DNA from: Wenzhouxiangella limi
Lineage (GTDB): Bacteria; Pseudomonadota; Gammaproteobacteria; Xanthomonadales; Wenzhouxiangellaceae
Direction of reading: 5' to 3'
Length of the DNA: 64,000 bases
Assembly: GCF_010499265.1 (NCBI RefSeq)
Contig: NZ_JAAGSC010000031.1
Location: 186,001-250,000 of the forward strand
The position numbers were made by a program, and so were the translations under genes. The notes beneath the pieces were generated by a model that searched no databases, had not been told where the DNA came from, and saw only the letters and a list, made by a program, of their open reading frames with translations. Below, piece after piece: positions 1 through 64,000 of this stretch. Position 1 is the first letter of the stretch. Every line of letters starts with the position of its first letter.

Positions 1-140
1 AGGTTTTCGAGCAGAATCTTCAGGGAGTATGGCAGTCGCGCCACTGAAGGGTGTGCTTCGCCCAGTTTTTTAAGGCTGTAAAAAGCGTAGTGTTTGCCAG
101 CGGCATCAAAATAATCGCGGCAGCCAAGTTCGTCTCGCAT
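1..140 (-). CDS. acnA: aconitate hydratase AcnA, N-terminal fragment cut by the window edge
   Basis: Only the first 46 or so codons lie in the window, and the gene continues past base 1. The translation begins MRDELGCRDYFDA, then KHYAFYSLKKLGEAHPSV and RLPYSLKILLENL. This matches the AcnA/IRP-type aconitase N-terminus, in which a short sheet is followed by a conserved RLPYSL(K)xLLEN motif. The start is the ATG at 140-138, with a GGAGG ribosome binding site about eight bases upstream. Aconitase interconverts citrate and isocitrate in the TCA cycle, and it supplies the substrate of the isocitrate lyase encoded at 4840. It sits downstream of hflD on the same strand with about 100 bases between them, so it may have its own promoter. 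Identification rests on this short stretch only. Confidence 0.85.
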   Translation of the reverse strand, partial: MRDELGCRDYFDAAGKHYAFYSLKKLGEAHPSVARLPYSLKILLEN

Positions 141-242
141 GCGGGAAACCTCCAGAGTGTCGAGCGCCGGCCTTCGACGCCAGCGGAAAACCCCCGGATT
201 TTAACATGCGCCCCGTCCTCAACATCGGAAACAGCTTCAGCC

Positions 243-854
243 TCAGGCTGAGATCAGAGCCTCGGCCTGGCTGAGCATCTTTCGGCGCTGAAAAACCAGC
301 CGCCACTGGCGGCCACCGACCTGATGCCAAAGGAAAGCCGAGCGGACACCGGCCAGCAGCAGGGCGCGGACCAGGGCCACCTTTTCATCCTGCTTGAGGA
401 TTTCCGGTTTGCCGCTGATCGACAGCCTGAAATCCAGGGTCGAGACGTGTCTCTGGTAGACGTCGCCGAGCTGGCTGATGACGGATTCATCCAGCGCGTC
501 CTCGCTTTCGCGCCAGGCCGATTCAACCAGGCTGATGGCCTCCCCGAGCGCTTGCTGGCGGGCCTGGTCGCGCTGGATCCGGCGTCCGAGCTTGCCCATG
601 CCGAGCGCATAATTCAGGCTCACCAGGTTGTCCTGGGCGGCTCGCGAAGTGAACAGCTCAATCAGCACCCGCAGACCCATACGCACGCCGCCAAGGCCGT
701 CGTAGACGTCTTCGGCGGTCCTGGGGCTCAGATTGAAAATGCTGTCCAGACTGGCGCGTGCGGCTTGCTGGCTGCAGGTGCCCGAGGTGGCGATCTGGCG
801 GACCAGTTCACCGGCCTGCAGCATCCCGGCAAAGGCAATGGTGGCGTCTCTCAT
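243..854 (-). CDS. hflD: HflD family protein
   Basis: HflD is a peripheral inner-membrane protein. In E. coli it influences FtsH-dependent turnover of the phage lambda CII protein; its cellular role is otherwise poorly defined. The product is 203 residues, close to the usual size of about 210. It is predicted all-helical, with the family-like stretch SLNYALGMGKLGRRI at residues 79-93. The start chosen is the ATG at 854, which overlaps the mnmA stop codon in an ATGA. Longer reading upstream would lie inside mnmA and looks non-genuine. The mnmA-hflD order is a standard gammaproteobacterial arrangement and suggests translational coupling. In E. coli purB follows; here acnA follows instead. Confidence 0.9.
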   Translation of the reverse strand: MRDATIAFAGMLQAGELVRQIATSGTCSQQAARASLDSIFNLSPRTAEDVYDGLGGVRMGLRVLIELFTSRAAQDNLVSLNYALGMGKLGRRIQRDQARQQALGEAISLVESAWRESEDALDESVISQLGDVYQRHVSTLDFRLSISGKPEILKQDEKVALVRALLLAGVRSAFLWHQVGGRQWRLVFQRRKMLSQAEALISA

Positions 855-1999
855 GATTCGACCGCGTGCGGAAAGGAGGGCGATGGCATCCAGTCGGGGC
901 GCGGTGCGTTGCAGTGTTCTATCACGCCGCCCCCGAGGCAATGGTCGCCATCGTACAGCACGACCGACTGGCCCGGGGTGACCGCGCGCTGCGGCCGCGC
1001 GAAGCGCAGCTGCAGCTTCGACCCGGTGCATCGCTTGATGATGCAGGCCTGATCGGGCTGCCGATAGCGAACCTTGGCGGTCAGCCGGGTTCCGGCCGCG
1101 GGCGCTTTCCCATCGATCCAGGTCAGCTGTCCGGCGGTCAGTTCATCGGACATCAGCAGTCGGTGTTCCGATGCCTGAACCGCGCACAGCGCGTTTGCTG
1201 TCAGGTCCTTGGCCGCGACGTACCAGGCGCCTTCGGGAAAATCGCTCAGGCCGCCGATATCCAGGCCCTTGCGCTGGCCCAGGGTGTAGTGAATCAGACC
1301 CGAGTGTTGTCCGATCCGGGTACCGTCCTCGCTGCGAATCGGCCCGGGCTCGGAGCGCAAGTAACGATCGATGAAATCATCGAAACGGCGCTCGCCGATA
1401 AAGCAAATGCCGGTGGAATCCTTCTTTCTTGCCACCGGCAGGGCGGCTTTTTCGGCCAGTCTGCGAACTTCGCTTTTCTCCAGCTCGCCCAGCGGGAAGC
1501 GCGCCCGGGCCAGTTGTTCCTGGGTCAGCGCGTACAGGAAATAGCTCTGATCCTTGCCGGCATCGCGGCCTTTGAGCAGTGAGACCGAGCCGTCGGCATT
1601 GTCCCGCCTGCGCGCGTAGTGCCCGGTGGCGATTTCGGTGGCTCCGAGGTCCAGGGCGTGCTCGACGAACGCCTTGAACTTGATCTCGCGGTTGCAAAGA
1701 ACGTCAGGGTTGGGGGTGCGACCGGCGGCCAACTCGGCAAGAAAGTGCTCGAATACGCCTTCCCAGTACTCGGCAGAAAAATTGCGACCGTGGAACGGAA
1801 TGTCGAGCAGCGCACACACGGCCCGAGCGTCGGCGGCGTCGGCCTCGGCGCTGCAGCCCGAGTCGGGATCGTCCTCTTCCCAGTTTTTCATGAACATGCC
1901 GGCGATAGCATGGCCCTGCTGGCGCAGCAGCCAGGCCGTGGTTGCAGAATCCACGCCGCCGGACAGGGCGACCATGATGTCGGGGGCTGTTTTCTTCAT
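851..1999 (-). CDS. mnmA: tRNA-specific 2-thiouridylase MnmA
   Basis: MnmA thiolates U34 of Lys, Glu and Gln tRNAs using ATP and persulfide sulfur relayed by the Tus proteins. The 382-residue product has the PP-loop ATP pyrophosphatase motif SGGVDS at residues 13-18. The catalytic cysteine is Cys102 in VLCNREIKFK, and the second, persulfide-bearing cysteine is Cys199 in STGICFIGERRF. A C-terminal beta-barrel region follows from about residue 290. Length and motifs are normal. The start ATG at 1999 has no strong Shine-Dalgarno sequence. The gene overlaps hflD by four bases downstream and probably forms an operon with it. The LysR gene ends about 100 bases upstream on the same strand. Confidence 0.96.
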   Translation of the reverse strand: MKKTAPDIMVALSGGVDSATTAWLLRQQGHAIAGMFMKNWEEDDPDSGCSAEADAADARAVCALLDIPFHGRNFSAEYWEGVFEHFLAELAAGRTPNPDVLCNREIKFKAFVEHALDLGATEIATGHYARRRDNADGSVSLLKGRDAGKDQSYFLYALTQEQLARARFPLGELEKSEVRRLAEKAALPVARKKDSTGICFIGERRFDDFIDRYLRSEPGPIRSEDGTRIGQHSGLIHYTLGQRKGLDIGGLSDFPEGAWYVAAKDLTANALCAVQASEHRLLMSDELTAGQLTWIDGKAPAAGTRLTAKVRYRQPDQACIIKRCTGSKLQLRFARPQRAVTPGQSVVLYDGDHCLGGGVIEHCNAPRPDWMPSPSFPHAVES

Positions 2000-2102
2000 G
2001 GCTGCTTAGATGGGGACGGGGATGGTGTAAGGGAACCGCAGTCCAGGGCAGATAAATGAGTGAGATTCCATACTCTCGAACAAACCCCTGGTTGCAAGTT
2101 CC

Positions 2103-3050
2103 TTATCCCCGGTCATCCCCCTCGATTTGCGGCGGCTCCTTTTCCGCCTCGTACGAAAACAGCTCCGGACTCATCAGGTCGATGAACCGCTCTGCCTGCG
2201 GTGAGAGGTAGGCGCCGCGACGCATCACCACCCCGTAGGAACGACGCGGAAAGAACTCGCTCATGTCGCGGATCAGCAGCCGCTGGCGGTCGGCGTCAGT
2301 GATACAGATGCTGGTGACGATGGAAATGCCCATGCCCTGGGCGACATAGCGCTTGATGACCTCCCATCCGCCGACTTCCAGAGCCACGCGGAATGGCAGT
2401 CGGTGCTTGCGAAACACCATGTCGACCATCTGGAACGTCGTCAGTCGGCGCGGCGGCAGGATCAGCCCATGCGGACTGATGTCGGCCAGCCGGATCTCGC
2501 GGCGACGCGCCAGCGGATGGTCCGGGCTCATGATCAGGACCGGATTGAAGTGATAGATCGGCTGATAATCGATATCGGCCGGTACGTCGAGCATCGAGCC
2601 GACGGCAAAATCGACCCGGTCCTCGCGGATCATGCCCAGCCCGTTGGCGCCCGTGACGTTGTGCAGATGAACGTATATGCCGGGATGTTGGCGCCGGAAC
2701 CGCATCATCAGCGAGGGCAGCAAGTGCATGATGGTGGATTCGCCGGCTGCGATACGGACCTCGCCGCTTTCCAGCGAGCCATAGCGACGGGCGAACTCGT
2801 CGGGCAGGGCGTCGATGCGGTTGACCAGCGGTCGCGCCATTTCCAGAAGCGCCTTGCCGGCCGGAGTCAACTGGAGACGCGGGCCGTGGCGGCTGAACAG
2901 CGTCTGGCCGAGTTCATCTTCCAGGGCACGGATTTGCTGGCTGACCGAAGGCTGGCTGAGAAACAGGGTTTCGGCCGCCGACGAGACGCTGCCGGAACGG
3001 GCAGTCTGAATGAAGGCGCGCAGGTGCTTGAGCAAGTTGCCTTTATACAC
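2103..3050 (-). CDS. LysR-family transcriptional regulator divergent from aceBA
   Basis: This 315-residue protein has the LysR layout. A winged helix-turn-helix occupies about residues 5-65 (AFIQTARSGSVSSAAETLF, then LSQPSVSQQIRALEDELG), and a two-lobed effector-binding domain spans about 90-300. It is divergently placed from aceB across an AT-rich, palindrome-containing gap of 115 bases. This is the classic arrangement for a LysR protein that controls its neighbour, so I infer that it regulates the glyoxylate shunt and possibly itself. The ligand is unknown. The start used is a GTG at 3050 with little ribosome-binding sequence; a TTG start at about 3035 is possible. E. coli uses IclR, not a LysR protein, for aceBAK, so this circuit would differ. 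Confidence 0.85.
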   Translation of the reverse strand: MYKGNLLKHLRAFIQTARSGSVSSAAETLFLSQPSVSQQIRALEDELGQTLFSRHGPRLQLTPAGKALLEMARPLVNRIDALPDEFARRYGSLESGEVRIAAGESTIMHLLPSLMMRFRRQHPGIYVHLHNVTGANGLGMIREDRVDFAVGSMLDVPADIDYQPIYHFNPVLIMSPDHPLARRREIRLADISPHGLILPPRRLTTFQMVDMVFRKHRLPFRVALEVGGWEVIKRYVAQGMGISIVTSICITDADRQRLLIRDMSEFFPRRSYGVVMRRGAYLSPQAERFIDLMSPELFSYEAEKEPPQIEGDDRG

Positions 3051-3065
3051 GGCGACTTTTTTGTA

Positions 3066-3108
3066 TTGGTAAATTGGATAATTTAAATCAAAAGATTTAA
3101 TTTGCCAA
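3066..3108. promoter_or_regulatory. nested inverted repeats in the LysR-aceB intergenic region (candidate operator and aceB promoter)
   Basis: Two palindromes are visible. The inner one is TTAAATC (3083-3089), AAAA, GATTTAA (3094-3100). The outer one is TTGGTAAATT (3066-3075) against AATTTGCCAA (3099-3108), with one mismatch. A plausible aceB -10, TTTAAT at 3096-3101, lies sixteen bases after a weak -35, TTGGAT at 3074-3079. The operator would then overlap the promoter. That the LysR protein binds here is inference from position. Confidence 0.5.
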
Positions 3109-3165
3109 ATACTGGTGCCCCCTCTAGGCTCCCGCTGTCAGCCATACGCCCGCGAAGGGGGCTTT

Positions 3166-4794
3166 ATGAACCAGTCTTCACAGCAACATCCTTCCGACAG
3201 CCTGCGCGCTGATGCCCCCGAAGTCGAACTGGTCGCGTCTCTGCCCGAGGCCGCCCGGCCGCTGTTTTCTCAGGCCATGCTGAACCTGCTCGGTGAGCTC
3301 GGCCGGCGTTATCGGCCCCGTGTCGATGCCTTGCTTGAGCAACGCGAGCAGCGTCAGCAACGTTTCAACGCCGGAGAAAGCCCCGATTTCGATCCGTCCA
3401 CGGCGTCACTACGCGAGGATGACTGGACGGTGGCGCCGATTCCTGCAGACCTGCGCGATCGCCGGGTGGAAATCACCGGCCCCGTGGACCGAAAGATGAT
3501 CATCAACGCGCTCAATTCGGGCGCGCGGGTTTTCATGGCTGACTTTGAGGATTCATCGACCCCGACCTGGGGCAACATGGTCGACGGACAGGTCAACCTG
3601 TTCGATGCCGTTCGGCGCACCATCAGCCTGACCCAGGCCGACGGCAAGCACTACGAGCTCAAGCAGGACCCGGCGGTGCTGATCGTCCGACCGCGCGGCT
3701 GGCATCTGGATGAGAAGCACGTGCTGGTGGACGGCCGGCCGATTGCTGGTGGCATCTTCGACGCGGCGGTTTACCTGTTTAACAACGCCCAGGCGCTGTT
3801 GCAGCAGGGCAGCGGTCCCTACCTGTACCTGCCCAAGCTTGAGCACTGGCGCGAGGCTGAACTGTGGGAGTCGGTGCTGACCGATATTGAAAAAGCGCTG
3901 CAGATCGAGCCGGGCACGATCAAGGTCACGGTGCTGATCGAAACCCTGCCCGCGGTATTCCAGATGGACGAAATCCTGCACGCACTCAAGAGCCGGATCG
4001 TCGGTCTTAACTGCGGCCGATGGGATTATATTTTCAGTTATATCAAGTGCTTCCAGAAACATTCTGATAAAGTGCTTCCTGATCGTGCTCAGGTCACCAT
4101 GAAGGTGCCTTTCCTGAGCGCCTACTCGCAGTTGCTGATCAAGACCTGCCATCGCCGGGGTGCATTCGCCATGGGCGGCATGGCGGCGCAGATTCCGATC
4201 AAGGGCGATGAGGCGGCCAACGAGGCGGCACTCCAGAAAGTTCGCGAAGACAAGGAACGCGAGGCCGGCAACGGTCACGACGGCACCTGGGTTGCGCACC
4301 CGGGGCTGATTCCCGTTGCCATGGAGATTTTCGACCGACACCTGGACGGTCCGAACCAGCTTGCCGTCAAACGCGAGGACGTGCAGGTGAGCGCCGATGA
4401 ACTCGTTGCTCCCTGTACCGGCAGTATTACCGAGGCCGGCTTGCGCGGCAATCTGAACGTCGCCATTCGCTACATGGCGTCCTGGCTGGACGGTCAGGGG
4501 TGTGTGCCCATCAATCATCTGATGGAAGATGCGGCAACCGCGGAAATCGCCCGCGCCCAGGTCTGGCAGTGGATCCGGCATCCGGCCGGCCGGCTTGATG
4601 ACGGGCGCGATATCGACCTGCCGCTGGTGCGTGGCTGGCAGGCCGAGGAACTGGAACGGATCCGTGAAGATGTGGGGGATCAGGTCTTTTCGGCAGGACA
4701 GTTCCAGGCCGCCGCGGACCTGATCACCGAGGTCACCGAAAACGATGAATTCATACCGTTTCTGACGCTGCCGGGCTACGACCGGCTGGACTGA
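3166..4794 (+). CDS. aceB: malate synthase A
   Basis: AceB condenses glyoxylate with acetyl-CoA to give malate, the second step of the glyoxylate shunt, allowing growth on acetate or fatty acids. The product is 542 residues, typical for the A isoform (E. coli has 533). Visible family motifs are MADFEDSSTPTWGN at about residue 124 and GLNCGRWDYIFSYIKCF at about residue 280, which hold the metal- and glyoxylate-binding acidic residues and arginine. The ATG at 3166 is chosen because AAGGGGGC lies just before it; an upstream in-frame extension lacks family similarity. aceA follows 45 bases downstream. The divergent LysR gene is the likely regulator. Confidence 0.96.
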   Translation: MNQSSQQHPSDSLRADAPEVELVASLPEAARPLFSQAMLNLLGELGRRYRPRVDALLEQREQRQQRFNAGESPDFDPSTASLREDDWTVAPIPADLRDRRVEITGPVDRKMIINALNSGARVFMADFEDSSTPTWGNMVDGQVNLFDAVRRTISLTQADGKHYELKQDPAVLIVRPRGWHLDEKHVLVDGRPIAGGIFDAAVYLFNNAQALLQQGSGPYLYLPKLEHWREAELWESVLTDIEKALQIEPGTIKVTVLIETLPAVFQMDEILHALKSRIVGLNCGRWDYIFSYIKCFQKHSDKVLPDRAQVTMKVPFLSAYSQLLIKTCHRRGAFAMGGMAAQIPIKGDEAANEAALQKVREDKEREAGNGHDGTWVAHPGLIPVAMEIFDRHLDGPNQLAVKREDVQVSADELVAPCTGSITEAGLRGNLNVAIRYMASWLDGQGCVPINHLMEDAATAEIARAQVWQWIRHPAGRLDDGRDIDLPLVRGWQAEELERIREDVGDQVFSAGQFQAAADLITEVTENDEFIPFLTLPGYDRLD

Positions 4795-4839
4795 AACCTT
4801 CTACTCAATACCGCAACTGCTAATGGGAGCACCAAACCG

Positions 4840-6123
4840 ATGACGGACGTCAACAGCATCATCGCCATGGAAAAGGAATGGCTGGAAAACCCGCGCTGGA
4901 AAGGCGTAGAGCGGCCGTACGACGCGGCCGAAGTGATGCGCCTGCGAGGCAGCGTGACGATCGAATACACGCTGGCGCGCATGGGGGCCGAAAAACTCTG
5001 GCGACTGATGCACGAGGAAGATTATGTCAACGCGTTGGGTGCGCTGACCGGCAATCAGGCGATGCAGCAGGTCCGTGCCGGCCTGAAGGCCATTTACCTG
5101 TCCGGCTGGCAGGTCGCCGCCGACGCCAACCTGGCCGGGCAGATGTATCCCGACCAGTCGCTCTACCCGGCTGATTCGGTGCCCGCGGTGGTCAAGCGGA
5201 TCAATAACACCTTCCAGCGCGCCGACCAGATTCAGAGTAGCGAAGGCAAGGGCGACATCGACTGGTTCGCGCCCATCGTGGCCGATGCCGAGGCCGGCTT
5301 CGGCGGCGTTCTCAACGCCCACGAACTGATGAAAGGCATGATCGAGGCGGGCGCAGCCGGCGTTCATTTCGAAGACCAGCTGGCCTCTGCCAAAAAGTGT
5401 GGCCACATGGGCGGGAAGGTGCTGGTGCCAACGCAGGAGGCCGTGCAGAAACTGGTCGCCGCGCGGCTGGCCGCCGACATCTGCAATGCGCCAACCATCA
5501 TCGTGGCCCGCACCGACGCCATGGGCGCCAACCTGCTGACCTCCGACATCGACCCCCGCGACCATGAATTCCTGACCGGGGACCGCACGGTCGAAGGGTT
5601 TTACCGCGTCAATCAGGGCCTGGAGCAGGCGATTTCGCGTGGCCTGGCCTATGCCCCCTACGCCGACCTGGTCTGGTGCGAGACCTCGACGCCGAGCCTG
5701 GAGCAGGCCAAGGCCTTCGCCGAGGCCATTCGGGCTGAATATCCGGACCAGATGCTGGCCTACAACTGCTCGCCCAGCTTCAACTGGAAAAAGAACCTGT
5801 CGGAAACCGATATCGCCCGCTTCCAGCGCGAACTCGGCGCCATGGGCTACAAGTTCCAGTTCATCACCCTGGCCGGTTTTCACGCCCTCAATCACTCCAT
5901 GTTCCAGCTCGCGCGCGGCTACAAGGCCCGCCAGATGGAGGCCTACGTGGAGCTGCAGGAAGCCGAGTTTGCCGCCGAAGACCAGGGCTACACCGCCACG
6001 CGTCACCAGCGCGAGGTCGGTACCGGGTATTTTGACCAGCTGACCCAGGCCATCAGTTCGGGTCAGTCCTCGCTTGGCGCGCTGACGGGTTCGACCGAGG
6101 AAGAGCAGTTCGACGAGGATTGA
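4840..6123 (+). CDS. aceA: isocitrate lyase
   Basis: Isocitrate lyase splits isocitrate into succinate and glyoxylate, the committed step of the glyoxylate shunt. The 427-residue product carries the active-site signature KKCGH at residues 185-189, with the catalytic Cys187. It also has the upstream substrate and metal region [15 protein letters not shown]. Length agrees with the short bacterial form (about 430). The ATG at 4840 is preceded by GGGAG. It is co-directional with aceB and separated by 45 bases, so the two are probably cotranscribed. No aceK (isocitrate dehydrogenase kinase/phosphatase) follows; clpS comes next. Control of carbon flow at isocitrate must therefore be encoded elsewhere or work differently. 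Confidence 0.97.
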
Positions 6124-6193
6124 GCTTGCTTGAAAATTCACCCCACCTGCCGCAGTATGGAGTCCATGTTTTCAACCCCTGCCGCGGCAGATC

Positions 6194-6529
6194 ATGAGTG
6201 AAGAAGAAAACCATGAATCCGGCTCCGAGGGAGCCGGCCTAGCGCTGGACGAGGCGCGGCCGAAGCTGCGCAAACCCCCGTTGTACAAGGTCGTCATTCT
6301 CAATGACGACTACACGCCGATGGAGTTTGTGATCGAAGTGCTCAAGCGCTTCTTCGGGCTCTCCCACGACAAGGCGACCAGCATCATGCTGCATGTCCAC
6401 ACGCGCGGACGCGGCGTGGCGGGCGTCTATACCTATGAAATCGCAGAAACCAAGGTCATCCTGGTGAACGAATGCGCGCGTGAACACGAGCATCCGCTGC
6501 AGTGTACGCTGGAAGAATCCGAAAACTAG
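6194..6529 (+). CDS. clpS: ATP-dependent Clp protease adaptor ClpS
   Basis: ClpS is the N-recognin that delivers N-end-rule substrates to ClpAP. The 111-residue product has an acidic, flexible N-terminal tail of about 30 residues, then the ClpS core. The core begins [19 protein letters not shown], with the conserved NDD(Y/F)TPM motif that forms the N-degron pocket. The start at 6194 gives [13 protein letters not shown]. clpA starts 36 bases after its stop, the standard clpS-clpA pair. ClpP is not in the window and is normally encoded elsewhere with clpX. Confidence 0.96.
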
Positions 6530-6565
6530 TCCGAAATCCGCCCCGACCTAAAAGGCGTAGTCATC

Positions 6566-8860
6566 ATGTTCAGCAAGGATCTTGAACTTTCCATTTCCCA
6601 GGCCTACAACACGGCCCGCAGCAAGCGCCATGAATTCCTGACCGTGGAACATCTGCTGCTGGCGTTGCTGGACAACCCCTCGGCGCGTGAGGTATTCGAC
6701 GCCTGCGGCGTTGACATGCGGCGGCTGGGCTACGAACTCGACCAGGTGCTCGAAGAGACCATTCCGGTGCTGTCGGCCGGCGATCAGCGCGACACCCAGC
6801 CCACGGTCGGCTTCCAGCGCGTTCTGCAGCGCGCGCTCTATCACGTGCAGTCGGCAGAGCGCAAGGAGGTGCTGGGCGCCAATGTGCTGGTCGCCATTTT
6901 TGGCGAAAAGGATTCGCACGCCGTTTACCTGATGGGCAAGCAGGACCTGGCGCGCCTGGACGTCGTCAATTTCATTTCCCACGGCATCGCCAAGGGCGAA
7001 GCGGCGAGTGCGCCGGACGCGGCGGCCGAGTCGGCCGCCCAGGCCGGGCGCGGCGAGGAACAGGACAAGTCCGCCCTGGCGTCCTATGCCACCAACCTCA
7101 ACGAGCGTGCCCGGGCTGACCGGATCGACCCGCTGATCGGACGCGCCCTGGAAGTCGAGCGCACCATCCAGATCCTGTGCCGTCGGCGCAAGAACAATCC
7201 GCTCTACGTCGGCGAGTCGGGGGTCGGCAAGACCGCGCTGGCCGAAGGGCTTGCCCGCCGGATCGTGGAAGAGGAAGTCCCGGAAATATTGCTGGATGCC
7301 GAGATCTGGGCGCTGGATCTGGGCTCGCTGCTGGCGGGCACCAAGTACCGCGGTGATTTCGAGAAGCGGCTCAAGGCCGTGCTGGCCGAGCTCAAGGAGC
7401 GCCCGAAGTCGGTGCTGTTCATCGATGAAATTCATACCATCATCGGCGCCGGCGCGGCCTCCGGCGGTGTGATGGACGCGTCGAATCTGATCAAGCCGGT
7501 GCTGGCCAATGGTGAACTACGCTGCATCGGCTCGACGACTTTCGAGGAATACCGCGGCGTGTTTGAAAAGGACCGGGCGCTGGCCCGGCGCTTCCAGAAG
7601 ATCGATATCGTCGAACCCTCGGTGGGCGAGACGGTCGAGATTCTCAACGGCCTCAAGCACCGGTTCGAAGAACACCACGGCGTCACCTACGCGATCGAGG
7701 CGCTGGATGCGGCAGCCCGACTGTCGGCCCGACACATCAATGATCGCCACCTGCCCGACAAGGCGATCGACGTGATCGACGAGGCGGGCGCGCGCGAGCG
7801 TCTCAAGCCGGCCGAGGAGCGGGCCGAGGTGATTACCGTGGAAGCCATCGAGGACGTGGTCGCCCGAATGGCGCGGATTCCGCCGAGACAGGTCTCGCGC
7901 TCGGATCGGGATGCGCTCAAAACGCTCGAGCGCGACCTGAAAATGGTGGTGTTCGGTCAGGACGAGGCGATTACGACGCTGTCGGCCGCCATCAAGATGT
8001 CGCGATCAGGCCTGGGCGATTCCGATCGGCCGATCGGCAGCTTCCTGTTCGCCGGCCCCACCGGTGTCGGCAAGACCGAGGTCACCCGCCAGCTGGCGCT
8101 GACCATGGGCATCGAGTTGATCCGCTTCGACATGTCGGAGTACATGGAGGCGCATACCGTCTCGCGGCTGGTGGGCGCCCCGCCGGGCTACGTCGGATTC
8201 GACCGCGGCGGTCTGTTGACCGAAGCCGTGACTCAGACGCCGCACGCCGTGCTGCTGCTCGATGAAATCGAAAAAGCGCATCCGGATGTCTACAACCTGC
8301 TGCTGCAGATCATGGATCACGGCAAGCTGACCGACGCCAACGGACGCTCGGCCGATTTCCGCAACGTGATCCTGGTGATGACGACCAACGCCGGCGCTGC
8401 ACTGGTCAACCGTCGCGGCATCGGGTTTACCCAGTCCGACCACAGTTCCGACGGCATGGAAGCCATCCGGCGGCAGTTCACGCCGGAATTCCGCAACCGC
8501 CTGGATGCGGTCATTCAGTTCCGTTCGCTGCCGCTGGAGATCATCCTCAAGGTCGTCGACAAGTTCCTGATGGACCTGGAAAACCAGCTCGCCGACAAGG
8601 GCGTGGGGCTGGACGTCAGCGGCCCGGCGCGCGAGTGGCTGGCCGAGCACGGCTTCGACGAGCAGATGGGTGCAAGACCCATGAAACGCGTGATTCAGGA
8701 TCACATCAAGCGGCCGCTGGCCGACGAACTGCTGTTCGGCCCGCTATCGGATCTGGGTGGTGAAGTGAAGGTTGACCTCAAGCCCGACGGCGAAGGCCTG
8801 GAGCTGGAAGTACAGACCGCCGAGCCGTGCCCGGAGGCGGCTGCCGAAGAAGACGGTTGA
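6566..8860 (+). CDS. clpA: ATP-dependent Clp protease ATP-binding subunit ClpA
   Basis: ClpA is a hexameric AAA+ unfoldase that feeds substrates into ClpP. The 764-residue protein starts with a double Clp N domain (about residues 1-145), where ClpS docks. The first ATPase module has Walker A GESGVGKT at about residue 216 and Walker B VLFIDEIHTIIGAG. The second has Walker A GPTGVGKTE at about residue 497 and Walker B AVLLLDEIEKAHPDVYN. A RGIGF-type segment near residue 615 corresponds to the ClpP-binding loop region. Length matches E. coli ClpA (758). It is the second gene of the clpS-clpA operon and converges on infA. Confidence 0.97.
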   Translation: MFSKDLELSISQAYNTARSKRHEFLTVEHLLLALLDNPSAREVFDACGVDMRRLGYELDQVLEETIPVLSAGDQRDTQPTVGFQRVLQRALYHVQSAERKEVLGANVLVAIFGEKDSHAVYLMGKQDLARLDVVNFISHGIAKGEAASAPDAAAESAAQAGRGEEQDKSALASYATNLNERARADRIDPLIGRALEVERTIQILCRRRKNNPLYVGESGVGKTALAEGLARRIVEEEVPEILLDAEIWALDLGSLLAGTKYRGDFEKRLKAVLAELKERPKSVLFIDEIHTIIGAGAASGGVMDASNLIKPVLANGELRCIGSTTFEEYRGVFEKDRALARRFQKIDIVEPSVGETVEILNGLKHRFEEHHGVTYAIEALDAAARLSARHINDRHLPDKAIDVIDEAGARERLKPAEERAEVITVEAIEDVVARMARIPPRQVSRSDRDALKTLERDLKMVVFGQDEAITTLSAAIKMSRSGLGDSDRPIGSFLFAGPTGVGKTEVTRQLALTMGIELIRFDMSEYMEAHTVSRLVGAPPGYVGFDRGGLLTEAVTQTPHAVLLLDEIEKAHPDVYNLLLQIMDHGKLTDANGRSADFRNVILVMTTNAGAALVNRRGIGFTQSDHSSDGMEAIRRQFTPEFRNRLDAVIQFRSLPLEIILKVVDKFLMDLENQLADKGVGLDVSGPAREWLAEHGFDEQMGARPMKRVIQDHIKRPLADELLFGPLSDLGGEVKVDLKPDGEGLELEVQTAEPCPEAAAEEDG

Positions 8861-8914
8861 AGACTGCTGCATGCCGGTTGGGCAGGGGCGACCCTGCTGA
8901 CCGGTGTGCGGGGG

Positions 8915-9133
8915 CTATTTCATGCGGTAAGTGATCCGCCCTTTGCTCAGATCGTACGGCGTCATCTCGACCTTGACCCGGTCGCCGGTAAGAATACGGA
9001 TGTAGTGCTTGCGCATGCGCCCCGAAATATGGGCGGTGATGATGTGGCCGTTGTCCAGTTCTACCCGGAACATGGTGTTGGGCAGGGTATCGAGTACCTT
9101 GCCTTCCATTTCAAGCTGGTCGTCTTTTGCCAT
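8915..9133 (-). CDS. infA: translation initiation factor IF-1
   Basis: IF-1 is a small OB-fold factor that occupies the ribosomal A site during initiation. The 72-residue product starts [19 protein letters not shown] and ends KGRITYRMK, which is the standard full length and composition. The start is the ATG at 9133-9131; longer in-frame reading upstream lacks family similarity. Finding infA beside clpA is a common gammaproteobacterial neighbourhood. The glycosyltransferase gene on the same strand ends 62 bases upstream, leaving room for an infA promoter. clpA ends 54 bases away, convergent; a GCAGGG/CCCTGC hairpin at 8882-8897 lies between them without a clear T-tract. Confidence 0.98.
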
Positions 9134-9195
9134 GAAGTCTCCTGAGGTCGTTAAGGCCGCGTTATTGTGCCAGAAAAAGCGGCCTGTGCCGCTTC

Positions 9196-11844
9196 TTATT
9201 CGGGGATTCGGTCGGGATAACGCACCTGTTCCGGCCGAAATCCCTCCGCGATCCGGTAATAGAGGGTCTGGATGACCTGCCCGTCGCGGTACACCGGCTT
9301 CTCCCGGAGCGGTCCAAGTCCAATCAGTGCCCGCTCCAGCCATGCCTCGTTGATCAGACGCGACCGGGTGTTGTACAGGATCACGGGGCGCTCGGGGTCC
9401 GTGTCGCGATCAAACCAGTACTCCCACATCGATCCGCTCATGCCGATCAGATTCTGGCCGGTAATGTGGTTGTGGCGGCCGTCGGGATGGTGGAAGGCGA
9501 GGGCGGCGGCGCCGCCCCATTTGCTGGCTGCCGCCAGCAGCGGCGGTTTGCCGGCAGCCACGGCAACCTGGTGTTCGAGCTCGTTCAGTTCGGCCGCAAT
9601 TTCTGGCCAGCCCAGGTAACCGGTACCGAAATCCGTGGTTTTCAGCCCGGGCAGGCCCAGAGTCAGGAAATGCAGCAGTAATCCGTAGGCGAGCACCAGG
9701 CCGACCACCGTCGGTGACCAGGCGCGGATGAGCAGGCCGTGCAGGCGGCCGACCGGCCGTCGCTCGGGCCAGATGGGCCACGCCAGGGCGTTCATGATCA
9801 GCGGCAGCATGGCAATCCAGGGCGGCAGCGTCCAGTGGAACTTGATCACCGAGAACGCACCATAGGCAGTAAATACTGCCAGCGGCACCGCTGTCATGAC
9901 CAGCATGAAACGGCGTTTGCGCTGCTCGGGCTGGATGGTTTTACGGATGCTGCCGAAGCAAAGAAATCCTGCCACGGCAACCACGGGCGAGAGCAGGGCG
10001 AGTGCATAGAGCACCACCAGATGGCTGGAAAAGTCGGGATTCTCGACCAGGCGCCGGGTGCTCTGAAACACGAACGAAGCCCAGTCGTTCTGCCAGTTCC
10101 AGACCACGACAGGCAGAAATATCAGCGTGGCCAGCAGCGCGGCCAGGTATGGCTGCGGCCGGAAAAACCAGCGCCGTGCCTGATGGTCGATCAACATGAA
10201 CACCAGCGCGGCCGGCGCCAGCAGAACAATCGTGTATTTCGCCAGCAGGCCCAGGCCCATGGCCAGACCCAGGCCAAGGAACGCGGTTTGCTCTCCATCG
10301 ACCAGGCTGCGCTTGAAATAGTAAAGCGCGGCTGCCCAGGCGGCGATCATCGGCGCGTCGGGGGTCATCAGGATGCCGGCGACGGCAAAGAAGGGCAGCA
10401 CCGTGAAGGCGAGCAGGCAAAGCAGTCCCGTGGTCTTGCCGCCCATGGTCGCCCCGTAGCGGTAAAAGTACCAGGCGGCGACCAGCGTCAGCGGCAGCAG
10501 GAACAGACGGACCCCGAAAACCGTATCACCGGCCAGTGCGGTGCCCGCGGCGATGATCCAGCCGGTCAGCGGCGGATGATCCAGGTAGGACAGGGCCAGA
10601 TTCTGGGCATACATCCAGTAATACATCTCGTCCGGAATCAGATCGACCTGGCCCATGTAGAGCACGCGAAGGACGAGCATGTAGGCCAGCAAGCCCAGCG
10701 CTGCCAGGTGCCAGCGCACCCGCGGGATGACGCCCGAAGCGGTCGAGGCAAACACGTAAAAGGCCGAGCCCAGGTAGTTGACCCCGGCAGTGACCAGGAT
10801 CGCGGGCACGATCGCTGCCATGGCCGACAACCCGAACACGTCAACCAGCAGCACCAGAACTCCGCCGCGGATCATCAACGCCATGACCGCAACAATGAAA
10901 AAGCGCGCGTAGCGTTGGCCCAGGGGCATGCTCGCCTGGGCCTGGCCGCGGAAGGTCCAACCGTGGTTGAGAAAGAAATTGACCACCGTGGCCACCACGA
11001 AACTGGCGACATGGGCCGGCCCCAGCCCGGATCCGCTGCCGATCATCAGCTGGAAGAGCAGCAGGTCGACGACCATGCCGGCCAGCCCGACCAGTCCGAA
11101 TTTCGAGGCACTGCCCAGCGACACTCGGCCGCCGGCCAGCCAGGCCAGCCGTTTCAGGTAGGTGAGTTGCTGGTTCAGGCCGAGCTTGGACTGGCCGTGT
11201 CGGCGATCTTCGAAGTGGATCGGCACCTCCAGCGTGCGGATCCGGTCCCCCCCCTGAACCAGCAATTCGAGGAGGATCTTGTAGCCGGCGGTCTGGTTCT
11301 TGAGATCCAGCAGGCGCTCGCGCGTAGTGGCGAAGAACCCGGCCATCGGGTCGCGAACTTCGGTGAACGGCCACGCCAGCAGCGTGGCGACCCCGGAGGT
11401 CAGGTGCCGCTGCCAGGGCCAGCCTTCGGTCAGCCCGCCCTCAGCGTGGCGCGAGCCGATGGTGACGTCATGCGTGCCCGCCAGGAGCGGCTCCAGCAAG
11501 GCCGGCAGGCGATCGGGCGGGTGCGAGCCGTCGGCGTCCATCACTACCACCCAGGCGGCACGTGCTGCCCGGGCGCCGTCGAGCACTGCACCCGACAGAT
11601 CCGGCGGAGCCTGGCGCTCGATGACGCGAACGTTCATGCGATCCTGCCAGGCCAGGGCGCGCTGGGCGGTGCCGTCGCGCGAGGCGTCGTCCACGATCAG
11701 GACTTCGTAAGGCTGGAGGCCGGCCATGGCCGTGCGGATGCCCTCCAGCAGGCGGTCAATGTTGTCGGCCTCGTTGAGCGTGGGCACGACGATGCTGACA
11801 ACGGGTTCGGTGGAGTGTAGGATCGTCGGCGAGTCTTGGGCCAC
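9196..11844 (-). CDS. fused GT2 polyprenyl-phosphate sugar synthase, GtrA flippase-like and GT39/ArnT-like transferase
   Basis: The 882-residue protein joins three modules. Residues about 14-240 are a family 2 glycosyltransferase of the dolichyl-phosphate-mannose synthase type ([15 protein letters not shown]103-x-D105 in VMDADGSH), expected to load a sugar on undecaprenyl phosphate. Residues about 246-370 are a four-helix GtrA-like domain ([13 protein letters not shown]), a family linked to flipping lipid-linked sugars. The rest, to 882, is a multi-pass GT-C enzyme of the GT39/ArnT class, with [20 protein letters not shown] as its acidic first periplasmic loop. The fusion predicts making, flipping and transferring a sugar in one chain. 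The acceptor (lipid A, protein or O-antigen) cannot be told. The start is a GTG at 11844 with an upstream GGAG. The gene precedes infA. Confidence 0.85.
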
Positions 11845-11958
11845 GGACAGCGTGTCTCCAGGCGCTAATGCAAAGAGTCAGGGCAGCGCTATTGTCACCG
11901 ATCGGCTTACCGGACGCCCAGGCTCGTGGCGGTTGTGCGGAAAATCCGCCCGAGCTAC

Positions 11959-11986
11959 TTGACAGGCGCAGTGAAGTCCCTACAAT
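11959..11986 (+). promoter_or_regulatory. sigma-70 promoter of the tRNA cluster
   Basis: A perfect -35 TTGACA (11959-11964) and a near-consensus -10 TACAAT (11981-11986) are separated by 16 bases. They end 13 bases before the tRNA-Gly 5' end. Transcription should start at about 11993. Confidence 0.85.
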
Positions 11987-11999
11987 GCTCGGTTCTGAC

Positions 12000-12075
<76 letters not shown>

Positions 12076-12089
12076 GCGTTTTCTGACAA

Positions 12090-12120
12090 GGGCCCCGGCA
12101 GTCGTCGGGGCCCTGTCGTT
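12090..12120 (+). terminator. hairpin after tRNA-Gly
   Basis: GGGCCCCG (12090-12097) pairs perfectly with CGGGGCCC (12106-12113) around an eight-base loop, followed by the modestly T-rich TGTCGTT. The weak T-tract suggests partial termination or processing rather than a full stop, because tRNA-Cys follows 90 bases later. A weak -10 (TATACT, 12136-12141) lies between the hairpin and tRNA-Cys. Confidence 0.55.
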
Positions 12121-12165
12121 TCCGGCCTCTTCGGGTATACTGTCCAGGCTGTTTGAAGCGCCTCA

Positions 12166-12239
12166 GGCTAGGTGGCAGAGTGGTTATGCAGCGGCCTGCA
12201 AAGCCGTTTACCTCGGTTCGATTCCGGGCCTAGCCTCCA
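12166..12239 (+). tRNA. cysT: tRNA-Cys (anticodon GCA)
   Basis: This 74-base cloverleaf has acceptor GGCTAGG (12166-12172) pairing with CCTAGCC (12229-12235), discriminator T and an encoded CCA. The anticodon GCA lies at 12198-12200. The T arm has GGTTCGATTCC. It is the middle gene of the tRNA cluster. Confidence 0.97.
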
Positions 12240-12309
12240 TTGTTTATCCCGCCCGCGCATCCCTGGTCCCAGCGTTCGGCCCGCGTCGATTATCATGAAC
12301 GTCAGCGCC

Positions 12310-12396
12310 GCCCGGATGGCGAAATTGGTAGACGCAAGGGACTTAAAATCCCTCGACCGCAAGGTCATGCCGGTTCGAGTCCGGCTCCGGGCACCA
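12310..12396 (+). tRNA. leuZ: tRNA-Leu (anticodon TAA)
   Basis: This is an 87-base class II tRNA with a long variable arm (CTCGACCGCAAGGTCATG region). The acceptor GCCCGGA pairs with TCCGGGC (12386-12392), followed by A and an encoded CCA. The anticodon TAA at 12344-12346 sits in the loop CTTAAAA between AGGGA and TCCCT. Confidence 0.97.
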
Positions 12397-12451
12397 CAGC
12401 TTCCCCAGGGTCTGGTAATCAATCTCTCCCGCAAAGCTCGGACGTAACAGC

Positions 12452-12469
12452 ATTGTTCTTCAGAACAAT
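12452..12469. promoter_or_regulatory. 18-base palindrome upstream of the TonB receptor gene
   Basis: ATTGTTCT-TC-AGAACAAT is a perfect eight-base inverted repeat with a two-base centre. It lies between tRNA-Leu and the receptor start, about 95 bases before the ATG. The two-base loop is too tight for a good RNA hairpin, so a protein-binding operator is more likely. The cognate regulator is unknown, and the site does not match the Fur consensus. Confidence 0.45.
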
Positions 12470-12562
12470 AGTGAAGGCTATGTAAAAAAAACTACAATCT
12501 TATTGACAATCAGTCGCATTCTTATTATCTTTGCGCAACCTTCACCTATCAGTTGTTTCCCA

Positions 12563-14722
12563 ATGAACCAGAAGTTCCTATTGTCTATCGGCTGCGCCGG
12601 AGCAATGCTCCTCAATGCGAATCTCGTTTACGGGCAGGCTGCAGGCGATCAGCTGACCGGAGACGCCGAAGCCAGCACAGAGAATGAGTCGGAGGAGATG
12701 GACCGAGTCAATGTGGTTGGCAGGGTTTTATATTCGGATCAGGTCAACGCCCTGCGTACCCCAACGCCGATTATCGATGTGCCGCAAAGCCTGACGATCT
12801 TCACCGGTGAAGAACTGACCCAGCGAGGCTTTGACAGCATTTCCGACATCATCGAGTACACCCCGGGGGTCAATAACTCCCAAGGTGAGGGTCATCGCGA
12901 TGCGGTGGTTTTTCGCGGCGTGCGTTCCACAGCCGATTTCTTCATTGACGGGATGCGTGACGATGTCTGGTACTACCGTCCGATTTATAACCTGGAGCAG
13001 GTGGAAATCCTTCGTGGCCCCAACGCGCTTCTGTTCGGTCGGGGTGGCACCGGCGGCGTGTTGAACCGGGTGACCAAGAAGGCCGTGGTGGATGATGGTT
13101 TCGCCAGCACGCGAACTCGCTTCAACTCCTTCGGTGGTTTTGCCTTTGAAATCGATGGCAATCTCGGCACGGGAGAGAACGCGGCGGTCCGTGTCAACGC
13201 CATGTACGAGGTGCTGGACAACCACCGGGACTTCTACGACGGCGAGCGCATCGGCTTCAATCCCACCGCACGCTTCGAGCTGTCCGACCGTTCGATCCTC
13301 GATGTTTCCTACGAGTATATGGACCATGAACGGTTTATCGATCGCGGGATTCCCACGGGCAGTGACGGTCGCCCCGTGGAAGAGTTCAAGGATATTGTGT
13401 TTGCCGATCCTGAGCTAAACACGTCTGCGCTCGAGGCGCACTTGTTCCGGGCTGCCCTTCAGCATGAGTTTTCCGAGAATCTGAAGGGTAATTTCAGCGC
13501 CTTTTACGGTGACTACGACAAGCTCTACCAGAACTTCTATGCCTCGGGTTATGACCAGGTCAACAGCCCGGACGTGGTAACCCTGGACGGTTACGTGGAT
13601 ACGACCGACCGTCAGAATCTGATTCTTTCAGGCAATCTTATCGGTGAGTTCTTCGTCGGAAGCATGGAGCATACGGTGATTGGCGGGGTGGAGTATATCG
13701 ATACATCGTCCGACCAGGACCGCTTCAACGCGTTCTGGAATACCACCCAGGCTGATACCGAGATGTTTGACATCACGCGACCGCTGGATCTGTTCAACGG
13801 CCGCGGCATTAACGCCTTCGGGCAACCGACTGCCAACAGCTTTACGGCCGATATCAACGACGATACCCGGGTCGGGATCGACGTCTTCTCGGCCTATATT
13901 CAGGACGAGATTCAAATCACTGATCACCTGGACCTGATCATTGGCGCGCGCTACGACAGCTTTGATATTGATGTCTTCAACGTGCCCGCCAACGAGCGTC
14001 GCACGCGCAAGGATGAAGAAATCTCACCGCGCGGTGGCCTGATTTTCAAGCCGTTCGAAGAGATCTCCCTGTACGCCAGCTACAGCGAATCGTTCCTGCC
14101 CAGAAGCGGTGAGCAGTTTGACAATATCAACGGTGCCAATAACCAGCTCGACCCTGACACTTTCAGCAATCGCGAGGTGGGCGTCAAGTGGGACTTCGGC
14201 GTTGGCCTCAGCCTGACAGCCGCGCTGTTTGAAATCGAGCAGAGTTCGCCCCAGGTGGCCGACGATAACCCTGAGACGCTGGACGTCATTGATTCCGAGA
14301 TTTCCGGGTTTGAACTCCAGCTTAAAGGCGAGGTCACCGACCGCTGGTTCATCTCGGCCGGTTACAGCTATCTGGATGGCGAGCAGGTCAACCGTCAGGG
14401 TAACACCGGGCTTCGGCCTAGGGAGCTGCCGGAGAATACCTTCTCGATCTGGAGCGCCTACGAAGTCACCGAGCGGTTTGGCGTCGGCGTTGGCCTGACT
14501 TATCAGGACGAAAGCTTCATCAATAATTCCAATACGGCCGTCTTGCCCAGCTACACCCGAGTCGATGCGGCCGCCTACTATGATGTGTCTGAAACGCTCA
14601 GTATCCAGCTCAACATCGAAAACCTGACGGACACGCTGTATTTCCCCTACTCGCACTCCACGCACCAGGCCAGCGTTGGAGCACCGCTGAACGGTCAGTT
14701 GTCCCTGGAGTGGCGCTACTAG
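12563..14722 (+). CDS. TonB-dependent siderophore receptor (catecholate/Fiu-like family)
   Basis: This outer-membrane receptor imports ferric chelates using TonB energy. From the ATG at 12563 the product is 719 residues, with a signal peptide ending near GQA (residue 27). The plug domain spans about residues 60-190 (VPQSLTIFTGEELTQRGF, then VEILRGPNALLFGRGGTGG). A 22-strand barrel follows, ending in the aromatic C-terminus LSLEWRY. A longer reading from a TTG at 12503 would disrupt the signal peptide. The family is usually iron-repressed. I see only degenerate AT-rich half-sites upstream and no convincing Fur box, but there is a separate 18-base palindrome. No siderophore or TonB/ExbBD genes are nearby, so uptake of foreign siderophores is likely. 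Confidence 0.88.
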   Translation: MNQKFLLSIGCAGAMLLNANLVYGQAAGDQLTGDAEASTENESEEMDRVNVVGRVLYSDQVNALRTPTPIIDVPQSLTIFTGEELTQRGFDSISDIIEYTPGVNNSQGEGHRDAVVFRGVRSTADFFIDGMRDDVWYYRPIYNLEQVEILRGPNALLFGRGGTGGVLNRVTKKAVVDDGFASTRTRFNSFGGFAFEIDGNLGTGENAAVRVNAMYEVLDNHRDFYDGERIGFNPTARFELSDRSILDVSYEYMDHERFIDRGIPTGSDGRPVEEFKDIVFADPELNTSALEAHLFRAALQHEFSENLKGNFSAFYGDYDKLYQNFYASGYDQVNSPDVVTLDGYVDTTDRQNLILSGNLIGEFFVGSMEHTVIGGVEYIDTSSDQDRFNAFWNTTQADTEMFDITRPLDLFNGRGINAFGQPTANSFTADINDDTRVGIDVFSAYIQDEIQITDHLDLIIGARYDSFDIDVFNVPANERRTRKDEEISPRGGLIFKPFEEISLYASYSESFLPRSGEQFDNINGANNQLDPDTFSNREVGVKWDFGVGLSLTAALFEIEQSSPQVADDNPETLDVIDSEISGFELQLKGEVTDRWFISAGYSYLDGEQVNRQGNTGLRPRELPENTFSIWSAYEVTERFGVGVGLTYQDESFINNSNTAVLPSYTRVDAAAYYDVSETLSIQLNIENLTDTLYFPYSHSTHQASVGAPLNGQLSLEWRY

Positions 14723-14781
14723 GGTTAGCTGCCAGCGGAGACGATGAGTCGACTCCGTTTCTTCCTGATCAAGTATGTAGC

Positions 14782-14816
14782 AAAGTCCTGATTTCGGTCA
14801 GGACTTTTGCTTTTTT
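14782..14816 (+). terminator. rho-independent terminator of the TonB receptor gene
   Basis: AAAGTCCTGA (14782-14791) pairs perfectly with TCAGGACTTT (14798-14807) around a TTTCGG loop, followed by TGCTTTTTT. This is a strong intrinsic terminator 60 bases after the receptor stop. Confidence 0.92.
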
Positions 14817-14964
14817 GGCATCCGAAACAGCCACAATCGGCGTGGATTGGCGGTATGCTCATTGTCCAGAAGATGGCGTCGCGCCGCTGACTTGAAGTTT
14901 GTCGGGGGGCGGGCAGGTACCCTGACGGCATCTGGCTCAATCAATACACCTTGCAGATGATCCC

Positions 14965-16218
14965 ATGACCATCCAAATCGGCCTTGACTCTGAAATTGGT
15001 TCCCTGCAGACCGTCGTTGTGCACACCCCGGGGCGGGAGATGGAGAACATGACGCCGGATACGGCCTCCGAGGTGTTGTACGACGACATCCTTAGCCTGC
15101 GCCTGGCGCTGGCCGAGCATCGCCAGCTGACCGGGGTGCTCGAGCAGTTTGCCCAGGTGCTGGAGTTGAAGGATCTGCTGTCCGAGGTGCTGGAAGTCGA
15201 TCAGGTGCGCGGTGCGCTGGTCAACGGCTTATGCCAGCTTTACCACTGCCCCGAGCTCATCGATGAGCTTATCGAGTACGAATCAGCCCAGCTGGCTTCC
15301 CGGCTGATCGAGGGTACGCCGAAGCGCGCGGTCAGTCTTGAAAAGTACCTCGATCCCTCTCGTTACGCGATTCCTCCGTTGCCCAATACTTTCTTTACCC
15401 GCGATGCGACCATGTGCCTTAACGACAAGGTCATCATCGGGTCGATGGCCTACAAGGCGCGGATGGCCGAAGCGCTGCTGCTCAAGGCGGTCTTCAAGTA
15501 CCACCCCGAGATTTGCAGCGACGGTTTCTATTTCGACGGCACCGAGCTGCGCGATTCCGAGGTCACCATCGAGGGCGGTGATCTGTTGGTGATTCGTCGC
15601 GACCTGGTCGTGATCGGCTACAGCGAACGTACCTCGGTTTCGGGCGTCGATCAGCTGATGCGCGCGATCGCGGCGCGCGGCCCGGTCCGCAACTTCATCG
15701 TCGTCGAGATTCCCAAAACCCGGGCGACGATTCACCTGGACATGATCTTTACCATGGTCGATCGCGACAAGTGCGTGGTCTTTCCGCCGCTGATCACCGG
15801 GCAGCATCGGTCGCGCGCCTTTCACTGTCGATTTGACGATGCCGATCGCGCCGAAATCCGTGAATTCGACGGGGTTCTGCCGGCGCTGCGGGCGCTGGGG
15901 GTGGACCTGTCGCCGATCAGCTGTGGGGGCGAGGACGAGTTCGAGCAGCAGCGCGAGCAGTGGGCCAGCGGCGCCAATTTCTTTGCCTTCGGGCCCGGAC
16001 GGATTCTCGGCTATGCCCATAACGAGCGGACGCTGGAAGCACTGACGCGGGCCGATTTCAACGTCGCCCGGGCCGGGGAGATCACTGGTGGTGGTCGCTC
16101 GCTGAGCCCGCAAGAGCGCGTGGTGGTCACCATCGATGGCGCCGAGCTCAGCCGCGGCGGTGGGGGCTGCCGCTGCATGACCATGCCGCTGGCCCGGCAG
16201 CCGCTGGCGATTGCCTGA
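14965..16218 (+). CDS. arcA: arginine deiminase
   Basis: Arginine deiminase hydrolyses arginine to citrulline and ammonia. The 417-residue protein shows the family motifs NTFFTRD (about residue 144), the histidine of TIHLDMIFTMVD (about residue 260) and the C-terminal GGCRCMTMPL with catalytic Cys404. Length fits the family (about 410). The gene stands alone: no ornithine carbamoyltransferase (arcB), carbamate kinase (arcC) or arginine/ornithine antiporter (arcD) is in the window. It lies after a strong terminator and converges with the cytochrome b5 gene with only four bases between stops. It may support nitrogen or pH metabolism rather than the full ATP-yielding pathway. The ribosome binding site is weak. 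Confidence 0.93.
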   Translation: MTIQIGLDSEIGSLQTVVVHTPGREMENMTPDTASEVLYDDILSLRLALAEHRQLTGVLEQFAQVLELKDLLSEVLEVDQVRGALVNGLCQLYHCPELIDELIEYESAQLASRLIEGTPKRAVSLEKYLDPSRYAIPPLPNTFFTRDATMCLNDKVIIGSMAYKARMAEALLLKAVFKYHPEICSDGFYFDGTELRDSEVTIEGGDLLVIRRDLVVIGYSERTSVSGVDQLMRAIAARGPVRNFIVVEIPKTRATIHLDMIFTMVDRDKCVVFPPLITGQHRSRAFHCRFDDADRAEIREFDGVLPALRALGVDLSPISCGGEDEFEQQREQWASGANFFAFGPGRILGYAHNERTLEALTRADFNVARAGEITGGGRSLSPQERVVVTIDGAELSRGGGGCRCMTMPLARQPLAIA

Positions 16219-16222
16219 AACT

Positions 16223-16585
16223 TCAGTCGTCGGCCAGCTTGCCGATGCGATAGTCGTCGAGCATGGCCCAGGCCGCCGGGCTGTGATCGCGGCCGATGCC
16301 CTTGGTGCGCATACCCTCGGTCGCTTGCTTTCCGCACCAGGGCTCGAGTACCGACGGCGGCGCCGGGTGCTGTCCGACATAGTCGGTGAAGTCGTAGACC
16401 TTGCCTTCGATGACCATCCAGCAATCGTCCAGCGAATCGTGCTCGGCAACCTCGCCCAAGTCGAAGACTGCAGGAGAGTCTGGATCGTCGCCGGTGGGCG
16501 GTTCCGGCGTGAGCACCTGGAGCACGGCGACGGTCCCGACGCTGGCCCAGAACGCAATGAAGACGGCAAAGATGAATTTCTTCAC
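16223..16585 (-). CDS. membrane-anchored cytochrome b5-like haem protein
   Basis: The predicted product is 120 residues. An N-terminal signal anchor (KKFIFAVFIAFWASVGTVAVL) is followed by a short acidic linker and a cytochrome b5-like domain. In that domain CWMVIEGKVYDFTDYVGQHP supplies the first haem histidine (HP motif) and the histidine in GRDHSPAAW is the candidate second ligand. The GTG start at 16585 overlaps the previous gene's TGA as GTGA, indicating translational coupling with the flavohaem gene. I infer that it exchanges electrons with that protein or with the PQQ dehydrogenase upstream. The canonical HPGG is HPAP here, so it is a divergent member and needs spectral proof. Confidence 0.75.
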   Translation of the reverse strand: MKKFIFAVFIAFWASVGTVAVLQVLTPEPPTGDDPDSPAVFDLGEVAEHDSLDDCWMVIEGKVYDFTDYVGQHPAPPSVLEPWCGKQATEGMRTKGIGRDHSPAAWAMLDDYRIGKLADD

Positions 16586-17898
16586 AGCAATTCGAACTCT
16601 TCGGTATGAATGCTCCAGCGGTCCACGCCCAGCGCGCGCAAATGGCTCTGCGCAAGGCGGTTGAGCGGTTGCGGCCCGCAGATATAGACCTCGCGCTGCT
16701 CGATGTCGCCGCAATGCTCGCGCAAGAAGGCGGCCGACAGTGGTCCCTGGCGGTAAAAGTAATGCGGGATCAGCCCGAAGCCGGGGATGGTCCCGGCCAG
16801 CGCGCGCAGTTCCTCCAGGTACAGCGCGCGCGCTTCATCCTGGACGCAATAGATGAAGCGGATATCGCCACCCTGGTCGAGCCGATCGAGGTGACGCATG
16901 CGGGCCAGGAACGGGGTCACGCCGATCCCCCCGGAAATCCAGAGTTCCGGGATCGGGACATCGTCGGGATTTTTGAAGAAGCGCCCGTAGGGACCTTCCA
17001 CCGTGACGCGCGAGCCGCACTGGATGGACTGCAGCGCCCGGCTGGCGTTGCCCAGGTCCTTGATCGCGATGCGCAGATTGGGTTCGCGCGGTGACGAGGA
17101 CAGCGTGTAGGGGTGTTCCTCGCCGCAGCCGGCCTCGAGTTCACTGTCAAACGGCGTCATGTAAACGAAGTTGCCGGCGCGGTAGCGCAAGCCGCGACGT
17201 TTGGGCTCCAGCGTGAGTTCGATCACGTTGTTGGCGGGTCGGTCGACCTGGACCACGGCGTAGGGCAAGCGCCCGACGCGGCGTGAAAAGACAAACCGCC
17301 ACAGCACCGCGCCCACCGCGAGCAGGGCAAAGCCGGCCCACACCACAATGTCCAGATGCGCCGGCATGGTACGGCTGAACAGGAAAGTATGGGCGAGGGC
17401 CAGAATCACGGCAAAGGGCGCGAGATCGTGAACCCGCTTCCAGCGCTCGTAGTCCGGTGGTCCGAAGAAGCTGAAGCTCGGCGCCAGAAACGTCATCATC
17501 AGCAGCAGCGCCAGCCAGCCGCCCCAGGTCGCCAGGTCGGACAGCGGCGGAAACAGGGTCTCGAAGGCCAGGCCCTGGCCATAGCCCTGCGCCGAGAAGG
17601 CCAGCAACAGCGGGTGCAAGAGCAGCAGCACCAGGGCCGATGCACCCAGCAGATGGTGTGTGTTCCACAGGCGGGTCAGGCCGCCGAAGGGCAGGTCGAA
17701 ACCCGGCACGCGCGCGCTCAAGGCGGCCGACAGCAGCAGGAAGGCCAGACCCAGCACGCCGGTCAGCCTGCCGAGTACGTTGAGCAGCCCCGGCACGTCG
17801 TCGAAATCCGCCGGTCGCAGCCCGGCCAGGAAAAACACCACCGGCACCAGCGCCAGCGCCCAGACCAGGATGCGGGCCAGGCGTGCCCGAATCACCAT
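16582..17898 (-). CDS. ferric reductase-like transmembrane flavohaem oxidoreductase
   Basis: The 438-residue protein has six or so transmembrane helices in the first 220 residues. These include paired histidines (HHLLGASALVLLLLHP and VHDLAPFAVILALAHTF) expected to hold two b haems, as in the FRE/NOX family. A ferredoxin-reductase module follows: an FAD region with the phosphate-binding VEGPYGRFF, and an NAD(P)H domain with SGGIGVTPFLARM and YICGPQPL. It probably moves electrons from NAD(P)H across the membrane to an outside acceptor such as iron or the cytochrome b5-like partner. It overlaps both neighbours: its ATG at 17898 lies inside the end of the sugar dehydrogenase gene, and its TGA forms the GTGA start of the cytochrome gene. 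The three are one operon. Confidence 0.85.
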   Translation of the reverse strand: MVIRARLARILVWALALVPVVFFLAGLRPADFDDVPGLLNVLGRLTGVLGLAFLLLSAALSARVPGFDLPFGGLTRLWNTHHLLGASALVLLLLHPLLLAFSAQGYGQGLAFETLFPPLSDLATWGGWLALLLMMTFLAPSFSFFGPPDYERWKRVHDLAPFAVILALAHTFLFSRTMPAHLDIVVWAGFALLAVGAVLWRFVFSRRVGRLPYAVVQVDRPANNVIELTLEPKRRGLRYRAGNFVYMTPFDSELEAGCGEEHPYTLSSSPREPNLRIAIKDLGNASRALQSIQCGSRVTVEGPYGRFFKNPDDVPIPELWISGGIGVTPFLARMRHLDRLDQGGDIRFIYCVQDEARALYLEELRALAGTIPGFGLIPHYFYRQGPLSAAFLREHCGDIEQREVYICGPQPLNRLAQSHLRALGVDRWSIHTEEFELL

Positions 17899-19025
17899 GC
17901 CGAACCCCGGCCCGGCGCTGTCGCCGTGGTGTCGGCAGCCGGCGTGACCCGCAGCACGGCCCCGTCCGGTTCATCGGTGAGCAGGTAGACAGCACCGTCG
18001 GGTCCCACCTGGACATCGCGCAGACGTTTGTCCATGCCCAGCGCCAGGATCTCTTCACCCTCGACGCGGTCGCCGGACAGGCGCACTCGGCGCAGGCTGC
18101 GCTCGGCCAGGCTGGCGATAAGCAGATCGCCGCGCCAGTCCGGGAACACATCGCCGCGATACAGAGCGAGGCCGGCCGGCGCGATGGAGGGAGTCCATTC
18201 GAGCAATGGATCGACCATGCCGGGAAGCGAGGTATAGGGCGAAACGCGAGCGCCTGAATAATCCACGCCGGTTGTGACCACTGGCCAGCCGAAATTGGCG
18301 CCGGCCCGGATCAGGTTGAGCTCGTCGCCGCCTCGCGGACCGTGTTCATGCGCCCAGATACGGCCGGAATCACGATCAAGCACGATGCCCTGCACGTTGC
18401 GGTGACCGTAGCTGAAAATTTCCGGTCGTGCGTCCGGCTGTCCTATGAATGGATTGTCGGGAGGTGTCCCACCGCGATCGCTGATCCGAACAATCTTGCC
18501 GAGGTGACTGTCCAGTCGCTGGGCCTGTTCGCGGTAGTCAAAGCCGTCGCCGACGCTGATCAACAGGGTCTCGTCGGGCAAAAATGCCATTCGCGCGCCG
18601 TAGTGCACGGGGGTGTCTTTGAGGGGAGAAGCGGTAAATATCACCTCGTTATCGATCCAGGTTTGATCCCGCAGGCGTCCGCGCACGACCCGTGTCGAGT
18701 TGGCGTCGGCCTTGCCGTGGGCGAGACTCAGATAGATCCAGCCGTTCTCGGCAAAGCGGGGATGCAGCACCAGATCCTGGAGGCCGCCCTGGGCGCGAAC
18801 GAAGCTGTCGGGAACTCCGGCAATGGCTTCATCGAGCAGTTCGCCATTGACCACCAGACGAAGGCGGCCGGCGCGCTCGCTGACGAGCATGCGGTCGCGG
18901 TCGAGAAAGACCAGCGCCCACGGGTGTTCAAGCCCGCTGACGACGGTTTCGACGCGCAGCGACCCGGCGGCTGCCGGCAGGGCAATCAGCAGCCAGCTCA
19001 TCCACAGGAGACGGGAAAGGGACAT
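17892..19025 (-). CDS. periplasmic PQQ-dependent aldose/sugar dehydrogenase (YliI/Asd-like)
   Basis: The 377-residue product starts with a signal peptide (MSLSRLLWMSWLLIALPAAAG), followed by a six-bladed soluble glucose-dehydrogenase-like beta-propeller. Family motifs are VSGLEHPWALVFLDRD, HYGARMAFLPDETLLISVGD, SYGHRNVQGIVLDRDSG and HEHGPRGGDELNLI, which carry the catalytic histidine, arginine and calcium/PQQ ligands. It oxidises aldoses to lactones with PQQ. No pqq biosynthesis genes are in the window. The ATG at 19025 gives a clean signal peptide; an ATG at 19043 is an alternative. The stop overlaps the start of the flavohaem gene, linking sugar oxidation to membrane electron transfer. The electron route is inferred. 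Confidence 0.88.
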   Translation of the reverse strand: MSLSRLLWMSWLLIALPAAAGSLRVETVVSGLEHPWALVFLDRDRMLVSERAGRLRLVVNGELLDEAIAGVPDSFVRAQGGLQDLVLHPRFAENGWIYLSLAHGKADANSTRVVRGRLRDQTWIDNEVIFTASPLKDTPVHYGARMAFLPDETLLISVGDGFDYREQAQRLDSHLGKIVRISDRGGTPPDNPFIGQPDARPEIFSYGHRNVQGIVLDRDSGRIWAHEHGPRGGDELNLIRAGANFGWPVVTTGVDYSGARVSPYTSLPGMVDPLLEWTPSIAPAGLALYRGDVFPDWRGDLLIASLAERSLRRVRLSGDRVEGEEILALGMDKRLRDVQVGPDGAVYLLTDEPDGAVLRVTPAADTTATAPGRGSAW

Positions 19026-19103
19026 GCCTCGAAGTTCCCTCATGAAGCTTCGTCGGTAAGATACCATCGCAGCGTTATCTGACGGGTCGCGGAGGCGGCA
19101 TCC

Positions 19104-19547
19104 ATGGTGAGAATCCTGATCGGATGGCTGACGGCGGTGCTGGTCGCCACGGTGGCCGGCAGTCTGGTCCAGTCGCATTTCACGCTTGCCGCCATCGCAC
19201 GAATCCATGCACCGGTGGCCTTGCGCGATCGCCTGGCCTTGTACGCCTACGACCTGGTGCACTTCGCGCCCCTGTGGGCGGTCATCATGGCCTTGGGCTT
19301 GCTGATTGCCTTTCCGGTAGCCGGATGGCTGGCGCATTACCGACCGCGCTGGCACGCGGTCCTGTTTCCGCTCGCCGGTCTGGCTGCCGTGCTGACCGCT
19401 TTGCTGGTGATGGATGCCATGCTGCCGGTGACCGTGATCGCGGCGGCCCGAAGTGCACTGGGGGTTTCACTGTTGTGCCTGGCGGGCGCGCTGGCGGGCG
19501 CGGTCTACATTGCCATCGTGCCCTACCGGCAGAAGGGCCAGAACTGA
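19104..19547 (+). CDS. hypothetical four-helix inner-membrane protein
   Basis: I do not recognise this 147-residue protein. It has an N-terminal hydrophobic segment (ILIGWLTAVLVATVAGSLV), a loop containing HFTLAAIARIHAPVALRDRL, and three more hydrophobic stretches, consistent with four transmembrane helices. It ends in a short basic tail (PYRQKGQN). It is divergent from the PQQ dehydrogenase with 78 bases between starts. It overlaps the end of the convergent lipoprotein gene by 25 bases. The long clean frame, codon use like its neighbours and no break suggest a real gene. Function cannot be assigned. Confidence 0.7.
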   Translation: MVRILIGWLTAVLVATVAGSLVQSHFTLAAIARIHAPVALRDRLALYAYDLVHFAPLWAVIMALGLLIAFPVAGWLAHYRPRWHAVLFPLAGLAAVLTALLVMDAMLPVTVIAAARSALGVSLLCLAGALAGAVYIAIVPYRQKGQN

Positions 19548-20149
19548 TACCAGCGGCGGCAGCGCAGCCGCTCTTCGCAGGCGGGGAGCTGGCGGCTGTA
19601 GTCGCTGGCGCGCTGCGCAACCCGGCGGGCGACGGCCTGCAGCTGGGCGTTGTTGCGCCAGCCGCCGCGCTGGAATCCGGTATGGCCGTCGTGATAGGCC
19701 AGGTATAAATGGAAGGCGTCGGTTTTGCCCAGGCCCAGCCGCCGCTGGGAGACGTCGTTGTACCAACCGATGAAATCCAGCGCGTCAGCCATGTCCGTGC
19801 GACTGGCAAAGCGTCGGCCGGTCGCGCGCTGGTAGTCTTGCCAGGCCGGGTCCTGCGCCTGGGCATAGCCTTTTGCGCTGGAGGGGCGAGGGCCGGGGAA
19901 GATACCGAGAATACGCTTTCGCTCGGGCCGTGCCCTGGCCCGGAACGAAGACTCCTGCTGAACGAAGGCCATCTGGACCGGGATCGGTGTACCCCAGCGC
20001 CGCTCGGAAGCCTTCGCATCGTCATACCATCCAGGTTGCTCGCGGAAAATGCTGCAGAGATTATCCTGCTGACGCGGCGGCGTGGCGGCACAGCCGGCCA
20101 GCAACAAGACGATTGCGGCAAGCGGCACAAGGAAGACCGGCTTGGGCAT
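19523..20149 (-). CDS. lytic transglycosylase-like lipoprotein
   Basis: The 208-residue product begins with a lipoprotein signal (MPKPVFLVPLAAIVLLLAGC, lipobox LAGC). A small lysozyme-like SLT domain follows: VQMAFVQQESSFRARARP supplies the catalytic glutamate in QQESSF, with later DALDFIGWYNDVSQRRLG and LYLAYHDGHTGF typical of the fold. It probably cleaves peptidoglycan glycan strands at the outer membrane. The ATG at 20149 has GGAG upstream and places the signal peptide at the N-terminus; reading further upstream adds a non-signal segment. Its 3' end overlaps the convergent membrane protein gene. It is short for a transglycosylase but includes the full catalytic region. Confidence 0.8.
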   Translation of the reverse strand: MPKPVFLVPLAAIVLLLAGCAATPPRQQDNLCSIFREQPGWYDDAKASERRWGTPIPVQMAFVQQESSFRARARPERKRILGIFPGPRPSSAKGYAQAQDPAWQDYQRATGRRFASRTDMADALDFIGWYNDVSQRRLGLGKTDAFHLYLAYHDGHTGFQRGGWRNNAQLQAVARRVAQRASDYSRQLPACEERLRCRRWYQFWPFCR

Positions 20150-20264
20150 GGGCAATACTCCGCGCGCGATGCGCTCTGTCGAGCATATCGGGCATGATAA
20201 CGGCTCGTGCCGCGCCATCGGGGCGAAGCGTTACCATTCAGGAACGATTTTCGGGAGCACAGAT

Positions 20265-20309
20265 ATGGCCACTGATTCGACCGCAACTGCCAGCGAGGGC
20301 CGGCGCTGA
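20265..20309 (+). CDS. 14-codon leader ORF coupled to the ABC1 kinase gene
   Basis: ATG at 20265 follows CGGGAGCACAGAT and encodes MATDSTATASEGRR. It stops at a TGA whose last base starts the ATG of the kinase gene (TGATG, 20307-20311). The kinase start itself has no good ribosome binding site, so its translation may depend on ribosomes that finish this leader. Expression is unproven. Confidence 0.4.
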   Translation: MATDSTATASEGRR

Positions 20310-21991
20310 TGCTCTGGCAGGCGCTCAATGCCGCCCGCGATCTGGGCCGGGTACAAGACATTGCCTCGGTGCTGGTTCGCTACGGGTTCGGCGATCTGGT
20401 ACGGCGCATTGGCATGGCCGGCGCGCTCGAGAGTGCCGGCAGGGCCCTGCACTGGAAAAAGGCCGAGGAACTGGCCCGCCTGCAGCCGCCGGAGCGTGTC
20501 CGCCGCATCCTCGAGGAGCTGGGGCCCACGTTCGTCAAGCTCGGACAATTGCTGGCGACCCGCGTGGATCTGTTCGGGCCGGAATGGCTCAACGAGTTTC
20601 GCAAGCTGCAGGATCATGCGCCCGCCGTCGATTGGGAAGAAATCCATGCCCAGCTGCGCGAAGATCTGGGTGCGCCGCCGGAAGAGGTATTTGCCTGGGT
20701 GGATCCGGAGCCGCTGGCGGCCGCGTCCCTGGCCCAGGTGCATCGGGCCCGGCTCGAAGACGGGACAGAAGTCGTCCTGAAAGTGCGGCGCCCCGGGATC
20801 CGGCCGGTGGTCCAGGCGGATCTGCGCCTGCTGCAGCGGCTGGCCGAGATCGTTGAGAGCGAGACCGATGAGCTGGAGCGTTATCATCCGCGCCTGCTGG
20901 TCAGGCAGTTCTCCAGCTCGCTGAGAAGGGAGCTGGATTTTGCCGCCGAGTGCCGCAACGCCGAGCGCATCGGGCGAGATTTCGCCGACGATGAGGAACT
21001 GGTCGTACCCGAGGTCTTCTGGGAATGGAGCGGTGAACGCCTGAACGTTCAAGGCTGGCTGGATGGAATTTCCGGCAGCAATCTCGAGGCGGTCAAGGCC
21101 GCCGGTCTGGACCGGCACGCCATTGCCAGCGCCGGCACTCGCATCATCCTGCAAATGATTCTCGAGCACGGCTTTTTCCATGCCGACCCGCATCCGGGCA
21201 ATGTCAAATACCTGCCTGAAAGTCGCATCGGTCTGATGGATTTCGGCATGGTGGGACGGCTTTCGGAGGATCGTCGTCAGGAGGTCGCTGAACTGCTCCA
21301 CGGTCTGGTGTCGCGCGAGGCCGAGCTGGTGGCGACTACGCTGATCGACTGGAGCGAGAGCCATGATGCGGTCAGCGACGCCTTGCGCGCCGATATCGTC
21401 GAGTTCATCGAGCATTACCACGGCGTGCCGCTGGAGAATCTTGACATGGGCGAGATGATTGGCGAGATCACCGGCGTGCTGCGCAACCACCGGCTCATGC
21501 TGCCGGCCGATCTGGTGCTGATGCTCAAGGCCTTCATCACCATGGAGGGCATGGGCCGATCGCTGGACCCGGATTTCGACATGGCCGGTGAAGCTGCGCC
21601 GATCATCGAGGACGTGCTCAGGAAACACTATTCACCGATCAACGTGGCGCGCAGGATGCGGCACAGCATGGCCGAGACGATGAAGATTCTGGGCGCCCTG
21701 CCGGCCGACCTGAGCCGGCTGATGCGTGCGGCCCGGCGCGGCCGGATCGAGATCCAGCTCGATATCCAGTCGCTCAAGGAGGTCGGCTACCGCCTCGATC
21801 GGGCGGCCAGCCGGCTGACGCTGGGCGTGGTCACGGCCGCGCTGATCATCGGATCGGCCATCGTCCTGAATGTCCAGAGCGACCGTGAAGCCTTCGGTTT
21901 GCCGCTGTTCGGCCTGGTCGGCTTCATTGGCGCCGCTTTGGGCGGGGTCTGGCTGCTGATTTCGATCTGGCGCAGCGGGCGGGGCGACTGA
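20309..21991 (+). CDS. ABC1/UbiB-family atypical protein kinase-like protein
   Basis: The 560-residue protein has the ABC1 hallmarks: the KxGQ motif (K77-L-G-Q80 in FVKLGQLLATR), the alanine-rich loop LAAASLAQVHRA replacing the glycine-rich loop, HADPHPGN at about residue 291 and DFGMVG at 311-316. Two C-terminal transmembrane helices follow (about 510-550), as in UbiB. This family supports ubiquinone biosynthesis or lipid handling as an ATPase. It is not next to ubiE or ubiJ, so it may be UbiB itself or a paralogue. The ATG at 20309 overlaps the leader ORF stop in TGATG. It converges on the GalT-like gene with seven bases between. Confidence 0.88.
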   Translation: MLWQALNAARDLGRVQDIASVLVRYGFGDLVRRIGMAGALESAGRALHWKKAEELARLQPPERVRRILEELGPTFVKLGQLLATRVDLFGPEWLNEFRKLQDHAPAVDWEEIHAQLREDLGAPPEEVFAWVDPEPLAAASLAQVHRARLEDGTEVVLKVRRPGIRPVVQADLRLLQRLAEIVESETDELERYHPRLLVRQFSSSLRRELDFAAECRNAERIGRDFADDEELVVPEVFWEWSGERLNVQGWLDGISGSNLEAVKAAGLDRHAIASAGTRIILQMILEHGFFHADPHPGNVKYLPESRIGLMDFGMVGRLSEDRRQEVAELLHGLVSREAELVATTLIDWSESHDAVSDALRADIVEFIEHYHGVPLENLDMGEMIGEITGVLRNHRLMLPADLVLMLKAFITMEGMGRSLDPDFDMAGEAAPIIEDVLRKHYSPINVARRMRHSMAETMKILGALPADLSRLMRAARRGRIEIQLDIQSLKEVGYRLDRAASRLTLGVVTAALIIGSAIVLNVQSDREAFGLPLFGLVGFIGAALGGVWLLISIWRSGRGD

Positions 21992-21998
21992 TTGCGCT

Positions 21999-23012
21999 TC
22001 AGAAAGCGACCGAGACCTGTCGCAGCATCCCCGCCACGGCTGGATAGTCGACCTGACCGCTGTCCAGGCGCTGTTTTTCTTCGCGCGTGGAGCACACGAT
22101 CTCGCCCAGCGCTTCGAAACTGCCGACCACGCCCTGAAGGCCCTCGGCACGCGATCGGCGCTGATGCCGGGGGATGAAATACAAGTCCATGCCACGGTTG
22201 TCGAAGCGGGTGCAGGCGATGACGTTGGCGGTTGCGTCCTCCAGCGCGCCACTGCCGAGCTGCCACTGCTCAATCCAGGCCAGGGCCTGTTGGAGCACCT
22301 CGCTTTTTGACCCGCTCCAGTGCATGAAACTCAACGGGTAGAAGGAATCGACGCAGTCGCGCTGGGGGCGCTCGCGGGCCGCTTGCTCCAGCGGCATTTC
22401 CTCATAGCCCGGCGGGCGGGGTAGAAAGTGGAAGTGCAGGTGGTGCGGAATGGAGGCGCCGGCGCCAACCCCGTTGTAAAAACCGATCCAACCGGGCAGT
22501 TGTTGCGAAAGTTCGGCCAGGTCGGCCACGAGCTCGGCCAGCGATCGCGCTCCGGAGCTCTGCCAGTGCTGGGGCCGGTGGCGGTTACTGGCGATGACCG
22601 TGTGGCACGGCAGGAGCGGAAAGGGGTTCATCCAGGCGGTGTAGCGACCCTCCGCGAACGGGAGGTTGTAGCCGACTTCAGTACCCTGATGCTGCCACTG
22701 GATATTGTCTACGCACAAAAAACAGCCATCGTGAACCCGGGGCGCCGCCGGATCGGTTTGACCTGCGCCGCGAAACCGGCGCGCTCTGGCGGGATTGAAC
22801 TGGGCGCTGAAAGCGCGGGCAGGCTCGAAAGGGCAGGGAAAACGGTAGCGGACGATTTCGCGCAGCTCGTCCTGGATAAAGCCCGATTCGATCTGATGGA
22901 CCATCAGACCGTGGAGGGCGGCACCCAGACCGGCCTCATTGCGCGTCCGGTCCAGCCGTTTCTTCAGCGCTTTCCATTCTTCGCGGTAGGCACGGTTGTT
23001 CAACTGGTCCAT
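21999..23012 (-). CDS. GalT/HIT-superfamily nucleotidyltransferase or NDP-sugar phosphorylase-like protein (DUF4922-type)
   Basis: The 337-residue protein resembles GalT-like HIT enzymes. It has a Cys-x2-Cys pair (C97 and C100 in HDGCFLCVDN), a central NPFPLLPCHTVIA strand, and a histidine cluster PHHLHFHFLPRP (H190, H191, H193, H195) matching the catalytic HxHxH region of ADP-glucose or GDP-glucose phosphorylases and Ap4A phosphorylase. It would transfer or phosphorolyse a nucleotidyl group; the substrate is unknown. The start is the ATG at 23012 with GGA upstream. It is divergent from the kinase-GT4 operon by 81 bases, and a nucleotide-sugar role fits this setting. Longer reading upstream runs antisense through the kinase gene and is rejected. 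Confidence 0.7.
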   Translation of the reverse strand: MDQLNNRAYREEWKALKKRLDRTRNEAGLGAALHGLMVHQIESGFIQDELREIVRYRFPCPFEPARAFSAQFNPARARRFRGAGQTDPAAPRVHDGCFLCVDNIQWQHQGTEVGYNLPFAEGRYTAWMNPFPLLPCHTVIASNRHRPQHWQSSGARSLAELVADLAELSQQLPGWIGFYNGVGAGASIPHHLHFHFLPRPPGYEEMPLEQAARERPQRDCVDSFYPLSFMHWSGSKSEVLQQALAWIEQWQLGSGALEDATANVIACTRFDNRGMDLYFIPRHQRRSRAEGLQGVVGSFEALGEIVCSTREEKQRLDSGQVDYPAVAGMLRQVSVAF

Positions 23013-23093
23013 CAGGAAATCCGCACGGTGGCAAGGGGCGGGCGAAAGCGGCCAGTATAATCGGAGTCTGTTGATCCATCGTCCGGAGATTGC

Positions 23094-23780
23094 ATGAGAG
23101 GCGACAGCATTGTTGTCGAACCGCACCATCAGCGCGCCGCAAGCGGCGTCCATGAGCTGATCACAGACCGGCCCGAGCGGCCGGGCGGGCGGCTGGTGGT
23201 GTCGGTGGCCGGCGAGTCCGGCGCCGGAAAGTCCGAAATCGCCGAGGCCCTGGCCGAGCGGTTCGAGGAGGAAGGGTATCGGACCACCATTCTCCAGCAG
23301 GATGACTATTTTGTGCATCCGCCACGCAGCAACGACCGGGTTCGGCGCGAAGATATCGGCTGGGTCGGACCCAGCGAAGTGCGGCTTGATCTGATGGAAG
23401 AACACCTGGAGCTGTTCCGGGCGCGGGCCTGTCTGACCAAGCCACTGGTCCGTTATCTTGAAGACCGGATTGATCGAGTCAACGTCGACCTGTCGCCCTT
23501 CGACATCGCCATTGTCGAGGGCACTTACGTCACCCTGCTCAAGCACGTTGACGTGCGCGTGTTCATTGCCCGCGATTATCACGCCAGTCGTGCCCACCGC
23601 GAAAAGCGGCGCCGCCACGCCTCCGAGCTTGACCCCTTCATCGACCAGGTACTGGCCGTCGAGCACGGCATCATCGCCCCCCATCGAATGCTGGCCGACC
23701 TGATCATCAACGAAGACTATTCGGTCAGCCGCGCCGAGCCGCGACCGGATCCCCATGTCGGCGAAGAAGGAAAGTCATGA
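23094..23780 (+). CDS. phosphoribulokinase/uridine-kinase-like P-loop kinase
   Basis: The 228-residue protein carries Walker A GESGAGKS at residues 40-47, followed by an EIAEALAERFEEEGY helix and the acceptor region ILQQDDYFVHPP, as in uridine kinase, phosphoribulokinase and plant-type glycerate kinase. A later FDIAIVEGTYVTLLKHVDVRVFI strand matches the family's Walker B area. The real substrate cannot be read from sequence; a sugar or glycerate is plausible given the neighbours. The ATG at 23094 has CCGGAG upstream. Its stop overlaps the GT4 start by four bases (ATGA), so the two are translationally coupled and probably act in the same pathway. Confidence 0.75.
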   Translation: MRGDSIVVEPHHQRAASGVHELITDRPERPGGRLVVSVAGESGAGKSEIAEALAERFEEEGYRTTILQQDDYFVHPPRSNDRVRREDIGWVGPSEVRLDLMEEHLELFRARACLTKPLVRYLEDRIDRVNVDLSPFDIAIVEGTYVTLLKHVDVRVFIARDYHASRAHREKRRRHASELDPFIDQVLAVEHGIIAPHRMLADLIINEDYSVSRAEPRPDPHVGEEGKS

Positions 23781-25198
23781 GAATTGTCTTTTTAAATCCC
23801 CAGGGTAACTTCGACCGCACCGACGCCTACCTGACCGAGCATCCCGACTTCGGCGGCCAGCTGGTCTACGTCAAGGAAGTTGCCCTGGCGCTGGGCAGGC
23901 TGGGAGTGGACGTCGATATCATCACGCGCCGGATTCGCGATCCCGAATGGCAGGGCTTTGAGCAGATGCTGGATGACTTCGGCCAGCTCGCCGACCGCGT
24001 TCGCATCGTGCGCCTGCCGTGCGGCGGCGATGCCTTTCTGGCCAAGGAGGCGCTGTGGCCGCATTTACCGGAAATGGCCGACGCCATTGCCGACTTCTAC
24101 GCCGACAAGGCCCCGGATTTCCTGACCGCCCATTACGCTGATGGCGGCTACCTCGCCGTGCTGCTAAAGGCAAGGATGGGACTCGGTTTTACCTTCACCG
24201 GGCACTCGCTGGGTGCGCAGAAGCTCGACAAGCTGATCAGCAGCACCGGCAAATCCTTTGAGAGCCTGGATGATCGCTACCGGTTCTCGCAGCGCATCGA
24301 TGCCGAGCGCCTGGCCATGGCAGACGCCGATACGATCATCGCTTCCACGAGCGATGAGCGGATGAGCCAGTACGGGCACCCGCTCTATACGGGTGCAATC
24401 GAGCCGACCGACGATCGCCGTTTCCGCGTCATTCCACCCGGCATCAATAGCGCTATCTTTCACGCCGATTCATCGCTTGATGAGCGCGAAACGCTGGCAC
24501 GACTGAGATCCGGCGTCAGAAATCCCGGGCGTCCCCACGTCGTGGTGGCCAGTCGGCTGGACCCGAAGAAAAACGTTGCCGGCGTGGTCGAGGCTTTTTG
24601 CCGCAGCCCGGAGCTGGCCTCCGGCGCCGACCTGGCGCTTTTCGTGCGCGGCGTGGACGATCCCTGGGCCGGGATCGAGGCGCTGCGCGCAGACGAGCAG
24701 GCTGTGCTCGGCCCGATTCTCGATCGCATCCGCCAGGCCGGCCTGATAGAGCGGGTCAGCTTTGTCAACGCCCGCTCGCAGCGTGAACTGGCTGCCGGCT
24801 ACCGGCTGTTCGCCGCCAGCGGCTCGGTGTTTGCGCTGCCCTCGCTGTTCGAACCATTTGGTCTGGCGCCGATCGAGGCCGCGGCCTGCGGGCTGGCGGT
24901 GGTCGCCACCCGCAACGGTGGGCCGTCGGAAATCTTCGCCGGCGGCGCCGGGGTGCTGATGGATCCCGAAGATCCCGAAGACATGGGCCGGGCTTTTCTG
25001 GAAGGGCTGGATCGATACCCGCAGCTGGCCCGCGCCGGGATCGAGCGCGTGCTGTCGACCTATACCTGGGACAAGACGGCGGCCGCTTACCTCGAGCAGA
25101 TCGAGACCAATCGCGGCATCGGCGTGCGCGCGATGGAGGGTGCCGTCCCGGTGCTGGACGCCAGCCGCCGGATCAGGGCCTACCTCGACAAGGCTTAG
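23777..25198 (+). CDS. sucrose-phosphate-synthase-like GT4 glycosyltransferase
   Basis: The 473-residue protein is a single GT-B domain enzyme. Its N-terminus (MRIVFLNPQGNFDR, then EHPDFGGQLVYVKEVALAL) closely resembles bacterial sucrose-phosphate synthase such as that of Halothermothrix. TFTGHSLGAQK, VIPPGINSAIF and the EX7E motif (E359 and E367 in EPFGLAPIEAAACG) also match. It should transfer glucose from UDP- or ADP-glucose to a phosphorylated acceptor, most simply fructose-6-phosphate. Mannosylfructose-phosphate synthase is a close alternative. No sucrose-phosphate phosphatase domain or gene is seen. It overlaps the kinase upstream by four bases and converges with glgC, which makes ADP-glucose. 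A compatible-solute role is likely. Confidence 0.82.
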   Translation: MRIVFLNPQGNFDRTDAYLTEHPDFGGQLVYVKEVALALGRLGVDVDIITRRIRDPEWQGFEQMLDDFGQLADRVRIVRLPCGGDAFLAKEALWPHLPEMADAIADFYADKAPDFLTAHYADGGYLAVLLKARMGLGFTFTGHSLGAQKLDKLISSTGKSFESLDDRYRFSQRIDAERLAMADADTIIASTSDERMSQYGHPLYTGAIEPTDDRRFRVIPPGINSAIFHADSSLDERETLARLRSGVRNPGRPHVVVASRLDPKKNVAGVVEAFCRSPELASGADLALFVRGVDDPWAGIEALRADEQAVLGPILDRIRQAGLIERVSFVNARSQRELAAGYRLFAASGSVFALPSLFEPFGLAPIEAAACGLAVVATRNGGPSEIFAGGAGVLMDPEDPEDMGRAFLEGLDRYPQLARAGIERVLSTYTWDKTAAAYLEQIETNRGIGVRAMEGAVPVLDASRRIRAYLDKA

Positions 25199-25220
25199 TT
25201 TGCTTGGGCTCGCGCGCCTT

Positions 25221-26516
25221 TCAGGCTGATGCGCGCGGGATATGGGTGTAGTCGGGCGGCTGGTAGCGGCGTTCCTGGCCCAGCATTTCGCGATTGACCA
25301 CCACGATGCCGCCTTCGGTGACGTGAAAGCGCGCCTTGTCGGCGGCGTGGTCCTCGCCGATCACGGTACCGGCCGGCACGATACAGCCGTTGTCGAGCAG
25401 AACGTTCTTCAGCCGTGAGCCGGAACCGATCTGGCAGCCCGGGTGAACCAGCGCGCCGTCGAGTTCGCAGTCGGTCTCGATTCGGCAGTCGTTGAAGACC
25501 AGGCTCTTGCGGATACTCGAATCGGTGATCACGCAGCCGTTGCCGACCATGGACTCGACCACGGTGCAGCCGCCGCGGGGACCGTGGTCGGTGAACTTGG
25601 CCGGCGGACCCTGGACGGGATAGGTGAAGATCGGCCAGTGCTGTTCGTGCACGTCCAGCGGTGGATCGTCGGTAAGCAGTTCCATATTGGCCTGGTAAAG
25701 CGCATCCAGCGTGCCCACGTCGCGCCAGTAAGGCTTGCCGCTGACAGCACGCGCCAGCGGAAAGGCGAGAACCTTTCGGCCCGCCTGGATCGCGGCCGGG
25801 ATGATGTCCTTGCCAAAATCATGGCTTGAGCTTTCGGAACTGGCGTCGCGGGTCAGCGCCTCGTGCAGGAACTCGGAGTTGAAGATGTAGATGCCCATGC
25901 TCGCCAGGGCCTGGCTGGGATCATCCGGCATCGGCTCCGGCTCGGCCGGCTTTTCCGTAAATCCGGTCACCCAGTCGCGGTCGTCGACGCGCATGACCCC
26001 GAACCCGCAGGCGTCTTGCAGCGGCACGACGTTGCAGGCCACGGTCATGTCGGCCCCGCTGCGGGCGTGTTCGGCCAGCATTTCGCCGTAGTCCATCTTG
26101 TAGATGTGGTCGCCGGCCAGGATCAGCGTGTAGGTGTGATCATAGGCCTCGACGATGTCCAGGCTCTGGAAGACCGCGTCGGCGGTGCCCTGGTACCAGC
26201 TTTCGTCTTCCAGCCACTGCTGGGCCGGGACAATGTCGAGGATGCTGCCGTAGTCGGTGTTGAGTTTCTTCCAGCCGACCATGAGGTGGCGGATCAGCGA
26301 GTGGGACTTGTACTGGGTCAGGACCGCGATCCGCCGGATGTCGGAATGCAGGCAGTTGGAAAGACTGAAATCGATGATGCGGAACTGGCCGCCGAAGGGT
26401 ACCGCCGGCTTGGCGCGCCAGTTGGTCAGCATTTCCAGGCGGGTGCCGCGACCACCGGCGAGGATGAGGGCTTGCGTCTGGCGGGTGAGGCGACTGACGT
26501 AGCGTGCCGAGTTCAT
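25221..26516 (-). CDS. glgC: glucose-1-phosphate adenylyltransferase (ADP-glucose pyrophosphorylase)
   Basis: GlgC makes ADP-glucose from ATP and glucose-1-phosphate. The 431-residue product has the pyrophosphorylase signature LILAGGRGTRLEMLTNWRA, PAVPFGGQFRIIDFSLSNC, the active-site strand LILAGDHIYKMDYG, and the later GFTEKP and PYWRDVGTLDAL motifs. A left-handed beta-helix follows at the C-terminus. The ATG at 26516 gives exactly the E. coli length; a TTG at 26537 is an alternative, and neither has a clear ribosome binding site. glgA, glgB and glgP are absent nearby. The convergent SPS-like enzyme, which in some proteobacteria prefers ADP-glucose, is a possible consumer. Confidence 0.95.
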   Translation of the reverse strand: MNSARYVSRLTRQTQALILAGGRGTRLEMLTNWRAKPAVPFGGQFRIIDFSLSNCLHSDIRRIAVLTQYKSHSLIRHLMVGWKKLNTDYGSILDIVPAQQWLEDESWYQGTADAVFQSLDIVEAYDHTYTLILAGDHIYKMDYGEMLAEHARSGADMTVACNVVPLQDACGFGVMRVDDRDWVTGFTEKPAEPEPMPDDPSQALASMGIYIFNSEFLHEALTRDASSESSSHDFGKDIIPAAIQAGRKVLAFPLARAVSGKPYWRDVGTLDALYQANMELLTDDPPLDVHEQHWPIFTYPVQGPPAKFTDHGPRGGCTVVESMVGNGCVITDSSIRKSLVFNDCRIETDCELDGALVHPGCQIGSGSRLKNVLLDNGCIVPAGTVIGEDHAADKARFHVTEGGIVVVNREMLGQERRYQPPDYTHIPRASA

Positions 26517-26586
26517 CTGCAGAGGATGTTTTGCCAACCAGGTTACAGAGTACCGAATTTGAGTGATTGACGGTTGTTTTAGACCA

Positions 26587-26618
26587 CAAAAAAGCGCCGC
26601 GGAGGGCCGCGGCGCTTT
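26587..26618 (-). terminator. rho-independent terminator of the SQR-porin operon
   Basis: AAAGCGCCGCGG (26591-26602) pairs with CCGCGGCGCTTT (26607-26618) around AGGG. Read on the minus strand it ends in TTTTTT (26592-26587), 34 bases past the porin stop. It is a strong intrinsic terminator. Confidence 0.92.
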
Positions 26619-26651
26619 CAGGCAGGCGAAGTCCCTGCGAGCTTGCTGCTT

Positions 26652-27716
26652 TTAGCGCGCCAGCAGGTTGCCGGTGTTCAGGCCAAACCGGAAGCCGATA
26701 CCGAACACGTTGTCGTCACCCTGGATGTCGCGCTCGGAGCGCTTGTAGCCGACGTGGATCGAGGCAATCCGGCCCAGGCTGTAGCGCGTGCCGATGGCGA
26801 AGTAATCGCCGTCGTTGTCGCGACCGTCAAGATCGTCCATGAACTGGCCGTAGTTGATGCTGTGGGTCCACTTGCCCATCTTGTAGCTGCCGGTCAGGAA
26901 GACGAAATCGCCGTCTTCGAAACCTTCATCACGCATCTCGTACTGGCCGGCCAGCGTGAACGCGCCTTCGTTGTAGCGCGCCCCGACCTTGAAGCCGGTG
27001 CTGTCATCGGCCCGTCCGCGGTATTCGCTGGCGTCGATGTAGGATGCGACCAGCTCGACCGGGCCGACCGGCGCGCTGAGCGAAAACGCAACCATGTGGT
27101 CGCCACGGGTTTTGCCGGTGTCCGGCTCGTTGCTGTCATCGATCCCGACCATGGCCGCAAACTTGATGCCGCTGAACGAATGCTGGTAATTGATCGAATC
27201 GTCCAGGAAGCTGTTGTGACCAAATACGCTGCCGGAACGACCCTGGTTGGCGCGCGCCTGCAGGAAGGTGGCGTTGAACGGGTCCCATCCCAGCGTGGAG
27301 AGCTTGTAGGGAGTGTGGTGGCGACCGGCCGTAATCCGGCCGAAGGTCTTGCTGTGCAGGCCGATCCAGACATCGCGATCGCTGTCCTTGTAGCCGCCCA
27401 TGTCGAGATTCATGGAGTAACGGCCGACGGCCTGGAGATCTTCGGTGATGCCGACGCTGCCGTTGAAGAACAAACCGCTCCAGCCACCGGCGTCGGAACG
27501 GCCGTTGATCCAGCCATCACCGAAATTCAGGCCGTCGTTGCCTTGGGACTCCACGATATCGCCGCTGCCGTCGACCAGCTCGGCCTGCATGCGCAGGAAG
27601 ATGCTGAAGCTGTTGCTCGGCTCGTTGGCCATGACAACGCTGGGCAGGGTGACGGCTCCGGCCAGCGCCATGGCGCCAACCAGCGTCGAGATTTTCATCT
27701 TTCTTTGCGACTTCAT
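26652..27716 (-). CDS. Gram-negative outer-membrane porin
   Basis: The 354-residue protein has a signal peptide ending near VVMA (residue 30), followed by alternating amphipathic strands of the general porin type, from SNSFSIFLRMQAELV through FFNGSVGITEDLQAVGRYSM to VFGIGFRFGLNTGNLLAR. The KTFGRITAGRHHTPY segment matches the porin family region before the constriction loop L3. It would form a trimeric diffusion channel. The start ATG overlaps the stop of the small membrane protein gene (ATGA) downstream of the sulfide:quinone oxidoreductase, so the porin is the last gene of that operon and ends at a strong terminator. Co-regulation with a periplasmic sulfur enzyme suggests passage of sulfur or electron-acceptor ions, but this is inference. 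Confidence 0.85.
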   Translation of the reverse strand: MKSQRKMKISTLVGAMALAGAVTLPSVVMANEPSNSFSIFLRMQAELVDGSGDIVESQGNDGLNFGDGWINGRSDAGGWSGLFFNGSVGITEDLQAVGRYSMNLDMGGYKDSDRDVWIGLHSKTFGRITAGRHHTPYKLSTLGWDPFNATFLQARANQGRSGSVFGHNSFLDDSINYQHSFSGIKFAAMVGIDDSNEPDTGKTRGDHMVAFSLSAPVGPVELVASYIDASEYRGRADDSTGFKVGARYNEGAFTLAGQYEMRDEGFEDGDFVFLTGSYKMGKWTHSINYGQFMDDLDGRDNDGDYFAIGTRYSLGRIASIHVGYKRSERDIQGDDNVFGIGFRFGLNTGNLLAR

Positions 27717-28060
27717 GATTTTTGACTCCGTTGAAGTAAGGCCGCAGGGGGCCAGGTGAGTAATGCAAACAGCACTCCCACGCCGAGCGCGCCACCGATC
27801 AGGGACAGATAATCAAGTGCCCCCGAGAGGTTGGCGAAACTCGACCTGGTGAGAGCCGGTGCAAGAAAAAAGGTGATGACGGCGGCGATGGCGCCGACGA
27901 TGACCGCCAGGCGGATCGCGCCGGACGTGACCAGGGTGCCGCGGCGAAGCGCCAGCAGCAAAAGAATGAAATCGATCACGACAACCGCAATCAGAAGCGG
28001 CAGCAGCGGTCGAATCACTTCGAGCAGAACCGAAAGAATGCCGACGATGGAAAATGCCAT
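27713..28060 (-). CDS. hypothetical membrane protein between SQR and porin
   Basis: This 115-residue protein has three hydrophobic segments: one at about residues 5-38 (VLLEVIRPLLPLLIAVVVI), one around LAVIVGAIAAVITFFLAP, and one around YLSLIGGALGVGVLFALLTW. It has no recognised motif. The start at 28060 has AAGGAG six to ten bases upstream. Its stop overlaps the porin ATG by four bases. The position between an extracytoplasmic sulfide oxidase and a porin suggests a membrane accessory, such as an anchor or quinone-site partner, but nothing in the sequence proves that. Confidence 0.7.
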   Translation of the reverse strand: MAFSIVGILSVLLEVIRPLLPLLIAVVVIDFILLLLALRRGTLVTSGAIRLAVIVGAIAAVITFFLAPALTRSSFANLSGALDYLSLIGGALGVGVLFALLTWPPAALLQRSQKS

Positions 28061-28088
28061 TGTTATGTCTCCTTAGGGTCGGTCAGGT

Positions 28089-29453
28089 TCAGACGCGGCC
28101 GCGCATCATCGCGTTGTAGGCGGCGTGCAGCATGCGATCCTTCATCACCCAGGGCACCCAGTGCTCTTCGTACGGGCTGATGAAGGGGAACGAGGGCACC
28201 ATGTCGAGGGCATAGTCGAACTCGACCAGGATGCCGCGCCCGCGCGCGGTGATCAGCGGGCAGGAGGTATAGCCGTTGTAGCTGGCCGTCATCTCGCGCT
28301 GCTGGATGGCCTGGATCATGTTTTCCACCGCCACCGGCACCTGGGCCTTGACGCTGGCCGCGGTCTTGCCGATCGGCGTGCCGACGCAGTCGCCGGCGCC
28401 GAACACGTTGGGGAAGCGCGGGTGGCGCATGGTGTGCTTGTCGACTTCCATCCAGCGCCCGTCGTCGGCAAACGAGCCGGCCTGCCAGGCCAGGTCGCTG
28501 TTGGCCAGCGCATCCGGGGCACGCATCGGCGGGACGACATGGATGAAGTCGTAGTCCAGACGCACGTTGCCCTCGGGTGTGGCGAAGGTGGCCCGCTTGA
28601 TTTCAGGTTCGATTCCGGCGAGCACGTGGTTCCACTGCACGGTAATGTCGCGGCTGGGAAACTCCTGCTTGAGGAAGTCGTTCATGTCCGGCTGCGAAAA
28701 CAGCCCCGTGCCCGCGGTCGGGTAGAAGAACTGGGCGCGCTCGCGGGTGCCGCGACGCTGCATCAGGTCCTCGGTGAGCATGGTGACCTTGAGCGGCGCG
28801 CCGGCGCACTTGATGCCCCCGGGCGGTCGCGTGAACAGGCCGACGCCGCCTTCTTCGGCAAAGCGGTCGATCATCTGCCAGGTGCGGGTGGCGTGGTCGT
28901 TGTTGTCGTAGACGCAACCGATGCCCTGGGTGCCGATCAGATCGGTGTTCATGCCCTCGATCGCGGCAAAGTCGACGTGCAGACCGGTGGTGACCATCAG
29001 GTAGTCGTACTCGACCACCTGGCCGCTGTCGGTTACGACCCGGTTGGACTCCGGGTCGAACTCGCTGACCAGGCCCTTGATCCAGTCGATCCCGGAGGGC
29101 ATGTAGCGCGCGTTGCGGTCGAGCACTTTGCGCTGGTTCCAGATGCCGGTCGCCACCAGCGTCAGGCCCGGCTGATAGATGTGCTGCTCGCGCTTTTCGA
29201 TGATGGTGATGCGCGCGCCGGACAGGCCGTCGGCCAGTCGGTTGGCAACCGAAAGACCGGCCGCGCCGCCGCCGACGATGACGATACGAGCCGAGGTGTC
29301 GACGGCTTTTGCGGGTTGGGACGCCAGTAGCGTACCGCCAGCGGCCAGGCCGGCCAGGCCGAGACCGGAGGCCTGCAGCAGACGCCGGCGCCCGGGGTCG
29401 GGCAGGGCGAGGTCTTTTTGTTCTTTAATCAGTGACAGCAGTTGATTTTTCAT
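28089..29453 (-). CDS. sqr: Tat-exported type II sulfide:quinone oxidoreductase
   Basis: SQR oxidises sulfide to sulfane sulfur and passes electrons to quinone. The 454-residue product has a twin-arginine signal (GRRRLLQASGLGLAGLA, residues 21-37), then the FAD dinucleotide-binding motif IVIVGGGAAGLS. Two redox cysteines match the SQRDL-type enzyme: Cys216 in GGIKCAGAPLK and Cys398 in YTSCPL. GAGDCVGTPIGKTAA is the second FAD segment. Cys180 in GIGCVYDNN is additional. The ATG at 29453 has GGAG upstream. Export suggests action at the periplasmic face. An FNR-type site 200 bases upstream indicates oxygen control. It heads the operon SQR, small membrane protein, porin. Confidence 0.88.
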   Translation of the reverse strand: MKNQLLSLIKEQKDLALPDPGRRRLLQASGLGLAGLAAGGTLLASQPAKAVDTSARIVIVGGGAAGLSVANRLADGLSGARITIIEKREQHIYQPGLTLVATGIWNQRKVLDRNARYMPSGIDWIKGLVSEFDPESNRVVTDSGQVVEYDYLMVTTGLHVDFAAIEGMNTDLIGTQGIGCVYDNNDHATRTWQMIDRFAEEGGVGLFTRPPGGIKCAGAPLKVTMLTEDLMQRRGTRERAQFFYPTAGTGLFSQPDMNDFLKQEFPSRDITVQWNHVLAGIEPEIKRATFATPEGNVRLDYDFIHVVPPMRAPDALANSDLAWQAGSFADDGRWMEVDKHTMRHPRFPNVFGAGDCVGTPIGKTAASVKAQVPVAVENMIQAIQQREMTASYNGYTSCPLITARGRGILVEFDYALDMVPSFPFISPYEEHWVPWVMKDRMLHAAYNAMMRGRV

Positions 29454-29766
29454 GCTTGCTCCTCTCCGGCACCGGGCTTGGCTACCTTGGTATGGAATGG
29501 CGTTTTTTTCCTGACTACCCCGCAGGGCCGATCGGGTCGGTAAGCAGCGCTTTTTAAATATCAGATCGATCTTGTGCACTGATCCGGCGCGATCGGAGCG
29601 GCTCACTCCAAAGCGAGATCAATTGTCCGTGAAAATTTTGTTTTGTCCTTTGATCTGCATCAATTCGTACTTATGTAGATAAGATGCATGAAAGACGAAT
29701 GATTGGAGCGTCGAACGATGAGGGACGGCTCCGGGGCCGGGTTGGCGTTTCGGCCAAGATCGACGC
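29454..29766. other. 313-base noncoding gap holding the SQR promoter
   Basis: No credible gene was found here. The gap lies between the SQR start and the stop of the small membrane protein gene 29767-30063. Its notable content is the FNR-type site at 29650-29663 and the -10-like hexamer at 29622-29627, giving a leader of about 160 bases before the SQR start codon. No clear terminator for the upstream cus-cytochrome operon is visible. Confidence 0.7.
29622..29663 (-). promoter_or_regulatory. FNR/Anr-type activator site and -10 of the SQR operon
   Basis: TTGAT-CTGC-ATCAA at 29650-29663 is a perfect match to the FNR/Anr consensus. On the minus strand GACAAT (29627-29622, four of six matches to TATAAT) has its centre 32 bases from the centre of the FNR site. 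This is the spacing of class II FNR promoters (site at -41.5, -10 at -9.5). The predicted start is at about 29615. Confidence 0.75.
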
Positions 29767-30063
29767 CTACTTGCGATCCGGAAACAGGTAGAAGTTACGG
29801 ATCAATCCACCAATCAGCAGGATCGTGGGAAAAAGCAGCGCGCTGTAGGCAAGCGCGACCGCGGGCCACCATTGGAAATCCTCGGATCCGGCCAGGGTCT
29901 GGCGAATCCAGAGCGCAAGCAGTCCGCAGGCAAGGGCGGCGATGGCCAGAATCGCGCCATTGATCTTTCGCAGGTGTGGCCGATTTTTTGGAGAAGGCGA
30001 GAAGTAGAGGAAGATCCAGGGCGAGGCCAGGATGACGATGGCGCCGACCAGGGCGAAAATCAT
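29767..30063 (-). CDS. hypothetical small membrane protein after the cytochrome c gene
   Basis: This 98-residue protein has three hydrophobic segments (FALVGAIVILASPWIFLYF, then AILAIAALACGLLALWI and ALAYSALLFPTILLIGGLI) and a basic C-terminus ending LFPDRK. It is unrecognised. Its ATG overlaps the stop of the cytochrome c gene in an ATGA at 30063-30060, so translation is coupled. It is the last gene of the cusCBA-cytochrome series. It might assist the cytochrome at the membrane, but no motif supports a specific role. Confidence 0.65.
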   Translation of the reverse strand: MIFALVGAIVILASPWIFLYFSPSPKNRPHLRKINGAILAIAALACGLLALWIRQTLAGSEDFQWWPAVALAYSALLFPTILLIGGLIRNFYLFPDRK

Positions 30064-30590
30064 TGCGCCATGGCGGCGGCCCGCATTTGTTCATATTCCG
30101 CCGCCGTCAGGTTCGGGAATCGAGCGACCAGGGTGGCGATGGCCCAGAGTTCCTGGTCATCGCGGGTTGTGCCCCAGGCCGGCATGGCGCTCATGCGAAT
30201 GCCGTGTTTGGTAACCCAGAACAGCTCTTCCACGGAGCGTTTTTCGGCGGCCTCGCACAGCTTGGCCGGTGCCGGGTTCAGGCTGCGGGCCAGCGCCGGC
30301 GGATCGCCACCGGGCCGCTGGTGGCAATCGGCGCACATGGATTCAAAGCCCCGCACCGCGCCCAACAGGACCGCCTCGTCGTCCAGATCAATCGGCCGCG
30401 CGTCCAGATCGCGCACTTCGCGCCTGACCGCGTTGACCCGGGTGAGGTGGATCAGGTCGTGAACGGGCTGCGGCAGCTGGGCCGAGACCGCGACATCAAA
30501 GCGTCCGCCGAGAATGATCCAGCCGGCCACGGACGCCCCGATCAGGGCGGCCAGAAGCAGGACGATTGCTGCGTGCTTGATAAACGCCAA
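30060..30590 (-). CDS. membrane-anchored monohaem cytochrome c
   Basis: The 176-residue protein has an N-terminal membrane anchor (HAAIVLLLAALIGASVAGWII). A periplasmic domain with one haem motif follows: CADCH at about residue 86, and a candidate axial methionine in GIRMSAMPAWG. It resembles small cytochrome c domains that shuttle electrons to or from membrane complexes. The start is a TTG at 30590, supported by AGGAG seven bases before it. It begins 23 bases after cusA ends, which is unusual because Cus systems do not normally include a cytochrome c. Partners could be the quinone pool or the nearby sulfur enzymes; this is unproven. Confidence 0.82.
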   Translation of the reverse strand: MAFIKHAAIVLLLAALIGASVAGWIILGGRFDVAVSAQLPQPVHDLIHLTRVNAVRREVRDLDARPIDLDDEAVLLGAVRGFESMCADCHQRPGGDPPALARSLNPAPAKLCEAAEKRSVEELFWVTKHGIRMSAMPAWGTTRDDQELWAIATLVARFPNLTAAEYEQMRAAAMAQ

Positions 30591-30613
30591 GCGTTTTCTC
30601 CTGTGCTCCGGTT

Positions 30614-33600
30614 TCAGGCCCGTTCAGTTGCCCGTTCAGCTTCGGTCGCTTGCGGCAAACCGCGCCGGTGCCACAGATAGTACAGGGCCGGCATGACCAG
30701 CAGGGCAACCAGCCAGACCGTGAACACCCCGCCGACCATGGGCGCGGCGATGCGCTGCATGACTTCCGAGCCGGTGCCGGAAGAAAACATCACCGGCAGC
30801 AGACCGAGGAACACCGTGGTCTCGGTCATGGTGATGGGCCGAACCCGCTGGCAGGCGCCCTCGATGATGGCATGGCGCAGGTCGGCGCGGGTGAAGGTGC
30901 GCTCGCCGACCTGCTCGCGAAACCGCTGGTAGGCGTTGTTGAGATAGACCAGCATGATCACGCCGGTCTCGGCGGCCAGCCCGCCCAGGGCAATAAAGCC
31001 CACGGCCACGCCTACCGACATCTGGAAGTCCAGCAGCCACATCAGCCAGAACCCGCCGGCCAGCGACAGCGGCACCGTCACCAGCACCAGCGCGACCTCG
31101 AAGATCGTGCGGAAGATCATCATCAGCAGCACGACGATGATGGCAACCACCAGCGGGATCAGCACGCTCAGGCGCTCCCGGGCCCGCTCGATGTACTCGT
31201 ACTGGCCGGCAAAGGTAATGGAGTAACCGCCGGGCAGTTCCACCTGCTGGGCGATCTCGGCCTGGGCCATGGCCACCCAGCCACTCAGGTCGTCGTCGTT
31301 GATGTCGACGAAGACGAAACCGGCCGGACGGGTATTTTCGCTGCGGATCATGGCGGGTCCGGCGGCGATCTCGATCTCGGCGACCTCGCCCAGGGCGATA
31401 TGGGTACCCGACGGGGTGACCAGCGGCATCACGCGCAGCTGCTCGGGCGAGTCGCGCCAGTCGGCCAGATAACGCAGGTTGACCGGAAAACGCTCCAGGC
31501 CTTCGACTGTTTCGGTGACGTTGGCGCCGCCGACACCGAAGCGGATCAGATCGTGCAGGTCGGCGATGTTCATGCCGTGACGGGCCAGGGCGCGGCGATC
31601 GGGGCTGATCTCGATGTAGCGGCCCGAGGCCGGACGGTCGGCAAAGGCGCTGGTGGTCCCGGGCAGTTCGGCCGCCACCGCCTCGACCTGCTCGGCGATA
31701 TCCTGGATCACGCCCAGGTCGGGGCCCGAGATCTGGATGCCGATGTCGGTGCGGATCCCGGTCTGGAGCATGTCGATGCGGGTCTGGATGGGGAAAACCC
31801 AGGCGTTGGTCAGGCCGGGGAACTGCACCATCTCGTCGAGTTCGGCCATGATGTCGGCGGTGTCGATTCCGGGCCGCCACTGCGATCGCGGTTTCAGGGT
31901 GATGAAGGTTTCGATCATGGTCAGCGGCGCCGGATCGGTCGCCGTCTCGGCCCGCCCGGCCTTGCCCATGACGCGCTCGACCTCCGGGTGCGAGGCGATG
32001 ATGGCATCGGTCTGCTGCAGCAGCTCGCGCGCCTTGCCGGGGCTCAAGCCGGGCAGCGTGGTGGGCATGTACATCAGGTCGCCCTCGTCGAGTTCCGGCA
32101 TGAACTCCGTGCCCAGGCGCGAGGCCGGAAAGAGCATGGAGACGACCAGCGCCAGAGCCAGCACCGCGACGATCCAGGGATGGTTGCCGCTGAAGCGCGC
32201 CAGCGGTCGGTAGCCGGCTTCCAGCCAGCGCGCGAACGGGCTGCCTGTTCCCTTGCCCGATCCCAGGGATCCGACGAAATACCCCATCAGCACCGGCACC
32301 AGCGTGACCGAAAGACCGGCCGCGGCCGCCATGGCGTAGGTCTTGGTAAAGGCCAGCGGCGAGAACAGCCGGCCCTCCTGGGCCTGCAGGGCGAACACCG
32401 GCAGGAACGACAGGGCCACGATCAGCAGCGACACGAAGATCGGCTTGCCGACCTCGAGCGTGGCCTGGGTGATGGCCTCCCAGCGCTCCTCGCTGGTGCG
32501 CGGGGCGTCGCGTTCGATCCGGCGGTGGACGTTTTCGATCAGCACGATGGCGGCATCGACCATCACGCCGATGGAGATGATGATGCCGCCTAAGGACATG
32601 ATGTTGGCGTTGATGCCCTGGAAGTACATCACCAGGTAAGCGGCCAGCACCCCCAGCGGCAGGCTGATCAGCAGCACCAGCGAGGACTTCAGGTGCCATA
32701 GAAAAAGCGCGATCACCAGCACGACGATGGCGAACTCCAGGGCCAGCTTTTCCCACAGTGTGCGGATGGAGCGATCGATCAGCGGCGAGCGGTCGTAGGT
32801 CTCGACGATCTCCACGCCCTCGGGCAGGCCGGGGCGAAGATCGTCCAGGCGCTGCTGGATGGCGGCGATCACCGCGCGCGCGTTTTCGCCCTGGCGCATC
32901 ACCACGATGCCGGAGACGACCTCGCCCTGGCCGTTGAGATCGACGATGCCGCGTCGTGATTCGGGGCCGAAGCGGATCTCGGCGACCTGTTCCAGCAGGA
33001 CCGGCGTGCCGTCTTCCAGCACGCCGACCGGGATCTGGCTCAGATCCTCCAGCGACTGGATGTAGCCGCCGGCGCGCACCATGTACTCGGCCTCGGCCAG
33101 CTCGATCAGCGAACCGCCGGCCTCGGCGTTGCCGCGCCGGATCGCGCTTTCAAGCTGGCCCAGGGTCAAATCATAGGCGCGCAGGGCGTTGGGATCGACC
33201 GCGACCTGGTATTGCCGGACCATGCCGCCGGCGCTGGCGACCTCGGACACGCCGGGGACCGACTGCAGCTCGAACTTCAAAAACCAGTCCTGCAGGGCGC
33301 GCAGCTGGCTCAGATCGTGGTTGCCGCTGCGATCGACCAGGGCGTACTTGTAGACCCAGCCGACCCCGCTGGCGTCGGGCCCGAGCTCGGCGTTGACGCC
33401 CTCGGGCAGCCGGCCCTCGACCTGGCTCAGGTACTCCAGCACCCGGGCCCGGGCCCAGTACAGGTCGGTGCCGTCTTCGAACAGAACGTAGACGAAGGCG
33501 TCGCCGAACATCGAAAAGCCGCGCACGGTGTGCGCGCCCGGCACCGACATCAGCGCCGTGGTCAGCGGGTAGGTGACCTGGTCTTCGACCACCTGCGGCG

Positions 33601-33769
33601 CCTGTCCGGGGAAGGTGGCGCGCACGATGACCTGGGTATCGGTCAGGTCGGGGATGGCGTCGACCGGCGTGTTGCGCAGCGCCCAGAGACCGGCCACGGT
33701 CAGCACCACGGCCATCACCAGCACCAGCTGCCGGTTGGCGATCGACCATCGAATGATCGCGTCAATCAT
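30614..33769 (-). CDS. cusA: copper/silver efflux RND transporter CusA
   Basis: CusA is the inner-membrane proton-driven pump of the CusCBA tripartite Cu(I)/Ag(I) exporter. The 1051-residue product has the heavy-metal RND topology and the start MIDAIIRWSIANRQLV. All three methionines of the E. coli CusA binding site are recognisable: LMYMPTTLPG, PLTMIETFITLK and RIDMLQTGIRT. This favours copper/silver over zinc/cobalt/cadmium. The ATG at 33769 is preceded by GAGGAGC; codons further upstream lie in the repeat-bearing gap. It follows cusB after 122 bases that hold a dispersed repeat, and a cytochrome c gene starts 23 bases downstream. Confidence 0.94.
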   Translation of the reverse strand: MIDAIIRWSIANRQLVLVMAVVLTVAGLWALRNTPVDAIPDLTDTQVIVRATFPGQAPQVVEDQVTYPLTTALMSVPGAHTVRGFSMFGDAFVYVLFEDGTDLYWARARVLEYLSQVEGRLPEGVNAELGPDASGVGWVYKYALVDRSGNHDLSQLRALQDWFLKFELQSVPGVSEVASAGGMVRQYQVAVDPNALRAYDLTLGQLESAIRRGNAEAGGSLIELAEAEYMVRAGGYIQSLEDLSQIPVGVLEDGTPVLLEQVAEIRFGPESRRGIVDLNGQGEVVSGIVVMRQGENARAVIAAIQQRLDDLRPGLPEGVEIVETYDRSPLIDRSIRTLWEKLALEFAIVVLVIALFLWHLKSSLVLLISLPLGVLAAYLVMYFQGINANIMSLGGIIISIGVMVDAAIVLIENVHRRIERDAPRTSEERWEAITQATLEVGKPIFVSLLIVALSFLPVFALQAQEGRLFSPLAFTKTYAMAAAAGLSVTLVPVLMGYFVGSLGSGKGTGSPFARWLEAGYRPLARFSGNHPWIVAVLALALVVSMLFPASRLGTEFMPELDEGDLMYMPTTLPGLSPGKARELLQQTDAIIASHPEVERVMGKAGRAETATDPAPLTMIETFITLKPRSQWRPGIDTADIMAELDEMVQFPGLTNAWVFPIQTRIDMLQTGIRTDIGIQISGPDLGVIQDIAEQVEAVAAELPGTTSAFADRPASGRYIEISPDRRALARHGMNIADLHDLIRFGVGGANVTETVEGLERFPVNLRYLADWRDSPEQLRVMPLVTPSGTHIALGEVAEIEIAAGPAMIRSENTRPAGFVFVDINDDDLSGWVAMAQAEIAQQVELPGGYSITFAGQYEYIERARERLSVLIPLVVAIIVVLLMMIFRTIFEVALVLVTVPLSLAGGFWLMWLLDFQMSVGVAVGFIALGGLAAETGVIMLVYLNNAYQRFREQVGERTFTRADLRHAIIEGACQRVRPITMTETTVFLGLLPVMFSSGTGSEVMQRIAAPMVGGVFTVWLVALLVMPALYYLWHRRGLPQATEAERATERA

Positions 33770-33794
33770 GCCGCTGCTCCTCAGCAATTAATTT

Positions 33795-33886
33795 AACCGC
33801 AGATGAACGCAGATGAACGCAGATAAAGGAAGGCAAACGGCGCTGAAGGAAACATCCGTGTTCATCCGCGTTCATCCGCGGTTTAA
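33795..33886. repeat. GATGAACGC-type dispersed repeat forming an imperfect hairpin
   Basis: The left arm has AACCGCAGATGAACGC followed by further AGATGAACGC copies. The right arm, on the opposite strand, reads AACCGCGGATGAACGC with another copy. The two arms are imperfect inverted repeats over about 30 bases each, with about 28 bases between. It resembles a short, non-autonomous intergenic repeat seen in many proteobacteria and lies inside the cusB-cusA gap. Confidence 0.7.
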
Positions 33887-33891
33887 TCCAA

Positions 33892-35211
33892 TCAATGATT
33901 GTCATGGCTGGTCATCCGGCTGTGGCCGGCGCTGATGCTGGCCTCGGAATCGATCAGGAAGTGGCCCGAGACCACAACCCGCTCGCCTTCTTCCAGGCCG
34001 TGGATCACCTCGGTGTATTCACCCGACTCGAGGCCGGCGTGGACCAGGCGGACGCTGAATTGCTGCTCGTCGTCCTGCACGATCACGCGCTGCTCCTCGC
34101 CGGTGCGGATGATCGCCTCGCTGGGGACGTAGACGATGTCGTTCTTCGGCCCGGCCAGGATTGCCAGGCTGGCCCAGTCGCCGACCTTGAGCTCGCCGTC
34201 CGGATTGTCCAGCACGATACGGGCGCGGGCGGTGCGGGTACGGGGCGAAAGTTCCGGATAGACCAGATCGACGCGCCCGCGCAGGGTCTGGCCGGGATTG
34301 CTCACCTGCTGGATTCGAACCGGCTGGTCCTCGCCCAGCCAGTCGATCTGGCTGCCGAAGATGTCGGCGATCAGCCAGACCCGGCTGGGGTCGGCGATCT
34401 CGATCATGTCCAGCCCGGGTTGCACGAACATGCCGGCGCGGATGTTGAGCTCGGAGACATAGCCGTCGCGCTCGGCGTACCAGGGCACGTAGGTCAGGAC
34501 TTCGTTGCCGTCGCGGATGCGCTCGATGACCTCCGGCTGGACATCCAGCACCTCCAGCCGGCGTCGGGTGGCCCGGATCAGACTGTCGTTGCCGGCCCTG
34601 ACCGCCTGCAGGAACTCATCCTGGACGTTGACCAGTTCGGTGGCGTACAGGGTAAACAGGCGCTGGCCCGCACGCACCGGTTCGCCGACGCTGGCCACGT
34701 CCAGCTCGCCGATCCAGCCTTCGGTGCGCGGGTGCAGATGACTGAGCGCAGCCTGGTCGACTTCGAGCGTGCCGACGGCGCTGATGCGGCGGAAAAGGCG
34801 TCCGCGCTCGACCTCGGCGGTGCGCAGGTTCATCGCCTGCTGCACGGCCGGGTGAACGTTGACGGTGGTGGTGCCGCCGCCCTCGCGCTCGCGCTGGACC
34901 AGATCCATGCCGCAGATCGGGCAGCTGCCCGGACTGTCCTGGACAATCTGGGGGTGCATCGGGCAGACGTAGCGGGTTTCGGTCTGGTCGCCGAGCATGC
35001 GATCGACCGCGCTGTCTTGCTCTGATGCATGGTCGTGTTCCGAGTGGTCGTGATCGGCGTGGTCCTCGGAATCGCTTGCCTGCGCTGATTCCGCGTGTTC
35101 CGAAGCATCGTGCTCCTCGTGGCCCTCGGGGTCGGCACAGCCGGCCAGGATCAGCATCAGAAGCAGGGCCAGAGTGGACAACACCGGCCGGCTGTAGAGG
35201 TTCTTGGTCAT
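33892..35211 (-). CDS. cusB: CusB-type periplasmic adaptor with histidine-rich and heavy-metal-binding N-terminus
   Basis: CusB links the pump CusA to the outer-membrane channel. The 439-residue protein has a lipoprotein signal (LILAGC, Cys25). A segment with many His, Asp and Glu residues follows (about residues 30-66). Next is a heavy-metal-binding domain, [20 protein letters not shown] at 81-100, with paired Cys and Met. The adaptor hairpin, lipoyl and beta-barrel domains follow. The front half probably captures or hands over metal, replacing a separate CusF-like chaperone. The ATG at 35211 overlaps the cusC stop by four bases. Confidence 0.92.
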
Positions 35212-36464
35212 GGCAGTTCCTTGTCGGTCAGGCTGGCAATGCGGGCAATCGCGCCCAGCTGGCGGCGCCGGGTGTCGATCAGGTCAAGGTCGATTTCAAG
35301 CTGGCGCAGGCGCGCACGGACCAGCTCGTCGAAGCTGGCCCGATCGCTCTCGTAGGCCGAGAGTGTCGCGTCCACGGTGTCCTGGGCGCGCGGCAGGATG
35401 CGCTGTTCCAGCAGTTCCCGGCTCTCGGCCAGGCGTGCCTGCAGCGCCTGCTGCCGGGCCAGTTCGCCGCTCAGGCGCTGCAGGATCAACTGCGCCTGCG
35501 CCTGCTGCGCATCGCGTTCGGCCAGCGCGGCATCGACCCGGCGGTCCTGGCGGTCGTCGGTAAACAGCGGCAGGCTGATCGTGGCCATGGCAAAGAGTTT
35601 GTCGGACATGCGCCGGCCGCTGGGGTCCTTGCCCCGCTGATGACCGTAGCCGGCTTCCAGCATCCACTGCGGGCGATAGGCCTGGCGGGCCAGATCGGCG
35701 GCGACCTCTTCGGCCTCCACCCGGATGCCGGCAGCGATCAGCTCGGGATGCCGGGAGAGTTGCGCGGGGATATCGTCACCTGGCGATTCCTGAAGCGACC
35801 ACTGCGGCAGGCGAGGGTCGGCCGCGCCTGGTGTCAAGGGACCGATCCAGCGCTCGAGCCGGGCGCGGGCTTCGTCCATCGAGGTCTGGGCATCGACCCG
35901 CCGGCGCTCGAGCAGCGCCAGCTCCAGCAGCGCCTGGGACTCGTCCTGCAGGCGACCGCTCCCGGCCTGAAACCGCCGCTGGGTAATGCTCACCAGCTGA
36001 CCGAGCTGCTCGAGCATGGCGTCGACCTGATCGGCCGAGGCGCGCGCGCTGACCCAGTCCAGCCAGGCCAGGCGGGTCTGCAACGCGACCTCGAGTTCGC
36101 GCGCCCGCAGGTCGGCGGCCACGGCCCGCGCCCGGGCGCTGTTGCGGTCGCCGGCAAGGCGGCGTGAATCGCCGGCCGGAAACCGCTGGCGCACTCCGAT
36201 CCGGTACATCGTCATCATGTCGGCTGACAGCGGGTCGTCGATCGGCAGGCCTTCGGCGCCGATGGTTACCTCCGGGTCGGGCAGGGCGCTTTCGGCAACG
36301 GCGAGATGATCGAAGGCCCGGGCCTTGCGGTCCAGCTCGCGCAGGCCGGCGTCGCGAGCCAGCGCCTGTTCGACCGCCGACTCGATCGACAGGGCCAGAG
36401 CGCTGAGCGGCTGGCACAGTGCGCCGAGCACGACGAGCCCGCTGAAAACAGATTTGAACGACAT
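35208..36464 (-). CDS. cusC: TolC/CusC-family outer-membrane efflux channel
   Basis: The 418-residue protein has a signal peptide ([20 protein letters not shown], cleaved near ALA) and two repeated helical outer-membrane efflux domains, rich in long Ala/Leu/Glu/Gln helices (about residues 30-220 and 225-415). It gives the exit duct of the tripartite exporter. Unlike E. coli CusC there is no clear lipobox, so it may not be lipidated. It is first in the cusC-cusB-cusA order; the stop overlaps the cusB ATG by four bases. The CopL-like gene lies 84 bases upstream on the same strand. Confidence 0.88.
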
Positions 36465-36548
36465 GCAGCTCTCCCGAAGAGTTCTTTATAGGCCATTGTG
36501 CTACCCCGTCATACGAGGGCGTTACACGCGCGTGGATACGCGCCGGAC

Positions 36549-36938
36549 TCAGGCTTGAGACTGGGGAGGTCGCAGCAGGCGTTCGGGAGATGGAGACGGA
36601 TCGAAGTGGCGGGTCGTCGCGTTGGCCGCGCTGTGGTCGGGGCAGGCTTCGCTGCCCAATGCGCCGACCGGACCCGGCACCGGCGCGCTGCAGCCGCAGC
36701 CGCAATCGAAAAAGCAGCAGCCGGCGTCGTCCGGCGCGTTTTCCGATGGCGCATCGCCCTGGTTATCAGCCTGGGCGGCGTGGAACGGACAATCGCTGCC
36801 GTCTGTGGCGGGGTTTTCCGATTCAGCGGGCGCGCCGGCGACTGCGCTGCCGTGGGCGGGGCAGGCGTGGGCGGGCAGCCCGGCGCAGGCCAGCACGAGG
36901 CCGAGCAGAAGCACAAAGAGGCGATAGTGCCGAGTCAT
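36549..36938 (-). CDS. CopL-like Cys/His-rich metal-responsive secreted protein
   Basis: The 129-residue protein has a signal peptide (RLFVLLLGLVLACAGLPAHA) and a mature part rich in cysteine and histidine: CPAHGSAV, DCPFHAAQAD, CCFFDCGCGCSAPVPG and CPDHSAANA. This composition and its place directly before cusCBA resemble the CopL family of Xanthomonadaceae, which is linked to copper-responsive expression of copper resistance genes. It could bind Cu(I) in the periplasm. The ATG at 36938 is chosen over a GTG at 36956. The strong Cys/His bias within a normal coding frame argues for a real gene. Function is inferred. Confidence 0.65.
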   Translation of the reverse strand: MTRHYRLFVLLLGLVLACAGLPAHACPAHGSAVAGAPAESENPATDGSDCPFHAAQADNQGDAPSENAPDDAGCCFFDCGCGCSAPVPGPVGALGSEACPDHSAANATTRHFDPSPSPERLLRPPQSQA

Positions 36939-36982
36939 TGGCGGAGACGCTACCACAGTCGCTGTGCCCAGTCCATCGCCTT

Positions 36983-38614
36983 CTATGGCGGCAGGGCGTT
37001 CAGCACCCGCTGGATCTCTTCGGCGGTCAGGGCCCGGGCGCCGGCCCGGGTGGTGCGGCCTGAGCGGCCTTCCAGGTCAACGAACGCATCGGCCGGCAGG
37101 CCATCCTGCAGATCTGCCTGGTTGGGGTTGAAGACCCACTCGTCGCCGTTGTGTTCCAGCGTGCCGCGACCCAGGCCCAGCGCCTGGCTGGAGCGATGGC
37201 AATCCTCGCAGCTTCTGGCCGGTCCGATGGTGTGCGGACTCAAGGGCGCGAAATAGCGGCGGAACTGGGTCTGTTCCCAGTCGGGATGGTCGATGGTGCG
37301 AATCATGCCGGGCACGAAGGTCACGATGTGGCCCTCGCTATCCACGCCCATGGGCGGGGCGTCGTTGTGCACGTTCCAGCGCTGGTCCGACCACGACCCG
37401 GGCGTGAACTCGCGCGCGACGTGGTCAAACTGTTCCTTTTCGGGGTCGTAGTCCATGTGGCAGCCGTGGCACTGCGGCGCCCACTGGGTGTGGCAGGTCG
37501 AGCAGGTCAACCGATCATGGTGGCCGTCGTCGGGATGGCTGGCCTCGGTCAGCGGCGGAATCGGCAGGCTGCCGCCGTTGACCTTGCGGTGCAGGATCTT
37601 GCTGCCGTCGGCGCGCAGTTCGATATGCCACAGGGGCGTGCTGCGACGTTCGGTGGTCAGGAAGCGCCGCTGCGGATCACGCTCGAACGGCAGGCGGCCG
37701 AGCTGGCCACGCAGATCCGACGGCCAATCGGCTTCGGTGATGCGCGGCTGGCGGTTGTCGTGACAGTCGGCGCACTGGATATCGACCGCATCCGAGCCGT
37801 GGTTGAACTGGCCGGTTGGCCCCATGACGTCGCGGGTGGTGTGGCAGTCGATGCAGGCCAGCCCGGCCTGGTGGTGGACGTCGCGATGGGTGGATTCCAC
37901 CAGTCGGCCGTCGGGGAGACGGCCCAGCGGGTTGGGGTGGTTCTCGTCGAGGACATGAGCGTCGACTTCGGCGAGGCCGGCGTAGTTCAGGGCGATTCGG
38001 CCCGAACGCGAGTGGCAGCCCGAGCAGCTCTGATCGCTGACCGTGGCCGACAGGGTCACGTGTCCCTGTCCTCGCTGGGTCTCGTGGGGTGCGTGGCAGG
38101 CCAGGCAGCCGCCGCCGCGGCTGCCGATCGGATCCTCGGTAGTCATCTGGTGCTGGGGCTGGCCGAGATGGCAGCTGGCGCAGTGCTTGCGCAGAATCGA
38201 ATCGGCGGGCGTGTGTCCCAGGCCGTCGAGGCGGCCATCGCCCTGGTCGGGTCGGTCCTGCTCGCCCACGGTATGGCGGGTCACGTTGACCATGCCGCGG
38301 CCGCTGTGCATCAAACCCTCGACCACGTGTCGGGTTTCGTCGACGTGGCAGGTGCCGCAGGTCTCGGCCGCGTTGTCCAGCCAGCCCGGCGATGAGATCA
38401 TGCCGGCGTGCGCATCCTCGCGGTTAGCGGCGTCGACCTCGCCCAGGTGGCAGGCCTGGCACTGCTGGGCCAGAAAGGCGTGCGGGTCGGACTCGTCCAG
38501 GGCATGCGGCTGATGACAGTCCAGGCACGCGGCGCTGGCCGGCAAAACGCCGGCCAGGACGAAAAAGCCGGCCCAGAGGACCGGCTTGAAGAACGCTGTC
38601 ACGATGCTGTCCAA
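36983..38614 (-). CDS. undecahaem (11 CxxCH) periplasmic cytochrome c
   Basis: The 543-residue secreted protein has a signal peptide ending near ASA (residue 28) and eleven CxxCH haem motifs: CLDCH, CQACH, CGTCH, CASCH, CLACH, CSGCH, CIDCH, CADCH, CSTCH, CHGCH and CEDCH. Nine fall in the first 380 residues and the last near residue 475. Many extra histidines could be distal ligands. It does not look like NrfA (no CxxCK) or a standard octahaem reductase. It starts fourteen bases after the rhodanese-like gene and follows the PsrABC-like genes, so it probably exchanges electrons with that complex or with extracellular sulfur. The start is a TTG at 38614 with no clear ribosome binding site; a GTG at 38602 is an alternative. 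Confidence 0.85.
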   Translation of the reverse strand: MDSIVTAFFKPVLWAGFFVLAGVLPASAACLDCHQPHALDESDPHAFLAQQCQACHLGEVDAANREDAHAGMISSPGWLDNAAETCGTCHVDETRHVVEGLMHSGRGMVNVTRHTVGEQDRPDQGDGRLDGLGHTPADSILRKHCASCHLGQPQHQMTTEDPIGSRGGGCLACHAPHETQRGQGHVTLSATVSDQSCSGCHSRSGRIALNYAGLAEVDAHVLDENHPNPLGRLPDGRLVESTHRDVHHQAGLACIDCHTTRDVMGPTGQFNHGSDAVDIQCADCHDNRQPRITEADWPSDLRGQLGRLPFERDPQRRFLTTERRSTPLWHIELRADGSKILHRKVNGGSLPIPPLTEASHPDDGHHDRLTCSTCHTQWAPQCHGCHMDYDPEKEQFDHVAREFTPGSWSDQRWNVHNDAPPMGVDSEGHIVTFVPGMIRTIDHPDWEQTQFRRYFAPLSPHTIGPARSCEDCHRSSQALGLGRGTLEHNGDEWVFNPNQADLQDGLPADAFVDLEGRSGRTTRAGARALTAEEIQRVLNALPP

Positions 38615-38628
38615 ACTTGAAATCGCTG

Positions 38629-39405
38629 TCAGCAGCCCTCGCCGATGATCAGGCGGCGCGGTTCTTCTTCCGCTGTCTCTTCTTCCTCGACCACGGCCAG
38701 TTCGGGCCGCTCGATGTCGACGCCGACGCCCAGGTGCAGTCCCAGACCGTGGGGGTCGCTGGCGCTGGCCGGCGCCGACTCGGCGGGTTCCGCTGACGGA
38801 GCCGACATGCCCAGGGCGGCGGAAGCGCCGCCGCCGGCCGGCGTGACGCCGGGAGAATAGCCATCAGGCGCTTCGGCGCTATCGCCGTGGAAGAACTCGA
38901 CAAAAGCCTGGCGCTCGCTGTCGCCGAGCGGGTCGCTGACCCCGGCGAGCTCGACGGCCGGGTCGCTGGTATAGGCGAACCAGTCGTCGAAATCTCCGGC
39001 CAGTGCCAGGGCGTTGATGCCGGCCATCTGCAGAACCGCGCTGGCCTGGCTGGCGGCGATGCCGGTCTCGCCATACAGGACGATCTGACGTCCGCCGGCG
39101 ACTTCTTCAGCCTTTTCGGGCCGAACGATTTCCATGGCCCCGACATTGACCGCGCCGGGAATGTGGAAGGCTTCGAAAGCCGCGGCATCTCGAATGTCGA
39201 CCAGCCGGAAGTCGCCTTGATCCTCCACCACCCGCCGGGACAGCTCGGGGATCGAAATCTGCGCCTCACCCCGGGCAATCGCCGAACCGACCCGTTCGAC
39301 GTCGTATTGCATCGGATCGCCGCTCTGACCACAGGCCGTGGTCAGGGCAACGGTGGCACCCAGCAGGGCGACGATACGCCAAGACTTCCGCGACACAGCT
39401 TGCAT
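38629..39405 (-). CDS. rhodanese-fold lipoprotein-like protein with Cys-less active site and C-terminal cysteine
   Basis: The 258-residue protein has an exported N-terminus with a weak lipobox (LTTAC, Cys25) and a rhodanese domain at about residues 50-150 (FRLVDIRDAAAFEAFHIPGA). The active-site loop reads VLYGETGIAAS, with Gly112 where the persulfide cysteine should be, so it cannot be a normal sulfurtransferase. A low-complexity Ala/Pro/Gly/Ser linker and an acidic segment lead to the C-terminus IIGEGC, whose last residue, Cys258, is the only other cysteine. I infer a possible mobile thiol arm. It lies between the NrfD-like gene and the undecahaem cytochrome. AGAGG precedes the ATG at 39405. 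Confidence 0.75.
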   Translation of the reverse strand: MQAVSRKSWRIVALLGATVALTTACGQSGDPMQYDVERVGSAIARGEAQISIPELSRRVVEDQGDFRLVDIRDAAAFEAFHIPGAVNVGAMEIVRPEKAEEVAGGRQIVLYGETGIAASQASAVLQMAGINALALAGDFDDWFAYTSDPAVELAGVSDPLGDSERQAFVEFFHGDSAEAPDGYSPGVTPAGGGASAALGMSAPSAEPAESAPASASDPHGLGLHLGVGVDIERPELAVVEEEETAEEEPRRLIIGEGC

Positions 39406-39462
39406 GGAATAAACCTCTTCATTAGGTTGGACTAAATCGAGAGTTTATCCCAAAACAAACCA

Positions 39463-40464
39463 TTAATGCATGCCAAGTAGATCTAATAGTGCCGGGTTGT
39501 AGGTGTTGACGTAGTCGATATATCCGGACACCTGGCCCAGGTCGACGAACAGCTGGCGCAGCATATAGGCGCCGTAGAGCACCAGGACCGGACTGATGAT
39601 CATCCAGGCCGGCCGTTTGCCGCGCAAACCAAACGCCTCGATGACCAGCGGAACCAGCAGTCCGGGGATGACGAAGAACAGCCAGAACAGCTGGGTATAG
39701 TCACCGCCGAAAATCGGGTGCAGAGACTCGATCTGCTGCTGCGAGCCGTTGGCAAGGTTGGCCAGGGTCAGTGCCAGCAACAGGACTTTGAAGGCCAACA
39801 GTCCGAACAGCGTACCGGTAAAGAGCCGGCGCTCTTCAGCGTTGCGCGAGCCGATAAGCACCACCGCTGCGGCGGTTGCCAGGCCGGAGACCAGGAACAA
39901 TGGCGCCATCAGCCCGCTGCTGGAGAAAGGCCGGGCGTCCATCGAGGTCATCAGCGTGCCGGTGTAGAAGGCGATGATCACGCCGAGTACGACGCTGGCC
40001 CAGGCGACCGGGCGCTTGATCCGCTCGGCCCAGTTCAGCGCCCATCGACCGATGCCGAACTTCTCGACCGGCGAGGCCAGGGACGGGTAGCCCTTGCGCA
40101 GTCCCTGCAGGGTCAGCAGCAGGATGGCCAGAATCACCAGCTGCAGCAGCCAGGCGCCCCACGACATCACCGCGGTCGGCACGAAAGCGCCGAAGAACCG
40201 CCAGAAAACGATTTTGTGGGTCAGCTTCAGAAACAGGAAGGTCATGGCCAGACCGATCGAAATCAGCCCGATCAAGGGCAGCCGCTTGGCGGTAAAGTCG
40301 AAGGTCTCTTCCTTGCCGCGCAGGATGACCAGCGCAGCAAAGATCAGCGCACCGGCGGTCAGGCCGACGAGGAACAGGTCGGCGATGACCTGCCAGCCCC
40401 AGACGCTGACGGTCGGGTCGATCTTGTAGTTGTCTCTAACGGTAATCAGGATTTCTTCACGCAT
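39463..40464 (-). CDS. NrfD/PsrC-like membrane subunit of a molybdenum oxidoreductase complex
   Basis: The 333-residue protein is highly hydrophobic with eight or more transmembrane helices (for example VIADLFLVGLTAGALIFAAL and WGAWLLQLVILAILLL), typical of the NrfD/PsrC quinol-binding family. It should connect the iron-sulfur subunit to the quinone pool. The start MREEILITVRDNYK is placed 25 bases after the ferredoxin gene. The order catalytic subunit, 4Fe-4S subunit, NrfD subunit is the PsrABC/PhsABC order. Length matches PsrC-type subunits. Residues for proton coupling cannot be judged by eye. Confidence 0.88.
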   Translation of the reverse strand: MREEILITVRDNYKIDPTVSVWGWQVIADLFLVGLTAGALIFAALVILRGKEETFDFTAKRLPLIGLISIGLAMTFLFLKLTHKIVFWRFFGAFVPTAVMSWGAWLLQLVILAILLLTLQGLRKGYPSLASPVEKFGIGRWALNWAERIKRPVAWASVVLGVIIAFYTGTLMTSMDARPFSSSGLMAPLFLVSGLATAAAVVLIGSRNAEERRLFTGTLFGLLAFKVLLLALTLANLANGSQQQIESLHPIFGGDYTQLFWLFFVIPGLLVPLVIEAFGLRGKRPAWMIISPVLVLYGAYMLRQLFVDLGQVSGYIDYVNTYNPALLDLLGMH

Positions 40465-40489
40465 GGTATTGATTCCGGCTGTAAGGGCA

Positions 40490-41029
40490 TCAGGTCAGGT
40501 AATAGACTTGCGGTTCGTTACCCGTCTCTTCGTGCATGGCCTTGTGCTCGCGCGTGGCGAGCAGGCGGCTGACGGTCGAGTTGGGATCGTCGAGCACGCC
40601 GAAATGCATGCAGTTGGTCGGGCAGGAAGCGACGCAGGCCGGGTCCAGGCCCTGCTCGACGCGGTGATGGCAGAACGTGCACTTGCTGACATAACCTTCG
40701 TTCATGATCAGGCGGGCGTCGTAGGGGCAGGCCGCGATACAGGCCCCGCAACCGGTGCATTTGTCCGGGTCGACGAGCACGATGTTGGTGCCTTCCCAGC
40801 GGTAGGTCGCCGCCGTGGGGCAGGCATACAGGCAGGTCGGCTTGGTGCAGTGATTGCAGCGCTCCGAACGGAACTCGGTCTTTAAGTCCGGGTAGGTGCC
40901 GGTGGTCGCCTCGACGACCCAGTCGCGGTTGAGTCCGGCCGGTACCTTGTTTTCGGTCTTGCAGGCAACGACGCAGTCGCCGCAGCCGATGCAGAGTTTG
41001 GTGTCGATGACCATCGCGTAGCGGATCAT
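40490..41029 (-). CDS. four-cluster 4Fe-4S electron-transfer subunit (PsrB/PhsB-like)
   Basis: The 179-residue protein binds four [4Fe-4S] clusters, judged from four Cys groups: CIGCGDCVVAC, CNHCTKPTCLYAC, CTGCGACIAAC, and CTFCHHR with a later CVASC. This is the standard DMSO-reductase-family B subunit, carrying electrons between the NrfD-type anchor and the molybdenum subunit. It has no signal peptide of its own and would be exported with the Tat-bearing catalytic subunit. Its start overlaps the catalytic gene's stop by four bases (ATGA), so the two are translationally coupled. Confidence 0.93.
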   Translation of the reverse strand: MIRYAMVIDTKLCIGCGDCVVACKTENKVPAGLNRDWVVEATTGTYPDLKTEFRSERCNHCTKPTCLYACPTAATYRWEGTNIVLVDPDKCTGCGACIAACPYDARLIMNEGYVSKCTFCHHRVEQGLDPACVASCPTNCMHFGVLDDPNSTVSRLLATREHKAMHEETGNEPQVYYLT

Positions 41030-43218
41030 GCGCTTGCCTCCTCGGGAATCAGGGTTACGAAATTGCCGCGCATGCCGGTGCTGCCTGCGATCGGGTCGAC
41101 CAGGATCCGGGTGATCAGGCCCTGGTCGTCGGCACCGCGGCCGTTGGCCAGGCTGAGATCAGCCGAGTTGTGGCCGAAACCGTGGGCCATGAACAGCGAG
41201 TCGGGGCGGATGCGTTCGGTGACCCGCACGCGAACGGCGTTGCTTTCTACGCCGTCCTGGTTTTTCAGGCGCACGTACTGGCCGTTGCTGACCTGGAACG
41301 TGCTTGCGGCCACCGGGTGAATCCAGACCGTGTTTTCCGGCATCAGCTCGAACAGCTGCGGGTTGTTGATGGTGCGGCCAAAGGTATGCGCCGGGGCGCG
41401 GCCGTAGTTGAGGTGCAGGAACTCGCCCTCGGGCTTGCTCGGCGGCGGGGTAAACACCGGCAGCGGGTCGTGCCCGAAATCGGCCAGCATCTGCGAGTAC
41501 AGCTCAATCTTGCCGGAGCTGGTGCGGAAGCTGCGGTTCTCGCCGGGGGCGAAGTACTTCGGCGTCTGGCGCGGGAATTTCTTGACCCCGATGCGCCGCA
41601 TTTCTTCAAACGAACTGCCGACCTGGCGCAGCTGCCAGTCCAGCTCTTCGCTGTAGTCGTCCCAGGGGAACCAGTCGCCCAGATCAAGGCGTTCGGCGAT
41701 CTGCTTGGCGATCCACCAGCCGGGCTTGGAGTCGTACTTGGGCTCGAAAGCCGGCACCGACACGGCCAGCGACGGCTCGCGCTCGGGGCTGTTGCGCATG
41801 GGATCCAGGCGCTCCAGGTAGGTGCACTCGGGCAGGATCACGTCGGCGTAGCCGGTGATGCCGTACGGCATGGTGTCGACGACGACGAGCAAGTCGAGAT
41901 CCTGCGAGGCCTGGGCCAGCTTCTCGGTGACCCCGGGAATGGTGTGGCCGAGATTGCTGCTGTAGACGAACCAGCCCTTGAAGTAGGCGTCTTCGCCGAT
42001 CGAGGCGTCGATGAACTTCTGCGAAATGCCGGACGGGGCCACCGGAAAATCGCCCTGCACCTCGTCGCGCCAGTTGGTCGCGGGCGCGGGTGGGTCCGGC
42101 AGCGGGAAGCTGGGGATCGAGACGTTTTCCTGCTCGTAGTAGCCGCCTTCGCGACCCCAGGCGCCGAGCAGCGCGGTGAGGATGGCGATGGCGCGCTCGC
42201 GTTGGGTGTCGTCGCCGTACCAGGTCACGTGACGGCCTGGGTGAACCAGCGTGGCCGGGGCGGCCATGGCCATTTCGCGGGCGGTGGTGCGGATCACGTC
42301 GGGCCGGATACCGGTCTGCCCGTAGGCCCATTCGGGGGTGTAGGGCTGGACGTGAGCCTTGAGTTCATCGAAGCCCGATGCGTAGCGGGCGATGTAGTCG
42401 GCGTCGTAGAGATTTTCGTTGATCAGGACGTTCATCCACGCCAGCATGAGGGCGATATCGGTGCCGGGCTTGATCGGCAGCCAGTGCTTGGACTTGCCGG
42501 CGGCGACCGAGAAGCGCGGGTCGACGGTGATCATGGTGGCGCCCTTGCGCACCGCCTCGATCCAGGTCTGGACCTGGCCGTTGTGCAGGTTCTCGCCCAA
42601 GTGCGAGCCGATCAGCACGATGCAGCGCGAGTTTTCCATATCGGTGCGGTCGGGCGAGCCGACGCCTTCACCGTAGGTCAGGGCAAACGCGACTTCGCGC
42701 GGACCCCGGCACTGGGCGTAAGAGGGCGCCGTGTAGGCCGGCGAGCCGAATGCGCGCAGGGTGCGGCGGAAGAAGTTGCCGCCGGAACCGTGGGAGAACA
42801 GGCACAGGCGGTCCTGGCCGTGCTCTTCCTTGATCTTGTTCATTTTTTCAGCGATGTAATCGAAAGCCTCGTCCCACGACACCGGCTTGAAGCGCTGGCG
42901 CCCGTTTTCGGTCACGCGAAGCATCGGCTGCTTGAGGCGGTCCGGGTCGGTATACATGCCCAGGCCGGCATCGCCGCGGGTGCAGAAGCGACCGTTGGAG
43001 TGCAGATCGTCGGGGTTGCCCTCAATTTTCCAGGGCTGGCCGTTTTCGACCGATACGGTGCCGGCGCAGCGCCAGAAACAGACGTTGCACAAGACCGGCG
43101 TTTGTACCACTTCGCCTTCTCCGGGCAGCGGCCGTGCCTTGCAGCCGGTCAGCGTAAGGGGCGCCATGGCGGCGGCACCGGCCGTTGCGGATAGCTGGAT
43201 GAACTCGCGTCTTTTCAT
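41026..43218 (-). CDS. molybdopterin oxidoreductase catalytic subunit, PsrA/PhsA-like
   Basis: The 730-residue protein has a twin-arginine signal (KRREFIQLS, residues 2-10), so it acts in the periplasm. An N-terminal [4Fe-4S] site is held by Cys44, Cys47, Cys51 and Cys79. Cys170 in SYAQCRGPRE sits where the molybdenum ligand is in the polysulfide and thiosulfate reductase group. A molybdopterin-dinucleotide-binding domain fills the C-terminal 120 residues (HLNYGRAPAHTFGRTINNPQ). Likely substrates are polysulfide, thiosulfate or another sulfur oxyanion; arsenate, tetrathionate and nitrate are less likely from size and context. Surrounding rhodanese genes support sulfur. The complex could run as reductase or as oxidase. 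Confidence 0.88.
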   Translation of the reverse strand: MKRREFIQLSATAGAAAMAPLTLTGCKARPLPGEGEVVQTPVLCNVCFWRCAGTVSVENGQPWKIEGNPDDLHSNGRFCTRGDAGLGMYTDPDRLKQPMLRVTENGRQRFKPVSWDEAFDYIAEKMNKIKEEHGQDRLCLFSHGSGGNFFRRTLRAFGSPAYTAPSYAQCRGPREVAFALTYGEGVGSPDRTDMENSRCIVLIGSHLGENLHNGQVQTWIEAVRKGATMITVDPRFSVAAGKSKHWLPIKPGTDIALMLAWMNVLINENLYDADYIARYASGFDELKAHVQPYTPEWAYGQTGIRPDVIRTTAREMAMAAPATLVHPGRHVTWYGDDTQRERAIAILTALLGAWGREGGYYEQENVSIPSFPLPDPPAPATNWRDEVQGDFPVAPSGISQKFIDASIGEDAYFKGWFVYSSNLGHTIPGVTEKLAQASQDLDLLVVVDTMPYGITGYADVILPECTYLERLDPMRNSPEREPSLAVSVPAFEPKYDSKPGWWIAKQIAERLDLGDWFPWDDYSEELDWQLRQVGSSFEEMRRIGVKKFPRQTPKYFAPGENRSFRTSSGKIELYSQMLADFGHDPLPVFTPPPSKPEGEFLHLNYGRAPAHTFGRTINNPQLFELMPENTVWIHPVAASTFQVSNGQYVRLKNQDGVESNAVRVRVTERIRPDSLFMAHGFGHNSADLSLANGRGADDQGLITRILVDPIAGSTGMRGNFVTLIPEEASA

Positions 43219-43250
43219 GGGGACTCTCAGGTGTTTCGTGTTGCGGAAGG

Positions 43251-43278
43251 ATCGGCGGGGCAGCGTGGCCCCGCCGAT
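43251..43278 (-). promoter_or_regulatory. stem-loop between the triple-rhodanese gene and the psrA-like gene
   Basis: ATCGGCGGGGC (43251-43261) pairs perfectly with GCCCCGCCGAT (43268-43278) over a six-base loop. No T-tract follows on the minus strand, so it is more likely an mRNA processing or stability element, which can set different protein levels, than a terminator. Confidence 0.6.
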
Positions 43279-43290
43279 GCTGCGGGTCGG

Positions 43291-44616
43291 CTACAGAATC
43301 TCGTAGTCGCCGTCGGAGTCGATTTCAACTTCCTCGTTCAGGAAGCTGGCCTCGAAGCCTTCATCGTTGAGGACCTGGTAGGCCATCTGGGCGCGTACGC
43401 CCGTGGAGCAGTGGACGATGACGGGCTTGTCCTTGCTCAACTGGCCGAGCTGGTCTTCCAGGTTGTCCAGGCCGATGTGAACCGCGCCGGGAATCATGCC
43501 GGCTGCGACTTCCTCGTCGGAACGCACATCGAGAATCTGGACCTCATCGGTCGGGAACGACATGGCCGCGAACTCGGCCGGCTTGATGGCGCCGGGGGCG
43601 AGCTGGCGCTCGTAGTTGATCGACAGCGACAGGCCGTTGCTTTCGGTCGGCAGGTCAGCCGAGGTCCAGCCGTCGAAGCCGTCCTTGATCACGCTCACGC
43701 CGCTGTAGCCCCAGCTGCGCAGTTCCTTGAACGCGGTCAGCAGGTCCTGGTCAACGTGGCTGTCGGCGTACAGGATGATCGGCGCCTTCTTGTCGGCCAC
43801 GCCGGGCAGGCGGGCAGGCTGCTGCTGGTCGATGAAGCGCTGGGTCATGGCCTGGAAGGTCGAGGCCTCCATGGAAACAGCCGTTGGGATGTGTTCCATG
43901 TTCGCGATCGCCGGGCTGCGGGTGTCGATCACCACGTGGCCCGGGTTCAGGCGCTCGGCCAGCCACTCGGGGTCGGTGTGCATCGGCAGCTGCTTTTTTT
44001 TCCAGGTCGGGGCGCCGTCCTGGTAGCCCTTGACGTTGGTGTAGCCGGCTTCGATGGCGATGTCGACGGCCTGGCCGGTGTACGGGCAGGTCGGTCCGCC
44101 GCAGTAGAAGATCACCAGCTCGGACTTGTCTTCCGGCAGCACACCCAGCACGGCATCCGCGCCGTCGCCGGGAAAGGCGTTAATCGAAGACGGGATGGTC
44201 GCGGCGAGGAAGCGGCGAGCCGGGCGCGTATCGACCAGCAGGTAGGGTGCATCGGCGGTCATGATGGCCAATAGTTCATCGGTGTCGATTTCGACGCCAT
44301 CGGGCAGGCCGAAAACGATCTTTTCGATCGTGCTGGCCGGGCTGCCGGGGACGTAGGTAACTTCCAGCAGTTCGTTGCCGCCGACATCGGCGATGCCGTC
44401 GGCGCCGAGGAACTGGGTGTCGGAATCGAAGCGCACGACCACCGGGTCCTGACCGCTGACGTTGAGCTGGATGGTCTCGGCCTTGCGCGAGATATCCATG
44501 ACCCGGCCCTTGACGGTTTCAGTGTCCTGCGCCAGAGCGCTGAAGGGGGCGAGGAAGGCAAGCAGCAGGCCGATTCGACCCAGGTTGCCTAAAGTGTTGA
44601 AGAATTTGGACTTCAT
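43291..44616 (-). CDS. exported triple-rhodanese-domain protein
   Basis: The 441-residue product has a signal peptide (residues 1-30, ending ALAQ) and a small beta-rich domain to about residue 105 (VKGRVMDISRKAETIQLNV). Three rhodanese domains follow. Domain 1 (about 115-215) has Cys172 and Cys177 in FYCGGPTCPYT. Domain 2 (about 220-325) has LYADSH and no cysteine. Domain 3 (about 345-435) has Cys403 in HCSTGVRAQ. It probably accepts and relays sulfane sulfur in the periplasm, feeding the adjacent molybdenum complex. The ATG at 44616 has GGAG upstream. An FNR-like site and -10 lie about 140-180 bases upstream. Confidence 0.85.
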   Translation of the reverse strand: MKSKFFNTLGNLGRIGLLLAFLAPFSALAQDTETVKGRVMDISRKAETIQLNVSGQDPVVVRFDSDTQFLGADGIADVGGNELLEVTYVPGSPASTIEKIVFGLPDGVEIDTDELLAIMTADAPYLLVDTRPARRFLAATIPSSINAFPGDGADAVLGVLPEDKSELVIFYCGGPTCPYTGQAVDIAIEAGYTNVKGYQDGAPTWKKKQLPMHTDPEWLAERLNPGHVVIDTRSPAIANMEHIPTAVSMEASTFQAMTQRFIDQQQPARLPGVADKKAPIILYADSHVDQDLLTAFKELRSWGYSGVSVIKDGFDGWTSADLPTESNGLSLSINYERQLAPGAIKPAEFAAMSFPTDEVQILDVRSDEEVAAGMIPGAVHIGLDNLEDQLGQLSKDKPVIVHCSTGVRAQMAYQVLNDEGFEASFLNEEVEIDSDGDYEIL

Positions 44617-44756
44617 GTTCAAGTACTCCTTGATCTCTTCGTTGTAGTGAGTCTTTACCCGTATGGCCTGCAGTTCCAAGGCTTTGATCCGATTCGCTTG
44701 ATCTGCAGTCCCTGCATGAGCCTGACGGGTGCGGTCACCCTCAATCTCATGGCAGC

Positions 44757-44798
44757 ATCCTATGCATCTCCGGATTGGAAGTAATTGACGTGCATCAA
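44757..44798 (-). promoter_or_regulatory. FNR-like site and -10 upstream of the triple-rhodanese gene
   Basis: TTGAC-GTGC-ATCAA at 44785-44798 differs from the FNR consensus at one base. On the minus strand TAGGAT (44762-44757) has its centre exactly 32 bases from the site centre, as in the SQR promoter. The predicted start is at about 44750. The same site could also serve the plus-strand aminotransferase. Confidence 0.65.
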
Positions 44799-44826
44799 AG
44801 AGCGCTTAATTAGACCGTTCTATTTC

Positions 44827-44867
44827 CTTTTCACGACCCCGTCGGGAGCGCTTCGGGTCGTGAAAAG
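44827..44867 (+). promoter_or_regulatory. 13-bp perfect stem-loop in the aminotransferase leader
   Basis: CTTTTCACGACCC (44827-44839) pairs with GGGTCGTGAAAAG (44855-44867) over a 15-base loop. It ends eight bases before the aminotransferase ATG at 44875. It lacks a T-tract and could mask the ribosome binding region (GAAAAG is within the stem), so a translational control role is possible. Confidence 0.55.
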
Positions 44868-44874
44868 CACTACC

Positions 44875-46290
44875 ATGAGGTCTGCCGTATCTACTCATTG
44901 GGAGTCTTGCAACTTGAACGCCTCACTTGAACAACAGGACCTGGACCATCTTTTTCATCCGTGCACCGATCTGGCGGGGCACTCCCGCGCCGGTCCGCTG
45001 ATCTGGTCGCGCGGTGAGGGTGTGTATGTTTACGACAGCGCCGGCAAGCAGTATCTGGAGGGCATGGCCGGTCTGTGGTGCACCGCGCTGGGCTATGGCG
45101 AAAAGGAACTGGCGCGGGTGGCGGCCGAGCAGATGGAGACCTTTTGCTACGGGCCGCTGTTTGCCGGCAAGAGCAATGAGCCATCGATTCGGCTGGCCGC
45201 GAAGCTGTCTGAATGGGTGCCGATCGACGGCGCGCGCTTCCTGTTCGGATGTTCCGGCTCCGACGCCAACGATGCCCAGGTCAAGCTGGTGCGCTACTAC
45301 TTCCACGCCATCGGCAAACCCGGCAAGCGCAAGATTCTCTCGCGCGGCAACGCCTACCACGGCGTGACCGTGGCGACCGCGGCACTGACCGGGCTGCCCG
45401 CTTTCCACAAGCATTTCGGTCTGGCCATGGACGAGGTCATCCACCTGACCTCGCCGCATTTCTATCGCCAGGGCCGGCCGGGCGAAAGCGAGTCCGAGTT
45501 CGTCGAGCGCCTGGGTCAGGAACTCGAGCAGGTGATCGAGCGCGAAGGCGCCGACAACATCGCCGCGTTTTTCGCCGAACCGCTGATGGGCGCCGGTGGG
45601 GTGATTTTGCCGCCGGAAGGCTATTTTCAGCGCATCCAGCCTTTGCTGGAAGCCAACGACATCCTGCTGGTCGACGACGAGGTGGTGTGCGCATTCGGCC
45701 GCACCGGCCAGGCCTTTGGCTGCCAGACCTACGGCATGCGCCCGGCCACCATGACCATGGCCAAGGCGCTGTCGTCGGCCTACGTGCCGATTTCAGCCGT
45801 GGCGGTGCCGCCGTTCATGTACGAGCCGATCGAGAAAGCCGCCGGCGAGGTGGGGATTTTCGGCCACGGCCTGACCTATTCCGGCCACCCGGTCGCGGCC
45901 GCGGTGGCGGTGCGCAACCTGGAACTGATGGAAGAGCGCGGGCTGATCAACCATGCCGCGGCGATGGCGCCGGCCTTTCAGGGCGCGCTGCAGCGACTGG
46001 CCGACCATCCGCTGGTCGGCCATCAGCGCGGCATTGGTCTGATCGGCGGGCTGGAGCTGGTCGCCGACAAGGAAAGCCGCCAGTCCTTTCCCGCGGCCGA
46101 GAAGATGGCGTTTCGGGTCGCCGCCGCCTGCCTGGAGGAAGGGCTGGTGGTGCGCGCCCTGCCGGGCGATATCGTTGCCGTGTGCCCGCCGTTGATCATC
46201 GATCCGGCCCAGATCGAGGAGCTGGCCGGCAAGCTGGAGCGTGGTCTGGACCGGGCGCTGAAGTCCGTTCAGGCGACCCGGTCGGCGTAG
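44875..46290 (+). CDS. class III (omega-amino acid/polyamine-type) aminotransferase
   Basis: The protein is about 471 residues from the ATG at 44875; a TTG at about 44915, preceded by GGGAG, would give a shorter form. It matches SpuC-type class III transaminases: EGVYVYDSAGKQYLEGMAG, LWCTALGYGEKELARV, FLFGCSGSDANDAQVKLVRY, AYHGVTVATAALTG, DDEVVCAFGRTG, and the PLP lysine in MTMAKALSSAYVPISA. It should transfer an amino group from a polyamine, beta-alanine or similar donor to pyruvate or another keto acid. It overlaps the convergent GNAT gene by 22 bases. The FNR-like site and stem-loop upstream suggest controlled expression. Confidence 0.9.
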   Translation: MRSAVSTHWESCNLNASLEQQDLDHLFHPCTDLAGHSRAGPLIWSRGEGVYVYDSAGKQYLEGMAGLWCTALGYGEKELARVAAEQMETFCYGPLFAGKSNEPSIRLAAKLSEWVPIDGARFLFGCSGSDANDAQVKLVRYYFHAIGKPGKRKILSRGNAYHGVTVATAALTGLPAFHKHFGLAMDEVIHLTSPHFYRQGRPGESESEFVERLGQELEQVIEREGADNIAAFFAEPLMGAGGVILPPEGYFQRIQPLLEANDILLVDDEVVCAFGRTGQAFGCQTYGMRPATMTMAKALSSAYVPISAVAVPPFMYEPIEKAAGEVGIFGHGLTYSGHPVAAAVAVRNLELMEERGLINHAAAMAPAFQGALQRLADHPLVGHQRGIGLIGGLELVADKESRQSFPAAEKMAFRVAAACLEEGLVVRALPGDIVAVCPPLIIDPAQIEELAGKLERGLDRALKSVQATRSA

Positions 46291-46544
46291 TCGGGGTGGC
46301 GCTTGATCCAGGTGGCCACGTAGGGGCAGGCGGGGCGCACCGATAAGTCCTGGGCGCGCGCCCAGTCCAGGGCGTGGCGCGTGAGACGGCCGGCGATGCC
46401 GCGCCCGCCCACGGCGTCGGGGACCCGCACACTGTCGAAGCTGACGATGTCGTCATCGAAGCTGTAGTGCAGTTCGCAAGCGTGGTCTTCGACGATGGTC
46501 CGGAAGAGCCGCTGGTCGCTTAAGTGGTTGATGGGTTCGCTCAT
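46269..46544 (-). CDS. short GNAT-family N-acetyltransferase-like protein (COG2388-type)
   Basis: The 91-residue product is a minimal GNAT fold. It has the acetyl-CoA-binding motif SVRVPDAVGGRGIAGRLTRH (residues about 37-56), with the Q/RxxGxG/A-type loop, and the C-terminal PACPYVATWIKRHPDYADRV typical of the short YjdJ/Gtn-like group. Substrates of this group are mostly unknown. The ATG at 46544 lies 25 bases upstream of the serA stop direction. Its 3' end overlaps the aminotransferase gene. It may be cotranscribed after serA. Confidence 0.78.
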   Translation of the reverse strand: MSEPINHLSDQRLFRTIVEDHACELHYSFDDDIVSFDSVRVPDAVGGRGIAGRLTRHALDWARAQDLSVRPACPYVATWIKRHPDYADRVA

Positions 46545-46569
46545 GACATTGGCCTCGGGCTGTAGCGGA

Positions 46570-47805
46570 TCAATAAAGAAAGCGGGTGCGCAGCGTGGCC
46601 GGAATGGCGTCGAGTTCGCGGACCAGCGCGGGGGCGTCGTCGGTTTCCAGGTCCATGACCACGTAACCGACGTCGGGCAGGGTCTGCAGGTACTGGGCCG
46701 CGATGTTGACCGAGGCCTTCGAGATCACGCTGTTGACGGCCTGCAGCACGCCCGGCTCGTTGCGGTGGATATGCATGATGCGCCGGGCGCTGGCGTGATC
46801 GGGCAGGCTGACTTCGGGGAAGTTGACAGCGCCCATGGTCGAGCCGTTGTCGGAGTAACGGACCAGCTTGGTGGCCACGTCCAGGGCGATGTTTTCCTGG
46901 GCCTCTTCGGTGCTGCCGCCGATATGGGGCGTGAGCAGAACGTTGTCCATGCCGCGCAGTTCGGATTCGAAGGACTCGTCGTTGCCCTTGGGCTCGACCG
47001 GGAAAACGTCGATCGCGGCCCCGGCCAGGTGTCCGCCGCGCAGCGCGTCGGCCAGGGCCGGGATATCGACGATGCGGCCGCGTGCGGCGTTGATCAGGTA
47101 AGCGCCGGCCTGCATCTGCTCAAGGGCCTGCGCGTCGATCATGTTGCGGGTCAGCTCGGTGTCGGGCACGTGGACGGTGACGACGTCGGACCGCGCCAGA
47201 ACATCGGACATGGTGTTCACCGGCTCGGCGTTGCCCAGCGGCAGCTTGGCGGCGATATCGTAGTAAATCACCCGCATCCCCAGACCCTCGGCGAGTATGC
47301 CCAGCTGCGACCCGATATGTCCGTAGCCCAGGATGCCCAGCGTCTTGCCGCGCACCTCGTGCGATCCGCGTGCGCTCTTGAGCCATTCGCCGCGATGAGC
47401 GGCCGCGTTGCGCGCCGGGATGCCGCGCAGCAGCATGACGATCTCGGCCAGCACCAGTTCGGCGACCGAACGGGTATTGGCGTACGGGGCGTTGAAGACC
47501 GGGATGCCGCGCCGGCGCGCCTCGGTCAGGTCGACCTGGTCGGTGCCGATGCAGAAACAGCCGATGGCGGTCAGTTTGCGCGCCCGATCCAGCAACTGGC
47601 TCGTGACCTGCGTGCGGGAGCGAATGCCGAGAAAATGCACGTCTTCGACCATGTCGAGCAGTTGCTCAGGCGGCGGCGCCTTGGGCTCGGTTGCAATCGT
47701 TTCGTAGCCCTGGCGCCGGATCTCATCGAGTCCTCGCGCATGGACGCCCTCGAGCATGAGAAACTTGATCTTGTTCTTGGCCAGAGAATGGTGTCTGGTC
47801 GTCAT
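46570..47805 (-). CDS. serA: D-3-phosphoglycerate dehydrogenase with ACT domain
   Basis: SerA begins serine synthesis by oxidising 3-phosphoglycerate to 3-phosphohydroxypyruvate with NAD. The 411-residue protein has a substrate-binding lobe, the nucleotide-binding motif LGILGYGHIGSQLGILAEGL and the catalytic arginine, glutamate and histidine regions (NAARGRIVDIPAL; LLTPHIGGSTEEAQENI). A C-terminal ACT domain (about residue 335 on; ASARRIMHIHRNEPGVLQAV) senses serine. Length equals E. coli SerA (410). The ATG at 47805 is used. It is divergent from the D-2-hydroxyglutarate dehydrogenase-like gene by 80 bases, a meaningful pairing because SerA can also reduce 2-oxoglutarate. Confidence 0.96.
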   Translation of the reverse strand: MTTRHHSLAKNKIKFLMLEGVHARGLDEIRRQGYETIATEPKAPPPEQLLDMVEDVHFLGIRSRTQVTSQLLDRARKLTAIGCFCIGTDQVDLTEARRRGIPVFNAPYANTRSVAELVLAEIVMLLRGIPARNAAAHRGEWLKSARGSHEVRGKTLGILGYGHIGSQLGILAEGLGMRVIYYDIAAKLPLGNAEPVNTMSDVLARSDVVTVHVPDTELTRNMIDAQALEQMQAGAYLINAARGRIVDIPALADALRGGHLAGAAIDVFPVEPKGNDESFESELRGMDNVLLTPHIGGSTEEAQENIALDVATKLVRYSDNGSTMGAVNFPEVSLPDHASARRIMHIHRNEPGVLQAVNSVISKASVNIAAQYLQTLPDVGYVVMDLETDDAPALVRELDAIPATLRTRFLY

Positions 47806-47885
47806 GAGTGCATCCTGTGGTGAAAGTCGGCGTGCTGGTTCCAGTGCTCGATTATCGCAGGATCAAAGCTGCGGCATTTTGAACG

Positions 47886-49247
47886 ATGAGCGGATTCCCT
47901 GAGATCGAAACGCTGAGCGACACCGAAAGCCTGGTGCATTACGGTCAGGACTGGACCCGGTTCTGGACACCGTCGCCGGCGAAGGTGGTCTTTCCGCGCT
48001 CCACAGAAGAAGTTGTGGCGCTGGTGAAGTGGGCGCGCAGCAACAAGGCGCGCCTGGTGCCCAGCGGCGGGAGAACCGGGCTGTCGGGTGGCGCGGTCGC
48101 CGCCGCCGCCGAGATCGTGGTGTCCATGGACCGGATGCGCACGCTGGTTGAGCTCGATTCCGTCGAGCCCAGTCTGACCGCCGAGGCCGGGATGAGCATC
48201 GGCGAAGTCCAGCGCCTGGCCGCCGAGGCCGGGCTGTACTACCCGGTCGACTGGGCGGCGGCCGACTCCAGCCAGGTCGGCGGCAGTATCGCGACCAACG
48301 CCGGCGGCATCCGCGTGTTGCGCTACGGCATGACGCGGCAGTGGGTGCGGGGCCTCGAGGTCGTCGACGGTCGTGGTGAGGTCCTGCGGCTCAACCGCGG
48401 ACTGGTCAAGAACAACGCCGGACCGGATCTGAGCCAGCTGCTGATCGGCAGCGAGGGGACGCTGGGCATTATTACCCAGGCGAGCCTGGCCCTGACCCGG
48501 CCGCCGCCGGAGCAGTCCGTGCTGCTGCTGGCGTTTGCCGATCTGGCCGCCATCATGCCGGCGTTTACGGCCCTGCGTCGGGCGCTTGGTCTGTCGGCCT
48601 TCGAGTTTTTCGACCGGCGCTCGGTCGAGCAGGTGGCCGCGCACGCAGACCAGACCTTCCCGCTGGATCCGCAGGCGCCGTATTTTGGCTTGGTGGAGTT
48701 CGATAACCCCGGCGGCGAGCGCGAGAGCGATGCGCTGGCGGTGTTCGAGCAGCTGGTCGAAGACGCCATGGTCAGCGACGGCGTGCTCAGCCAGTCCGCG
48801 GCCCAGGCCGCCGAGTTGTGGCGCTGGCGCGAGGCCATCAGCGAGGCGATCACGCCGCGCACGCCCTACAAGAACGACCTGTCGGTGCGGGTCTCGAAAG
48901 TGCCGGGCTTTCTGGCCGCGCTGGATGATCTGGTCGGGCGCCACTATCCGGATTTCGAGGTCGTCTGGTTCGGCCATATCGGCGACGGCAACCTGCACAT
49001 GAACATCCTGCGTCCGCCGAAGATGGACGTGGGCGATTTTCGCACCGCCTGCGATGGGCTCAGCCCGCGCGTGTTCGACCTGGTCCGCTCGCACGGTGGC
49101 AGCATTTCCGCCGAGCATGGCGTGGGCCTGCTCAAGCGCGACTACCTGCACTACTGTCGCAGTCCGGCAGAGATCGAGGCGTTGCGCGGGCTCAAGGCCT
49201 TGTTCGATCCCGACGGCGTACTCAACCCCGGCAAGCTGCTGGCCTGA
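47886..49247 (+). CDS. FAD-linked D-2-hydroxyglutarate dehydrogenase-like oxidase
   Basis: The 453-residue protein belongs to the vanillyl-alcohol-oxidase/GlcD superfamily. Its FAD-binding PCMH domain has KARLVPSGGRTGLSGGAV and SSQVGGSIATNAGGIRVLRY. The C-terminal cap has the metal-binding HIGDGNLHMNIL, then SAEHGVGLLKRDYL and LFDPDGVLNPGKLL. These fit D-2-hydroxyglutarate or D-lactate dehydrogenases. Adjacency to serA supports D-2-hydroxyglutarate: in Pseudomonas-type bacteria this enzyme reoxidises the D-2-hydroxyglutarate made by SerA, pulling serine synthesis forward. The ATG at 47886 is divergent from serA. Confidence 0.85.
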   Translation: MSGFPEIETLSDTESLVHYGQDWTRFWTPSPAKVVFPRSTEEVVALVKWARSNKARLVPSGGRTGLSGGAVAAAAEIVVSMDRMRTLVELDSVEPSLTAEAGMSIGEVQRLAAEAGLYYPVDWAAADSSQVGGSIATNAGGIRVLRYGMTRQWVRGLEVVDGRGEVLRLNRGLVKNNAGPDLSQLLIGSEGTLGIITQASLALTRPPPEQSVLLLAFADLAAIMPAFTALRRALGLSAFEFFDRRSVEQVAAHADQTFPLDPQAPYFGLVEFDNPGGERESDALAVFEQLVEDAMVSDGVLSQSAAQAAELWRWREAISEAITPRTPYKNDLSVRVSKVPGFLAALDDLVGRHYPDFEVVWFGHIGDGNLHMNILRPPKMDVGDFRTACDGLSPRVFDLVRSHGGSISAEHGVGLLKRDYLHYCRSPAEIEALRGLKALFDPDGVLNPGKLLA

Positions 49248-49303
49248 TCTGCTATCGTGTTGACCGACCTATTTTGCAAAGCTTTTTCTCAGGAGTATCG
49301 CTC

Positions 49304-51325
49304 ATGCGATTGAAAAGTATGTTGTTTTGTCTGGTTTCTCTGGGTTTGATGGCGTCATTGTCGGCGCTGGCCGATGACGGCATGACGCTGGAGCAGATCG
49401 CCCGGCTCGAGCAGGTGGGACAGGTCGCGATCAGCCCTGATGGTCAAAACATCGCCTACACGAGATCGGTTCCGCGACGCCCCGGCGTCGACGAAGACGG
49501 TCCGGCCTGGGCCGAACTGCACCTGATCGATGCTTCCGGCGTCAGCCGTGGATTCATCACCGGCGAGGTCAATATCGGCCAGCTGGGCTGGATGCCGGAC
49601 GGCTCGGCCGTCACCTTCGTGGCTACGCGCGGTGACGATGAACACGCCGCGCTGTATCGCATCCCGGTCGGCGGCGGTGAGGCGCAGCGCCTGATCTCGG
49701 TCGGCACCGGCGTGGCCGGCTACAGCCTGTCGCCAGACGGCGAGCGCGTGGCTCTGGTAGCCACCGATCCGCTCGACGAGGAAATCCAGTCGCTGCACGA
49801 CAAGGGCTTCGACCAGGTCATTTTCGAGGAGGATTGGCGTCCGCGCCGGCTGTGGATCGCCGAGCTTGAAAACGGCGAGCCCGAACCGGTCGAGATTGAC
49901 GGTTCCGTGCAGCGGGTACAGTGGTCGCCGGCCGGCGATCGCCTGGCGGTGGTCGTGACCCCGCGCCAGCTGGTCGACGATACCCTGATGTTTCCGCGCA
50001 TCCGCATCATCCGGCCCGACGGTGAGGAGCTGGGGCGGATCGAAAACCCCGGCAAGCTCGGCCAGAGCGCCTGGAGCCCCGACGGCGACCACTTTGCGTT
50101 CATCGCCACCGACATCATCAACGATACCCGCGAAGGCCGCCTGATGGTTGCCGATCGTGATGGCGGCGAGTGGCTGAACCTGCTGCCGGATCTGGAAGGC
50201 CACGTCTGGCACGTGGACTGGAACGGCCCCGATCGCGTGTTGTTCATCAGCTACGAAGGCGTGGAGGCCCGCGTCGGTCAGATCGCCGTCGACGGCAGCG
50301 CCGAGCAGACCCTGTTTGCCGAAGACGGGCTGATCTTCGATGCCCTGTCGGTGGCCGAGAGCGGGCGCCTGGCCCTGCGCGCCCACACGCCTGCGCACCC
50401 GCCCGAGGTGTATGCAGCCGCCAGCGCCAGCGGCGCGCCGGAGCGCCTGACCGACAGCAATCCCTGGCTGGAAGACGTGGCCCTGGCCCGTCAGGAAGTG
50501 GTGCGTTACCCGGCCGCCGACGGCCTGGAGATCGAGGGGCTGCTGGTGCGGCCGCTGGACTATCGGGAAGGGCAGCGCTACCCGCTCATCCTCGCCGCGC
50601 ACGGTGGCCCGGAGGCCCATTATTCCAACGGCTGGCTGACCTCGTACAACCTGCCGGCCCAGCACGCTGCCGCCGAAGGCTACTTCATGTTCTACCCGAA
50701 CTATCGCGGCAGCACCGGGCGCGGGGTGGAGTTTGCCCTGACGTCCCAGGGCCGCCCGGCCAAGGAAGAGTTCAGCGACTTAGTCGACGGTATCGACCAT
50801 CTCGTCGAGCAGGGCCTGGTCGACGGCGAGCGCGTCGGCATCACCGGCGGCTCTTACGGCGGCTACGCCTCGGCCTGGGCGGCAACCTATTATTCGGAGC
50901 GTTTCGCGGCCGCGGTCATGAACGTTGGGCTGTCGGACAAGATCGCCATGCTGGGGACCTCCGACATCCCGCAGGAGCTTTACCTGCTCCACTACCGCAC
51001 CTGGCCCTGGGAGGACTGGGATCTGTATCGCAAGGCCAGCCCGATCTATTACGCCGAGCAGGCACAGACGCCAATCCTGATCCTGCACGGCGATGCCGAC
51101 CCGCGCGTCGACCCCACCCAGTCCCGGATCCTGTACCGCTACCTGGTGCTCCAGGATGATCCGCCGCCGGTCCGGCTGGTGCTCTACCGCGGCGAGGGCC
51201 ACGGCAACCGGCGCGCGGCTCCGCGCTGGGACTACAGCCTGCGCCTGATGCGCTGGATGGATCATTACCTGAAAGGCGAGGGTGGGGATCCACCGCCCTA
51301 CCAGATCGACTATCGCCTGGATTGA
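49304..51325 (+). CDS. exported S9 family (prolyl oligopeptidase-type) serine peptidase
   Basis: The 673-residue product has a signal peptide (MRLKSMLFCLVSLGLMASL, cleaved near ALA) and an N-terminal WD40-like beta-propeller (about 35-390). The C-terminal alpha/beta hydrolase has the nucleophile GGSYGGYAS, the acid in LHGDADPRVDPTQS and the histidine in GEGHGNRRA. It should cleave peptides in the periplasm, perhaps with dipeptidyl or acylaminoacyl specificity. The ATG at 49304 has AGGAG before it; the earlier in-frame codons would displace the signal peptide. A 16-base tandem duplication covers the stop region, and the DUF2237 gene follows. Confidence 0.9.
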   Translation: MRLKSMLFCLVSLGLMASLSALADDGMTLEQIARLEQVGQVAISPDGQNIAYTRSVPRRPGVDEDGPAWAELHLIDASGVSRGFITGEVNIGQLGWMPDGSAVTFVATRGDDEHAALYRIPVGGGEAQRLISVGTGVAGYSLSPDGERVALVATDPLDEEIQSLHDKGFDQVIFEEDWRPRRLWIAELENGEPEPVEIDGSVQRVQWSPAGDRLAVVVTPRQLVDDTLMFPRIRIIRPDGEELGRIENPGKLGQSAWSPDGDHFAFIATDIINDTREGRLMVADRDGGEWLNLLPDLEGHVWHVDWNGPDRVLFISYEGVEARVGQIAVDGSAEQTLFAEDGLIFDALSVAESGRLALRAHTPAHPPEVYAAASASGAPERLTDSNPWLEDVALARQEVVRYPAADGLEIEGLLVRPLDYREGQRYPLILAAHGGPEAHYSNGWLTSYNLPAQHAAAEGYFMFYPNYRGSTGRGVEFALTSQGRPAKEEFSDLVDGIDHLVEQGLVDGERVGITGGSYGGYASAWAATYYSERFAAAVMNVGLSDKIAMLGTSDIPQELYLLHYRTWPWEDWDLYRKASPIYYAEQAQTPILILHGDADPRVDPTQSRILYRYLVLQDDPPPVRLVLYRGEGHGNRRAAPRWDYSLRLMRWMDHYLKGEGGDPPPYQIDYRLD

Positions 51326-51360
51326 TAAAAATCGCCTGGATTGATACAAGAGGATTTGCC

Positions 51361-51744
51361 ATGACCGACCAGGCTGAAAGCGTCAATGTGCTCGGTGAGC
51401 GGCTGCGCGAATGCGGCCGCGATCCGGTCACCGGCTTTTATCGTGACGGCTGCTGCAACACCGGCGATTCCGATGCCGGCAGCCATACCATCTGCGCGAT
51501 CATGACCGACGCCTTTCTGCGCTTTAGCGCCAGCCGCGGCAACGACCTTTCCACGCCGCGCCCGCAGTTCGGTTTTCCGGGCCTGAAGGCGGGTGATCAG
51601 TGGTGCCTGTGTGCGGCGCGCTGGCGCGAAGCGTTTGAAGCGGGTTGTGCGCCGCGCGTGGTGCTGGAGGCAACCCACCAGGCGGCGCTGTCCTACGTCA
51701 CCCTGGACCAGCTAAGAGCGCACGCAACCGGCACGCTGCACTGA
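51361..51744 (+). CDS. DUF2237 family protein
   Basis: The 127-residue protein has the full DUF2237 pattern: NVLGERLRECGRDPVTGFYR, RDGCCNTGDSDAGSHTICAI, FLRFSASRGNDLSTPRP and FPGLKAGDQWCLCAARWREA. The family is widespread and uncharacterised; the conserved Cys and His suggest a cofactor or metal site, but no function is known. The ATG at 51361 has AGAGG upstream. It follows the S9 peptidase by 35 bases on the same strand. Confidence 0.88.
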   Translation: MTDQAESVNVLGERLRECGRDPVTGFYRDGCCNTGDSDAGSHTICAIMTDAFLRFSASRGNDLSTPRPQFGFPGLKAGDQWCLCAARWREAFEAGCAPRVVLEATHQAALSYVTLDQLRAHATGTLH

Positions 51745-51747
51745 ACC

Positions 51748-51774
51748 AAAAACGCCCCGCGCAAGGCGGGGCGT
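51748..51774 (-). terminator. bidirectional-type terminator hairpin
   Basis: ACGCCCCGC (51752-51760) pairs with GCGGGGCGT (51766-51774) around GCAAG. On the minus strand it is followed by TTTTT (51752-51748), so it chiefly terminates the glycine-zipper gene. On the plus strand it can also end the DUF2237 gene. Confidence 0.85.
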
Positions 51775-51794
51775 ATTGGGCTTTAAGCGAGACC

Positions 51795-52310
51795 TCAGGG
51801 CGCCGGCGTGATCGACACCCGCACCCGCATCTGATCGCCCGGGTGGTCGCGCATCGTCGTTTGATGGACCTGGCCCTCGTACAGATAGGAAACCCGGTAG
51901 CCGCTGATCACGCTGCGTTCCTCGTAATCGCGCTGAACGGTGCAGCGCTCTTCGGTGACCGGTAAGTAACGCCCCGGCTGCCTGGCGCGCCCGGCATCGC
52001 GGCCGATCGATCCGCCCAGGGCGGCACCGGCCACGGTGGCCGCCTTTTTACCGTTGCCGCCGCCGAACTGGTTGCCGATCACGCCGCCGATGATGGCGCC
52101 GACGACGGTTGGCGTGGCCGAACGGCGCGAGTCCGCGGTGCGCTGATAAGAGGTCTCGTCCCAGCACACGGTCCGGTCCACCGGCGTGCGGGTGACGCTG
52201 TAGTTCGGCTCGACCTCGACCACCGGCACGGTCTGGTAGTGGACGCCGGCTGCCTGGGCAAGGCCTGCGGCGAGGGTGAACAGGGCAACGGTCGCGGTTC
52301 TGGCAAGCAT
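51795..52310 (-). CDS. glycine-zipper (17-kDa surface antigen-like) outer-membrane-associated protein
   Basis: The 171-residue protein has a signal peptide (MLARTATVALFTLAAGLAQA). A mid-region glycine zipper (TPTVVGAIIGGVIGNQFGGG, then AATVAGAALGGSIGRD) forms the Rick_17kDa_Anti/2TM repeat found in outer-membrane stress lipoproteins. A C-terminal beta-rich domain with two cysteines follows (EERCTVQRDYEERSVISGYR). There is no lipobox. The ATG at 52310 has AGGAG upstream. It may help envelope integrity; the exact role is unknown. Confidence 0.8.
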   Translation of the reverse strand: MLARTATVALFTLAAGLAQAAGVHYQTVPVVEVEPNYSVTRTPVDRTVCWDETSYQRTADSRRSATPTVVGAIIGGVIGNQFGGGNGKKAATVAGAALGGSIGRDAGRARQPGRYLPVTEERCTVQRDYEERSVISGYRVSYLYEGQVHQTTMRDHPGDQMRVRVSITPAP

Positions 52311-52505
52311 GTCGGTTCTCCTTAATCGAAGGGTCGTGCGTCGATGACAAAAGTCCAATACCCGGCGCTGGATTCGGTAAGCTTGAAGGGCATCGATGTC
52401 CAGCGTCATCGACAGGTTAGAACGGGCTGGCTGAATTCGGCCTGAACCGGCCCCGATGCTGGAAAATCATCCGAGGCAACTTGCCATAAAATCTACGGAG
52501 AGACC

Positions 52506-54548
52506 ATGCCTGCCCAGACCACGCAACAAATCAGAAACCTCGCCTTGTTCGGACACGCCGGGGCCGGCAAGACCTCTCTTTTGGACATGCTGATGGTCAA
52601 GGCCGGGATGCAGGGTGAGCCCGGCAGCCTGGAGCGCGGCACCATGACCACCGACTACGACCCGCTGGAGCGCAAATACCAGTATTCGCTGGTCTCGGGT
52701 CTGGTCACCATTCCTTACCAGGATGCGCGGCTGAACATCATCGATACGCCGGGCGATCCCGATTTCCGCGGCCAGGCGCTTTCGGCGATGAGCGCGATCG
52801 AAACCGCTGTGATCGTGGTCAACGCCAGCGCCGGGATCGAGATGTCGACGCGCAGCATGATGCGCCGCGCCAGGCAGCGCAAGCTGGGACGGATGATCGT
52901 CATCAACCGCATCGACGGCGACGATCTCGACCTCCCCGGACTGGTGGCCGCGATTCGCGAAGAATTCGGCCCCCAGTGTCTGCCGATCAACCTGCCCGCC
53001 GAGGGCTTCACCACCGTCCGCGACTGCTTCTATCGCACTGAAGGCGAGACCGACATTCTGTCGGTGGCCGATGCCCACACCGAGATCGTCGACCAGGTGG
53101 TCGAAGTCGACGAGGAACTGATGGCGGCTTACCTGGAAGGCGAGGAAATCAGCCCAGAGCAGCTCCACGACGCCTTCGAGAAGGCGTTCTGCCAGGGGCA
53201 CCTGGTGCCGATCTGCTTTACCTCGGCCCTGACCGGCGCCGGCTGCGAACACTTTCTTCGGCTGGCCCAGCGCCTGCTGCCCAACCCGGCCGAGGGCAAT
53301 CCGCCGCCGTTCCGCAAGGGCCCGGAGCGGGAGCGGGTGACGGCCACGCCGGACCCCGACGGTCACGTGCTGGCGCATGTTTTCAAGATCGCCAACGATC
53401 CGTACGCCGGCAAGCTCGGGATCTTTCGGCTGTACCAGGGCACGATCGAGCCCGATACCCAGCTCTACATCGGCGACGGCCGCAAGCCTTTCAAGGTCTC
53501 GCACCTGTACCGCATGCACGGCAAGGAGCACCAGGAAATCGACGTCGCCATTCCGGGCGATCTGTGCGCGGTGGCCAAGGTGGACGACATCTACTACGAC
53601 GCCATCCTGCATGACTCGCACGATGAGGATCACTACTTTCTCAAGCCGGTGGATTTCCCGCAGCCGATGTTCGGGGTTGCCGTTGCGGCCAAAACCCGCG
53701 GGCAGGAGCAGAAACTGGCCGCCTCGCTGGAGCGCCTGAGCGAAGAAGACCCCTGTTTCGTGATCGACCACAACCAGGAGCTCAACGAAACCGTGGTCCG
53801 CGGGCTGGGAGAAATGCACCTGCGGGTGATGCTGGAGCGTCTGGAGACGCGCTATGGCGTGGAAGTCGATACCCGGCCGCCGCGGATTGCCTACCGCGAA
53901 ACCATCACCCGTCGGGCCGAGGGCCATCATCGCCACAAGAAGCAAACCGGCGGGGCCGGCCAGTTCGGCGAGGTCTTTCTGCGTATCGCGCCGCTGGGGC
54001 GCGGCGAAGGTTTCGTTTTCAAAAGCGAGGTGGTCGGGGGCGCCATCCCCACCAGCCTGATTCCGGCCGTGGAGAAAGGCGTGCGCCAGGTGCTCGACGA
54101 TGGCGCCATCGCTGGCTTTCCGCTACAGGACGTCGAGGTCGTGGTCTACGACGGCAAGTTCCACTCGGTGGATTCCAAGGAAATCGCCTTTGTGGTGGCC
54201 GGGCGCAAGGCATTCCTCGATGCGATCGCCGATGCCGGTCCGCAGATTCTCGAGCCCATCGTCGAGCTCGAGGTCACGGTGCCGGATACGGTCATGGGCG
54301 ACGTGACCGGGGCGCTGGCTTCCAAGCGAGCCCGCATCCAGGGTACGGACAGCCACAGCGGCACAACCACGACCATCAAGGCGGCCGTGCCGCTATCGGT
54401 GCTCAGTGATTTCCCGACCGAGCTGAAAAGTCTGACCGGCGGCGAGGGCCGCTACACGATGTCTTTCTCCCATTACGAGGCCGTACCCGGCGATATCCAG
54501 AAGCAGCTGGTCGAGGCCCACCGCCCGTCAGACGAAGACGACGACTGA
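52506..54548 (+). CDS. elongation factor G-like (EF-G2 type) translational GTPase
   Basis: The 680-residue protein has the EF-G domain order: a GTPase domain (G1 GHAGAGKTSL at about residue 16, G3 DTPGDPDF, G4-like VINRID), then domains II to V, with an IV/V region that includes FHSVDSKEIAFVVAGRKAF. The usual G3 histidine (DTPGH) is replaced by Asp and G4 is NRID rather than NKxD, which fits the uncharacterised EF-G-like paralogues rather than canonical FusA. It probably binds the ribosome but its job is unclear. The start ATG at 52506 has GGAGA upstream. No rpsL-rpsG-tuf genes surround it. It converges with coaE. Confidence 0.9.
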   Translation: MPAQTTQQIRNLALFGHAGAGKTSLLDMLMVKAGMQGEPGSLERGTMTTDYDPLERKYQYSLVSGLVTIPYQDARLNIIDTPGDPDFRGQALSAMSAIETAVIVVNASAGIEMSTRSMMRRARQRKLGRMIVINRIDGDDLDLPGLVAAIREEFGPQCLPINLPAEGFTTVRDCFYRTEGETDILSVADAHTEIVDQVVEVDEELMAAYLEGEEISPEQLHDAFEKAFCQGHLVPICFTSALTGAGCEHFLRLAQRLLPNPAEGNPPPFRKGPERERVTATPDPDGHVLAHVFKIANDPYAGKLGIFRLYQGTIEPDTQLYIGDGRKPFKVSHLYRMHGKEHQEIDVAIPGDLCAVAKVDDIYYDAILHDSHDEDHYFLKPVDFPQPMFGVAVAAKTRGQEQKLAASLERLSEEDPCFVIDHNQELNETVVRGLGEMHLRVMLERLETRYGVEVDTRPPRIAYRETITRRAEGHHRHKKQTGGAGQFGEVFLRIAPLGRGEGFVFKSEVVGGAIPTSLIPAVEKGVRQVLDDGAIAGFPLQDVEVVVYDGKFHSVDSKEIAFVVAGRKAFLDAIADAGPQILEPIVELEVTVPDTVMGDVTGALASKRARIQGTDSHSGTTTTIKAAVPLSVLSDFPTELKSLTGGEGRYTMSFSHYEAVPGDIQKQLVEAHRPSDEDDD

Positions 54549-54563
54549 CCCTGGCTCCCGGCT

Positions 54564-55190
54564 TCAGGGGCGCGGGCCGAAGTGCTCGAGCAAGTCTGCG
54601 TGCAGTCGGTCCACGCGGTCTTTCAGATCGGCCGGCGAGCCCGTGTTCTCGATGACGCGGTCGGCACGGGCCAGACGCACTTCGCGTTTGGCCTGCGCGG
54701 CCAGAATCCGGTCTACGGTGAGATCATCGACGCCGTCTCGCGCTGCCAGGCGTTGCCGCTGCAGGGTCTCCGGCACGTCGACCACAACCACCAGGTCGGC
54801 ATCGGCAAACAGGCCGCTTTCGACCAGCAGTGGCACGACCAGCACGCAATAGGGGGCGGCAGGAAGTCGGCGGACGCGCACTCGTGCCTCGGCCTCGATC
54901 AGGGGATGCAGAATACCCTCCAACCGTTCCCGGGCCGCGGCGTTCTGAAATACCTTTGAGCCGAGCGCCTTGCGGTCGAGTGCGCCGTCGGGGCGCAGGA
55001 CAGCGGGGCCGAAAGCCGTCTCGACGGCAGCCAGTCCGGGTGTGCCGGGCGCGACCACGTCGCGCGCGATCAGGTCGGTGTCGACCACGGGAATGCCCAG
55101 CGCGGCAAGACGATCGGAAACCGCGGTCTTCCCGGAGGCGATCCCGCCGGTCAGCGCTACCATGGGCATCGGCTTGGCCGCGGTCGACAT
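54564..55190 (-). CDS. coaE: dephospho-CoA kinase
   Basis: CoaE phosphorylates dephospho-CoA, the last step of CoA synthesis. The 208-residue product has the P-loop GGIASGKT (residues 15-22) and the CoA-binding helix that follows (AVSDRLAALGIPVVDTDLIA). VVPLLVESGLFADADLVVVV provides the Walker B-like strand, and the lid has RLAARDGVDDLTVDRILAAQ. Length matches E. coli CoaE (206). The ATG at 55190 is used; the residues MSTAAKPMPM precede the P-loop. In many relatives pilD lies upstream; here only a noncoding stretch and the response regulator gene are found. It converges on the EF-G-like gene. Confidence 0.95.
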   Translation of the reverse strand: MSTAAKPMPMVALTGGIASGKTAVSDRLAALGIPVVDTDLIARDVVAPGTPGLAAVETAFGPAVLRPDGALDRKALGSKVFQNAAARERLEGILHPLIEAEARVRVRRLPAAPYCVLVVPLLVESGLFADADLVVVVDVPETLQRQRLAARDGVDDLTVDRILAAQAKREVRLARADRVIENTGSPADLKDRVDRLHADLLEHFGPRP

Positions 55191-55418
55191 CGCTCAGGCG
55201 CTGGCCCGGCTGCGGCAAATCCAAGCGCCGGTCAGGCCGAGATTCGCAGGGGGGAGAGATGAATCATCATTCATTTTGGCGGCGCTACGGGTTGTGGGGA
55301 ACAGGACAGATGGTAGCGCACGGCCAGCCTGATCCTGGACCAGCGGGGAGCTCCAACTTTTCAGGCGGCGGTTTTTGGGGTACTTTAAGGGGCAGGGAAC
55401 GCGCAGATGGGGAATGCC

Positions 55419-56060
55419 ATGATCAAGCTGATGATCGTCGAGGATCATGAGCTCTTTCGCACCGGGATCAACAACATCCTGGCGAAGTTCGACAATATCG
55501 AAGTGGTTGCGGAAACCTCGAACGGTGAAGACGCAATCCGACTGGCACGCCAACTGGAGCCGGACGTCATCCTGATGGACGTCGGTCTACCGGGTCTTTC
55601 GGGGCTTGAGACCACCGAGCGAATCCTCAAGACCCAGTCCGACATCCGGGTGATCGTGCTGACCGCCCACGCCGAGCCGCCGTTGCCGGCGCGGCTGCTG
55701 GATATCGGCGCCAGCGGTTACCTGACCAAGGGCGCCAGCGCGGACGAGCTTGTTTCCGCCGTCCAGGCCGTGCATCGCGGGGAGCGCTATATCGGTTCTG
55801 AAATTGCCCAGCAGCTGGCGCTTTCTCTCCTGCCGGGGACGCCGGCCTCGCCGTTTCAGGATCTGACCGGTCGCGAGCTGGAAGTCACCCTGATGTTGAT
55901 TCAGGGGATGAAGGCGAACTCGATCGGCGAGGTGCTCAAGCTCAGCCCCAAGACGGTGGCGACCCACAAGTACCGCATCTACGACAAGGTCGGGGTTCGT
56001 AACGAGGTCGAATTGCTGCGCCTTGCCATCCGCTACGGGCTGTTCAAGCCTGAAGTCTGA
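55419..56060 (+). CDS. uvrY: GacA/UvrY-type LuxR-family response regulator
   Basis: The 213-residue protein has a receiver domain (acidic pair in IVEDHELFR, phospho-acceptor aspartate in PDVILMDVGLPGL, lysine in GYLTKGASADE). A LuxR-type helix-turn-helix follows (LTGRELEVTLMLIQGMKANS, then LSPKTVATHKYRIYDKV). Size and sequence match GacA/UvrY, which with the sensor BarA/GacS switches on CsrA-titrating small RNAs. The ATG at 55419 is preferred because GGGGA lies eight bases upstream; an ATG at 55407 is possible. No sensor kinase or uvrC is adjacent. It converges with rne, which is relevant because RNase E processes Csr sRNAs. Confidence 0.88.
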   Translation: MIKLMIVEDHELFRTGINNILAKFDNIEVVAETSNGEDAIRLARQLEPDVILMDVGLPGLSGLETTERILKTQSDIRVIVLTAHAEPPLPARLLDIGASGYLTKGASADELVSAVQAVHRGERYIGSEIAQQLALSLLPGTPASPFQDLTGRELEVTLMLIQGMKANSIGEVLKLSPKTVATHKYRIYDKVGVRNEVELLRLAIRYGLFKPEV

Positions 56061-56096
56061 GCCGGGCCGAGAATCGCCCGGCCCGGACGGCCAGAT

Positions 56097-58475
56097 TCAC
56101 GAGTCCGGCTTTTCCTCTTTACCGCCATCGGCCAGTCGGTAAATACCGTCTTCGCCACGAACGGATTTGGGTTTGTCCTGCCCGCCCGCCGCACTTTTTG
56201 CGGCCGACTGATCGCCGGCCGGGTCGCCACCGCCACTTGGCGCCTGCGGTTCGGGCTTTTGCGAGGGGCTTTCGCTTTTCACCGGGGGAGAGGATGCCTC
56301 TTCATGGCGGATTCGACGCGGCGTCGCCTTCAGGTCGGTCGAGCCGGACTCTTTCTGGGTCTGGTCGGGTGAGCCGTCGGCGGGTTTGCTGTCAGGCTTG
56401 TCCTGCTGTGACGCGTTGGAAGCAGAGGGACCTGAGGCTTCCTTGCTGCTGCGCCGCTTCTTGCCGCCGCGACGGCGTCGCTTCTTGCGCGGTGGTTTTT
56501 CGCTCTCACCCTGGGGCGTTTGCTCGTTGTCCTGCGCTGTTGACGGCTGGCCTTTTGTCGGCTTGCCGCGGTTGCCGCTCTTCTTCTTTTTCTTCCTCTT
56601 TTTGTCGCTGTTGCCGGCGTCGTTCTGGCCCTGATTATCCCGCCTCGGTTTGTCCTGCCGATCGGGCTTTGACGTCGGGCCACTGCGAGCCCCGGCCCGT
56701 TGATCTGAACGCGGGGCCCGACGCTTGCTGCCCTGGCCCTGACTGGATTTGCGCTTTGATTCCTTGCCCCCCGCACCGAACAGCGAGGCGAGACTGGCCA
56801 TCAATGATTTCCAGAAAGCGGCCAACCCTGACGGTTCCGGGGTGCGCTCCGGGGCGGGTGTGGCGGGGCGGATACCGCTGACGGCGGCCTCGGCCGGGCG
56901 CGTCGTGTTTTCAGCGCCATCGCGCGCCGCCATCGGCGCCATTTCGGTTTCATCTCCGTTGGGCAGGGCATAGCTGGGTTCTTCCATTGTTTCGCTGCCG
57001 CGCAATCGCTGGATTTCAAAGCGCGGGGTTTCCAGCCAGCGGTTGGCCACGATGGTGATCGGTAACTTGTTGCGGCGCTCCAGATCGGCCATGACGCCGC
57101 GCTTTTCGTTGAGCAGGAAATTGGCGACCTCGGGAGGCGACTGCACGATGACGCGTGAGGTGTGGTCTTTCATCGCTTCTTCTTCGGCCAGGCGGAGGAT
57201 GGCGAGGGCAAGCGACTCCACCGATCGGATCGAACCGTAGCCGTCGCAGCGCGGGCAGGTGATATGGCTGGACTCGCCCAGCGACGGCCGCAGTCGCTGG
57301 CGCGACATCTCCAGCAGGCCGAAGCGCGAAATGCGTCCGATCTGGACCCGGGCCTTGTCCATGCGCATGGCGTCGCGCAGGCAGTTTTCGACCTGGCGCT
57401 GGGCCTCTTTGCTGAGCATGTCGATGAAATCAATCACGATCAATCCGCCGAGATCGCGAATGCGCAGCTGGCGGGCAATTTCCCCGGCGGCCTCAAGGTT
57501 GGTCTGCAGCGCCGTTTCCTCGATGTCGGCCCCCTTGGTTGCACGCGCGGAGTTGATGTCGATCGACAGCAGCGCTTCGGTATGGTCGATGACCACCGCC
57601 CCTCCGGAGGGCAGACGCACCTCGCGGGCGAAGGCCGATTCGATCTGGCTTTCGATCTGGTAGCGAGAAAACAGCGGCGTGTCGTCGCGGTAGGCTTTGA
57701 GTTTGCGCAGGTTGTGCGGCATGACCTGCTGCATGAACTCGCGCGCATCTTCAAAGACGCGATCGTCGTCGATCAGGATTTCACCGATATCCTCGCGCAG
57801 GTAGTCGCGCAGGGCGCGGATGATGAGGTTGCTCTCCTGGTAGATCAGGAACGGCGCCGGGCGGGTCTTGGCCGCCTCCAGGATCGCGGTCCACAGCTGG
57901 AGCAGGTAGTCCAGATCCCACTGCAGTTCCTCCTGCTCGCGGCCCACGCCGGCGGTACGCACGATCAGACCCATGCCGTTGGGGACTTCGACCTGTTTGA
58001 GGGTGTCGAGGATTTCCTTGCGTTCGTCGCGCGAGATCTGGCGCGAGACACCACCGGCGCGCGGGTTGTTCGGCATCAGGACCATGTAGCGGCCGGCCAG
58101 GCTGATGAAGGTGGTCAGGGCGGCGCCCTTGGTTCCGCGCTCTTCCTTGTCGACCTGGACGATGACTTCCTGTCCGGCCCGGACGGCTTCCTTGATCTCG
58201 ACCCGGTTGCCCTCATCCAGCGCTTTACGGGCGGTTTCGGAGAAGTACTCCCGGGCGATTTCCTTCATCGACAAAAAGCCGTGGCGTTCGGATCCGAACT
58301 CGACAAAACAGGCGTCGAGACTCGGTTCGACCCGCGTAATCTTGCCCTTGTAGATGTTGGATTTTTTCTGTTCCTGTGCCGGCACCTCGATATCGAGATC
58401 CAGCAGACTCTGGCCATCGGCGATGGCGACACGCACCTCTTCGGGTTGAGTTGCGTTGATCAGCATGCGTTTCAT
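56097..58475 (-). CDS. rne: ribonuclease E
   Basis: RNase E is the main endoribonuclease of mRNA decay and rRNA/tRNA processing. The 792-residue product has the N-terminal catalytic half (start [20 protein letters not shown]): an S1 domain near residues 35-125 ([20 protein letters not shown]), the DNase-I-like active site with the aspartates of [14 protein letters not shown] and [11 protein letters not shown], and the zinc-link CPRCDGYGS. The C-terminal third is long, low-complexity and Arg/Lys-rich ([15 protein letters not shown]), as in the RNA- and protein-binding scaffold. The ATG at 58475 has GGAGG upstream. It is divergent from rluC across a 607-base leader region. Confidence 0.95.
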
Positions 58476-59082
58476 TTTTATTGGGTCCTCCGCCGTTCCA
58501 GCCGCCGAGCGGACCGGAACCGGTGACGGAGACATTCTGGTCGCCAGGTCGCCGCCAGCGGCGAACCCTGTCGCAGCGCTGACGGCCAAACCATGCCCTG
58601 GCCTGAATGCCCGGGTGGACTGTTGTTCTACAGGCCGTGCGCGCGGCGGGATATGACCGCCAGCAGCAAGTCCCTGCATCGTCGCGCCCGCAGCGGGCGG
58701 GCGTGATCGCCAGAATGTCTTTCTTCACCAATCCCGGCCGTCCGGAATTCTTTTCGGTCGCCGGGAACGGGCTCATTGTTGAGTTCATGCCGGCATCCGG
58801 GCCGGCCTGTGTCTGTATTCGCTCCGGAGGCAATTCCTCCGGATGGATCGTGAAACCGCGCCTGGCGCCGGCTGCACGTTCAAAGCGTTCTTGTTCAAGG
58901 TGGCGGGTCAGGCCGGTTTTGATCACACGCAAAAGCCATGCTGTTGTGATCCCGGTGCCGGATGGTAACGATCGACAACCGGCCGACGGCCCCATCGCCA
59001 GCCTTCAACCCTGATATGTTAGCACTTGCATCATCCGGGCGATAGATACATCAATGGGTTTTTGGTTGCCGTGCAAGTGCTT
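58476..59082. other. 607-base rne-rluC intergenic region (rne 5' leader)
   Basis: No credible gene was found. In the rne transcript direction it contains hairpin-forming repeats: TCCGGAGG/CCTCCGGA (58823-58830 with 58836-58843), CGCCCG/CGGGCG (58685-58690 with 58694-58699) and GATCACA/TGTGATC (58921-58927 with 58945-58951). In E. coli a long structured rne leader mediates RNase E autoregulation, and this gap is the matching place. Promoters could not be assigned with confidence. Confidence 0.55.
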
Positions 59083-60012
59083 ATGAATTCCGGGAAAGTG
59101 GCTTCGCGGGTTCGACACGTACTGGTACCGGCCGATCGCGGCGGGCAGCGTCTGGATAATTTCCTGGTCGGGCTGCTGGACGGCGTGCCGCGCAGCCTGG
59201 TCTACCGACTGGTCAGGACCGGGCAGGTGCGCGTCAACGGCGGCCGCGCCAAGCCGATGAGGAAGCTCCGGGTCGGCGACGAGGTGCGCGTTCCGCCGGT
59301 CTCGGTCAAGCCGTCCGGACCGGCGACCGTCCCCGATGACCTGGTCGCCGAAATTCGCTCGCGTATCGTCGCCCGCACGGCCGACTTCTGCGTGATCGAC
59401 AAGCCGGCCGGACTGGCGATGCACGGCGGATCCGGGCTGTCGTTTGGCCTGATGGATGTGGTCGCGAGGATTTCGCCGGAATGGCGGCCGGTTCATCGGC
59501 TCGACCGTGCCACCAGCGGACTGGTGATTCTGGCCTGCCATCATCAAGCCCTGGTGGCTCTGCAGCGCTGTTTTACCGGCCGCGAGATCGACAAGCGCTA
59601 CCTGGCTCTGCTCTCCGGCCAGCCTGGCGAGCAGGCTTTCACCGTGGATTTGCCGCTGACAAAGATCCGCGACGGCAGCGGTCAGCACCGGGTCGTGGCC
59701 GATCAGGACGGCCAGTCGGCGCGCTCGCATTTTCGGGTGCTGGAGCGTCTGGCCGGTTATGCCTACGCCGAGGTGCGGATTGAAACGGGGAGAACCCATC
59801 AGATTCGGGCGCATGCCGCCGCCATCGGTCATCCCCTGGCCGGAGACTCACGCTACAATGAAGCGCCGCCACCAGATGGGCTCAAGCGCCTGTTTTTGCA
59901 TGCGCATTGCCTGCGCCTGCCGTGGCCTGAGGATCAGCTTTTCAGCTCGCCGTTGCCGCAAGAATTGAGCACGGTACTGCAGCCATTGCGCCGGAAGGGC
60001 GTCCAGGACTGA
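59083..60012 (+). CDS. rluC: 23S rRNA pseudouridine synthase RluC
   Basis: RluC isomerises uridines 955, 2504 and 2580 of 23S rRNA (E. coli numbering). The 309-residue product has an N-terminal S4 RNA-binding domain (GQRLDNFLVGLLDGVPRSLV, VRVNGGRAKPMRKL) and the catalytic domain. The domain includes the conserved aspartate in VHRLDRATSGLVIL, and IETGRTHQIRAHAAAIGHPLAGD. The ATG at 59083 lacks a strong ribosome binding site; a GTG twelve bases earlier and a TTG at about 59026 are alternatives. Divergence from rne matches E. coli. lolC starts nine bases after its stop. Confidence 0.93.
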   Translation: MNSGKVASRVRHVLVPADRGGQRLDNFLVGLLDGVPRSLVYRLVRTGQVRVNGGRAKPMRKLRVGDEVRVPPVSVKPSGPATVPDDLVAEIRSRIVARTADFCVIDKPAGLAMHGGSGLSFGLMDVVARISPEWRPVHRLDRATSGLVILACHHQALVALQRCFTGREIDKRYLALLSGQPGEQAFTVDLPLTKIRDGSGQHRVVADQDGQSARSHFRVLERLAGYAYAEVRIETGRTHQIRAHAAAIGHPLAGDSRYNEAPPPDGLKRLFLHAHCLRLPWPEDQLFSSPLPQELSTVLQPLRRKGVQD

Positions 60013-60021
60013 CCGAACCCC

Positions 60022-61258
60022 ATGTATCAGCCTCTGCCCCTGTTTGTCGGTCTCAGGTATCTGCGCGCCAAGCGCAGGAACCATTTCATCTCCTTCATCT
60101 CGCTGATCTCCATGGCGGGGATCGCTCTGGGCGTGATGACGCTGATCACGGTCTTGAGTGTGATGAACGGGTTCGAGCGCGAATTGCGCGAAAGGATTCT
60201 GGGCATGGTTTCTCATGCCACGATCCAGGGCTATGACGGTCGCTTTCCGGACTGGCGCGAGGTCGTTGACACGGCCCGGGCCCAGCCGCGCGTGCTGGGC
60301 GCCGCGCCGTATGTGGAGCAGGAGACGATGCTGCGGGCGCGGCGCACGGCCGGGGCGATGATTCGTGGTATCGATCCGGCGGCGGAGCCTGAAGTCTCGG
60401 AAATTCTCGACATGATGCGCTCAGGCAGCCTCGACAGCCTGCAGCCGGGCGCATGGCAGGTGGTGCTGGGTGTCGGGCTGGCCAATCGTCTTGGGGTCGG
60501 CCCGGGCGATTCGGTGACGATTTTTGCGCCTGAAATCCGGGCCACGCCGGGCGGGGTCATACCGCAGGTCCGCCGCTTTGAGGTCAGCGGCCTGTTTGAG
60601 GCCGGGGTCCACGAGTACGATACCGCCCTGGCCTTGATTCACTATCAGGACGCCCAGCGCCTGTTCCGGCTGGGCGAAGACATCAGCGGCATCCGTTTGA
60701 AGCTCGACGACATGATGCGGGCGCGCTGGATCGCGCGCGATATCAGCGCCGAGCTTCCGGGGCTTTACCAGGTGCGCGACTGGACCCAGCAGCACGCCAA
60801 CTTCTTCCGCGCCGTCCAGACCGAAAAGACGGTAATGTTCATTATCCTGTCGCTGATCATCGCGGTGGCGGCCTTCAATATCATCTCCACGCTGGTGATG
60901 GTGGTGACCGACAAGCAGGCCGATATCGCCATCCTGAAAACCATGGGCCTGACCCCGCGCCGGGTCATGGCCGTGTTCATGATCCAGGGCTCGTTGATCG
61001 GGGTGATCGGCACCCTGATCGGCGTCGTGGCGGGTATCGCGCTGGCGCTGAACGTGGAATCGGTGGTTGCCGCGATCGAGAATCTCATGAGCATCGAGTT
61101 TCTCTCGGCCGAGGTCTATTACATCAGTGACCTGCCTTCGGAACTGCGGGCCGGCGACGTGTTCCGCTTTGCCGGCCTGGCGCTGGTGCTGTCCCTGCTG
61201 TCGACGCTGTACCCGGCATGGCGGGCCGCGCGCACCGAGGCGGTGGAGGCGCTACGCT

Positions 61259-61266
<8 letters not shown>
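60022..61266 (+). CDS. lolC: lipoprotein-releasing ABC transporter permease LolC/E-type
   Basis: LolC/E with LolD extracts outer-membrane lipoproteins from the inner membrane and hands them to LolA. The 414-residue product starts [20 protein letters not shown] and has the family pattern: a first transmembrane helix ([20 protein letters not shown]), a large periplasmic domain, and three C-terminal helices. The latter include [20 protein letters not shown], the ATPase coupling loop. Length matches LolC/LolE (about 400). Only one permease gene is present, suggesting a single LolF-like permease or a paralogue elsewhere. Its stop overlaps lolD by eight bases. Confidence 0.9.
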
Positions 61267-61948
<682 letters not shown>

Positions 61949-61975
61949 CCGGTCTGGACGAGTGGGTCAGTAGGC

Positions 61976-64000
61976 ATGGACTGGCGCCACGGATTTGCTT
62001 TTGCCGCCGGCGCCCTGATTGCGGTGCTGTCTCCGGCGCTGCCGCCGCCGTGGCTGCTCGGCGTCCTGGGCGCTTTTTCATTGCTGGCTGCCATCCGCTT
62101 TCGGCCGGCGCGCATGCCGGCCGCGCTGGTGCTGGGGGGCTGCTGGTTTCTGGTGCACGCCCACTTTCTCCTGGCTGAAAGCTGGCCGGCCGATCGTGCC
62201 GGAAGCGAGCTTCCGGTGAGCGGACGGATCGCCGGGCTGCCGGAACGTCAGGGTGATCGGCTGCGTTTCATGCTGGTGCCGGATGGTGCCGCAGCTGACG
62301 AGCTTCCCGGGCGCATTCAGGTGACCTGGTACCGTCCCCGGGAGTACCTGCGACCCGGACAAAGGTGGCGCTTCGACCTGCGCCTGGATCCGCCGGCGGG
62401 CCGTCTGAACCCCGGCGCCTTCGATCTGACCCGTCATTTGCTCTCGCTGGGCGTTGGTGCGACGGCCTCCGTCCAGGGCGGCGCCGAGCGCCTGGCGACG
62501 GCCGGCTGGCGCGGCGCCGTGGATCGAAAACGCCAATACCTCGCCGAACGGCTGCAGGCCGAAACCACGGATCTGGACAACGCCGCGCTGCTGCGCGCGC
62601 TGGGGCTGGCCGACCGCACTGCGATCAGTCCGGAGCTTCGTGAGCTGCTGCAGCGCACGGGCACGGCGCATCTGCTCGCGATCTCCGGGCTCCACATCGG
62701 CATGGTGGCTGGACTGGCCGGTTTTTTGGGCGGATGGTTGCTGAGCCCGCTTTTGCTGTTCAACGCCAGCCTCGACCGCCGCCGGCTCGCGGTGGTCGCG
62801 GGTCTTGCAGCCGGCCTGGGTTACGCCTGGCTGGCCGGCTTTACCCTGCCGACGGTCCGCGCCCTGATCATGCTTGCGGTGGCGGGAACCGCTCTGTCGC
62901 TGCGCCGCGGCGTACAGCCGGCACATGCCTTGCTGCTGGCGCTGCTGGCCGTGCTGCTGCTCGATCCCATGGCGCCGCTGGCGACCGGTTTCTGGCTGTC
63001 TTTCAGCGCGGTTGCCGTTCTCGTGTGGGCATTTGCCTGGCGGCCGTCGCGGGTTGGGCAGGGCTGGCTGCGTGGTCTGGTGCTGACCCAGCTGGTGATC
63101 GGGATCGGCCTGCTGCCGCTCAACATCGGGGTTTTCCAGCAGTGGATTCCCGGCGCGCTGCCGGCCAACCTCATCGCCATCCCGCTGGTGGGTTTCTGGA
63201 TCCTGCCGTTATTGCTCGCGACCCTGCTGACGATGATGCTGGGCCTGCCTTCGGACTGGCTGATCGCGGCGTTGGAGCCGGGTCTGCAGCTCTTGCTGTC
63301 GTTGCTGGAGTGGCTGAACGCGCAAGCCTGGACGAATCGGCACGTGGCCGGCGCCGGATTGTTTGCTGTCATCCTTGCCGTTGTTGGCGCGCTGTGGCTG
63401 ATGGCTCCGCCCGGCTGGCCCGCTCGTTGGCTGGGGGCTTTCCTGTTGCTGCCGCTGGTGCTGCCCGCGGATCGCAAGCCGGATGCTTCCGTGCTCGAGT
63501 TGACGATGTTCGACGTCGGCGACGGCCAGGCCGTGCTGCTGGAAAGCGACGGCCAACGCGTACTGTTCGACACCGGCCCCGGAGACGGCGAGGGCCGGGA
63601 CGCCATCAGTCGCCTGCTCCCGGGCGCAGGTTCTTCCCGTTTCGGCCATTTCCTGGACGGCGTGGTGGTCGCGCGCGGACATCGCGGCCACGCCGGCGGT
63701 CTGGCAACGGCAGCGGGCTGGTCCCACCCGTTGCGGGTGCGAGTCGCGCCGGGTCTGGGCGGCAGCGATTGCCGTCAGGGAGAGGTATGGCCTCTGGGCC
63801 GCTATCGCTTGCGCTTCCTGCATCCCTCGCCGGCCCTGCCGGACCTGGGCGACAACAGTAGCTGCGTGCTGCTGATCGACGGGCCCGGCGGCCGCGCACT
63901 GCTGACGGGCGGCATCGACCACCGGGTCGAAAACCGCCTGCTGGTCGACTATCCGCGGATCAACGCCGACCTCCTGGTGTTGTCGGCCGGCGGTCATCGG
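61976..64000 (+). CDS. comEC: ComEC/Rec2 DNA-uptake channel protein, C-terminus cut by the window edge, with degenerate metallo-beta-lactamase domain
   Basis: ComEC carries single-stranded DNA across the inner membrane during natural transformation. An uninterrupted frame starts at the ATG at 61976 and leaves the window at residue 675. It begins with hydrophobic segments, then an OB-like domain (about 80-190; DLRLDPPAGRLNPGAFD). The competence domain follows (LLQRTGTAHLLAISGLHIGM at about residue 220 and many helices). A C-terminal metallo-beta-lactamase-like domain begins at about residue 500 (LELTMFDVGDGQAVLLES). Its metal motif SHxDxDHxGG reads ARGHRGHAGG; the later LTGD(I) is LTGGI and HHGS is AGGH. 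It is probably not a working nuclease. It follows lolD by 27 bases, an order seen in related bacteria. Confidence 0.9.
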   Translation, partial: MDWRHGFAFAAGALIAVLSPALPPPWLLGVLGAFSLLAAIRFRPARMPAALVLGGCWFLVHAHFLLAESWPADRAGSELPVSGRIAGLPERQGDRLRFMLVPDGAAADELPGRIQVTWYRPREYLRPGQRWRFDLRLDPPAGRLNPGAFDLTRHLLSLGVGATASVQGGAERLATAGWRGAVDRKRQYLAERLQAETTDLDNAALLRALGLADRTAISPELRELLQRTGTAHLLAISGLHIGMVAGLAGFLGGWLLSPLLLFNASLDRRRLAVVAGLAAGLGYAWLAGFTLPTVRALIMLAVAGTALSLRRGVQPAHALLLALLAVLLLDPMAPLATGFWLSFSAVAVLVWAFAWRPSRVGQGWLRGLVLTQLVIGIGLLPLNIGVFQQWIPGALPANLIAIPLVGFWILPLLLATLLTMMLGLPSDWLIAALEPGLQLLLSLLEWLNAQAWTNRHVAGAGLFAVILAVVGALWLMAPPGWPARWLGAFLLLPLVLPADRKPDASVLELTMFDVGDGQAVLLESDGQRVLFDTGPGDGEGRDAISRLLPGAGSSRFGHFLDGVVVARGHRGHAGGLATAAGWSHPLRVRVAPGLGGSDCRQGEVWPLGRYRLRFLHPSPALPDLGDNSSCVLLIDGPGGRALLTGGIDHRVENRLLVDYPRINADLLVLSAGGHR

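Follow-up and report, generated by a model that had tools for sequence, protein, structure and literature searches.

Six neighbouring genes in a 64,000-nucleotide stretch of Wenzhouxiangella limi DNA, called the window here, are a real conserved module. Its strongest feature is a cysteine at the C-terminal end of a rhodanese-fold protein, RhoC, a residue that the sequence-only reading of this DNA had mentioned only in passing. The recurring pairing of a molybdenum enzyme with this Cys-tailed rhodanese suggests a swinging-arm hand-over of sulfur. The best explanation, which we hold with moderate confidence, is that the module encodes a quinone-linked, Psr-like sulfane-sulfur reductase, regulated by low oxygen and fed by a covalent swinging-arm carrier.

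Organization of the locus

All six open reading frames lie on the minus strand and run in one direction (window positions 36983-44616), in the order rho3, A, B, nrfD, rhoC, undecahaem cytochrome, as had been reported. The first gene, rho3 (43291-44616), is taken to start at the ATG at 44616; the mechanical ORF begins at a TTG at 44679. Three Pfam PF00581 stretches bear out the earlier description of an exported triple-rhodanese protein, and by inspection the N-terminus resembles a signal peptide. The A gene (41026-43218, minus) shares four bases with B (40490-41029, minus), confirming the overlap noted before. From Pfam and NCBIfam matches, B is a PsrB/NrfC-type ferredoxin-like subunit, and C (NrfD/PsrC; 39463-40464, minus; PF03916, 117 bits) is the likely quinone-interacting membrane subunit. 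By homology, A, B and C are a molybdenum enzyme with its Fe-S and NrfD subunits. Next come rhoC (38629-39405, minus), encoding a probable lipoprotein, and the ExtM-related c-type cytochrome gene (36983-38614, minus; start codon uncertain), in whose product we count the expected 11 CxxCH motifs and no other cysteine.

The label "FNR-linked" in the sequence-only reading has a basis. The FNR/CRP-type palindrome TTGACGTGCATCAA lies at 44785-44798 (no strand assigned), about 175 bp upstream of rho3. A second, perfect FNR-type palindrome, TTGATCTGCATCAA (29650-29663, no strand assigned), stands upstream of a gene outside the operon (28089-29453, minus) for a Tat-exported protein resembling type III sulfide:quinone reductase (SQR; NF049943, 199 bits, under the cut-off of 525). 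These are the only two TTGAN6TCAA sites in the 64 kb, where 0.32 would be expected, and similar palindromes precede the module in other genomes. Such sites suggest use at low oxygen.

Recurrence across genomes

Is the gene set a chance assembly? The sequence-only reading had staked its case on co-occurrence in other genomes, and when we ran that comparison the case survived. A-B-C is kept in 89 A-subunit loci from the Gammaproteobacteria, Acetobacteraceae, Bacteroidota, Neomarinimicrobiota and Calditrichota, which is at least four phyla, with B in 86, C in 82 and a rhodanese/YeeE cluster in 74; in most of them a rhodanese-fold protein follows downstream. Strains of Marinifilum, Labilibaculum, Fulvivirga and Marinoscillum (L053, L056, L057, L078) are among the cultured bacteria that have the module. 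The cytochrome is found in 33 of the 89, despite contigs that end early, and is absent from many loci. The full set of six families is present in the genome of the window and in G005, G013, L034, L035 and G283/L023; in G437 it is spread over contigs. Because the set recurs across genomes, it is not due to chance. Among the best 80 loci of the contig scan, none was titled Bacillota.

The catalytic complex

The A subunit has the features of the PsrA/PhsA/SrrA lineage of the DMSO-reductase (MopB) family: a twin-arginine leader, a single Fe4S4 site (CxxCxxxC...C), a cysteine predicted to coordinate molybdenum, and B and NrfD-type C partners. It matches Thermus thermophilus PsrA (PDB 2vpw) with an E value of 7e-191, and its Cys170, within an AQCRG motif, aligns with the molybdenum ligand of that protein. 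Membership in PhsA was rejected, as A scores 469 bits with the NCBIfam PhsA model, under the cut-off of 694; a plasmid search gave only PhsA-like genes among the matches listed, at about 33% identity. In a quick tree the module's A clade (64 rows) leaves out 2vpw, the PsrA used for comparison, with an SH-aLRT value of 95, so that the catalytic subunit does not group with the characterised T. thermophilus enzyme. The clade has its own residues on either side of the molybdenum-ligand cysteine, Q169 and R171 (AQCR), and C199 in place of a tyrosine. In a sister A clade (44-46% identity) and in Psr/Phs outgroups, the downstream rhodanese and the YeeE pair are absent.

The Cys-tailed rhodanese

As the sequence-only reading had it, RhoC is a rhodanese that lacks the active-site cysteine and ends in another. 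Its only cysteines are Cys25, likely of a lipobox, and Cys258, the last residue (codon at 38632-38634, minus); Gly112 occupies the active-site position of its one rhodanese domain. The active-site cysteine is missing from all 44 aligned downstream rhodaneses, which have S, G, A or D instead. The last or penultimate residue is a cysteine in 83 of 89 complete downstream copies; a few complete copies lack the tail. By comparison, a C-terminal cysteine is found in 4 of 41 other rhodaneses of the same loci, and in 27 of 1344 other ORFs (2%). A second sample of Bacteroidota genomes gave a Cys-tailed rhodanese in 13 of 14 loci. In the AF2 model of RhoC the rhodanese core has pLDDT values mostly above 90, and residues 181-258 form a low-confidence coil, the putatively disordered tail; Foldseek matches of the model are rhodaneses. 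We set aside the idea that the tail cysteine belongs to a membrane-anchoring C-terminal sorting signal, because the model of the window's RhoC has no terminal helix.

By inspection, Rho3 retains a canonical active-site cysteine only in domain 3 (C424 of the 462-aa ORF); domain 1 has C193-GGPT-C198 (CGGPTC), and domain 2 has no such cysteine. At other loci a split YeeE transporter stands in the place of rho3. The two halves belong to the PF04143 sulfur transporters, and each has one near-invariant cysteine (61/61 and 56/57). The window's own genome yielded no PF04143 protein, though such proteins lie beside the module elsewhere; YeeE is therefore not essential to the module.

A proposed mechanism

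How might these proteins act together? We propose that a periplasmic complex of the Psr/Phs/Srr kind works on protein-held sulfane sulfur. RhoC, probably tethered to the membrane by its lipobox or a signal anchor, has kept the rhodanese fold and lost the catalytic cysteine; its tail cysteine most likely binds sulfane sulfur in persulfide form and carries it on its flexible tail to the molybdenum site, where the sulfur would be reduced to sulfide with electrons from quinol. The carrier is most likely loaded by Rho3 here and, at other loci, by the split YeeE/YedE pair; the sulfur may come from thiosulfate, from polysulfide or from whatever the periplasmic SQR-like protein produces. The least certain step concerns the undecahaem protein, which might be an ExtM-family electron carrier with the quinone pool or the complex on one side and other partners, periplasmic or outer, on the other. 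The earlier proposal of a periplasmic sulfur relay to the molybdenum enzyme is thus kept as the best reading; its substrate, its direction and the chemistry of its carrier are what we infer. The further electron route, from NrfD through the undecahaem protein to solid sulfur, found no support and is not adopted, because the operon contains no outer-membrane conduit; in many Bacteroidota, besides, the cytochrome comes with a cytochrome b and a Rieske protein of its own.

The statement that no named system has the full set proved only partly right, as Sud-Psr, haloarchaeal rhodanese-Psr operons, Srr and Ext each cover parts of it. Sud works through its rhodanese active-site cysteine, the residue that RhoC has lost in favour of a tail cysteine. 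In Wolinella succinogenes this periplasmic sulfur carrier presents polysulfide to PsrABC (PMC2628731), a precedent that supports the sulfane-sulfur carrier reading; that system likewise has a Tat-exported molybdenum subunit, an Fe-S subunit and an NrfD anchor. RhoC would play a Sud-like role by a new design. Haloarchaeal Psr operons also include sulfurtransferase/rhodanese genes and are induced by sulfur, PsrA and a co-transcribed rhodanese being abundant in growth on sulfur; the passages that describe them mention no undecahaem cytochrome (PMC6176080, PMC5437934).

DsrC carries sulfur intermediates on a reactive cysteine that sits at the tip of a flexible arm or close to it. SoxY does the same (PMC11237559). 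RhoC differs from both SoxYZ and DsrC in fold, its predicted structure being that of a rhodanese whose active site has been lost. A study of ergothioneine synthase shows a molybdenum enzyme to which protein persulfides relay sulfur (PMC9516567); this is an analogy only, since that relay starts at a cysteine desulfurase. More tentatively than the reductase itself, we suggest a new class of covalent sulfur carrier: a dead rhodanese with a reactive cysteine at the tip of a disordered tail, dedicated to one Psr-like clade whose AQCRG site evolved for protein-bound sulfur, with an ExtM-type cytochrome as second redox partner.

Alternative explanations

Might the substrate be selenium? The module could respire selenite (or tellurite), as a reductase that corresponds in Gram-negative bacteria to Srr and is joined to an Ext-type cytochrome; the C-terminal cysteine would then bind selenium intermediates. 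SrrABCDEF of Bacillus selenitireducens MLS10 has a Tat catalytic subunit of about 80 kDa, a small Fe-S subunit, an anchor and two rhodanese-domain proteins (PMC12481199), to which, going by the published description, A-B-C, Rho3 and RhoC correspond. The cytochrome's best NCBIfam match is NF040943, ExtM of the selenite/tellurite operon, and the Geobacter sulfurreducens cluster ExtHIJKLMNOPQS joins a rhodanese-like protein with ExtM (PMC5877670); many Bacteroidota versions of the cytochrome are fused to an ExtP-like cytochrome b with a Rieske gene adjoining, and some gammaproteobacterial loci carry an ExtKL-like cytochrome. The published Ext list has no Psr-type molybdenum enzyme, and its cytochrome has 12 haems against 11 here; all 11 sites are unchanged among 27 homologues, some with as little as 33% identity. 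Against the selenite reading, the ExtM score of 195.8 bits is far under the curated cut-off of 800. The Srr operon includes a chaperone gene (SrrD), of which Pfam found none among our six, and lists no multihaem cytochrome. The YeeE partners and the SQR-like gene also indicate sulfur, and we consider selenite reduction unlikely. Searches with the cytochrome itself gave no PDB sequence match, and no Foldseek match with E <= 0.001 (model mean pLDDT 72).

A second alternative is that the complex runs oxidatively: A-B-C would oxidise sulfide, or sulfane sulfur on the carrier, with quinone as acceptor, and electrons would be handed on by the undecahaem cytochrome. Since Psr-type enzymes can run in reverse, as already proposed for Psr (PMC8359478), the direction of the reaction is not readable from the sequence. 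Many gammaproteobacterial relatives come from sulfur-oxidiser groups (Thioalkalivibrio, Chromatiaceae, Thiohalobacter), the window has its SQR-like gene, the genome has a haem-copper oxidase, and the Bacteroidota cytochrome with cytochrome b beside Rieske is a quinol-oxidising arrangement. Against this, the FNR-type sites point to low oxygen, several relatives come from anaerobic Bacteroidota groups, and the genome lacks dsrA and gave no SoxB match over the cut-off, for which reason a Sox or Dsr pathway was also set aside. Oxidative running seems to us improbable.

The tail cysteine could have a role other than sulfur carriage. It might bind metal, tether RhoC to A-B-C through a disulfide, for which a lone cysteine on a flexible tail would serve, or assist assembly or maturation of the molybdenum enzyme; among the loci compared RhoC is confined to the module's A clade, as expected of a dedicated assembly factor. 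Sulfur handling is nevertheless indicated by the rhodanese fold, by the YeeE partners and by fusions of a YeeE half to a Cys-tailed rhodanese (L105 and L145), and some loci have two Cys-tailed rhodaneses, so that we regard such roles as quite doubtful. Finally, it is very improbable that this is a plain Phs/Psr operon whose neighbours have nothing to do with it: A-B-C by itself resembles PsrABC/PhsABC, but the neighbours are kept across phyla and missing from the sister clade, the active-site motif sets the A clade apart, and the tail cysteine is present in 83/89 copies.

Implications

The substrate of Psr/Phs-type enzymes is not deducible from sequence (PMC8359478, PMC7887784, PMC13047784), and yet it is from such genes that uncultured groups of wide distribution, for example the Marinimicrobia, have been credited with polysulfide respiration (PMC5688066). 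If the carrier reading is true, SoxY and DsrC would be joined by a further swinging-arm carrier, and this would explain how insoluble or scarce sulfane sulfur could be channelled to a molybdenum site. The clade, defined by its active-site motif and its dedicated Cys-tailed carrier, provides a sequence marker.

A conserved operon

The window (G000:C23:186001-250000) belongs to a 3.35-Mb gammaproteobacterial genome, and the operon is transcribed from its minus strand in the order rho3, A, B, NrfD/C, rhoC and undecahaem cytochrome. By Pfam and NCBIfam models, the exported protein rho3 (43291-44616, minus strand, as are all genes that follow) has three rhodanese stretches; the catalytic subunit A (41026-43218) is a molybdopterin oxidoreductase nearest to PhsA, scoring 469 bits against an NCBIfam cut-off of 694; B (40490-41029), whose gene overlaps that of A by the 4 bases first noticed in the sequence-only reading, is a multi-cluster Fe-S subunit; the membrane subunit C (39463-40464) is NrfD; and rhoC (38629-39405) has one rhodanese domain. 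Among curated models the cytochrome (36983-38614) is matched best by ExtM, from the selenite/tellurite operon of Geobacter, with 195.8 bits where the NCBIfam model requires 800. Directly 3' of it lie CusABC-like RND efflux genes and a CopL-like small protein (30614-36956, minus strand); CopL and CusC-like genes and part of CusB occupy the same place in G013 (L008), a genome of the same genus. Another PhsA-like Mo complex (A, Fe-S and NrfD; L010:1380-5469, G000:C23 about 386379-390468) is present in the window's own genome; its A has only about 29% in common with the A of the operon.

The six-gene set is a conserved module. In whole-genome searches A has orthologues of 62-81% identity in scattered Gammaproteobacteria, the next matches falling to 37%. 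A named-genome scan with A found loci in Gammaproteobacteria, Acetobacteraceae, Bacteroidota, Neomarinimicrobiota and Calditrichota among the best 80 of 567 confirmed candidates, so that this breadth is a lower bound. When the neighbours of 89 A loci were clustered (a few, such as L020/L033 and L021/L036, carry two identifiers and were counted under each), B was present at 86, C at 82, a rhodanese/YeeE cluster at 74, and the 11-haem cytochrome at 33, many contigs ending early. The full complement of six families is present in the window genome and in G005, G013, L034, L035 and G283/L023; in G437 it is spread over two contigs. The co-occurrence proposed from the sequence alone is thus borne out in several genomes, but the exact gene order is found only within the window's genus.

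The A clade

A quick maximum-likelihood tree unites the module A subunits (64 rows, SH-aLRT 95) and leaves outside them T. thermophilus PsrA, PhsA and a group 44-46% identical to the A of Marinifilum. Loci whose A is at least about 51% identical to Marinifilum A have a split YeeE pair and a Cys-tailed rhodanese; the 44-46% group (L156-L161) has neither, nor do the Psr/Phs outgroup loci L026, L027, L109, L140 and L141. The clade has eleven nearly fixed columns whose residue none of the eight outgroups shares; on either side of the Mo ligand, Cys170, stand Q169 and R171, and C199 is found in place of a Tyr. The invariant Arg81, His143, Cys170 and Arg329, positions which we take to matter in catalysis, align with R81, H145, C173 and R332 of T. 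thermophilus PsrA. The sister clade L156-L161, from Bacteroidota genomes, keeps A-B-C and offers a useful contrast for biochemistry.

The cysteine-tailed rhodanese

The most distinctive part of the module is rhoC. Rhodanese ORFs were collected with a domain-only model, tail excluded, on the A strand within 5 kb downstream of A. Cys is the last or penultimate residue in 83 of 89 complete ORFs, against 4/41 other rhodaneses at the same loci and 27/1344 other ORFs; the six without it are extra copies or short ORFs. In none of the 44 sequences aligned is the active-site residue a Cys: S, G, A or D stands there instead. These rows had been picked for the tail Cys, so that the evidence for the tail is the 83/89 count and not the invariance of that Cys among them. 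These counts uphold the early description of a rhodanese fold with no active-site Cys and a C-terminal Cys. Bacteroidota copies usually end in KKKxxGGC, gammaproteobacterial ones in GEGC or EESC, and those of Acetobacteraceae in LNGMCG. In a second Bacteroidota sample (whole genomes drawn by A, possibly overlapping the first locus set), 13 of the 14 loci with the module have the tail, and the fourteenth looks frameshifted. The tail extends a median of 32 residues beyond the domain; AlphaFold2 gives rhoC a confident rhodanese core, whose structural matches are rhodaneses, and low-confidence coil at residues 181-258. In nine genomes the best match to the full-length tailed model is at the operon, other rhodaneses matching mainly the domain.

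How much of this is new? The pairing of a rhodanese with an enzyme of the Psr type has been described before, and to that extent the suggestion that no named system has the full set is too strong. Full-text searches confined to an open-access library gave no description of three features, namely the Cys-tailed rhodanese with its dead active site, the confinement of that protein to a single A clade with the AQCR motif, and the ExtM-type undecahaem partner.

Alternative partners

The module of Bacteroidota, Neomarinimicrobiota and some of the Proteobacteria comes with two half-size PF04143 (YeeE/YedE) membrane proteins; one Cys in each half is near-invariant (61/61 and 56/57). In characterised cases YeeE imports thiosulfate (PMC13047784, which cites structural work). 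Proteobacterial loci have rho3 (12), YeeE (12) or neither (9), and never both; the two exclude each other there, in counts that are not phylogenetically independent. No PF04143 protein was found in the window's own genome. A YeeE half is fused to a Cys-tailed rhodanese at L105:4133-5326 (minus strand) and L145:9991-11376 (plus strand), ending KGGCS and KREGC, and a YeeE half at L021/L036:4520-5440 (plus strand) has its own C-terminal tail, ending EGC.

Cytochromes vary also. Many in Bacteroidota are of about 900 residues; the one that was scanned begins with a cytochrome b of ExtP-like type, and next to its gene lies one for a Rieske protein. An ExtKL-like pentahaem cytochrome lies upstream of rho3 in L023, L028, L032, L034 and L077, followed in most of them by a tetrahaem protein, an Fe-S subunit and an NrfD-size ORF, confirmed as NrfD in L032.

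A proposed sulfur relay

We propose that rho3 or YeeE would load rhoC, whose terminal Cys would carry sulfane sulfur to the Mo site, where A-B-C would reduce it with quinol. There is precedent in Sud, which presents polysulfide to Wolinella PsrABC (PMC2628731), and in haloarchaea, where the PsrA most abundant during sulfur respiration shares a transcript with a rhodanese (PMC5437934). An analogy, and no more, is the Mo enzyme MES, whose DMSO-reductase-family site receives a persulfide borne on a protein (PMC9516567). A-B-C may instead run in the reverse direction, since Psr-type enzymes may do so (PMC8359478). The window's own genome has a haem-copper oxidase, and in it we found no dsrA and no SoxB above cut-off. 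Selenite may also be the substrate, an alternative considered because of the B. selenitireducens reductase Srr and the Geobacter operon Ext (PMC12481199, PMC5877670).

FNR-type sites

The link to FNR read from the sequence is matched by FNR-type palindromes. No more than two of the form TTGAN6TCAA occur in the 64 kb, where 0.32 are expected (at least two in 3/100 shuffles), one upstream of rho3 and the other, perfect, at 29650-29663, about 200 bp upstream of the gene for a Tat-exported, type III SQR-like protein (28089-29453, minus strand), which is probably co-regulated with the module. Across loci, the 2.4 kb before A make up 12.6% of the sequence and hold 20 of the 66 such sites; in several Acetobacteraceae-type loci the site stands 71-114 bases before A.
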